From: a virus
Strand: one strand, 5' to 3'
Length of the DNA stretch: 32,378 nucleotides
Virus record (IMG/VR): IMGVR_UViG_3300037584_005224
Location: 1-32,378 of that record
The notes under the pieces were generated by a model. The model was not told the DNA's origin. It made no database searches and was given only the letters and a program-made list of their open reading frames with translations. This document shows, in pieces, positions 1-32,378 of the stretch (the first letter of the stretch is position 1; the number at the start of each line of letters is the position of its first letter). A program made the translations under genes and the position numbers.

Positions 1-1
1 C

Positions 2-43
2 CCTGCTGCTGAAGCAACCGCTGCAATTTTAAGAATAGCATAG
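2..43 (+). CDS. 3' end of an upstream gene (partial)
   Basis: Reading frame 2 is open from the window edge to a TAG at 41-43 and encodes the last 13 residues, PAAEATAAILRIA. The other two frames close earlier. The stop sits directly against the ribosome-binding site of the next gene, as expected in a tight plus-strand structural operon. Too little is present to name the product; a structural protein is a guess from context. Confidence 0.5.
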   Translation, partial: PAAEATAAILRIA

Positions 44-53
44 GAGATAAATT

Positions 54-1184
54 ATGACTACCCCACTTGCAGGATGGGGGCGGTCAACCTGGAACAATGC
101 TGCTTGGAACCAAGGTGGTACTGTTGATGCCACAGGTGTTGGCCTCACCTCCAGTGTCAATGATGTTGGTTTAGTATTAGACTTTGATATTACTCTTACA
201 GGAGTAAGTGCTACCACAAGTACGACTATTCAAATTAGAGAAGGGTGGAATCGAGGCTTAAATGTCAGTGATGCCAATCTTTCTAGTTTTGGTTGGAATA
301 ATGGTGCATGGGGTAATGGTGATAATACTGTTTCCGTAACTGGTACTGGTCTTACTTCTTCTTTAGGAGAGGAAACTGTTACTGGTACAGGAGCAGTAAC
401 ACTTCCAAGTGTTTCATTAACAAGCAGCACAGGAACTGCTATTGCAACTGGAATTGCAAATGCATCAGCAACAGGTAATGCATTAACAACTTCTTTAGGT
501 ACTGAGACAGTTGCTACTGATCAAAATATATCCGTAACTGGTATAGCAATGACTTCATCACTAGGTGATGAATCAAGCTCAGTTACAAAAACGACTGGTT
601 GGAACAGAGATCACGACATTAATACAGGTGCTTCTATTGGTTGGGGTGAGCAACAATGGGGTGCTACAGGCTTATCTCAAGCTCTGACAGGACAAGCATT
701 AACAACATCTTTAGGAACTGGAACATTTGTCACTGATCAAAATATATCTGTTACAGGCAATGCAACTACTTCGGCTATAGGAACATTTGCAATATCGGGT
801 GATTCACAAGTCACTGTTGTTGCAGCTAGCGAACCCGAGCTTGATATTTCTATAGGAACTGCAGTATCAAGTATAGGAAAAACAGCATTTCCTAGTGGTA
901 ATCAATTAACAACTTCTTTAGGGACTGTTTTAACATCTATTGAAATAACAGGTCTTGGTACGACTTTATCACTAGGTGAAGAAACACAAGAAACAAGCTA
1001 CGAAGCACCTTCAGTTGAAATTACAAGTGCAATAGGTACTCCTACAGTTAGTGTAAGTGCAGACTTTACACCTACTGGAGTTTCTGCTACAAGTAGTACA
1101 GGTAATCTACAAGGAACCTTCTGGTCTGAAGTAGATGACTCAAACAGCGCAATAAGTTGGACAGAAGTTCATAAAGCTGCATAA
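54..1184 (+). CDS. Repetitive phage structural / tail-fibre-like protein
   Basis: This 376-residue protein is built from degenerate repeats of the type TG-x-LTTSLGT interleaved with Trp/Asn/Gly-rich segments such as GWNNGAWGNG near the N-terminus and GWGEQQWG near residues 195-203. The Ser/Thr/Gly/Val-rich, low-lysine composition suggests a beta-structured, solvent-exposed virion component, but no enzyme motif is visible. The ATG follows an AGGAG at 42-46 with a 7-base spacer. It heads a plus-strand set with the S74 fibre and glycine-rich protein, so a tail-tip or fibre-associated role is likely. I recognise this style of repetitive protein from marine phages but cannot assign a function. Confidence 0.75.
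   Translation: MTTPLAGWGRSTWNNAAWNQGGTVDATGVGLTSSVNDVGLVLDFDITLTGVSATTSTTIQIREGWNRGLNVSDANLSSFGWNNGAWGNGDNTVSVTGTGLTSSLGEETVTGTGAVTLPSVSLTSSTGTAIATGIANASATGNALTTSLGTETVATDQNISVTGIAMTSSLGDESSSVTKTTGWNRDHDINTGASIGWGEQQWGATGLSQALTGQALTTSLGTGTFVTDQNISVTGNATTSAIGTFAISGDSQVTVVAASEPELDISIGTAVSSIGKTAFPSGNQLTTSLGTVLTSIEITGLGTTLSLGEETQETSYEAPSVEITSAIGTPTVSVSADFTPTGVSATSSTGNLQGTFWSEVDDSNSAISWTEVHKAA
480..757 (+). repeat. Imperfect 62-bp direct repeat inside the repetitive structural gene
   Basis: Positions 480-541 and 696-757 align without gaps and share long identical runs, including ACTGATCAAAATATATC. The copies are 216 bp (72 codons) apart. Both encode ALTTSLGT followed by a TDQNISVTG segment, so the protein repeats arose at least partly by recent DNA duplication. 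Confidence 0.8.
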
Positions 1185-1238
1185 AAGTTTTGACAAACTT
1201 TCAAATAATAATTAAAACTTTAAATAGGAGATAAAACA

Positions 1239-2546
1239 ATGTCGTCAACATATTCAACGAGTTTGAGAATAGAGCTTCAAGGTTCGGGAGAGAATTCTGG
1301 AACTTGGGGAACTATTACGAACAACAATTTTTCACAATCTTTAGAATTTGCCATAGCTGGAGTAACTAATGTTGCATGCGGTGATGCTGCAGTAACAACA
1401 CTTACAAACGCTGATGGTCCGCAATCACAAGCTAATAACCAAGCAAGAAATGCTCACATAAGATTAACGGGTGCACATGGTGCAGTAAGAATAGCACAAT
1501 TCCCAGCTACTCAAAAAGTTTATTTAATTACTAACGCAACAACTGATTCAGGATCTTCAGGACCTTACGCTATGACTGTAAGACTAGGGGCTTCTGGCAA
1601 CACATTATCTATTGCAAATGGCGCTACTAGATTAGTAGCTACTGATGGCACAAACTGGTATGATGTTTTTGCTGCTGGTGGTCAATATGGTGGTTCTTTT
1701 TTAGCTGATGGTACAGTAGATGTTAATGGTAAAGAATTAATATTAGATGCTGATGCTGATACAAGTTTAACAGCGGACACAGATGATCAAATAGATGTTA
1801 AAATGGCAAATATAGATGTCGCTAATTTAACTACTCAAAACTCTGGTGACTTAGTTATAACTACAGCAGTTCAAGATAAAGATTTTGTTATCAAAGGAGA
1901 TGATGGCGGATCAGGTATAACTGCTTTGACTTTAGATATGTCAGATGCAGGAAAAGCTACATTTAATGGTGTAGTAGATGCTGATGCAGGTGTTACTATT
2001 GATAATATTACAATTGATGGCACAGAGATAGATTTATCATCTGGCGATTTAACTTTAGACGTTGCAGGTGATATTGTATTAGATGCGGATGGTGGAGATG
2101 TTAAAATTTCTGATGATGGTACGCATGTAGGATCTTTGACAAACTCTTCTTCTGATTTTGTAATCCAATCAATAGTTCAAGATAAAGATATTATTTTTAA
2201 AGGTGATGATAATGGGTCTACCATTACAGCCTTAACTTTGGATATGTCAGGTGCTGGTGCAGCAACATTTAATAATGACGTAACAGCTTTTTCTGATGAA
2301 AGGTTAAAAACAGATATTAAAACAATTGAAGATGCTTTAGAAAAAGTTTCTAAAATGCGTGGTGTAACTTTTAAAAGAGACGGTGTTGATGGCACAGGTG
2401 TTATCGCACAAGAAGTACAACCACATCTACCTGAAGTCATACACGATAAACAAGAGTATTTATCTGTTGCATATGGTAATATGGTTGGTATTTTAATTGA
2501 AGCAATCAAAGAGTTAAAAACAAAAGTAGATAAAATAGGAGGTTAA
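1239..2546 (+). CDS. Tail fibre/spike with C-terminal S74 peptidase (intramolecular chaperone)
   Basis: This 435-residue protein ends in a self-cleaving intramolecular chaperone (ICA, peptidase S74) domain, which assists trimerisation of phage fibres and then cuts itself off. The Ser-Lys dyad motif SDERLK is present (Ser352, Lys357), followed by GVIAQEVQPHLPEVI and a C-terminal helix. Cleavage before Ser352 would leave a mature fibre of about 351 residues. The N-terminal 100 residues probably attach to the virion, and residues 150-345 are Asp/Thr/Gly-rich beta repeats. An AGGAG lies just upstream of the ATG. It sits between the repetitive structural gene and a glycine-rich adhesin-like gene, consistent with the receptor-binding module. 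Confidence 0.88.
   Translation: MSSTYSTSLRIELQGSGENSGTWGTITNNNFSQSLEFAIAGVTNVACGDAAVTTLTNADGPQSQANNQARNAHIRLTGAHGAVRIAQFPATQKVYLITNATTDSGSSGPYAMTVRLGASGNTLSIANGATRLVATDGTNWYDVFAAGGQYGGSFLADGTVDVNGKELILDADADTSLTADTDDQIDVKMANIDVANLTTQNSGDLVITTAVQDKDFVIKGDDGGSGITALTLDMSDAGKATFNGVVDADAGVTIDNITIDGTEIDLSSGDLTLDVAGDIVLDADGGDVKISDDGTHVGSLTNSSSDFVIQSIVQDKDIIFKGDDNGSTITALTLDMSGAGAATFNNDVTAFSDERLKTDIKTIEDALEKVSKMRGVTFKRDGVDGTGVIAQEVQPHLPEVIHDKQEYLSVAYGNMVGILIEAIKELKTKVDKIGG
1851..2273 (+). repeat. Duplicated 39-residue module in the S74 fibre
   Basis: Positions 1851-1967 and 2157-2273 encode two 39-residue units that share VQDKD, KGDD, ITALTLDMS and ATFN at matching positions. They sit in the beta-repeat shaft just before the chaperone domain and look like a tandemly expandable fibre module. 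Confidence 0.75.
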
Positions 2547-2548
2547 AC

Positions 2549-3523
2549 GTGTCAATACCAACGTCAGGTGCTTTAACGTTTACTGCTCTTCAAACAGAGT
2601 TTGGTGGAACAAGCCCTATAGGTTTAAGTGAATATTATGCAGGGGGAGGTTTAGTTCCAGCTACAGCTTCTGGAACAAATGGAGCAGTGCCTTCATCTGG
2701 AGCATTAGCAATGTCAAAATTTTATGGCACAGAAAATGTCGTATTTATGGCAGCTACTGGTGGTACTACATCTACCTCTGGTGATTTTAAATTTCATACA
2801 TTTACAAGCAACGGAACTTTTACAATAACAACCGCAGGCAACCAAGGGTATAACTACATAGTTGTAGCTGGAGGAGGCGGTGGAGGTAGTTGTGGCGGAT
2901 CAAATTCAGGTGCTGGTGGTGGCGGAGCTGGTGGTATGCTAGTTGTGACTAATAATTCACCAACCACTGGAGGAGCGGCTATCACAATAGGTGGTGGCGG
3001 ATCTGGAGCTCCAACCGTAGAGACAACTCCAGGCAGTTCAGGAAGCAACTCAACTTTTGCAACAGGATCATTAAACGCAGTAGGTGGTGGTTTTGGTTGT
3101 CCTCACCCACCTCACGCAAGTGGTGGTGGTAGTGGCGGTTCTGGAGGCGGCGGCGGAAATAACGGCGGCGGTGGAAATAACGGCGGCGGATCTGGAACGG
3201 CTGATCAAGGTAACTCAGGTGGTCCTGGAACTTCAGGTTTTGGCGGCGGCGGTGGAGGAAAAGGCGAAGCTGGTAATACTGATGGTAATGGTGCAGGTGG
3301 CGATGGTCAATCTTGGGATGATAGTACAACTTATGCTGGTGGTGGCGGTAGTAGATCTCAGGGCGGAGGAACTGGCGGCGGCGGTAATGGCGGAAACAGC
3401 AACGCAGCTCAAAGCGCTTCATCTAATACTGGCGGTGGCGGTGGCGGCTGTGGAGGCAATTCACCTCACGGCGGCGGTAATGGTGGATCAGGTATCGTTA
3501 AAATTAGATATAAGGTTTCATAA
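2549..3523 (+). CDS. Glycine-rich tail fibre/adhesin-like protein
   Basis: Starts at GTG behind a perfect AGGAGG (2537-2542, 6-base spacer) that lies inside the end of the previous gene, giving strong coupling. The 324-residue protein has an N-terminal head domain (about residues 1-65), a beta segment with HTFTSNGTFTITTAG near residue 90, then about 200 residues dominated by Gly with Asn and Ser, including GGGGGNNGGGGNNGGG. Glycine-rich tracts of this kind form polyglycine sheets in some phage adhesins (for example S16 gp38). Its position after the S74 fibre fits receptor binding. The tract is visibly GC-richer than its neighbours because of GGC/GGT codons. Function is inferred. Confidence 0.75.
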   Translation: MSIPTSGALTFTALQTEFGGTSPIGLSEYYAGGGLVPATASGTNGAVPSSGALAMSKFYGTENVVFMAATGGTTSTSGDFKFHTFTSNGTFTITTAGNQGYNYIVVAGGGGGGSCGGSNSGAGGGGAGGMLVVTNNSPTTGGAAITIGGGGSGAPTVETTPGSSGSNSTFATGSLNAVGGGFGCPHPPHASGGGSGGSGGGGGNNGGGGNNGGGSGTADQGNSGGPGTSGFGGGGGGKGEAGNTDGNGAGGDGQSWDDSTTYAGGGGSRSQGGGTGGGGNGGNSNAAQSASSNTGGGGGGCGGNSPHGGGNGGSGIVKIRYKVS

Positions 3524-4026
3524 TGGCTCATTTTGCAAAACTTGATAGTAATAATATTGTTTTAGCTGTTGAAGTGATTGATAATAAAATTTTAGATCCT
3601 AATAACACAGGAACAGAAACTGAAGAATTAGGCAGACAATGGTTAGAGGATTTTTCTGGACATGCTAATTGGAAACAAACTTCATTTAATACTGGAGGCA
3701 ATACACATGCTTTAGGAGGAACTCCTTTTAGAAAAAATTATGCAAAAGTTGGTGGTACTTATGATGCTGCAAGAGACGCATTTATTCAACCGACCACAGG
3801 TGTTTATCCTCACTTTGCTAGTTGGGTTTTAAATGAAACAACATGTTTATACGAGGCACCAAAAACACAACCAACAGACGCACAAAGAGTTGAACCTACA
3901 TCTGATGCTAGATCTTTAACTGTTTTTTGGAATGAAGAAACTTTAGAATGGAGAGCAACCCCTATAGGAGAAAGTTCCCCTGTTTACAAATTTGACTCTA
4001 CTAATAAAACTTGGTCAGCTGTTTAA
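3523..4026 (+). CDS. Tail-associated marine phage conserved protein
   Basis: This 167-residue protein starts MAHFAKLDSNNIVLAVEVID and has conserved-looking segments FRKNYAKVGGTYDAARDAFI and FASWVLNETTCLYEAP. I recognise this architecture as a small protein commonly found beside tail fibre genes in marine cyanophages and related phages, where its function is unknown. Its start overlaps the previous stop (TAATG). Its stop shares the palindromic TTAA at 4023-4026 with the stop of the convergent minus-strand gene. A tail-fibre accessory or assembly role is inference from position only. Confidence 0.75.
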   Translation: MAHFAKLDSNNIVLAVEVIDNKILDPNNTGTETEELGRQWLEDFSGHANWKQTSFNTGGNTHALGGTPFRKNYAKVGGTYDAARDAFIQPTTGVYPHFASWVLNETTCLYEAPKTQPTDAQRVEPTSDARSLTVFWNEETLEWRATPIGESSPVYKFDSTNKTWSAV

Positions 4027-4346
4027 TTTTTAAGAGTAAAAACAATATCAGTATAATTTTTTGAAAGTATCAAAGACTCTTGTAATATTGCAAATATATT
4101 TTTATTAGTTTCATTTTTAATTTCTGCGCTTTCAGCTGTTAAATCAATTAAGTGTCTAGACCAATCTTTAGTTAAATGTTTTTCATCATTTGTAAAAACT
4201 TCTATTTTTCCGTTAGAAACGTAAGCGGAGGATTTTGGTAATATGCATATCGATTTTATGTGTCCGTAGTGAACTAAACAATTAGGAATATTTATTTTTT
4301 TATAACTTAATTTTTTTAAAAAATTTAACAAATCAATATTTTTCAT
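4023..4346 (-). CDS. Hypothetical protein, last gene of the accessory operon
   Basis: This 107-residue Lys/Ile/Asn-rich protein has no recognised motif. It contains a short hydrophobic core around VHYGHIKSICILPKSSAYVS that looks beta-structured, and no signal peptide. The ATG overlaps the stop of the upstream oxygenase (ATGA) with no clear Shine-Dalgarno, implying translation by coupling. Very AT-rich. Its stop overlaps that of the convergent tail gene. Confidence 0.65.
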   Translation of the reverse strand: MKNIDLLNFLKKLSYKKINIPNCLVHYGHIKSICILPKSSAYVSNGKIEVFTNDEKHLTKDWSRHLIDLTAESAEIKNETNKNIFAILQESLILSKNYTDIVFTLKN

Positions 4347-5032
4347 AATTTTAATTTAGTAGTAAACGTATTATTTATATCCCCCTTTACAAACGTATTA
4401 AACGCCAAAGATATTCTCTCATCATTATCATTAAATTTTGGCACTTCATGTTCTATATTAGATGAAAATAGGACTAATTGTTTTTTTACTACATTAATAG
4501 AGTGTAAGCTTGAGTTGTAATTGTTAAAAGATTGCGGTTCAATTCTTAAATATGGTGCATTTGGTTTGTCTTTATAAAATGTTATTTTGTCATTTTTTAT
4601 TGTATTAAAATAAAAAACTCCACTTACAATGCTGTTTGCATGATTGTGTATATGATGATATTTACCCTCTGTCGTTTTATTTAGCCATGATTCAGTAATA
4701 TAAATATTAACATTGTTTTTTGGTACAAAAACATTTTTAAAATAATCTATTAAAGAATTATTAATAAAGTTTTTAACATTTGTTAAAGCAAGATTTTCTA
4801 GCACATTATTGTTATTAGAAATTAAATTGGAATGATTTTTATTATATGTTGCACTGTTAATAAAATCTTTTTCAATTTGTGTAAATGAGTTTTCATATTT
4901 GTAAATACCTATTGGATCAGCAAATAAAATCTTTATTTTTTCAAATTTGTTTTCTTTATCGTGTAAAGAATTAGAAATGTCATTTAATTTAATATTTAAT
5001 TGATCATAATGATCAAAAAGATTTTTTTTCAT
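4343..5032 (-). CDS. Putative Fe(II)/2OG-dependent oxygenase (PF13759-like)
   Basis: The 229-residue protein carries the pattern of the putative 2OG-Fe(II) oxygenase family PF13759. A His-rich metal site HHIHNHANS (His129 and His131) is followed by SGVFYF, then a distal His195 in EHEVP and Arg206 in DERISLAFN, the usual position of the 2OG-carboxylate-binding arginine. Such enzymes use Fe(II), O2 and 2-oxoglutarate to hydroxylate or otherwise oxidise a substrate; the substrate here is unknown. The N-terminal 100 residues are Asn/Lys-rich and helical. The start overlaps the previous stop (ATGA). Visibly AT-richer than the structural genes, suggesting a different origin. Confidence 0.78.
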   Translation of the reverse strand: MKKNLFDHYDQLNIKLNDISNSLHDKENKFEKIKILFADPIGIYKYENSFTQIEKDFINSATYNKNHSNLISNNNNVLENLALTNVKNFINNSLIDYFKNVFVPKNNVNIYITESWLNKTTEGKYHHIHNHANSIVSGVFYFNTIKNDKITFYKDKPNAPYLRIEPQSFNNYNSSLHSINVVKKQLVLFSSNIEHEVPKFNDNDERISLAFNTFVKGDINNTFTTKLKL

Positions 5033-5664
5033 TTCAAGTATACGTTAAATGATAATGATCTTCTTTCAACATTTTGTGTTCTAAAAGGATATACAGTATG
5101 AGGCACCCAGGAAGGAAAAAGAAAAAAATCTCCTACTTGTGGTAAATATTCAAACTTATATAAACTCAAATTACTAGGTTGATTACAAAACCAACTTATT
5201 CTAGCCGCACTAGGGTAGTGATCCTCTTTAGACATTTCTTCTGAAAGGTCAGGCATTCTTAAATAACAAACACCAGACAATATGCCATCATGTAAATGTG
5301 AAGGGTTAAAGTCTCCAGCCCATTGTGATACTACCCAAGCTGCAGTCATAGTTATGTGTTCATAAGGCTGCTTACCATCTGCAAAACACGCTTGTACTTG
5401 TGGGTCTTCAAGATATTTTTTTACTTGATTAGCAAGGTATAAAGTAAAAGGTTGTGCTTGTTCACTATTAAGCCAGTTATCTGGCATTCTACATTCTTTT
5501 TTTACATTACCCGCTAGGTTGTGTGACCAATCTAATTTTTTTGACAACTCCTTACTGTCTAAAACCTCAGATGCCGTGTCATCTAATAATTTTACAATAT
5601 CTGATGACAAAGATCCTTTCATCATGGACGGACCAAAAGGTCTAAATATTATACTTTCATTCAT
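5029..5664 (-). CDS. Putative Fe(II)/2OG-dependent oxygenase, paralogue of the gene at 13400-14062
   Basis: This 211-residue protein contains WVVSQWAGDFNP followed by SHLHDG (His123, His125), then SGVCYLRMP, FPSWVPHTVYPFR (distal His189) and ERRSLSFN (Arg201/202). This is the double-stranded beta-helix iron and 2OG site of the PF13759-type oxygenases. The gene at 13400-14062 shares the same landmarks in order, including RPFGP at the N-terminus, LAGNV, WVVSQWAGDFNP and KEDHYP, so the two are duplicates. A strong AAGGAG precedes the ATG, which overlaps the upstream stop (ATGA). Substrate unknown. Confidence 0.85.
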   Translation of the reverse strand: MNESIIFRPFGPSMMKGSLSSDIVKLLDDTASEVLDSKELSKKLDWSHNLAGNVKKECRMPDNWLNSEQAQPFTLYLANQVKKYLEDPQVQACFADGKQPYEHITMTAAWVVSQWAGDFNPSHLHDGILSGVCYLRMPDLSEEMSKEDHYPSAARISWFCNQPSNLSLYKFEYLPQVGDFFLFPSWVPHTVYPFRTQNVERRSLSFNVYLK

Positions 5665-6350
5665 ACTGTTCTCCTTAATTCATTTACTGGGTGATAAGGC
5701 GCATATACTTTGTAAAAAAAAGTAATTAAAGTTAATCTATACGTATTATCTGTTACATTTAAGTCAGCCTTGTGTGGATTTGATCCATCAAAAGCTAAGA
5801 TTGAATTAAATTTATTTTTAAACAATGCTATTTCTTCATAGTAAGATCTGTTTTTTTCTAGATATTCATCGTATTTTTCATCGTTTTGTTTTGTAATGTT
5901 AAAATCTTTTGATATTTTAGCTTCCTCTATAGCAGTCTTGTTATCAAAATATTCTTTTCCTTTTATTCTATATAAAGACGTGCCACCTGTATTTTCATGA
6001 TCAGTTAAATATATTATTGCAGTCAGAGGTGTTTGATCTACATGTATCCAACCTTTATTCAAAATACTGCCATCCGCACTTTTAACATCTTTTGGCCTTA
6101 TTAATTGAAAAAAAGAAGACGCCCACCATCTAAATGATTCGTCTGACTTTGTAGTTTCTGATCCATAAATTAAACTCATAATTCTATTTTGAACATAGTT
6201 GTTTAATTCATCATTAAATGTATGTAAGGCAGCCGTTCTACCTCCTGGATAATTTCTATCAGAAAAATCGTATTTACACGACAATCCTAATTCTTTTATC
6301 TTATGCGGTTCTTCAAAAAATTTATCTAAAAAGTAAGTAGGATAATACAT
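5661..6350 (-). CDS. 2OG-Fe(II) oxygenase-like protein (DUF6445-like)
   Basis: The 229-residue protein has a canonical-looking HxD in GWIHVDQTP (His103, Asp105), a beta strand AIIYLTD, a distal His in GSNPHKADL (His193) and Arg205 in YRLTLITFF, matching the iron-ligand and 2OG-arginine layout. The arrangement resembles the DUF6445 branch of oxygenase-like proteins found in phages and marine bacteria; that family name is from memory and less certain than the fold. An AAAGG lies before the ATG, which directly abuts the stop of the upstream gene. Fourth oxygenase-like gene from the distal end of this operon's coupled series would be expected to act on the same pathway, but its substrate is unknown. 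Confidence 0.75.
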   Translation of the reverse strand: MYYPTYFLDKFFEEPHKIKELGLSCKYDFSDRNYPGGRTAALHTFNDELNNYVQNRIMSLIYGSETTKSDESFRWWASSFFQLIRPKDVKSADGSILNKGWIHVDQTPLTAIIYLTDHENTGGTSLYRIKGKEYFDNKTAIEEAKISKDFNITKQNDEKYDEYLEKNRSYYEEIALFKNKFNSILAFDGSNPHKADLNVTDNTYRLTLITFFYKVYAPYHPVNELRRTV

Positions 6351-7037
6351 CTAACCTTTTTTTCTTAAAGGGACAAAATCTATGTGAAACATAGAGAGAT
6401 AATAATCTATATCACCTTTGACTAAATCAGGTAATGTAGGCAATTGTTCTTTAAATTTGTTGTAAGTTTCTTCAACATCTTTGCCTTGATTGTGTTCAAG
6501 TGTTAATAAATACTCTAAAGGCCAAAACCACAACACTTTATGATCTACAAAATGAATATCATTTTTTATCATGTTGATAAAATCTTGTTGTTCCATTTCA
6601 AAGGGCTCTCTATTTCGATAACAATCAAGCAATAAAACATCACAAGAAGATCCAAACATAAATGAATTACTTTCTATTGTGTTAATTTTTTTGTGTAATT
6701 TATTATTATGACTTTCATGATACATAAATATATCTTCATATAAGTCTGCAACAGTGACTTTTTTTACGTGCGATTTATGAACAAGCCAATTTGGTAATGT
6801 TCCTAAATTATATCCGTAAACATTTACATCCCCGTACGCTAAATCAGCCATAGCCATATTTTGAAAACAATTAAAATAAGTAGGGTTTACAGTTCTAGCC
6901 TCTTTACCGTCTATTCTTAAAATCCAATTTAAAGTTTTCTTCTCTTGTAATATCTCAATCTTTCCTGATTTATATTTTTTAAAATTTGGAACTTCAAAAT
7001 CAAACTTTTGTAACAATTTTAAATATTTATTTTTCAT
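6351..7037 (-). CDS. Possible SAM-dependent methyltransferase-fold protein
   Basis: The 228-residue protein shows a plausible Rossmann-type order: a strand and glycine-containing loop VNVYGYNLGTLPNWL (residues 72-86), a second strand with an acidic tip VKKVTVADLYEDIF (91-104), and CDVLLLDCY (132-140) resembling motif IV. This resembles spermidine-synthase-like methyltransferases, but the usual GxGxG is not intact, so the call rests on fold-like pattern only. It overlaps the upstream gene by 11 bases and abuts the downstream oxygenase gene. If real, it would pair methyl transfer with oxidation in the same operon. It could instead be an inactive Rossmann protein. Confidence 0.45.
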   Translation of the reverse strand: MKNKYLKLLQKFDFEVPNFKKYKSGKIEILQEKKTLNWILRIDGKEARTVNPTYFNCFQNMAMADLAYGDVNVYGYNLGTLPNWLVHKSHVKKVTVADLYEDIFMYHESHNNKLHKKINTIESNSFMFGSSCDVLLLDCYRNREPFEMEQQDFINMIKNDIHFVDHKVLWFWPLEYLLTLEHNQGKDVEETYNKFKEQLPTLPDLVKGDIDYYLSMFHIDFVPLRKKG

Positions 7038-7524
7038 TTATTTTCACCACACATATAGATTTTTGGTTTTTAGTATCATTATTTTCATTCGCATAAAAGC
7101 CTAAAAAGTTTACATCTAAACCATTATTAGTTGATAATGAGTCTAAAGAAACATGGCTAATTCCTGTTTCTACATCTCCAAATAAACTAATTAAATTAAA
7201 ATTTTTCCATAAATCATTTTTTTGTAGATTACCATTTTCTCTAACTAAAAAAATTCTATTTTTTAAATCTGTTACTATAAAAGCGGTGGCTTCCTTATTA
7301 TTACCATAATACATATTAGAAAAAATTAAATCATCCTGATAGAAACAACCTTGAAATATTCCATAAATTTCTTCTTTATCTTGTCTTCTTTTGATTTTAT
7401 TCTCTAGTTTACTCACTGGATCTCCGTGAAATATAACATTGTCACTACAAATTTTAATCTCTGTTTTTTCATTTATATTTTTATTTACTCCTATTTTTGG
7501 ATAAGGTTTTAAACCAAAATTCAT
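7027..7524 (-). CDS. Hypothetical protein in the oxygenase operon
   Basis: This 165-residue, AT-rich gene gives a mostly beta-predicted protein with segments EEIYGIFQGCFYQDDLIFS and KEATAFIVTDLKNRIFLV. No catalytic motif, signal peptide or membrane segment is evident. The ATG overlaps the stop of the preceding small gene (ATGA), and its 3' end overlaps the methyltransferase-like gene by 11 bases. Co-translation suggests a shared function with the neighbouring oxygenases. Confidence 0.65.
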   Translation of the reverse strand: MNFGLKPYPKIGVNKNINEKTEIKICSDNVIFHGDPVSKLENKIKRRQDKEEIYGIFQGCFYQDDLIFSNMYYGNNKEATAFIVTDLKNRIFLVRENGNLQKNDLWKNFNLISLFGDVETGISHVSLDSLSTNNGLDVNFLGFYANENNDTKNQKSICVVKINEK

Positions 7525-7700
7525 GTTATAGTTTCCTGAAAATTGTATTGAGTTTTAATTATTTCTTTTGCTAAATTTAGATCACTTTTATTATTTTTTA
7601 TAATAAGGTTTGCTGATTTAAAAACATCATTTTTGTCTAATGTTAATTTTGTTATTTTTTCAATGTTTTCCCAAATTTGTAAATTAAAATACTCTGTCAT
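7521..7700 (-). CDS. Small hypothetical protein (59 aa)
   Basis: I chose the ATG at 7700, which overlaps the stop of the upstream oxygenase as ATGA; the frame is open upstream but that region lies within the oxygenase gene. The product starts MTEYFNLQIWENIEKITKLT and is predicted helical and charged. No family recognised. Confidence 0.6.
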   Translation of the reverse strand: MTEYFNLQIWENIEKITKLTLDKNDVFKSANLIIKNNKSDLNLAKEIIKTQYNFQETIT

Positions 7701-8326
7701 TTCCACATAGGTCCTACAACCCAACCAACTAAACTTTTACGTAAACCTCTAGTAACTTTTGATACTCGGTGTCTCGTCCTAGAATCAAAAAAAACTAAAG
7801 TGCCTTTTGTGCGAGGAGCAGACATGATACCACCTAAAGGATCCTCTATTTGTAACTCACCTCCATCATATTCATCTGGATTAGTTAACTGTAATACAAA
7901 AGAAAGTTTTCTTACAAGGTCACTACTTTTAACTATGTGATCCTGAACAAGAGAATCAATATTATACGAACGATCAATTGATAAAGGTTTGTATTGTATT
8001 TCTATGCCACCATCTGAATGCCAATGATAGTAGCTCCCCTCACCATAATGAGTATATTGCATACACTCATGATCCATTCTTTGTAAATCATAATTAAAAT
8101 TTGTTCTGTTAGCTAACATTATGTAATGCCATAACAAACCTGCGCTCCAATGTGAGCTTTCAATCCAGGCATTTTTAGATTTTCTGTATTCGTGTTTTTC
8201 TTCACCTTTCTCATTTATTTTTGATGATACCAATCTGTCATCAAAATTAAGTGATAGATCCTCAGATAAAATTTCAACAAGTTGATCAGGCATTTGAGTG
8301 TTATACCAAAGTAATTGATGTGCCAT
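7697..8326 (-). CDS. 2OG-Fe(II) oxygenase, PKHD-hydroxylase-like (2OG-FeII_Oxy_3)
   Basis: This is the clearest oxygenase of the set. The 209-residue protein has YYHWHSDGG (His103, Asp105), LSFVLQLTNP and YDGGELQIEDP (151-162), FFDSRTRHRVSKV (distal His186) and GLRKSLVGWV (Arg196). The order and spacing match the prolyl-4-hydroxylase-like PKHD hydroxylases (PiuC-type), which use Fe(II) and 2OG. It is the first gene of the minus operon that runs down to 4023, with a GGAAAG about 8 bases before the ATG. It looks less AT-rich than the genes downstream of it. Close relatives are common in marine cyanophages; substrates are unresolved there too. Confidence 0.92.
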   Translation of the reverse strand: MAHQLLWYNTQMPDQLVEILSEDLSLNFDDRLVSSKINEKGEEKHEYRKSKNAWIESSHWSAGLLWHYIMLANRTNFNYDLQRMDHECMQYTHYGEGSYYHWHSDGGIEIQYKPLSIDRSYNIDSLVQDHIVKSSDLVRKLSFVLQLTNPDEYDGGELQIEDPLGGIMSAPRTKGTLVFFDSRTRHRVSKVTRGLRKSLVGWVVGPMWK

Positions 8327-8456
8327 TTTTTTTCTTTCCAGGCTTTTTTTATCATAAAAAGTTTGTCAAGAAAACAATTAAAAAATTTGTGTTGCAGACT
8401 TTAAAATTATGCTTAAATTGAGTACTCACCTAAAATTAAAAATACAGGAGAAAAAT
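8327..8456. promoter_or_regulatory. Divergent intergenic region, probable promoters for both flanking units
   Basis: This 130-base gap separates the minus-strand oxygenase operon from a plus-strand small gene, so it should carry two start signals. On the minus strand a TTGACAAACTTT (8369-8358) and a TATGAT lie close together, but their spacing (7) does not make a standard sigma-70 promoter. On the plus strand TAAAAT at 8402-8407 is a possible -10 without a good -35. No hairpin or RNA gene is evident. Confidence 0.35.
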
Positions 8457-8648
8457 ATGAAAAATGATGAAGTAAGTAAAGCTATTGCATATCTTGCAGA
8501 CAAGGTAAGTAAATATCACTCAGAACTTTTGGCAGTAAAAAGAGATCATGCAAGACATACAGAAAAATGTGGTTGTCAATCTACCCCAGGGGAAAAAGTG
8601 AATATTTCTAATAACAACAAAGATAAATTTAATTTAAACTCTACTTAG
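8457..8648 (+). CDS. Small hypothetical protein (63 aa)
   Basis: The ATG at 8457 has an AGGAG (8446-8450) six bases upstream; a longer in-frame start at 8409 has no such site, so I prefer 8457. The product starts MKNDEVSKAIAYLADKVSKY, is helical and charged, and has a CGC motif at Cys38/Cys40 with nearby His residues, followed by an Asn/Lys-rich tail. A lone plus-strand gene between two minus operons. Its stop region overlaps the convergent gene by 8 bases. Function unknown. Confidence 0.65.
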   Translation: MKNDEVSKAIAYLADKVSKYHSELLAVKRDHARHTEKCGCQSTPGEKVNISNNNKDKFNLNST

Positions 8649-8892
8649 GGGTTTGTCCTAGCATATCTTCTAAAGAGGGTGCAAATACCTTGACGTCCCT
8701 TTTAATTTTTTCAGCAGTTGTAGAAGTTCCTGGATTATCAACGTCAGCTTGAGCTGCAGCTTCAGATTCATACTCAGCACCTGTATCTATGTGTGTGATT
8801 GTTGTTTCAGTTTTTACTTTGTAGTGTGGAATTCTTCTTCCATCTTCTGTTGTAATGTGACCTAGTAATTCAGCAGGTTCAACTATCGGCAT
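8641..8892 (-). CDS. Small conserved-type phage protein (83 aa)
   Basis: Product starts MPIVEPAELLGHITTEDGRR, has a central Thr/Glu-rich segment KTETTITHIDTGAEYESEAA, and ends APSLEDMLGQTPK. GGAG lies 8 bases before the ATG, and the start overlaps the end of the upstream oxygenase gene by 14 bases. The style matches small proteins encoded among tail genes of marine phages. No catalytic motif; function unknown. Confidence 0.7.
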   Translation of the reverse strand: MPIVEPAELLGHITTEDGRRIPHYKVKTETTITHIDTGAEYESEAAAQADVDNPGTSTTAEKIKRDVKVFAPSLEDMLGQTPK

Positions 8893-9475
8893 CTTCGTTT
8901 CTCCAATTTATGTTAAAACTGATGATAACTCTATCTTCATCAGAATTATTTGTTTGTACCTCATGTTGTAACCATGATGGAAAAAAAATCAAGGAGTTTT
9001 CAATAGGTTCCCATTGTACGCTGTGAGCGAGGTGTATAGAGGCTTTATCTGTTTTAGGGGGTGATAGCACCTCTGACTGTGGTTTAGGCTCTAGAAACAC
9101 AATATTTCCACACTTTTTAGGAGCTTTTAAATAAAATACACCAGATAAATAGTTATATGGGTGCGTATGCACATTGTTTCGTGATCCTGGTGAGTTTATC
9201 ATACCCCACATACCAGTCATCTCAGGAACATAATTATGTTTAACATCTAAATGATTAAAACAATCTTTAGCATATTTTAATATATCACCGACCAAAGGAC
9301 GAAACTTTTTAATATCATATATTTCATCATGACTATGCCAACCACCAACATTGGACCGCGGCATACCCATCTCATCTTTTTCTCGTAGTTGATAGATGCT
9401 ATCAACAAGATGTTCATGGCCTTTTAATTGTAGTGAAAATACGGGGGTAATAAATAGAGAGTGTAAGTTAATCAG
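8879..9475 (-). CDS. 2OG-Fe(II) oxygenase (PF13759-like) with apparent CTG start
   Basis: The frame stays open upstream of the first ATG (9370) and encodes an N-terminus that looks conserved for PF13759, INLHSLFITPVFSLQLKG. The only sensible start is CTG at 9475-9473, which overlaps the previous gene's TGA (CTGA) and has AAAGGA five bases upstream. This gives 198 residues. The active-site pattern follows: NNVHTHPYNYLSGVFYL (His103, His105), FPSWLQHEV (His171) and EDRVIISFN (Arg182). The enzyme would oxidise an unknown substrate using Fe(II), O2 and 2-oxoglutarate. Starting at the ATG instead would remove 35 residues that read as a family-typical beginning. Confidence 0.85.
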   Translation of the reverse strand: MINLHSLFITPVFSLQLKGHEHLVDSIYQLREKDEMGMPRSNVGGWHSHDEIYDIKKFRPLVGDILKYAKDCFNHLDVKHNYVPEMTGMWGMINSPGSRNNVHTHPYNYLSGVFYLKAPKKCGNIVFLEPKPQSEVLSPPKTDKASIHLAHSVQWEPIENSLIFFPSWLQHEVQTNNSDEDRVIISFNINWRNEDADS

Positions 9476-9834
9476 AGTTGTCCTTTCGTGACCTCCAAAA
9501 AACTTGCTATAATGTGCACCTGATTGGCAGCATTGGCTTGAACTTTAAGAACATCACTTTCTTGCAGAACTAAAGGTTGAGTCAATAATTCTGTTGTTGT
9601 GTTTGTAGCAACACTCTTTGCTTTGAATACTTCAAAAGTTGCAGCGCCTCGGACAACTTCAACATCAACTAAAGTTGTTGAACCAGAATCATTGCAAATT
9701 AAAAGAGATTTTACTACATCCGTAGTAGGCGGAACAGGTGGCGTTGCACCAGGATCAGCCGTAGGAACTGTTATAACAGTTGTTAAATTTGTTGTGGTAA
9801 TATCTACCATTGCGCTTTTAAAAGTATTAGCCAA
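9472..9834 (-). CDS. Conserved phage structural-type protein (TTG start)
   Basis: Starts at TTG (9834), with GGAGG nine bases upstream and an 8-base overlap with the preceding small gene. The 120-residue product begins MANTFKSAMVDITTTNLTTV, an N-terminus I recognise from small marine phage virion-associated proteins. It is Thr/Val/Ala-rich and predicted all-beta, with no enzyme motif. It ends at the TGA that overlaps the CTG start of the next oxygenase gene. Likely a minor virion or decoration protein; inferred. Confidence 0.75.
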   Translation of the reverse strand: MANTFKSAMVDITTTNLTTVITVPTADPGATPPVPPTTDVVKSLLICNDSGSTTLVDVEVVRGAATFEVFKAKSVATNTTTELLTQPLVLQESDVLKVQANAANQVHIIASFLEVTKGQL

Positions 9835-9994
9835 GGAAAAAAGCCTCCGACTCTGACTCGTCTTTTAAATCTTGTTGGTAGTTTGTATTAAGTAAAAAAA
9901 TAATTTGATCTAGTAATGAAACCATTTGATCAAACTGATTGGGACTATACTCTTCTGTAGCATTTGGTAATCGTGTAATTGTTATCTTAGCCAT
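9827..9994 (-). CDS. Small conserved-type protein (55 aa), too short for routine ORF calling
   Basis: An ATG at 9994 overlaps the stop of the tail hub gene by one base (TAATG), and the frame closes at 9827 inside the first codons of the next gene. The product is MAKITITRLPNATEEYSPNQ followed by FDQMVSLLDQIIFLLNTNYQ and an acidic end. It fills exactly the gap between two tail-type genes with overlaps on both sides, which supports it as real. Probably a small virion-associated protein; function unknown. Confidence 0.75.
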   Translation of the reverse strand: MAKITITRLPNATEEYSPNQFDQMVSLLDQIIFLLNTNYQQDLKDESESEAFFLG

Positions 9995-11838
9995 TATCTT
10001 CTTCCGTCTGGTCTAAGTTGTAACTTTGTAGACCCAAGTCTCCAAGCTGTGTCATTAACTGTGTTGGTTTCATATTTGATTTTAACCGCTCTACCTCTAC
10101 CTCTTACATCAATTTTTTCTGTAGTGCTAGTAATACTCCCTGTTGTAGTTACGTTGGATGCAGATTGTGGATACTGTTCTAATGTTAAAGTAGCTGTCAT
10201 TGTGTTAGCCAAATTATCAAAGTCAGGAACTAACCTACTAACTGACATGAGCTCATCACCATCAGCAATTTCAACAGATCCAGTTGTTAAAAAAGCAGAT
10301 AAAGCCGTGCCATCTGCTTTATTATTACCTGTTTCGTGTTCATAAACATACGAAGCACCTGCAGTTAAACCAAGTATTGTAGAGTTGTTAGCAGATAAAC
10401 TAGCGTTATATTCAGTAGCAATAGGTAATTCAAACACATAGGCTCCTAACCAAGTAGTTCTTCCAAGAGACGTGGTATACCAAGTATTTTCTAAATAATT
10501 GTAAGCTACAGCTCTGTCTATTTGTGTAGCATTTGATGAAGGATAATACCAAATTATTTCATTAAAAGCTGTGTTAATACCACAAGCTATATCAGCTTTA
10601 TTTGTGTAACTTAAATCATCAAACACATAGTCTTGTACAGAACATGGCATTTTTTTAACAACACCATCGTACATATAAAATGAATCATCTGACATCCAAT
10701 AAGAACGGCCATTTATTTCTATTGCTGCGTGCTGTGCTATTAAACCACAGTTTGCACCAAGTTGTCTTAGACCAAAAGTAAAAGGTGTACCAACAAACTG
10801 CACACCGTGTAATGATGTGTCCGTCCAAACTAATATTTGACCTGACGATTTTACAGCACCAATTATTCTTGAACCATCCGATATACGTAGCGAACCAGCT
10901 TCATTTGTTGATACGGGTGTATAATCAGTAGCATCTTCTCTGTCAGAAAATCTAAATAATAAATCATCTTGAGTAGCACTATTACCAACAGTTGTTTCGG
11001 TACCAAAAAGAAGTAAATGTCTTGTATCAGTAGATACTAAACTAAATCTAGATGCAGTAGGAGCATTTGATAAAGTTGTCGCTCTATTACTTGTTCCTCC
11101 TGATGTATCCCAAACAAACGTTCCACCATTTAAAACAGTAGCAATTAAATCTTCACCAAAATTATCTAAAGACCAGTTTCTTGCATCTACTACAACACTA
11201 GAAGATGATCTTGGTGTGTTCCATGTGCTAGTGTTCCAAGTTAATGTGCCCCAACCATATCCATATGTAGAAGTAGAAGGACCAACACTTATTTGATACT
11301 TAGCATTTCCTGATCCACCACCCCCTGATGTTGATCCAGAGGCTGTGCTTGTATGAGTTACTGTATAAGTGCTAGAAGAGGGAACTGTAATAATTTCAAA
11401 CTCGTTATTCATATCTAATCCATCTATTGTAGAGAATGAATCAAATGTAACAAAGTCACCCACCTGTGCACTATGAGCTGCGTCCGTAACAGTAACAGTT
11501 GTTGTACCATTTGTTGTAAAAGGATTTGTTAAAGAATCAGTAGCTCTAATAGGTGTAATATCGTAAATAGCACCTTCGGAATATAAATAAAGTTTTCTAT
11601 CAGTGCCTAAAGCAAGGTATCTGGTTCCGTCTAAACCAATCCAGCTATGCGTATCACGGACCACGCCCACAATAGTTTTATTAGGATTTGGTAGATATTG
11701 CCAACCTTGCCATCTTTCAGGTTTACCATAGTGAAATCTAACAAAATCAGAATCAACATACTTACGTTGATCTCCTGCTGCATAAGCAGTATCTTGTTTA
11801 TCTATACCTGGTTGAAACTTTAAATCGACTAATTTCAT
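9994..11838 (-). CDS. Tail hub/stabilisation protein, P22 gp10-like candidate
   Basis: I place the start at ATG 11838 (614 residues, MKLVDLKFQPGIDKQDTAYA), because the open frame upstream runs into the glycosyltransferase gene and has no phage-like sequence. The protein is a long run of beta repeats with Trp/Gly/Tyr-rich blades (for example DTHSWIGLDGTRYLALGTD, ISDGSRIIGAVKSSGQILVW, EINGRSYWMSDDSFYMYDG). This layout resembles the beta-propeller tail-accessory proteins of podoviruses such as P22 gp10, which plug the packaged DNA. Residues 165-190 hold a Ser/Gly linker. It sits with small structural genes in a minus-strand tail block. The gp10 link is by pattern, not alignment. Confidence 0.65.
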   Translation of the reverse strand: MKLVDLKFQPGIDKQDTAYAAGDQRKYVDSDFVRFHYGKPERWQGWQYLPNPNKTIVGVVRDTHSWIGLDGTRYLALGTDRKLYLYSEGAIYDITPIRATDSLTNPFTTNGTTTVTVTDAAHSAQVGDFVTFDSFSTIDGLDMNNEFEIITVPSSSTYTVTHTSTASGSTSGGGGSGNAKYQISVGPSTSTYGYGWGTLTWNTSTWNTPRSSSSVVVDARNWSLDNFGEDLIATVLNGGTFVWDTSGGTSNRATTLSNAPTASRFSLVSTDTRHLLLFGTETTVGNSATQDDLLFRFSDREDATDYTPVSTNEAGSLRISDGSRIIGAVKSSGQILVWTDTSLHGVQFVGTPFTFGLRQLGANCGLIAQHAAIEINGRSYWMSDDSFYMYDGVVKKMPCSVQDYVFDDLSYTNKADIACGINTAFNEIIWYYPSSNATQIDRAVAYNYLENTWYTTSLGRTTWLGAYVFELPIATEYNASLSANNSTILGLTAGASYVYEHETGNNKADGTALSAFLTTGSVEIADGDELMSVSRLVPDFDNLANTMTATLTLEQYPQSASNVTTTGSITSTTEKIDVRGRGRAVKIKYETNTVNDTAWRLGSTKLQLRPDGRR

Positions 11839-11854
11839 GTCGGAGTATACTAAA

Positions 11855-12637
11855 TTATTTATTGTTTTGTGGCAAGAATTGAGTGGATACTCGACCTCTG
11901 AAATTATAATTACCCGAGTGAACAAGACTACTTGCAATATCAGCGTATACTTTACCACCTATTTTCTGCCATAAACGACAAAAAGCATAATCTTCTGACA
12001 AATATCTTTTTGTTTCAGGTTCTATAACTGTGTCAAAAAAAGCATAATTCCAATCAGAAGTATTGTGATAACCGAATGTTTTATCGTGTGGATCACCTAG
12101 ATGTTGATCAGATTTAAAACGTAAGTTTGGATAAGCTAAAGCCATTTTTTTAAATACGTTTCTTTTTATTAACATAAAACCAGTAGCACCATCCAATACC
12201 TCTATAAAACCTTTTTCTACTTTTATTTTATCTGGTTCTGTAACATTTAAATTATATTGTAATGAAGCTGAATGAAGCTCTTCCTCTGATATATTTGGAT
12301 TATTTTTTACTTTTTTAATTGCTTTAGTCCAATCAATTGTTTTGCGTGGATAGACTCCTGTAACAACCTCTTTATCTAAATCCAACATGCGAAATATTGA
12401 TTCGGGATCAAAAGATATATCAGCGTCTACAAACATTAAGTGAGTATAATCACCGTCCATAAATAATTGAACTAAAGTATTACGAGCTCTTGTTACCAAA
12501 GACTCATTGCCTATTGTACCAAATTGTAATTCTACTTTTTTTGTAGCGGCTAAAGCTGCTAATTGCAAACAGCTTTTAAAATAATCTGCTGTAATCATTC
12601 CACCATAACAAGGGGTTGCTATAAAAAGTTTAATCAT
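11855..12637 (-). CDS. GT-A fold glycosyltransferase (GT2-like)
   Basis: This 260-residue protein starts MIKLFIATPCYGGMITADYF and has the landmarks of a GT-A nucleotide-sugar transferase: TRARNTLVQLF, the metal/nucleotide-binding DxD in MFVDADISF (Asp71, Asp73), an acceptor-region GATGFMLIKR (150-159), the catalytic-base-type SEDYAFCRLW (Glu215/Asp216) and a C-terminal His240. No membrane anchor is present, so it is probably cytoplasmic. AAGGA precedes the ATG, and it overlaps the upstream oxygenase gene by 8 bases. With hydroxylating oxygenases on both sides, sugar transfer onto a new hydroxyl is an attractive but unproven idea. Donor and acceptor unknown. Confidence 0.85.
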   Translation of the reverse strand: MIKLFIATPCYGGMITADYFKSCLQLAALAATKKVELQFGTIGNESLVTRARNTLVQLFMDGDYTHLMFVDADISFDPESIFRMLDLDKEVVTGVYPRKTIDWTKAIKKVKNNPNISEEELHSASLQYNLNVTEPDKIKVEKGFIEVLDGATGFMLIKRNVFKKMALAYPNLRFKSDQHLGDPHDKTFGYHNTSDWNYAFFDTVIEPETKRYLSEDYAFCRLWQKIGGKVYADIASSLVHSGNYNFRGRVSTQFLPQNNK

Positions 12638-13145
12638 TTATTTCCTTATAAAAAATATTAAGAGTATATCTGTTAGAACTGTCTCCAAAAGATTGCAAAT
12701 CTGAATGTGGTATTTTCATGCCATTAAAAAATAAAGCCCTGTTTTCTACAAAACCTATGTGTGAAGACAGTTTATTATCATGCATAAACCCTGTGCCATT
12801 ATTAAGAAGAGGCTCACCTTTTACAAATAAAAGAAAGTTAGCAACATTACCTTTATCATCATCAGTATGAAACAAAGGTTCTTTGTTATTTTCTCGCAAA
12901 TGTGCACTCACGGATATTGGTTCAAGATTTCTATGGGGGAAAAAATATTGTTTAACTAATTTAAGTAATGGATCATCATGAATACTTTTATTAAAAGTAT
13001 GACGCATACCATATAATTGACCTTCAGGATTTTTTACTTCTTGGTATTCTAATTTTTTTACAGTATCTTGAAGTGACTTTAACGTAGCCTCATCTAAAAA
13101 ATTATCAACGTACATAACAAACTCTGTATTTTTATTGTGTTGCAT
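12630..13145 (-). CDS. 2OG-Fe(II) oxygenase-like protein (HxD type)
   Basis: The 171-residue protein has LFHTDDDKG (His93, Asp95) as the HxD pair, ALFFNGMKIPHSDL (distal His147) and SSNRYTLNIFY (Arg159), the standard iron ligand and 2OG-binding order on a double-stranded beta helix. It starts MQHNKNTEFVMYVDNFLDEA, a beginning typical of prolyl-hydroxylase-like proteins. It overlaps the upstream gene by 14 bases and the glycosyltransferase gene by 8. Substrate unknown. The short length is near the minimum for the fold. Confidence 0.82.
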   Translation of the reverse strand: MQHNKNTEFVMYVDNFLDEATLKSLQDTVKKLEYQEVKNPEGQLYGMRHTFNKSIHDDPLLKLVKQYFFPHRNLEPISVSAHLRENNKEPLFHTDDDKGNVANFLLFVKGEPLLNNGTGFMHDNKLSSHIGFVENRALFFNGMKIPHSDLQSFGDSSNRYTLNIFYKEIND

Positions 13146-13407
13146 AATCTACTTTTAAATATTCTATTTTCTTTAACCAATCTTTAGGAATAGCTATTGC
13201 TCCTCCACCCGTAATGTCTTCTTTGTCTTTACTATACGAACGCATAATAATTATTTTTTCTTCACCATTATGTATCATCCATCCTACTTCTTGGCACACG
13301 GCCAACGGAGCACTTATAACTTCTTTTATATCAAGCCAACCTGTTTCTGTATCACGAGCATCTAACCACGTCACACGGACCATTGGCACTTTGTTGATGT
13401 CAATCAT
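13132..13407 (-). CDS. Small conserved-type phage protein (91 aa)
   Basis: Product MIDINKVPMVRVTWLDARDT continues with ETGWLDIKEVISAPLAVCQE and VGWMIHNGEEKIIIMRSYSK, ending in a Lys-rich helix. It reads as a compact beta-barrel-like protein of the sort repeatedly found in marine phage genomes, with no known function. It overlaps the upstream oxygenase gene by 8 bases and the downstream one by 14. A good Shine-Dalgarno is not obvious, so coupling is likely. Confidence 0.7.
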   Translation of the reverse strand: MIDINKVPMVRVTWLDARDTETGWLDIKEVISAPLAVCQEVGWMIHNGEEKIIIMRSYSKDKEDITGGGAIAIPKDWLKKIEYLKVDYATQ

Positions 13408-14062
13408 TAATAGGTTCTTTTTTCTTTAAATGTAAATTAAATGATACAGATCTTCTTTCTTCGTTAGGTGTTCTAAATGGATAGACACCATGAGATAGCC
13501 ATGACGGAAACAAATATATAGCACCTACTTTTGGAGTTGCTTGATGTTTATGTCCACTAAAAGTTGCAGCTTGACCAGCATGCCAAACAATATCACCTAC
13601 ACATGGATAATGATCTTCTTTTGCGTATTCGTCTTTAAGACTAGGTGGCACTCGTAAATAAATAACACCAGATAATTCACCTTGATGTATATGAAAAGGA
13701 TTAAAGTCTCCAGCCCACTGGCTCACGACCCACATAGATTCTATTACCATCTTACCAACAAACGCTGGAGATATAGTATCACTAGCAGGAGGAATAGATA
13801 TGTACTGTTTAACTATTTCACCTAATGCTCCTATTAAAGGTTCAAAAGTTTTACTAGCTAAATCTTCTTGAGGGTAACGAACTTCTTTTTGAACATTGCC
13901 CGCTAAATTCATAGAATGATCATATTTTTTAGACAGCTTGTCGTCATCTAACAGCTCTGTTGCCCTATCATCTAATACTTTAATTAATTGTAAAGGTAGT
14001 TTGCCTTGTAATATGGTTGGACCAAAAGGTCTAATAGCATGAAAATCTACTTTAGTTGACAT
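13400..14062 (-). CDS. 2OG-Fe(II) oxygenase, paralogue of the gene at 5029-5664
   Basis: I place the start at ATG 14062 (220 residues, MSTKVDFHAIRPFGPTILQG), with AAGAAAGGA five bases upstream; an ATG at 14095 is possible but has no such site. The active-site pattern is WVVSQWAGDFNPFHIH (His124, His126), SGVIYLRVP, FPSWLSHGVYPFR (distal His191) and ERRSVSFN (Arg203/204). It matches the gene at 5029-5664 landmark for landmark, so the window holds a duplicated oxygenase pair about 8 kb apart on the same strand. It is the first gene of the minus-strand tail/oxygenase block. Substrate unknown. Confidence 0.87.
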   Translation of the reverse strand: MSTKVDFHAIRPFGPTILQGKLPLQLIKVLDDRATELLDDDKLSKKYDHSMNLAGNVQKEVRYPQEDLASKTFEPLIGALGEIVKQYISIPPASDTISPAFVGKMVIESMWVVSQWAGDFNPFHIHQGELSGVIYLRVPPSLKDEYAKEDHYPCVGDIVWHAGQAATFSGHKHQATPKVGAIYLFPSWLSHGVYPFRTPNEERRSVSFNLHLKKKEPIND

Positions 14063-14109
14063 GGTTTCCTTTCTTTCGTAAATATCTATTGTCATATAGC
14101 AATTATTTG

Positions 14110-14123
14110 CCTATAAATATAGG
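14110..14123. promoter_or_regulatory. Inverted repeat overlapping a candidate -10, possible operator
   Basis: CCTATA and TATAGG are perfect inverted arms separated by two bases. The site sits in the 138-base divergent gap between blocks and covers the -10 of the candidate minus-strand promoter, which is a usual position for a repressor site. No regulator gene is visible in the window. Confidence 0.35.
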
Positions 14124-14145
14124 ATTAAATTGGCTTATTCTTCAA
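14116..14145 (-). promoter_or_regulatory. Candidate sigma-70-type promoter for the minus-strand tail/oxygenase block
   Basis: Reading the minus strand, TTGAAG (14145-14140) and TATATT (14121-14116) are separated by 18 bases and lie upstream of the ATG at 14062, leaving a leader of roughly 45 bases. Four of six and five of six positions match the consensus. The -10 overlaps an inverted repeat. Confidence 0.45.
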
Positions 14146-14200
14146 GTCTTGCCTTCTTGCTTTTTCAACACAAAAAACAGTTGCTATAAAAGGATTATGC

Positions 14201-15229
14201 ATGATTGACGAACAATTTTTAGAAACAATACCTCGATATGGAATTGGTGGTTTTGTTGGTAAAATTTTTAAAAAGATAAAAAAAGCTGTTAAAAAAGTAG
14301 CTCCTATAGCTGGAGCAGGTATTGGTTTTTTACTTGGTGGTTCTGCTGGTGCAGGTATTGGTTCTGGTATTGGAAGTCTTATTGCTGGTAAATCAGTTGG
14401 AGAATCTCTTAAAAATGCAGCTCTTGGTTATGGTATTGGTTCAGTCGCAGGACGCTTTGGTCCTTTTCAAGGTTTTGCAGGTAAAGGTATTGGTGGTAAA
14501 TTTGCTTTTGGTGACAACTACAATGTCTTAAATAAATTACTTCCAAGAGTAACAGACACTACAGGTAAAATAATTACTGAGGGTGGTGGTAAATTAGATG
14601 CAAAAACATTTTTAGAAAACAAAAATATAGATCCAGCTATTTTAGAAGATCCAAAAACAGCAAGTTATGTTAATGAATTAATGCTTAAAGAATCTACAAA
14701 AGAAGTTGCAAAAAAAGCAGGCAGTGATCTTTTATCAAAAGGTTTACTTGCTTCTACTCTTGCAGCTCCAGTGTTGACTTACTTTGATGCAAAAAAAGCA
14801 GAAGAAGAATATGTACCTGGAGATCCTTATGCTTTAAATCCATTTTATTATCAAGACCCACAACAATTTCAAGTTGCAGGTATTGGTACAAAACCTTATT
14901 ACATGGAAGATATGCAAGATTATTACGGAATGCCTACATCAGATTTACCTACCGATTTTATTAGAGCAAATAAAGGTGGTATTATTCAATTGGCAGATGG
15001 ATCAGAAAAATATTTTCCTCGTAAAACAGGAAAGATTGATGGACCGGGAACTGGGACAAGTGATGACATACCAGCAATGTTAAGTGATGGAGAATTTGTC
15101 TTTACAGCAAAAGCAGTTCGTAATGCAGGTGGTGGAGATAGAAGATCAGGTGCAAAAAAAATGTATGAAATGATGAAAAACTTAGAAAAAGGTGGTACAC
15201 TTTCTGAGCAATCAAGAGGAGTGGCATAA
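14201..15229 (+). CDS. Virion-associated protein with glycine-zipper segment
   Basis: AAAGGA lies six bases before the ATG. The 342-residue protein has a basic stretch (FKKIKKAVKKVAP), then a glycine-zipper hydrophobic segment AGAGIGFLLGGSAGAGIGSG (about residues 39-58) able to insert into membranes. Its C-terminus has ANKGGIIQLADGSE and GTSDDIPAMLSDGEFVFTAK followed by AVRNAGGG, a signature I know from many marine phage structural proteins. First gene of a five-gene plus-strand set of large virion-type proteins. Possibly a DNA-ejection protein that contacts the cell envelope; the exact role is inferred. Confidence 0.72.
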   Translation: MIDEQFLETIPRYGIGGFVGKIFKKIKKAVKKVAPIAGAGIGFLLGGSAGAGIGSGIGSLIAGKSVGESLKNAALGYGIGSVAGRFGPFQGFAGKGIGGKFAFGDNYNVLNKLLPRVTDTTGKIITEGGGKLDAKTFLENKNIDPAILEDPKTASYVNELMLKESTKEVAKKAGSDLLSKGLLASTLAAPVLTYFDAKKAEEEYVPGDPYALNPFYYQDPQQFQVAGIGTKPYYMEDMQDYYGMPTSDLPTDFIRANKGGIIQLADGSEKYFPRKTGKIDGPGTGTSDDIPAMLSDGEFVFTAKAVRNAGGGDRRSGAKKMYEMMKNLEKGGTLSEQSRGVA

Positions 15230-16158
15230 TGGCTGAAGTACAAGAATATATAAATAGAGAAGCCGCCGATATAGAAGCTCGTAAATTAGGGCTTATGGAT
15301 TCAGCTAAAGCATTAGCTGAAAAAGGTTATGAAATTCCAGAATATGTTTTAGCTGGTTTAACTCAAGATCAAAAAGATGCTTTACAGTTAACTAGATCTG
15401 GTATTGGAGCTTACAAACCTTTTCTCACACAAGCAGAACAAGCTATGCAACAAGGTTTGGGCACAACAGCACAAGCTGCTAGTCAACTTGGAGCGATAGG
15501 AGGAGCCCCAACTCAAGCACAATTAGATGCTTACATGAATCCTTTTCAACAGTCTGTTATTGATGCAACAATGTCAGAGTTAGATAAACAAGGAGCTTTA
15601 GCACAATCAAATTTAGCAACGCAAGCACAACAAGCAGGAGCTTTTGGTGGTTCGCGTTTCGGGGTTCAAGAAGCAGAACTTGGAGGAAATTTACAAGATG
15701 CAAGAGCACGTGCATTAGCACAATTAAATATGCAGAATTTTGGTCAAGCACAAGCAGGAGTACAAAATCAATTAGAGAGAGAAAGATTAGCTGCATTAGG
15801 TATAGGTGCATTAGGTCAACAACAAGCACAATTAGGTTCAGGTTTTGCTAGTCTAGGAGCTCAACTTCAAGGCATGGGACAACAAGATGCTTCCAACTTA
15901 CTTGGTATTGGTGGAATGCAACAACAATTTGCTCAACAACAAGAAGATGTTAAACGAAGAAATTTATTAGAGCCAAGGATGCAACCATATCAACAACTTG
16001 GTTTCTTATCAGATATTTATCAAGGAGCTCCAACATCTGGACAGGTAATGAATATAGGTGGAGGAGGCACAGGTGCTAGTCCACTACAACAAGCTATAGG
16101 AACTGGTGTAGGAATGCTATCAGGTATTGGTGGTTTGAAAAAGTTAGGAGTATTTTAA
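15229..16158 (+). CDS. Internal virion / DNA-ejection-type protein (Gln/Ala-rich)
   Basis: The start overlaps the previous stop (TAATG), with GAGGAG upstream. The 309-residue protein is rich in Gln, Ala and Gly, with long helical stretches (for example LAQSNLATQAQQAGAFGGSR and AQLNMQNFGQAQAGVQNQLE) and a Gly-rich, mildly hydrophobic C-terminus. This composition fits podovirus ejection (pilot) proteins such as P22 gp7/gp20, which leave the virion with the DNA. I recognise the GAFGGSRFGV signature from marine phages. The gene is sandwiched between other large virion-type genes. The assignment is by composition and context. Confidence 0.7.
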   Translation: MAEVQEYINREAADIEARKLGLMDSAKALAEKGYEIPEYVLAGLTQDQKDALQLTRSGIGAYKPFLTQAEQAMQQGLGTTAQAASQLGAIGGAPTQAQLDAYMNPFQQSVIDATMSELDKQGALAQSNLATQAQQAGAFGGSRFGVQEAELGGNLQDARARALAQLNMQNFGQAQAGVQNQLERERLAALGIGALGQQQAQLGSGFASLGAQLQGMGQQDASNLLGIGGMQQQFAQQQEDVKRRNLLEPRMQPYQQLGFLSDIYQGAPTSGQVMNIGGGGTGASPLQQAIGTGVGMLSGIGGLKKLGVF

Positions 16159-19073
16159 TGTCCGTTTTAAATAGACCATTATTTAGAAGACCCTCTGCAA
16201 TGCCACCTTCACGTGGTCCGATGCCCGTGGTCAATCGTGAGGAAGGTTCATCAGAAAAAGGAGAGGAAAGTATTGCTTCAAAATTAATGGGAGCTCTTTC
16301 AAATATTATTGGAAAAGCTGAACCAAGCACAGGTTCTCAAAAAGAATCTGATATAAATTTTTACCGAGATAAAGGGTATAATGATGCTGAAATATCTTTA
16401 ATTCTTAATGGAATGTTAAATCCAATGGAATTTGACCCTGGAGTATTTACTTTAAATTTTGATATGGAAGCCGCTGTTAATGAAGGAAAATTAATTAGAA
16501 AAGAAAACTCTAACTCTGTTGTAAGAGAGGGGGAACTACCGGGTATTGGTGTTCTTAGAGAAGGGGAGCTACCGACATTTGCAATGGGCGGAGAAACAAA
16601 TGGTTTAGAAGAATTAAGTCGAATGCGATTTAGACAAGAAGGTTCTCCTATGATGGGCGAACAAGTTGATGCAGGTAATGTTGGTATTTTGGATGGTTTT
16701 AGTGAACAACAAGCATCCTCTATGGTTCAAGAAGGAGAACAATCTAGAGAACAAATAGATGGTGCACAAAATTATGATGAGTTGATGAAATCAACAAGAG
16801 GAGATAATGCATCAGAAGAGGAAAGACGTGATGAGTTAGCTCAACTTGTTGGTGAAGAAGATGCTCAACAAACACCAGACAGTGTCTTAGCTTTAATTCA
16901 ACCCGTTATGCAAATGTTAGAAACAGAAGCTGCCGACACAGGTATTGCACAAGTTGAAGGACAAAATATGCCTCCAGAAATGATGGGTACAGGTATCGCA
17001 CAATTTGCAGAAGGGGGAGCCGTACTCAAAATCCCAAAGTATTCTACAGGCACTAGTTCTTCTGGTGTAAGTGTTGAAGAAGAACAGGGCTTTGGATTTG
17101 TGCCTAAACCTAAAAGTGATGATACTATTCAATATCCAGAAACTGCAAGTTTTTTATTAGACATGATAAATGATATGGAAACTCCTTTAGGTACACGAAA
17201 TCAAGCAATCATGGATAAGTATGAAGATAATTATAAATTATTTTCTGAAATATTAGGAGGACAAGGGCCTAGTAAAGATCAAATGATTGGAGAAATATTA
17301 ACAAGCGTTGTTTCTCCATTAGCTTTTGCCTATGCTCAAGGAGCTGATTTAAAAGATATATTACCACAAGGAACTGCAGCTATTGGTAAAATAGCAAAAA
17401 ATTATGATGCTTTATCATCAAAACAAACATCACAAATTAGAAACTTAGCTTTAACAGAGGCTATGAAAACAAAAGAAGATCCTCTAATGGAAGTTTATTT
17501 AAGAGATAATCCTAACACACCAGATGTAAATGAAAGTTTACAAAAAGTATTTAGAAAAGAATCTGAAGTATTAGCAAATAAAGATTTGTACTCAGCAGAG
17601 TCTATTGCTGAAGTTGAAGCTAGAGTAGCTAAAACTACAGCAGAAACAGATCAAATAAAAACACAAACAGCTCTTTCAGAAGTAGAATTAAAATATGCTG
17701 ATATTATGGCTAACAAAGACATTCAACATAAAGATTCTTTGATAGATAGTGTGAAAATAAATAACTCTATAAATGAAGTAATTCTTGAGTTTAAACCAGA
17801 AACTCTGACAGCAGAACTTAAAAAAATTAATTTAGATAATATTGAACAAGGTATCAGAAATGATACACTTCGTCCAAAATTAGAAGCAGAATTAGAGACA
17901 ACACTTGTTCAACTAGATATTGCCGAAGAAAATTTAAAACAAGAAATCATTACAAGTACATATGCTGAACAACTTGAAGGTCTTAAAGGCGAAAAACTAC
18001 AAGCTGAAATAGATAAACTAACTCAAGAGCATGATTTTAATACTGATAATAACTTCCTTCTTTTAAAAGAAAAGGAAGCTGAAATTAAAAATCTTAAATT
18101 AACAGGCGAATCTATTGAACTTGAAAATGAATATAAAACATATCAAAATCAATATGCAGATGAAGGATTTAGTGAAGATCTAACAGCTAAGATTCTTGAA
18201 AATAATAATAAGAGAATTGTTAATGCTCAAGAAGTTATTAACTTAGAATATCTTCCAGAGGAAAAAGAATTAAACCTTAAGAAATTGAAAAAAGATATTG
18301 AGAAAACAGTAATTGATACTGAAGGACAAAAAATTATTAATGATAAAGGTGAGATTGAATTAAATTTCTTAAACGATAAACTTACAAATGATGCAATTGA
18401 ACAAATGTTAAAGATAGAAGAGTTAGAATTTAAAATAAATAACCCTCCAAAAGATTGGAAAAAAATAAATGCTGTCGTTGATTACAAAAATAAATGGTAT
18501 GATTCCGCTATTGTTAAATCAACAGTAGAGAGTCAAGATAAAATGGGTGAACTTGTTGTATCTGCTACTGCTGATACAGGCGCAGGTGATATATCTTTTG
18601 TTTATCAATTTATGAAAATGCTTGATCCTAACTCTGTTGTTCGTGAGGGAGAATTTGCAACAGCAGAAACTGCAGGTGGTGTCCCAGAATTTATTTGGAA
18701 AACTTATAACAATTTAAGTAGAGGTGAAGGTAGAAGATTATCTGGAGATACTAAAGCAGACTTCCTTCAAATAGCAGCTAAAATGTACGTTCAACGATTA
18801 AAAAATTATGATGCTGAATGGCAAACACAATCAAAAATTGCAGGTAATTTATTTGGTGATGATATGATAGAAAATGCAATACCTTATATAGATGTAAATA
18901 TTGATTTATTAACACAGCTTTCTAATGCACAAACAATCAAAAAATTTCAAGACAATAGCAACTTAGGTTTAGGAGAAGTCACACCTGAAAATATGTTGTA
19001 TGGAGGTGAGGATGAAACAACAAACTTTGAATCTCTTATAGAACAAATAAAATTACACGGAAAAGGTAGTTAA
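16158..19073 (+). CDS. Large internal virion-type protein with central coiled coil
   Basis: TAATG overlap and AGGAG upstream set the start. The 971-residue protein has an N-terminal region with repeated REGELP motifs (residues 119-145), an acidic Gln-rich segment, a TGIAQFAEGGAV motif near residue 275, then about 350 residues (450-800) of Glu/Lys/Leu-rich sequence that should be coiled coil. Near residue 825, NSVVREGEFATAETAGGVPE marks a C-terminal domain seen in many phage internal virion proteins. It follows the two ejection-type genes. No lytic transglycosylase motif is visible. A role in DNA ejection or a periplasmic conduit is inferred. Confidence 0.7.
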   Translation: MSVLNRPLFRRPSAMPPSRGPMPVVNREEGSSEKGEESIASKLMGALSNIIGKAEPSTGSQKESDINFYRDKGYNDAEISLILNGMLNPMEFDPGVFTLNFDMEAAVNEGKLIRKENSNSVVREGELPGIGVLREGELPTFAMGGETNGLEELSRMRFRQEGSPMMGEQVDAGNVGILDGFSEQQASSMVQEGEQSREQIDGAQNYDELMKSTRGDNASEEERRDELAQLVGEEDAQQTPDSVLALIQPVMQMLETEAADTGIAQVEGQNMPPEMMGTGIAQFAEGGAVLKIPKYSTGTSSSGVSVEEEQGFGFVPKPKSDDTIQYPETASFLLDMINDMETPLGTRNQAIMDKYEDNYKLFSEILGGQGPSKDQMIGEILTSVVSPLAFAYAQGADLKDILPQGTAAIGKIAKNYDALSSKQTSQIRNLALTEAMKTKEDPLMEVYLRDNPNTPDVNESLQKVFRKESEVLANKDLYSAESIAEVEARVAKTTAETDQIKTQTALSEVELKYADIMANKDIQHKDSLIDSVKINNSINEVILEFKPETLTAELKKINLDNIEQGIRNDTLRPKLEAELETTLVQLDIAEENLKQEIITSTYAEQLEGLKGEKLQAEIDKLTQEHDFNTDNNFLLLKEKEAEIKNLKLTGESIELENEYKTYQNQYADEGFSEDLTAKILENNNKRIVNAQEVINLEYLPEEKELNLKKLKKDIEKTVIDTEGQKIINDKGEIELNFLNDKLTNDAIEQMLKIEELEFKINNPPKDWKKINAVVDYKNKWYDSAIVKSTVESQDKMGELVVSATADTGAGDISFVYQFMKMLDPNSVVREGEFATAETAGGVPEFIWKTYNNLSRGEGRRLSGDTKADFLQIAAKMYVQRLKNYDAEWQTQSKIAGNLFGDDMIENAIPYIDVNIDLLTQLSNAQTIKKFQDNSNLGLGEVTPENMLYGGEDETTNFESLIEQIKLHGKGS

Positions 19074-19074
19074 T

Positions 19075-21699
19075 ATGACTGATGTTGCAGGGAAAGAGTA
19101 TTTTAGCACTTTAGATGATTTAGCTGATCAAAGTAAAGATATACAAAGATTATTAAACTTTGAAAGATTTGGTCTGTTAGATGAAGACACGCAAGCTGCT
19201 GTCGATTCTGAAAGAAAAGCAGGAAGAATTCCAGATCCTATGCAACCAATAACTCAAGAAGAATTTGATAATCTAAAGATGATATATGGTGCGTTAACAA
19301 TATTGTCTCCAAATCAAACTAGAGCAACTGATATGGATTATGCTAAACTTCATCTTAGTGCCGAAAAAGCAGGAAATTTTTTTACAAAAAAAAATGTTCA
19401 AAAAGAAATTGGCGCTATTGTGGGAGGTATTGTATTACCTACATTTTTACCAGTATATGGACAAGCAACTTTACCCGCAAGGATTGCAGCATTTGTTCAA
19501 AAATATCCTAGGTATGCAAAAACAATTGCAGCATTTATGGGTGGCACCGGGGGATCAGCTCCATTCTCAGATTCATATAAAGAAGCACTTGGTTATGGAT
19601 TAAGAGAAGCTGCTGGAGAGGGTGCATTTCAGTTTATAGGTAAAGTTTTTCCTTATTTAAGAAAAATATTTAGAGGAAAAGAGGGAGAGAATATTGAAGA
19701 TGCTTCAAGAATAGCTTTACAAATAGCTGAAGCTGGAGGAACAACGGTAACACCAGGAAGATTATCTACATCCAGAACAATAGATATGTTGGAACAAATT
19801 GCTAATCTATCAATTTTTGGTGGAGGAACAATGAGTAAACAAGCACATAAAAGTGTTGAAGTTATTCAAAATGAAATGGGTAAATTTTTAGCAAGAGAAT
19901 TTAGTGAAGGTACAGGAGACAATGTTACAGCTAACATGGTCTCCCTATTTATGAAAAGAGCTAGTCAAGAAAATGTTGATGACTTAATGAAAAACTTTTT
20001 ATTAAAAGGACGAGATTTTTATGATGAAGCTGTTGAAGGCGCATATAAAAATGTTTCAAAAGAAATTTCTAAATTAGTGGGAAGAAATTCTAAAGTTATA
20101 GATATATCTGGTTTAACAAAAGTATTAAACAATCAAATAAAAACTTTGTATGGAAAAGGAGTAGGAGGAAGACCTATCGACCCTAATGATCCAAATATTA
20201 ACGCTCTTAGAAAATATCTTAAACAGTTTGAAGGAGGTAATGGTAAAGTTGATATAGAAACTGCTAACAATATGAGATCTTATTTCTTATCAGAAACAGG
20301 TATCTTTAAAACTGGTGTAGCAGGAAGTCCAAAATTTCAGAAAATAGCTGGTGCATTAATGGATGCCACGCAAACTTCGATTGATGATTCAATGAAAGCT
20401 TTGGCAAAAACTCTTAATAAAGAAGGTTCAAAATATTCAAAAAAAGAATTAGATAAAATTATGAAACTATATGCTGAAGCAAATGGTTTATATAAAAAAG
20501 GTGCTGACACATTTAATATGGATTTTATCACTGGTCTTTTAGTTGGTGAATCAAAAGGATTTACTAAAAAAGGATTAGATATGACTAATTCTATTGCTAA
20601 GAATTTTATTACTGCAGGTAAACCTGCAAGAGTAGAGGCTTTTTTTGGTTTATTAAAACAAGGAGTAGATAATAATATTATTACTCGAGAAGCTGCTGAA
20701 CTTATGACACAAAAAATTCAAGGTTCTTTTTTAACTGATGTGTTATCAACTAATGTCGATGCAGTTACAGGAGCAGTTAATGCTAAAGGAGTTTTAGGAG
20801 CTTTAGATAATTTTAGAGGTAAAGGAAAAGATATTATGCAGCCTCTTTTCATGGATAATCCTATGTCAAAAAATCCTAAAGCTATACTTAATTTTAGAAA
20901 ATATTTAAGAGGTTTAGCTAAAGCACAAGAAAAAGGTATTGATACTGGAGGAGGAACATTATTTCTTCAAAGTGGTCAATTTGGTGCATTACAAGGAGTA
21001 GGAGCAGTAGCTATTGCACTTGGTTCTCCAACAGGGAATACTCAGTATGACCTTGCTTTATCTGGTTTAATTTTAACAGGACCTTATGCTATATCAAGAG
21101 CTTTTACTAATCCAAAATTTGTTAATAATTTAATGAATTTAAAATTAGCTAGTTCTTCAGGAGAAGGTAAAGCAAAAGGATTGATATCACGTAGTTTGTT
21201 AAATCTTCTTGAAGTAGGTGTATCGGATGGAATTTTTAGTGGAGGAAATGCTAAATCTGTAGCAACAAATGCTGTAGTTGAAGGTATATTAAAAGAAGAA
21301 GATTTGGATGGATTAGAGTTTATGTTAACTCCTCCAGAGACATTACCAAACTTAGATGACAATAAGAAAAAAAATAATACTGATGCTCTTCTTAATTCAA
21401 TTAATGAAGAAACTTCTTCAGAAAATTTAATTGATGTAAACATAGACGATGCTTCAATGCTACCTTCTATAGAAATACCTGAATCAAGTTCTGATATTAT
21501 GGCTAATGTTATTGATTCCCCGGTAACACTTGATGCTTCAGCACCAACAACACAGTCAACACTGGGCCCTGTAGGATCTAGTATAAATCCAGAAACTCAA
21601 CAAAAATTAGAATCAGTTGGTATGCCTTTGTTTGCTAATCAAGGAGGAATAGCCTCTTTAATGACACAAAGAAAAAAACCTAAACAGATGGTGGTGTAA
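19075..21699 (+). CDS. Large virion-type protein with hydrophobic segments
   Basis: This 874-residue protein begins one base after the previous stop. It has a hydrophobic patch EIGAIVGGIVLPTFLPVYGQ near residues 110-130, a helical middle, another hydrophobic stretch QGVGAVAIALGSPTGNTQYD followed by LALSGLILTGPYAISRAF near 640-680, and a C-terminus ANQGGIASLMTQRKKPKQMV with the GGIASLM tag typical of marine phage virion proteins. The tag also echoes the GGI motif of the first gene in this set. The hydrophobic segments suit membrane contact during ejection. No enzyme motif recognised. Confidence 0.68.
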   Translation: MTDVAGKEYFSTLDDLADQSKDIQRLLNFERFGLLDEDTQAAVDSERKAGRIPDPMQPITQEEFDNLKMIYGALTILSPNQTRATDMDYAKLHLSAEKAGNFFTKKNVQKEIGAIVGGIVLPTFLPVYGQATLPARIAAFVQKYPRYAKTIAAFMGGTGGSAPFSDSYKEALGYGLREAAGEGAFQFIGKVFPYLRKIFRGKEGENIEDASRIALQIAEAGGTTVTPGRLSTSRTIDMLEQIANLSIFGGGTMSKQAHKSVEVIQNEMGKFLAREFSEGTGDNVTANMVSLFMKRASQENVDDLMKNFLLKGRDFYDEAVEGAYKNVSKEISKLVGRNSKVIDISGLTKVLNNQIKTLYGKGVGGRPIDPNDPNINALRKYLKQFEGGNGKVDIETANNMRSYFLSETGIFKTGVAGSPKFQKIAGALMDATQTSIDDSMKALAKTLNKEGSKYSKKELDKIMKLYAEANGLYKKGADTFNMDFITGLLVGESKGFTKKGLDMTNSIAKNFITAGKPARVEAFFGLLKQGVDNNIITREAAELMTQKIQGSFLTDVLSTNVDAVTGAVNAKGVLGALDNFRGKGKDIMQPLFMDNPMSKNPKAILNFRKYLRGLAKAQEKGIDTGGGTLFLQSGQFGALQGVGAVAIALGSPTGNTQYDLALSGLILTGPYAISRAFTNPKFVNNLMNLKLASSSGEGKAKGLISRSLLNLLEVGVSDGIFSGGNAKSVATNAVVEGILKEEDLDGLEFMLTPPETLPNLDDNKKKNNTDALLNSINEETSSENLIDVNIDDASMLPSIEIPESSSDIMANVIDSPVTLDASAPTTQSTLGPVGSSINPETQQKLESVGMPLFANQGGIASLMTQRKKPKQMVV

Positions 21700-22829
21700 T
21701 GATACGTCAAAGTACAAATTTTAATACAGGGAAAACCACATTTAAAGAGTTTAAAGACACCCCTATATCTGCAACAGAAAGATTGGAGAGATTCATAAAT
21801 ACTAATCAAGATAAAAAAAATCAAGCTCCAAGTATTGATTCTGTTTTACAAGACATGCCAGAAAAAAGAGCGGATTTTGTTAGAAGAAACACAAGAGAAG
21901 ATGGTTCTTTGAATTCTGCAGCTTTAGCTATGCTTAATCCTTATTTAGATGAACGTCCTGAATATTCTAGACAATTAAATAGACTTAGAACTTCTTCACC
22001 TGAAATGGCGCAAGCTTATGCACAAAAATTTCCTATTCAAAATTTTGCAATGAATGCTCCCTCAAGTATTATTAAAAATACTCTTGGAGGAAGAATATTA
22101 TCAAGTATTGGAGGAAGAATAAAAGATACAGTAAGCACTGGTGTTGGTACATTAAAAGATAAAATAGCTAATGTTATTAACCCTAAGTTTGAAGACCCTT
22201 ATTCACAAGCATCAAGTAGTTATAATTATGATGATTTAAATATTGAAGGATATCCTGATGAAATACAAAGAAGATTACAAGTAGGGCCAATTAGTGAAGA
22301 GGATACCTCTGAAACTAATATTGAAGCAATAAAAGATGAAAAAACTTCTTATAAAAATAATAAAATACAAAATGCTCAAGATACTTTTACTTTTTATAAT
22401 ACCTTAAATAATCCAAGTAATGTGCTACCACCTAATTTTGCACAAACTTTTGAAAGATTAAAAGACACAAATCAACTTACATCAGGTGATTTTATGAAAG
22501 CTAATCAATTACTAAGAGATATTGTGCCAACACAACAAGCTTTTCCACCAATGATAAATGCACAAAATACAGGAATTAACCAAGTTCTTCCTAAAGAAAT
22601 TCAAACAGCTAACTTGTTTGGTAATTTTCAACCTAATATTGCACCTATTGTAGATCAAGTTAATGAGTATCGAGAAATTTTAGATGATGGTAAAGGAATA
22701 GATTTAGATTTAAAAAATAGAGGTGTTTCTTATTCGCAACCACTCTTTGGTGGGACGCTGACCGGGGAAATAAGTGATGTGGGGGGAGATAATCCAACAG
22801 CAGGGTTATTCTTTAATAAAGTAATTTAA
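21699..22829 (+). CDS. Hypothetical virion-associated protein
   Basis: The ATG overlaps the previous stop (TAATG). The 376-residue protein has a charged N-terminus, a Gly/Ile segment GGRILSSIGGRIKDTVSTGV near residues 130-150, a disordered Asn/Glu-rich middle and a C-terminus YSQPLFGGTLTGEISDVGGD followed by GLFFNKVI that looks like a beta hairpin. Ending on an aromatic-hydrophobic strand is reminiscent of outer-membrane-type strands, but a single hairpin is weak evidence. Context in the internal-virion set suggests a structural or ejection role. Confidence 0.6.
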   Translation: MIRQSTNFNTGKTTFKEFKDTPISATERLERFINTNQDKKNQAPSIDSVLQDMPEKRADFVRRNTREDGSLNSAALAMLNPYLDERPEYSRQLNRLRTSSPEMAQAYAQKFPIQNFAMNAPSSIIKNTLGGRILSSIGGRIKDTVSTGVGTLKDKIANVINPKFEDPYSQASSSYNYDDLNIEGYPDEIQRRLQVGPISEEDTSETNIEAIKDEKTSYKNNKIQNAQDTFTFYNTLNNPSNVLPPNFAQTFERLKDTNQLTSGDFMKANQLLRDIVPTQQAFPPMINAQNTGINQVLPKEIQTANLFGNFQPNIAPIVDQVNEYREILDDGKGIDLDLKNRGVSYSQPLFGGTLTGEISDVGGDNPTAGLFFNKVI

Positions 22830-23032
22830 TGGATAATAGTCTTAAAAACATTATTTGGTTCGGCTTAATACTCGTAGCTGCTGGAGCATCTTATGGAATG
22901 ATGTCAACAAGATTACAAGCAGTCGAGTCAAAACAAACCCAATTAGAAGCAATAATATTACAAGACATACCAGAAATAAAAGAGCGAGTAATAAGATTAG
23001 AGATATTGCTTGAAAGAGCATTAGAAAACTAA
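22829..23032 (+). CDS. Small membrane protein with coiled coil (67 aa)
   Basis: A single hydrophobic helix IIWFGLILVAAGASYGMM (about residues 8-25) is followed by a heptad-like charged helix LQAVESKQTQLEAIILQDIP and KERVIRLEILLERALEN. The start overlaps the previous stop (TAATG). One-helix membrane proteins at the end of late operons can be holins or spanin-like lysis factors, but no lysin is adjacent and no signature supports this. Its stop overlaps the stop of the convergent small gene by 4 bases. Confidence 0.65.
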   Translation: MDNSLKNIIWFGLILVAAGASYGMMSTRLQAVESKQTQLEAIILQDIPEIKERVIRLEILLERALEN

Positions 23033-23178
23033 TCTAATCTATTGTATCGTTTTATCAAAATCTTTCTTACTCTTTCCCATTGCATTCGTATTAATACATC
23101 ATTACCATTACGTGGTTCGCGTAACGCTTTTTTACCTAATTGACCTTTAAGTCTTATTAACCTTGCTTCTAAATTCAT
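23029..23178 (-). CDS. Small basic protein (49 aa), too short for routine ORF calling
   Basis: The ATG at 23178 overlaps the stop of the upstream gene as ATGA, and the frame closes at TAG 23031-23029, sharing bases with the convergent plus-strand stop. The product, MNLEARLIRLKGQLGKKALR followed by EPRNGNDVLIRMQWERVRKI, is Arg/Lys-rich and helical, which may suit nucleic acid or acidic-partner binding. The tight overlaps at both ends support it as a real gene. No family recognised. Confidence 0.65.
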   Translation of the reverse strand: MNLEARLIRLKGQLGKKALREPRNGNDVLIRMQWERVRKILIKRYNRLD

Positions 23179-23375
23179 TCTTCTAAACTTTCTCCTATTA
23201 ACTCAACTTTGTTGATACCTAATTGAGTTGTGTCATAAATATCTTGCTTTGCAATTTTTTCTGCCTCTTTAACATCGTCTGTTGCATAAGTTAATATTTT
23301 AGTAAAATGACTTACTCCATTTGCTGGAAAATAATTTTCATAAGTTACTTTAAAATTCCACCATCTCATTTTCAT
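23175..23375 (-). CDS. Small hypothetical protein (66 aa)
   Basis: AAAGGA lies six bases before the ATG. Product MKMRWWNFKVTYENYFPANG continues with VSHFTKILTYATDDVKEAEK and an acidic end. Predicted alpha/beta, with no catalytic motif. It follows an AT-rich promoter-like region and overlaps the next small gene by 4 bases, forming a two-gene unit beyond the DNA polymerase. Function unknown. Confidence 0.65.
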   Translation of the reverse strand: MKMRWWNFKVTYENYFPANGVSHFTKILTYATDDVKEAEKIAKQDIYDTTQLGINKVELIGESLEE

Positions 23376-23390
23376 TTTTAATCCTTTCTT

Positions 23391-23422
23391 TATAATATTA
23401 TATTATATTATATAATATTATA
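23391..23422. repeat. Two copies of a 12-bp perfect palindrome, 20 bp apart
   Basis: TATAATATTATA, identical to its own reverse complement, occurs at 23391-23402 and 23411-23422 with an 8-bp AT-only spacer. The repeated start-to-start distance is 20 bp, close to two helical turns. The whole 32-bp stretch is A/T only. It could be an operator, an unwinding element or a simple AT repeat. Confidence 0.7.
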
Positions 23423-23427
23423 GTCAA
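23397..23427 (-). promoter_or_regulatory. Candidate promoter for the two small genes at 23029-23375
   Basis: On the minus strand TTGACT (23427-23422) is followed after 19 bases by a perfect TATAAT (23402-23397), with another TATAAT at 14 bases. Both flank the ideal 17-base spacing. The leader to the ATG at 23375 would be about 15 bases and contains AAAGGA. The AT repeat makes chance matches likely. Confidence 0.4.
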
Positions 23428-23453
23428 GCAATTTCGTTTTTATGGCAGAAAAC

Positions 23454-25328
23454 CTAGATTGCGTCTCCCCACGATTTTCCTAAATCGCAGTCAACTTTAC
23501 TTGGGACAGATAATTTAATTGCATTTTCCATTACTGAAATAATTTTATTTTTTGTTTCTTTAGAGCCATCAAAACTTAAAGTGAGCTCATCATGAATTTG
23601 TATTAAAGGAGTCAAACCTTCTTTATGTAATTCTATCATTGCTTGTTTTGTTTGATCAGCAGCAGAACCTTGTATTAATCTATTTAATGCTTTGTATGTT
23701 CCTGCAGGTTTTAAATGATGATACTTACCATATTTTAATTTTGCTTGATCTTTTGGGAGTGCTTTAAATACGCCAAAGGTGGTTGGTTCCCACAATTCAA
23801 ATCTACATTTTCTTCCCTTGAGTGTTGAGACATAACCCTCACTGTTGGCGTAATTTGTTACTCTTGTCGCTAAATCCTTAACGAAAGGTACTTTATTATT
23901 GTACTCTTTTAATATCTCTCTTGCAACGTCTACATCTACTTGCAACTCATTAGAAAGTTTGTTGACACCCATTCCATAAAACAATCCTAAGTTAATAGTT
24001 TTGGCTTGATCCCTATCAATATTAGCTATTTCTGCTACTATATTATGGAAATCTGCTTTAGGATTTTTTGTATATTCTTCTACAATTTTTTCAGACCCTT
24101 CACATCCAAGAGCAAATGCATAATGTGACGCGATCCGAGGTTCTTGTTGACTATAATCAAAAGATCCCCATACCTCACCTTCTTCTGGTAAAAATAAACC
24201 TCTTATTTGTTTTTTAATTTCTTTATTACGAGAAGGTAATTGTTGTAAATTTGGATTAGAATAACTTAAACGACCTGTTAAAGTACCTGATTCTCCATCA
24301 CGCATTTGATGAATACTTGCGTGAACTCTTCCTGTCTTACCATGTTTTAAAATTGTATCTAAAAATGTTGATTGAACTTTATTATATTCTCTAGCACTCT
24401 GTATTTTTTTGGCAATTGGGTGAGAATGATTAAGTAAAAAATCTTTTGTAAAACTAGGTGCATTAGTTTTCTCTGTTCTTGGATATTTTATTTTGAGTTT
24501 ATCAAAAACTTTCGCCACACTTGCTGCAGCCCAAACATCAACTGCAATACCCGTGTCTGCCAATACACTATCCAATATCTTCTTTTCTGTATTCTTAAAA
24601 CTTTTTTTATAACTTTGTGCTTTTTGAACATCAACTCTTACTCCTTTTTTAATCATATTAAATATTATGGGCAGTAAACTCATTTCCAAATGGTAAACAT
24701 CTTTAAGACTTTCTTTTTCAATTATAGGCATCATGTGATGATATAATCTTAATGTTAAATCAGCATCTTGTTCAGCATATGAGCCAACAAAAATAGCTGG
24801 TAATTTATACATTTCACTTTTTGGATTTACACCAAACTCAGTAGCAGCTTGCTTTAATATGTTTTCATCTTTCCATTCATTCAACATATCTTTTCCTACA
24901 GCATTTAAAGCATAAGAAAATTTATTTTCATTAATTATGGGAGCCATTATCATTGTGTCAACTATTGGCCCATTAACCTCAATACCTTCTGCATGAAGCC
25001 AACCTAAATCATAAAGAGCATTGTGAGCTACTTTTATAGAATCTGTTTTCATTAATTTTGTAAACCAGTTAATGACTCTTCTTCTATCCCAATTAAAACC
25101 GTTTTCGTGTCTTATAGGATAATAACCTTTCCACCCATCTACAGCCACAGCAATACCTATTATGTGTCCTTGTTTTGTTGTCCAACCTGGTCCACTGTTT
25201 TTTAATTCTGGATCGTAAGTCTCTAAATCAAAAGCAATAACTTTTGCATCAAAAATGTCAGGTAATTCATGTGGAGGAATCCATTCTGGTTTTGGTTGAA
25301 AAAAATTTGTTTCTGTAACATTAGTCAT
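23454..25328 (-). CDS. polA: Family A DNA polymerase with 3'-5' exonuclease domain
   Basis: The 624-residue protein is a replicative phage polymerase lacking the 5' nuclease domain. Exonuclease motifs are VIAFDLETYDP (Asp34, Glu36), KVAHNALYDLGW (Asp107) and SYAEQDADLTLRL (Tyr184, Asp188). Polymerase motif A is SFDYSQQEPRIA (Asp391), motif B is RDQAKTINLGLFYGMG (Arg439, Lys443, Tyr451), and motif C is IHDELTL (His579-Asp580-Glu581). The residue equivalent to E. coli Phe762 is Leu447, a variant known to be common in marine viral family A polymerases. It is the last large gene of the minus-strand replication block and overlaps the DUF6378-like gene by 8 bases. Confidence 0.96.
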   Translation of the reverse strand: MTNVTETNFFQPKPEWIPPHELPDIFDAKVIAFDLETYDPELKNSGPGWTTKQGHIIGIAVAVDGWKGYYPIRHENGFNWDRRRVINWFTKLMKTDSIKVAHNALYDLGWLHAEGIEVNGPIVDTMIMAPIINENKFSYALNAVGKDMLNEWKDENILKQAATEFGVNPKSEMYKLPAIFVGSYAEQDADLTLRLYHHMMPIIEKESLKDVYHLEMSLLPIIFNMIKKGVRVDVQKAQSYKKSFKNTEKKILDSVLADTGIAVDVWAAASVAKVFDKLKIKYPRTEKTNAPSFTKDFLLNHSHPIAKKIQSAREYNKVQSTFLDTILKHGKTGRVHASIHQMRDGESGTLTGRLSYSNPNLQQLPSRNKEIKKQIRGLFLPEEGEVWGSFDYSQQEPRIASHYAFALGCEGSEKIVEEYTKNPKADFHNIVAEIANIDRDQAKTINLGLFYGMGVNKLSNELQVDVDVAREILKEYNNKVPFVKDLATRVTNYANSEGYVSTLKGRKCRFELWEPTTFGVFKALPKDQAKLKYGKYHHLKPAGTYKALNRLIQGSAADQTKQAMIELHKEGLTPLIQIHDELTLSFDGSKETKNKIISVMENAIKLSVPSKVDCDLGKSWGDAI

Positions 25329-25596
25329 TTTTACCCTTCCGTTGAACTATTTCACCAGCTATGCTTGCATATGCAGCTAAATCAACAAAGCTATCTTTTT
25401 TAGAAGAATGCATAATTCTAGCTATTTTTACTAAACCCATCATGATAGCAACTTGCTCTGGTTCTATTTTTGTTTCTAAAAAAATAGACCATAAATCAGC
25501 TATGCGCTGATGATTTTTAAGCTTATCTCCATAATCTTTATTCCTTTCTCCGCCTATAAGATCTGATGCTTCTTTTAATATTTCTTTAGATATCAT
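25321..25596 (-). CDS. DUF6378-like phage protein
   Basis: The 91-residue protein reads SDLIGGERNKDYGDKLKNHQ, RIADLWSIFLETKIEPEQVA, IMMGLVKIARIMHSSKKDSF and VDLAAYASIAGEIV, matching the helical DUF6378 proteins common in phages; the arrangement of acidic residues on helices recalls MazG-like nucleotide hydrolases, but activity is not established. Its start overlaps the helicase stop by 4 bases (ATGA), and its end overlaps the polymerase start by 8, so it is co-translated with replication enzymes. Confidence 0.75.
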   Translation of the reverse strand: MISKEILKEASDLIGGERNKDYGDKLKNHQRIADLWSIFLETKIEPEQVAIMMGLVKIARIMHSSKKDSFVDLAAYASIAGEIVQRKGKND

Positions 25597-27119
25597 CTTT
25601 CATCACCATACATTCTATAACCTTCTTGTTTCTGAGCCTCGACAATATACAAATTTTGTTTTGCTCTTGTAACAGCTACATAAAACACCCGGTGTTCATC
25701 ATCGGGATTTTTTATATAAGACTTATAAACTAATTTACCTAAATCTAAAAGAACAACTACATTATCGCATTCTCCACCTTTAGCTTGATGAATTGTTGAT
25801 ACTCTTATTCTTGGTTCTTTACTAAAATCTTCTCCAAGATCTTTTAATCTTCTTAAATAAACAATCTCATAAGCATCTATATTGTCTAAAACATCATACC
25901 AATTACCATCAGATAATAATCCATGATTTTTTTTAAGGTCATCAATACTTAACATAGTGTCTTCATTTAAATTTTTAAAATTTTTTCCTCCTCTTTTTAT
26001 ACCAATACCATTTTTCTTTTTTTCAGATTTAATTTTTGAGTATAGTGTTGATGCTTCTTTTAAACTTACTAATTCACCTTGTTGTAGTTTTTCCCAAATA
26101 TCTATAGCATCAATTATGGTTCGTGATACGGGTCTATGTTCCCCCCTTCCATACCAATACCCTAAATCTTTTAATGTATCTTCTATAATTTCATTTCTAA
26201 TTTTTTTTGTTCTTCCTAAAATAAGCCAATTACCTTTGGATATGTCAATGTGTTTAAGAGCTGCAACCCTATAAATTTTACCTTCTTCTTCTTTAGGTTC
26301 CCAAACTTTAGGTCGTCTTTTTCTTATGTGACTAATAATAAAATTTGCTAATCTGTAAATTCTTTTTGGACACCTATAAGATTTATTTAAAACAGTGACA
26401 TCTCCTTTTAAATTAATAAATTTATCAACATCTGCACCAGACCACCTAAAAATAGCTTGATCATCATCCCCGGCAATGTAAACTTCTTTGCTTGTTTTAA
26501 TAAGTTTATCAACCATGTTATATTGAATGCGAGGCATGTCTTGTGCTTCATCAATAAACAGTACATCAAAGTGTGTTGAAAATGTGTCATTTGTGTAATC
26601 AACTATCATGTCAGTAAAATCAAAAACGTCATTCTTTTTTTTATATTCTTTTATAGCTCTATCAATATAGTCTAATCTTTCCCACCTTATCGATTGTTCA
26701 TCATTATAAAAGTCAAATGCTTTTTTAAGAGAGATATCTTTTAAACGAGATAAATTTATTAAATTAGCATAATGATAATTTGTGTTTGTATAAATAGATT
26801 GATCATTGTTATCAAAAACTAAATTAAAACCAATTGTTTGAGAAAGTTCTTTCCAATGTTTTGATTTCATCAACTTACTTTCATCTTGTGGAAGATGACT
26901 TAAAGCAAAACTATGTAATGTACGAAAATGAACTAAATCATCTTTACTAGCTTGAAACTTTTCTCTGGCTCTGTCTCTGGCTTCGTAAGCAGCTTTTTTG
27001 GAAAAAGAGAAAAAACCTATCTTGTCCCAAGCTATCCCACTTTCTTTTTTTTGCTGACAAATATTTAGTAATGTCGTTGTTTTTCCTGTTCCAGGTGGTC
27101 CTAAAATAATTTTTATCAA
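25593..27119 (-). CDS. UvrD/PcrA-like superfamily 1 helicase (TTG start)
   Basis: The 508-residue protein is an ATP-driven DNA helicase. Walker A is GPPGTGKTT (Gly7-Thr15), Walker B is FIDEAQD (Asp190, Glu191), followed by GDDDQAIFRWSGAD (217-230), NKSYRCP (245-251), the motif V region STIHQAKGGECDNVVVL and motif VI FYVAVTRAKQNLYIV. The start is TTG at 27119, overlapping the primase TGA as TTGA; with Walker A at residue 7, no better start exists. It is compact for the family (PcrA is about 700 residues), with reduced 1B/2B insertions. It probably acts as the fork or repair helicase with the adjacent primase and polymerase. Confidence 0.93.
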   Translation of the reverse strand: MIKIILGPPGTGKTTTLLNICQQKKESGIAWDKIGFFSFSKKAAYEARDRAREKFQASKDDLVHFRTLHSFALSHLPQDESKLMKSKHWKELSQTIGFNLVFDNNDQSIYTNTNYHYANLINLSRLKDISLKKAFDFYNDEQSIRWERLDYIDRAIKEYKKKNDVFDFTDMIVDYTNDTFSTHFDVLFIDEAQDMPRIQYNMVDKLIKTSKEVYIAGDDDQAIFRWSGADVDKFINLKGDVTVLNKSYRCPKRIYRLANFIISHIRKRRPKVWEPKEEEGKIYRVAALKHIDISKGNWLILGRTKKIRNEIIEDTLKDLGYWYGRGEHRPVSRTIIDAIDIWEKLQQGELVSLKEASTLYSKIKSEKKKNGIGIKRGGKNFKNLNEDTMLSIDDLKKNHGLLSDGNWYDVLDNIDAYEIVYLRRLKDLGEDFSKEPRIRVSTIHQAKGGECDNVVVLLDLGKLVYKSYIKNPDDEHRVFYVAVTRAKQNLYIVEAQKQEGYRMYGDER

Positions 27120-28720
27120 AACGGAATTTCCTCTTCTTCATTCTTACCTCCCAATACTTGATCTTCTTTAGATACCTCTTTGTCAGTAAGTACTGAAGGA
27201 AGATCGATTTCTTCTGTAGATTTTTCAAAAGCAGGTAACATCCATACTCTTGTTTGTATTTTTCTAACAGAAACTGTAATATTCAACCCGCCTAGATCTT
27301 TTAATCTTTGAACAACCCAAATTCTTTTTACTTTAAAATTCTTGCTATTTTCCAACCATTTAGATAAATCTACTAATCTAAAATAAGTTGGATTAGCTTC
27401 AATTTTTTCTTCGTTGATTGTAAACTCTTTTGTTTTTTCATTATCTGTAAATGCTTTTTGCATGTCTAACTCATCTATAGAATAAGCCTCTCCTCTACCT
27501 GTACAAAATTCTTTTAAATAATCATTAAACTCTCCAACTTTTGAAGCATCTGAAGGAGCCTCTTCTTGTCTAATTTTTTCAAACAGTATAGAAAGAATTT
27601 CATCCCAATCTTTATCTTTCATTGAAGGAACAAATTTTAATAATTGTTTACCAACAGTTTTTCTAATCAATCGATGACTATATAAAACATCAATATCATC
27701 TATTTCTATTCTTCTATCTCCTACATTTAAAAACCACAACTCATCACCTAAAACAGACAAGTCACTATACTCTGGATGATCAAAATCAGATTGACCTATG
27801 CCATGTTTTCTAAGTTTACATAAAGCTTTTTGACACACAGAAGAAATTGGTTGATCATTACAGCGATAAGAATACTTAGGAGAACCATCTGTTTTATTTG
27901 ACCTTACTTGTTTTTGTAATGTAATAATTTCTCCTGCATCTAAAGGTGGGTCCATATAATCCATGTTATATTTTTCCATCAAAGCCTCCCAATTATCGGG
28001 ATTAGATTTTCTATAAAAAATTCCTATGTTAAATAATCCATTATTGCGTGTACCTTCTGGGTATCCTTGAGTCGTTAATATTTGTAAGCATGGTGGTCCT
28101 TCAGGTATGACTTCTTGTTTAACCTGTATTGCTATCTTACTGATATCGTCACAAACATATTTATCATATAGTTCAAAGAATTCTTCGAGAGTAGCTCCCT
28201 CACCATTATCGAGATACGCGTACCGGGTTTCACCATGATAAGGTAAATTCAACCATGAACCTGTGTCTCTTTCATTGGCAAGTTGTGTTTGTTTAGGAAA
28301 TATTTCTGCTTTTGCATGGCCAAGGTAAGAAGCTATCTCCCTAAGTTTTTGTTGAAACAAAGCAGCAGATTGAGGTTTTTTTGAAAAAAGAAAAATATGT
28401 GCACCAAAAGATTTTGATGAGCACATTATTAATGGTAAATTATATTCTCTTATTTTTGATAATATTTTTTTATGATCCAAAGGGTATTCGTCTACATCAA
28501 TACATCCCCATGAAGATGTTGCATCGTCACGAATTGGTACAATACCAAGAGCAGGTTCTTTACCTTCCAAATGATTTTCATACATATGAAGAGTTGGTGG
28601 TTCGTGTTTCGTGAACATTTTACCATCTTTTTTTCCATTAGCTTTTACATCAGTATAACGATACTCTCCATGTGCACGGTCTAAACCAGTAAATATATTT
28701 TTAAATTTTTCTACTTTCAT
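27116..28720 (-). CDS. Archaeo-eukaryotic-type (AEP) primase / primase-polymerase
   Basis: The N-terminal 170 residues have AEP primase hallmarks: WGCIDVDEYP (Asp75, Asp77; metal ligands), SSKSFGAHIFLF (His108) and AEIFPKQTQL with GSWLNLPY (155-161). The same set occurs in the TOTE-type primase branch and in plasmid/phage prim-pols. The remaining 370 residues include a Cys-containing stretch (YRCNDQPISSVCQKALCKLR, around residue 285) that may bind zinc, and a long C-terminal domain of unknown role, ending acidic. It lies just after an intrinsic terminator, so it may have its own promoter. No clear ribosome-binding site precedes the ATG. It presumably makes primers for the adjacent polymerase. 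Confidence 0.82.
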   Translation of the reverse strand: MKVEKFKNIFTGLDRAHGEYRYTDVKANGKKDGKMFTKHEPPTLHMYENHLEGKEPALGIVPIRDDATSSWGCIDVDEYPLDHKKILSKIREYNLPLIMCSSKSFGAHIFLFSKKPQSAALFQQKLREIASYLGHAKAEIFPKQTQLANERDTGSWLNLPYHGETRYAYLDNGEGATLEEFFELYDKYVCDDISKIAIQVKQEVIPEGPPCLQILTTQGYPEGTRNNGLFNIGIFYRKSNPDNWEALMEKYNMDYMDPPLDAGEIITLQKQVRSNKTDGSPKYSYRCNDQPISSVCQKALCKLRKHGIGQSDFDHPEYSDLSVLGDELWFLNVGDRRIEIDDIDVLYSHRLIRKTVGKQLLKFVPSMKDKDWDEILSILFEKIRQEEAPSDASKVGEFNDYLKEFCTGRGEAYSIDELDMQKAFTDNEKTKEFTINEEKIEANPTYFRLVDLSKWLENSKNFKVKRIWVVQRLKDLGGLNITVSVRKIQTRVWMLPAFEKSTEEIDLPSVLTDKEVSKEDQVLGGKNEEEEIPF

Positions 28721-28734
28721 AAATCATATAAATT

Positions 28735-28757
28735 AAAAAAGGGGGCATAGCCCCCTT
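28735..28757 (-). terminator. Rho-independent terminator
   Basis: On the minus strand a GGGGGC / GCCCCC stem with loop TAT, extendable by A-A/T-T pairs at its base, is followed at once by a run of six T. It lies 11 bases after the stop of the gene at 28768-29589 and before the primase start. In this AT-rich sequence the six-pair GC stem stands out. Confidence 0.9.
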
Positions 28758-28767
28758 AAATTTAATA

Positions 28768-29589
28768 TTAGCCAAGAACTTCGCTATGAGCTGCTTGAGG
28801 CTTGACTTCAACAATTTCCTCGGCATCTACCATAGCTTCAGGTGCTGGATCAATTGACCCAGAGCTGACTAATTCATGAAAGTTTTGTGCTTCACCCACA
28901 ATAAAAGATGGATTTTTTAAATCATTAATAGATTTATCTAGTGTTATTTTCCATCCCCACCAATCATTCTTCTTATTTTGTTCGAGAACAGTTTCCATTT
29001 TATAAACATTCGCAAACATTGGAAGAGTCATAAGTGACCCATTCTTGGATTGAACTTTTTGATTCATCATCATTGTATTCCAATAACGGGATTTTTTGTA
29101 TTGAGTTTTCTGCATAATGATTTGACATCTTTCAAAAGACCCATCATCATTTAAACGTAAAACAAAATACTCGGCAGTTCTTACAATATATGTAGGGCTC
29201 ATTGCACCATTAATCATATAATGATCCTCACCATCTGCACCCCTTGTAAGAGGAGGGCAATTTTCTGGAGTATAGATTTTTTCTGGATAACCAGAACCTT
29301 CTCCAAGTGGAGACCATTCAACACAGCGTACTCTAAAAGCACAAGGTATGACAGAAATACTATCATAAAAATCTTTATTAACTGAGTTAAAAATATTTCC
29401 TTGCTCAAGTCCTTCGACATATTTTGCATTTGATTTTTTAACTTCAGGAGTTTGAGAACTAGCAATTTTTAAAAATGGAATTGCCATTTCTCCAGCATTA
29501 ACATTTTCAAACCCAACACCAGCGTGGGAAGAAAAGTCAATAACTTCAGTCGATACTTCATTTTTCTTTTTTCTCGTTACATCGTTCAT
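28768..29589 (-). CDS. Conserved phage replication-block protein, possible ssDNA-binding protein
   Basis: The 273-residue protein starts MNDVTRKKKNEVSTEVIDFS. It contains GEMAIPFLKIASSQTPEVKK, CVEWSPLGEGSGYPE, QKTQYKKSRYWNTMMMNQ and NDWWGWKITLDK, rich in aromatic and basic residues. The last 30 residues are acidic (PAPEAMVDAEEIVEVKP). An aromatic/basic core with an acidic tail is the general plan of phage ssDNA-binding proteins, and the position before the primase fits, but no OB-fold signature is provable by eye. It is followed by a strong terminator, so it may be expressed at higher level than the genes after it. Confidence 0.6.
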   Translation of the reverse strand: MNDVTRKKKNEVSTEVIDFSSHAGVGFENVNAGEMAIPFLKIASSQTPEVKKSNAKYVEGLEQGNIFNSVNKDFYDSISVIPCAFRVRCVEWSPLGEGSGYPEKIYTPENCPPLTRGADGEDHYMINGAMSPTYIVRTAEYFVLRLNDDGSFERCQIIMQKTQYKKSRYWNTMMMNQKVQSKNGSLMTLPMFANVYKMETVLEQNKKNDWWGWKITLDKSINDLKNPSFIVGEAQNFHELVSSGSIDPAPEAMVDAEEIVEVKPQAAHSEVLG

Positions 29590-29591
29590 CG

Positions 29592-30149
29592 TTATTTTCC
29601 TCGTTTAATTTTAACTTTACTACCAATAAAAACACTAAACACTTCCATCGGTATATCGTTACCTTTGTTTATTTGTTCACCAATTAAGGCATTCAAGGTC
29701 ATAGGCTCGACCTTGCGTTTTTGATCTGGGTATAATTCTCTTTGCTGTAATTCATTAACTAGATTATCAGCTACTTCATTATCACCCTTACCAAACTTTA
29801 TTGAAACAATGTTTTTGATTAAGTCACCATGTCCATTGTCTTCTAACCATTGAAATGCTTCAGGTTGATTTTCTTTAGTAATAGTACCTCTATAAAAAGG
29901 TTTAAAACTAACAGAGTCTCCTTCAACAGTTTTAATTTCTTTAACTCCCCGCTGTGTCATAAGTTCAACAATTTTGTCATTGGCTTGTTGCAGCTCTTGT
30001 TTTTTTCTTTTAACTTGTTCTTCTAAGTTAAGTATTTCAGATTCAATATGTAAATATTGATTTGAAACTTCAGAGACATCAGATACTTCACTGATGTCTA
30101 CTTTTTTTTCTTCAGTTTGAAAGTTTGTAAAATCGACTTTATCATTCAT
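29592..30149 (-). CDS. Hypothetical replication-block protein with N-terminal coiled coil
   Basis: I prefer the ATG at 30149 (185 residues, MNDKVDFTNFQTEEKKVDIS), which has AAAGGA six bases upstream, over the ATG at 30164. A coiled coil runs over about residues 32-65 (EILNLEEQVKRKKQELQQAN), followed by a globular part with KTVEGDSVSFKPFYRGTITK and a basic end. The layout (coiled coil then compact domain) recalls phage Gp157-type helper proteins, but the similarity is not firm. It overlaps the upstream gene by 8 bases and ends 2 bases before the next start. Confidence 0.6.
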   Translation of the reverse strand: MNDKVDFTNFQTEEKKVDISEVSDVSEVSNQYLHIESEILNLEEQVKRKKQELQQANDKIVELMTQRGVKEIKTVEGDSVSFKPFYRGTITKENQPEAFQWLEDNGHGDLIKNIVSIKFGKGDNEVADNLVNELQQRELYPDQKRKVEPMTLNALIGEQINKGNDIPMEVFSVFIGSKVKIKRGK

Positions 30150-30486
30150 AACTATTCCTTTCATTTAAGTCTATCTGTATAGGATAATAGGTATAGGTTC
30201 TTCTATCATATTTAAGAACTTTATATTTTCCCCTATTATTGTAAGAAGCAACAGAACAAGCAACACCTATCATAGCTGGATCACCAATTAATAATAAGTA
30301 ATCATCGTCACTAAAATCTTTCATAATACTTTTAGCTTTACGAATAGCAGGCCCAGGCGACAACATAATTTGTTTTCCTTCTTCATATAAAGGAATTAGT
30401 TGTCCATATTGTTGTGCAGAGATAATATTAAATTTAGATACCTCTTGTACTACAAATACTTTTGCTTTTTTTTCTGTGTCTTTCAT
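30142..30486 (-). CDS. Conserved-type hypothetical protein, first gene of the replication block
   Basis: The 114-residue product starts MKDTEKKAKVFVVQEVSKFN and has alternating strands and helices: PGPAIRKAKSIMKDFSDDDY, LLLIGDPAMIGVACSVASYN and NRGKYKVLKYDRRTYTYYPI. The DYLLLIGDPAMIG element looks like a Rossmann-type strand-loop but lacks a recognisable nucleotide-binding motif. Its position as leader gene opposite a divergent helicase suggests early expression. Similar small genes occur in marine phage replication regions; function unknown. Confidence 0.65.
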   Translation of the reverse strand: MKDTEKKAKVFVVQEVSKFNIISAQQYGQLIPLYEEGKQIMLSPGPAIRKAKSIMKDFSDDDYLLLIGDPAMIGVACSVASYNNRGKYKVLKYDRRTYTYYPIQIDLNERNSYE

Positions 30487-30533
30487 CTTTCTTGAAGACC
30501 ATATATTATTTTTATTTTAAAAACACAATAAAA

Positions 30534-32021
30534 ATGTTATTAAAAAAATTAGAAAGTATGAGTAACATAAAATATAGCTTTAAAACTAAGCCTTTTAGCC
30601 ATCAATTAGCTGCAATGGGAGCCTTTTTAAATCATTTAAAGAGGGGAGAAAATGAATTCGCACTGCTTATGGAGATGGGTTGTGGAAAAACAAAAGTGTT
30701 AATTGATGGTGTTTCTTACTTATATGACAATGGATTTGTTTTTGGTTTATTAGTTATTTGTCCTAATGGTGTTAAAGGAACGTGGGTAAAAGAAATTGAA
30801 ACACATATGCCAGAACATGTTGATCGTAATGTAGTTGTTTGGACAGGTCAAAAAACAAAAAAGCATGAAGAAGAATTACAAAGTTTATTTTTAGTAGAAC
30901 CTGCAAAAGTAAATTTAAATGTTTTAATAATGAATGTTGATGCATTCACCACGGATCGTGGTAAAAAATTTGCAGATCGTTTTTTATTAACTCGTCAAGC
31001 AATGATGGTTGTAGATGAAAGCACTGTTATTAAAAATTCAACAGCACAAAGAACAAAGGCAATAACTAAACTTGGTAGTTTAGCAAGGTATAGAGTTATC
31101 ATGACAGGTTCTCCAATAACTAATTCTCCTGAAGATTTATATGCTCAATGTAATTTTTTAAATCATGAGCTGCTTGGCTTTAGTTCTATATACACTTTTC
31201 GAGCTCGATATTGTCAGATGCAAAAACTATCTTTTGGAGGAAGGTCATTTAATAAAGTAGTTGGTTATAAAAATTTAGAAGAATTAAATATTAAATTAAG
31301 AAAGTTTTCCTACCGGGTATTAAAAAAAGATGCCTTAGACTTGCCTAAGCAAGTATGGATGAAAAGAACTGTTCCATTAAGCACGGAACAACTTGATGCT
31401 TACATGCAAATGAAAAAATTTGCTTTAGTGCAGCTCAAGGAAGAAACATTGACGACTACGTCAGTGCTCGCTCAAATGATAAGACTTCATCAAATAGTAT
31501 GTGGCCATATGGCTACCGATGATAATAAAGTTGTTTCATTACCTAACAATCGTATTAAAGAACTATGTGCTATTCTAGAAGAGCATGGTGAAAAAGTGAT
31601 CATTTGGGCGAATTATCGTCACGACATTCAAGAAATTGAAAAAACATTATCAAAGAAGTATGGACCGGGATCCGTGGTCACTTATTATGGTGACACTCCT
31701 CAGAATGTAAGACAAGAATATATTGAACGATTTCAAACAGAACATGACACAAGATTTTTTATAGGTCAACCAATGACCGGGGGGCGTGGTATAACTTTAA
31801 CAGCAGCTAGCTTAACAGTTTTTTATTCCAACAATTATGATTTAGAAATAAGAGAACAAGCAGAGGCACGCAATCATCGTATTGGAACTGAAGATAAAGT
31901 TACTTACATTGATTTAGTTGCTGAAGGAACTGTTGATGAAAAAATTATTTATGCTCTTAGAAATAAGATAAACCTTGCTACATCGGTGTTAGCAGAGGAA
32001 GTAAGAAAATGGTTAATATGA
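30534..32021 (+). CDS. SNF2-type superfamily 2 helicase
   Basis: I use the ATG at 30534 (495 residues); 30558 is also plausible, and neither has a good ribosome-binding site. Motifs: Q-motif-like KPFSHQLAAM, Walker A MEMGCGKTK, motif Ia VICPNGVKGTW, motif II VVDEST (Asp/Glu), motif III MTGSPITN, then in the second RecA domain VIIWANYRHDI, GRGITLTAAS (motif V) and QAEARNHRIGT (motif VI). This is the compact SNF2/DEAD-like translocase found in many marine and enteric phages, probably remodelling DNA or protein-DNA complexes in replication or recombination. It is transcribed divergently from the replication block. Confidence 0.92.
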   Translation: MLLKKLESMSNIKYSFKTKPFSHQLAAMGAFLNHLKRGENEFALLMEMGCGKTKVLIDGVSYLYDNGFVFGLLVICPNGVKGTWVKEIETHMPEHVDRNVVVWTGQKTKKHEEELQSLFLVEPAKVNLNVLIMNVDAFTTDRGKKFADRFLLTRQAMMVVDESTVIKNSTAQRTKAITKLGSLARYRVIMTGSPITNSPEDLYAQCNFLNHELLGFSSIYTFRARYCQMQKLSFGGRSFNKVVGYKNLEELNIKLRKFSYRVLKKDALDLPKQVWMKRTVPLSTEQLDAYMQMKKFALVQLKEETLTTTSVLAQMIRLHQIVCGHMATDDNKVVSLPNNRIKELCAILEEHGEKVIIWANYRHDIQEIEKTLSKKYGPGSVVTYYGDTPQNVRQEYIERFQTEHDTRFFIGQPMTGGRGITLTAASLTVFYSNNYDLEIREQAEARNHRIGTEDKVTYIDLVAEGTVDEKIIYALRNKINLATSVLAEEVRKWLI

Positions 32022-32239
32022 TTTGCTATAACTGTAAAGGAAATGGATATGTTAAATTATCATTTGAAGCAGAGACTAACATTGAGCAGTGTAAGATTTG
32101 TAACTCACAAGGGGAACTCGATGAAACTAAGTACTATCACCAAACATGGACAGAGGGCGTTGAAGATTCCGTCTCAATCTACTATGGACCACTTCTCGAC
32201 CCAGAGTGTTTCAAAAACTACAAAATTCATAAAGAGTAA
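32009..32239 (+). CDS. Small zinc-ribbon / DnaJ-type zinc-finger protein
   Basis: Product (76 residues) has two knuckles, CYNCKGNGYV and CKICNSQGEL, the CxxCxGxG pattern of DnaJ-like zinc fingers, then an acidic/aromatic tail YYHQTWTEGVEDSVSIYYGP. GAGGAA lies eight bases before the ATG at 32009; the ATG at 32018 overlaps the helicase stop (ATGA) and is an alternative. It overlaps the helicase gene end. Zinc-binding is well supported; the partner (nucleic acid or protein) is not known. Confidence 0.75.
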   Translation: MVNMICYNCKGNGYVKLSFEAETNIEQCKICNSQGELDETKYYHQTWTEGVEDSVSIYYGPLLDPECFKNYKIHKE

Positions 32240-32276
32240 ACCAGTTGTAATATTTAAAGGGGAGCCTCCATTTTGA
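32121..32276 (+). CDS. Possible overlapping small gene in another frame (51 aa)
   Basis: An ATG at 32121, with AAGGGGA about five bases upstream, opens a different frame inside the zinc-finger gene and runs on past its stop to TGA 32274-32276. The product is MKLSTITKHGQRALKIPSQS then a Ser/Thr/Lys-rich stretch ending KPVVIFKGEPPF. Its TGA overlaps the TTG of the next gene (TTGA), the same coupling style used elsewhere in the window. It could still be a chance frame. Confidence 0.45.
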   Translation: MKLSTITKHGQRALKIPSQSTMDHFSTQSVSKTTKFIKSKPVVIFKGEPPF

Positions 32277-32378
32277 TTATAAAAGAAAAGAGCTGCACTC
32301 GTTGTAAAAGAGTTAAACCCTTAAATCAATTTGATAGAAAAAAAGAAAATAAAATAGATGGACGTAAGTCCTGGTGCA
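32273..32378 (+). CDS. N-terminus of an HNH / endonuclease VII-like protein (partial)
   Basis: A TTG at 32273 with AAGGGGAG eight bases upstream opens a frame that runs off the window. The 35 visible residues include SCTRCKRVKPLNQFDRKK and GRKSWC: a CxxC knuckle (Cys8, Cys11), a conserved Phe20 and a third Cys35 that would begin a second knuckle. This is the typical zinc-binding start of phage HNH or recombination endonuclease VII proteins. The catalytic part is beyond the window, so the family is likely but not certain. Confidence 0.65.
   Translation, partial: MIIKEKSCTRCKRVKPLNQFDRKKENKIDGRKSWC

Follow-up and report, generated by a model that had tools for sequence, protein, structure and literature searches.

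Background

In pelagimyophages and cyanomyophages, the available text of PMC7029224 describes a host recognition cluster (HRC), a hypervariable island of the structural region that carries tail fibres and enzymes. It lies between VrlC and neck gp14, has a mean length of approximately 45 kb and is prominent in glycosyltransferases, for which alteration of the receptor has been proposed. In the metaviromic islands of marine phages, Fe(II)-dependent oxygenases account for 8 of 390 genes and occur with tail fibres; the text available of PMC3909814 infers "host recognition" for them and gives no gene-content rule, fixed edge or association with adhesin class. HTVC023P-type pelagiphages have several non-orthologous oxygenases per genome, often close to one another, which PMC9599517 treats as "partner AMGs" with a ferrochelatase partner; adhesin-class linkage and block exchange with the adhesin are not mentioned in its available text. 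Marine phages commonly carry 2OG-Fe(II) oxygenases, one cyanophage having 24 (PMC9602691), and phage oxygenases are usually read as auxiliary metabolic genes (PMC4164917, PMC9602691). In the available texts, most of the literature covered regards them as host-metabolism genes, a function given there without test, with PMC3909814 as the exception. No earlier link of oxygenase content to adhesin class was recognised in the texts available from a literature search that covered few subscription journals and no preprints.

In this study, a stretch of 32,378 nucleotides (IMG/VR record IMGVR_UViG_3300037584_005224), hereafter called the window, was analysed. It belongs to a podovirus-like phage of marine origin, a distant relative of HTVC023P; the polymerases are 51% identical. 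Its island is likewise hypervariable, lies in the structural region and combines tail fibres with enzymes; 27 distinct gene sets were found among 43 contigs, in keeping with the HRC as a non-syntenic island with tail fibres. Unlike the HRC, it belongs to a podovirus-like genome, where it lies between orf83 and an S74 fibre gene; it is 1–7 kb long across the contigs surveyed and rich in oxygenases. Neither VrlC nor neck gp14 appeared among the PHROG matches obtained for the 30 scanned proteins of the window. Several non-orthologous oxygenases lie close together, as in HTVC023P-type phages, and a convergent oxygenase operon beside phr7759 is shared with HTVC008M, a Pelagibacter phage of the Kyanoviridae.

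Results and discussion

Organisation of the island

The survey set was drawn from the best 80 of 243 orf83-positive contigs; from 57 spanning loci, one was kept per contig, which left 43 with the window included. The slot is limited on one side by orf83 (8641..8892, minus strand), a conserved backbone gene taken as the left-hand anchor, together with o79, and on the other by the right-hand anchor, a tail-fibre gene with an S74 intramolecular chaperone (1239..2546, plus strand; PF13884, E = 6.7e-15; tail-fibre PHROGs). Its contents consist of an adhesin class plus an operon. The small divergent gene o79 (8457..8648, plus strand; likely start 8457, judged from the sequence) belongs to a family present in 42 of the 43 contigs. 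The gap separating o79 from the first island gene contains the 14-bp motif TTGTTTTCTTGACA (8364..8377, minus strand), found as a single copy with at most one mismatch in 43/43 contigs; from this fixed left edge to the tail-fibre gene the island is hypervariable. The operon is rich in 2OG-Fe(II)-oxygenase-like enzyme genes, and oxygenase-like genes make up over half (144 of 255) of the island genes in the 43 contigs.

In the window, the fibre gene is followed on the plus strand by a gene for a Gly-rich protein of adhesin class A (2549..3523; PF21722 Gly_rich_2, E = 1e-19), which is likely the receptor-binding tip, its adhesin role being deduced from position and composition, and by phr7759, encoding a small adhesin-region protein (3523..4026; phrog_7759, E = 1.2e-32). 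Among direct repeats, those with the highest copy number correspond to Gly codons of the adhesin. The convergent operon on the minus strand starts with oxyC (7697..8326) and continues with orf67 (7521..7724), orf165 (7027..7524), the MT-like gene (6351..7037), a gene for a DUF6445 protein (5661..6350), oxyB (5029..5664), oxyA (4343..5032) and orf107 (4023..4346). Scans for promoters and terminators gave results at or below shuffle level.

Proteins encoded by the island

By Pfam match, oxyA (PF13759, E = 7.4e-19, 68.4 bits), oxyB (PF13759, E = 5.7e-17, 62.4 bits) and oxyC (PF13640, E = 1.6e-14, 55.1 bits) are members of the 2OG-Fe(II) oxygenase superfamily, all three exceeding the bit-score cut-off of 27 for its families. 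The PKHD-like oxyC also matched the PKHD-type hydroxylase PiuC in phmmer (E = 1.7e-7). The DUF6445 protein matched PF20043 (E = 4.2e-15) and, at E = 0.025 only, PF13640, and it has an HxD...H pattern. A loose HxD/E...H triad pattern was present in 4/4 oxyC, 2/2 DUF6445, 2/4 oxyA and 0/4 oxyB proteins; it is not specific, as it also occurred in orf165 (2/2), c5 (7/20) and parts of the carbamoyltransferase (2/9).

The orf107 product is predicted to be a cupin-like beta protein on the basis of an AF2 model (pLDDT 82) and VIA. Cupins were prominent among the beta folds matched by VIA, with a best Z of 5.8, which is less than the threshold of 8 under which the tool flags an arrangement as perhaps merely common, and the best Foldseek match was to a cupin (E = 3.3e-3, TM 0.32). 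Sequence profile comparison found no cupin, and the invariant columns of 14 homologues contained no His that could stand for the conserved metal-binding histidines of catalytic cupins, there being no invariant His at all. Neither form of orf107 had a relative in the phage records searched, the set of 50,697 used for the MT-like protein.

A nucleotide/SAM-binding fold is only suspected for the MT-like protein. None of its 8 homologues had a Pfam match, and its AF2 model was uninformative (pLDDT 48.8). Spermidine synthase was suspected from motifs only and found no support: searches of Pfam, PF01564, solved structures and folds yielded no significant match; PF01564 was not found in the window, and similarity to the spermidine-synthase-like protein of HTVC008M was not significant. 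Spermidine/spermine synthases were 3 of the 50 matches listed for the model of pLDDT 48.8, which carries no evidential weight. The 50,697 phage records contained no relative, and none was found in a collection of bacterial and archaeal genomes with a pattern search sensitive to fairly close relatives only.

The proteins starting at 4023, 7027 and 7521 had been called orphans in the preliminary description, and indeed none gave a Pfam match over the cut-off or a convincing PHROG match; by Pfam and PHROG, the MT-like protein is a fourth. Homologues of orf165 and orf67 were seen in L002 and L003 only, among the loci compared at that stage, and a solved-structure search with three orf165 sequences gave nothing significant. 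Family c1, labelled "ferrochelatase" elsewhere, fits the oxygenase motif; profile comparison and solved-structure search for c1 as an oxygenase, and for the weaker case of c3, were not significant. Of the 20 class B islands, 9 encoded a carbamoyltransferase (PF02543/PF16861), of a family that acts on sugars or small molecules. Scans of island proteins, which covered part of all island families, revealed no glycosyltransferase family, and family scans of the window island recognised no membrane protein or transporter. An anti-phage defence island was also considered and rejected: in PADLOC, run on 10 proteins, only generic CRISPR-associated "2OG" models were matched, by 2 proteins.

Exchange of the island together with the adhesin

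Compared with contig L002, identity at third codon positions was 0.79–0.98 over the genes of the interval 2549–8648, of which the Gly-rich adhesin is the first and o79 the last, and 0.52–0.64 in the flanking genes, this per-gene comparison giving no value for stab. In 60-bp steps, identity was 0.62–0.80 at 2060–2239 (0.90 in the step before), 0.90–1.00 from 2240 to approximately 2840, and dropped from 0.95 to 0.80 at approximately 8660. The shared high-identity block has sharp edges, which were also seen in 400-bp steps. With approximate edges at 2240..8660, it comprises the 3′ end of the S74 gene, the Gly-rich adhesin, phr7759, the oxygenase island and o79, whose protein is 0.95 identical to that of L002. 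In L003, the cassette and phr7759 lie on a distantly related, inverted backbone. Contigs L101 and L123 were 99.4% identical over 6 kb, ending at the orf83 stop codon, beyond which they had different adhesin classes and different islands; metagenome assembly can yield chimeras like this pair. Across the island, L123 was at least 0.996 identical to L122 in 500-bp steps.

As judged by these identities, the oxygenase island and the adjoining adhesin are swapped between marine phages as one block. A cassette ending near 7700 had been proposed; this end does not hold, as the unit includes 7697–8326. The cassette was absent from most relatives (the MT-like gene was found in 4 of the 43 spanning contigs, the window included) and conservation in all did not occur, as expected of the transferred cassette suggested earlier. 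Its transfer is shown by comparison with relatives, through the L002 edges and the L003 backbone, and not by composition. Insertion "next to" receptor-binding genes was an understatement, the adhesin genes moving along with it.

Insertion by integrase, tRNA or repeat was rejected for the window site: the scanned window proteins included no integrase family, the window contained no tRNA gene, and the edges of the block showed no convincing repeat. With neither an integrase family nor a tRNA or long repeat recognised at this site, the exchange would proceed through homologous recombination within the conserved flanks.

Island content and adhesin class

The adhesins were grouped as class A (Gly-rich), class B (Collar-type) and class C (short tip). 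Some enzyme families follow adhesin class in the sequences compared. Of the 18 class A contigs, 17 carried the orf107 family, which was absent from all 25 others; c4 and c5 were present in all 20 class B contigs and in none of the 23 others. Counted over the 27 distinct gene sets, the figures were 9/10 class A against 0/17 for orf107 (p = 2e-6, uncorrected for kinship) and 15/15 class B against 0/12 for c4/c5 (p = 6e-8, likewise uncorrected). Families c1 (14 A, 7 B contigs) and c2 (14 A, 6 B contigs) occurred in both classes, indicating that enzymes do move between slots. Class C slots held 0 or 1 enzyme, and orf107, c4 and c5 do not always adjoin adhesin genes.

Outside the 43, seven contigs in which the two anchors were not both spanned (L003, L042, L084, L087, L088, L089 and L100) all had orf107 and phr7759. 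The exceptions, with phr7759 and without orf107, were L111 from the set plus two contigs from outside, L052 and L126; L108 and L134, also outside, carried orf107 and ended before the adhesin.

The backbone tree showed only 2–3 independent class switches (sign test p 0.5) and was compatible with a single clade for class A (p 0.459) and class B (p 0.46), neither being rejected; the stab tree covered 35 of the 43 contigs. With so few switches, a phylogenetic linkage test cannot reach significance.

Similar arrangements in other phages

Homologues of phr7759 were found in 35 phage records, some of them GenBank/RefSeq duplicates, and 16 neighbourhoods were examined. Oxygenase-like clusters lay beside phr7759 in 8 of the 16, and no oxygenase-like ORF was found nearby in the other 8, among which the Greip stretch extended only 420 bases on one side. 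No orf107 match was found in the 16 neighbourhoods, which confines the orf107–adhesin link to the lineage of the window. In HTVC008M, the operon beside phr7759 is arranged as in the window, and 14 further oxygenase-like genes lie away from the adhesin cluster. All oxygenase-like ORFs found in HTVC023P (4/4) and HTVC033P (3/3, searched up to its last 3 kb) were in the tail-fibre/adhesin region. Similar arrangements occur in complete genomes of isolated phages, namely HTVC008M, HTVC023P, HTVC033P and S-SM1.

A putative host-recognition module

Co-exchange with the tail tip suggests that these oxygenases serve host attachment. We give a probability of roughly 0.4 to the reading that the site is a hypervariable host-recognition module whose enzymes tailor the receptor-binding tip. 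The island enzymes would be produced together with the virion proteins and would hydroxylate or otherwise decorate the tip, so that each tip class would need its own modifying set. Catalysis in the window would fall to oxyA, oxyB, oxyC and the DUF6445 protein; orf107, cupin-like without conserved metal-binding histidines, may be an accessory or substrate-presenting factor, and the MT-like protein a further tailoring enzyme. Against tip tailoring, physical linkage alone could hold neighbours together, class switches number only 2–3, L111, L052 and L126 break the orf107 rule, and HTVC008M has its 14 genes elsewhere while half of the phr7759 neighbourhoods (8/16) show no oxygenase-like ORF. More tentatively still, marine phages in general may carry swappable islands in which oxygenases and their partners modify the phage's own tip, the set being matched to tip class and swapped along with it.

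The enzymes could instead modify the receptor or glycan on the host surface, preventing rebinding to debris and excluding competitors, in which case receptor and modification must match. This would account equally well for the linkage to adhesin class and agrees with the carbamoyltransferase in class B islands and with the receptor alteration proposed, in the available text of PMC7029224, for glycosyltransferases of the pelagimyophage cluster. We consider it rather unlikely: the island lies among virion genes, whereas superinfection exclusion is expected early, and neither a membrane protein or transporter (window island) nor a glycosyltransferase (island proteins scanned) was recognised.

Also doubtful, to a similar degree, is a mere recombination hotspot bordering the receptor-binding genes, with the oxygenases as hitchhiking auxiliary metabolic genes acting, for example, in 2-oxoglutarate/nitrogen metabolism. 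Phage oxygenases are usually read in this way in the available texts of PMC4164917 and PMC9602691, HTVC008M has oxygenase-like genes elsewhere too, linkage alone yields co-transfer, and three exceptions to the orf107 link are known. However, c1 and c2 cross classes while c4, c5 and, with few exceptions, orf107 keep to one, and the oxygenase-like ORFs of HTVC023P and HTVC033P are confined to the tail-fibre/adhesin region in the sequence covered.

Base composition

The GC content of 4023–7700 was 26.8%, compared with 0.333 for the whole record and at least 0.303 for non-overlapping segments of equal length taken at 100-base steps. Mean GC was 0.271 for the 8 cassette genes and 0.345 for the other 26 listed genes (p = 0.0008). 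The region is thus AT-richer, as the preliminary description had it and a 1-kb profile also shows, but not uniformly: the oxygenase genes at 5029–5664 (0.347) and 7697–8326 (0.343) resemble their neighbours, and those starting at 4023, 4343, 7027 and 7521 are lowest (0.22–0.24). Its proteins had been noted as rich in Asn, Lys and Ile; the combined content of Phe, Tyr, Met, Ile, Asn and Lys was 0.396 against 0.293 in the other genes (p = 0.007). Codon usage did not follow GC, GC3 being 0.184 in the cassette and 0.182 in the other genes (p = 0.83); therefore, the AT signal reflects amino-acid composition. In the 43 contigs, the window included, island enzyme genes had mean GC of 0.274, 0.280 and 0.277 in the three adhesin classes, with 3 genes behind the last value, and similar values whatever product they encoded.

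Low cassette GC and a patchy distribution would fit the recent import of a foreign AT-rich cassette from a donor of different base composition. With GC3 equal to that of the backbone and alternative islands just as AT-rich, composition gives no sign of such a donor, and none was seen for the MT-like protein (phage, bacterial and archaeal searches) or orf107 (phage records); foreign composition was rejected, and such an import is very improbable. It is just as hard to credit that the mosaic pattern is a metagenome assembly artefact: L002 and L003 are IMG/VR contigs, in which chimeras may form at conserved genes, but similar arrangements occur in the four complete isolate genomes, the L002 and window backbones have diverged, and the block, only 0.79–0.98 identical at third positions, is not a copy of one read set.

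Conclusions

Island content tied to adhesin class, in a slot with fixed edges, points to host attachment. If the proposal is true, tip-tailoring islands would bring much of the large, so far unexplained set of phage oxygenases under one shared role, and a change of host range would be a swap of the tip plus its modifying enzymes.

Genome setting and gene content of the cassette

PHROG matches place tail-fibre genes in the left part of the 32,378-base virus record and further assign stab (9994–11958), a virion protein of the stabilisation type, ejection-type proteins and a replication module including a DNA polymerase. The DNA polymerase was 51% identical to that of Pelagibacter phage HTVC023P and 50% to that of phage DSL-LC04, and stab was 42–44% identical to its counterparts in both; judged from these sequences, the phage is distantly related to HTVC023P-type podoviruses. 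The annotated start of stab seems too far upstream, the protein having 614–615 aa in most relatives listed, as does that of o79 (8409–8648), a left-hand gene beside the cassette, for which 8457 is the likelier start.

The cassette (4023–8326) consists of eight minus-strand genes: oxyC (7697–8326; PF13640), orf67, orf165, an MT-like orphan, a DUF6445 protein gene, oxyB (5029–5664; PF13759), oxyA (PF13759) and orf107. Two plus-strand genes run convergent to them: phr7759 (phrog_7759) and the gene for a Gly-rich protein (PF21722) taken as the predicted receptor-binding tip. Modelling gave the orf107 product a cupin-like beta structure (pLDDT 82; best Z 5.8); because none of its histidines is invariant, an accessory role would be more likely than catalysis. 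It occurs in two forms with a mutual identity of only 24–29%. The MT-like protein matched no family significantly in Pfam, solved-structure or fold searches.

Island content in relation to adhesin class

The slot for enzyme genes between orf83/o79 and the S74 tail-fibre gene, hereafter the island, was compared in 43 distinct contigs including the window, as 57 of 169 loci plus the window reached from orf83 to the fibre gene. According to the adjacent adhesin genes, the contigs fell into class A (phr7759 and the Gly-rich protein; 18 contigs), class B (a protein with a Collar domain, which in the member scanned was PF07484, and a 130-aa protein; 20 contigs) and class C (two short proteins; 5 contigs), with 6–8, 3–9 and 0–1 non-adhesin island genes, respectively. 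With part of the families scanned, 101 of the 255 island genes belonged to families having at least one member above the 2OG-Fe(II) oxygenase Pfam cut-off, or 144 once DUF6445 and the island families c1 (included on its motif alone) and c3 (on a weak match) were added; 8 of 20 relatives' proteins scanned, two of the 20 being adhesin-side, exceeded this cut-off. Class B islands also contained a DUF6065-like protein, slightly below the family cut-off, and a carbamoyltransferase with its N and C parts encoded separately. In class B contig L067, this carbamoyltransferase, of the NodU type, was present as two plus-strand ORFs, a PF02543 part (13319–14350) and a PF16861 part (14334–14861), and a further plus-strand ORF (16490–17368) had DUF6817 (E = 1.5e-18) fused to a 2OG-Fe(II) oxygenase domain.

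The orf107 family was found in 17 of 18 class A contigs and in none of the other 25, and families c4 and c5 in all 20 class B contigs and none of the other 23; c1 was present in both classes (14 A, 7 B), as was c2 (14 A, 6 B). Counting each of 27 gene sets once gave orf107 in 9/10 class A sets versus 0/17, and c4/c5 in 15/15 class B sets versus 0/12. Exceptions to the orf107 rule were L111 within the 43 contigs, a class A member without orf107, and L052 and L126 outside them. Among island and adhesin-region genes, eleven class A contigs had in common with the window, besides o79, only phr7759, orf107 and a divergent Gly-rich protein; L109 and L163 additionally shared oxyA, L096 and L154 shared the MT-like protein, oxyB and oxyC, and L002 shared all. 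The best stab tree (35 contigs) required four class changes but gave only 2–3 independent pairs, and a single clade was not rejected for class A (p = 0.459) or class B (p = 0.46), so that phylogeny-aware significance is unattainable. In L052 (1–7515), which has no orf83, o79 or orf107, the same parts were otherwise arranged, with fibre, Gly-rich protein, phr7759, enzyme genes and stab on one strand.

Fixed left edge

The motif TTGTTTTCTTGACA was present in exactly one copy, with at most 1 mismatch, in the interval from o79 to the island's first gene in 43 of 43 contigs. This conservation is the evidence, as in the window alone, with two mismatches allowed, the motif was no more frequent than expected by chance. 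In 34 contigs with islands pointing away from o79, a count that excludes the window and L002, a further conserved sequence came after it, ATGTTATGAAAG...AAAAGAATG (subject to minor variations), behind which the first genes belonged to eight different families. The left edge is thus a leader that stays constant and is followed by interchangeable genes.

Exchange of the block

The entire block was common to the window and L002. In 400-bp steps, identity was 0.725–0.84 on the left side, 0.885–0.99 from about 2400 to 8800, and 0.705–0.81 thereafter; 60-bp steps placed the edges at about 2240, within the 3'-terminal part of the S74 gene, and about 8660, at the o79/orf83 junction. Third-codon-position identity was 0.79–0.98 in a run of eleven genes, the Gly-rich protein gene being the first and o79 the last, versus 0.52–0.64 in eight comparable flanking genes (0.81–0.98 versus 0.53–0.66 at shared amino acids), indicating that the exchanged block is younger than the window/L002 backbone split. 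L003 contained all eight cassette genes and phr7759, 43–81% identical to those of the window, on a distant backbone with stab in opposite orientation and 44% identical. The transferred cassette proposed in the preliminary description is supported by comparison.

L101 and L123 were 99.4% identical across 6.0 kb ending at the orf83 stop codon, beyond which their adhesin classes and islands differed; L123 and L122 had an identity of at least 0.996 throughout the island. The L101/L123 pair probably represents a second exchange, in which the window is not involved, but may be an assembly chimera.

Base composition

The region 4023–7700 had been described as AT-rich, and its GC content (0.268) was indeed the lowest of the record (0.303 in the next non-overlapping window; same-size windows every 100 bases), but two oxygenase genes, 5029–5664 (0.347) and 7697–8326 (0.343), had ordinary values. 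Cassette genes were lower in GC than other window genes (p = 0.0008), the deficit residing in codon positions 1 and 2, i.e., in the amino acids; GC3 was 0.184 versus 0.182 (p = 0.83). Across the 43 contigs, enzyme genes of the island averaged 0.27–0.28 GC with GC3 near that of the backbone, whatever product was encoded. Composition, from which a transferred cassette had been suggested, is therefore no sign of a donor; it reflects that these proteins are small and soluble and are encoded next to Gly/Ala-rich structural genes.

Possible second site and related families

Between stab and the genes for the ejection proteins lies a further stretch with an oxygenase, 12630–14095. This stretch is a candidate for a second variable site, since its counterparts in L017, L041, L063 and L067 had additional genes between members. 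Its gene oxyE resembled oxyB: when L002, L003 and the window were compared, oxyE and oxyB matched at 66–69% of nucleotides.

Proteins labelled "DNA endonuclease V" (phrog_274) were encoded at L022:8905–9471 (+), L181:6344–6832 (+), L187:26476–26958 (+) and window:12630–13145 (-). Members of this group matched PF13640 weakly (E = 0.0015 and 0.029), the others scanned having no such match, and c3, among these proteins, had the HxD...H pattern in 20 of 20; the match and the pattern make the name doubtful. The pelagiphage "ferrochelatase" family (phrog_2954; L022:6769–7389 (+), L102:8388–9008 (+), L187:6808–7449 (-)) had HxD and a later His invariant in 10 of 10 aligned members and may be another 2OG-oxygenase-like enzyme; five members scanned had no Pfam match, and profile tests of this assignment were not significant.

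Occurrence in other phages

Homologues of phr7759 were found in 35 phage records, and 16 neighbourhoods were examined with profiles built from the island enzymes. Oxygenase-like ORFs occurred within about 4 kb of phr7759 in 8 of the 16: S-RSM4 (6), S-SSM5 (6, adjoining an annotated carbamoyltransferase), S-SM1 (5), HTVC008M (5, in a convergent arrangement with phr7759 like that of the window), 023Pt_psg01 (4), HTVC023P (3, with a fourth 5 kb further), HTVC033P (3) and DSL-LC04 (1). None was detected near phr7759 in HTVC025P, CRP-207, Melnitz-3, CRP-143, Bellamy, phiPsal1, MW202674 or Greip (only 420 bases visible on one side). All four such ORFs found in HTVC023P and all three in HTVC033P (50 kb searched) belonged to the phr7759 region; 14 of the 19 in HTVC008M lay outside it. 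No orf107 match occurred in the 16 neighbourhoods, and the phage collection had no match to either orf107 form or to the MT-like protein.

Possible role of the island

Block exchange, fixed edges and class-linked content were shown for the island by sequence comparison. The closest known systems are the pelagimyophage host recognition cluster (PMC7029224), metaviromic islands (PMC3909814) and the oxygenases that accompany "ferrochelatase" partners in HTVC023P-type phages (PMC9599517, PMC11561400); the portions of these papers at hand describe neither class-linked content nor a fixed edge. Modification of the receptor-binding tip by the island enzymes is our tentative reading (probability about 0.4). 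That metabolic genes merely hitchhike with the adhesin seems rather unlikely. Modification of the host receptor seems as unlikely as hitchhiking; the tip is preferred to it because the island is located in the virion gene region and because almost no enzymes accompany the shortest tips. Exchange would proceed by recombination within the conserved flanks, and the island enzymes would be co-expressed with the virion genes; if the tip reading holds, their substrate would be the phage's own receptor-binding tip.
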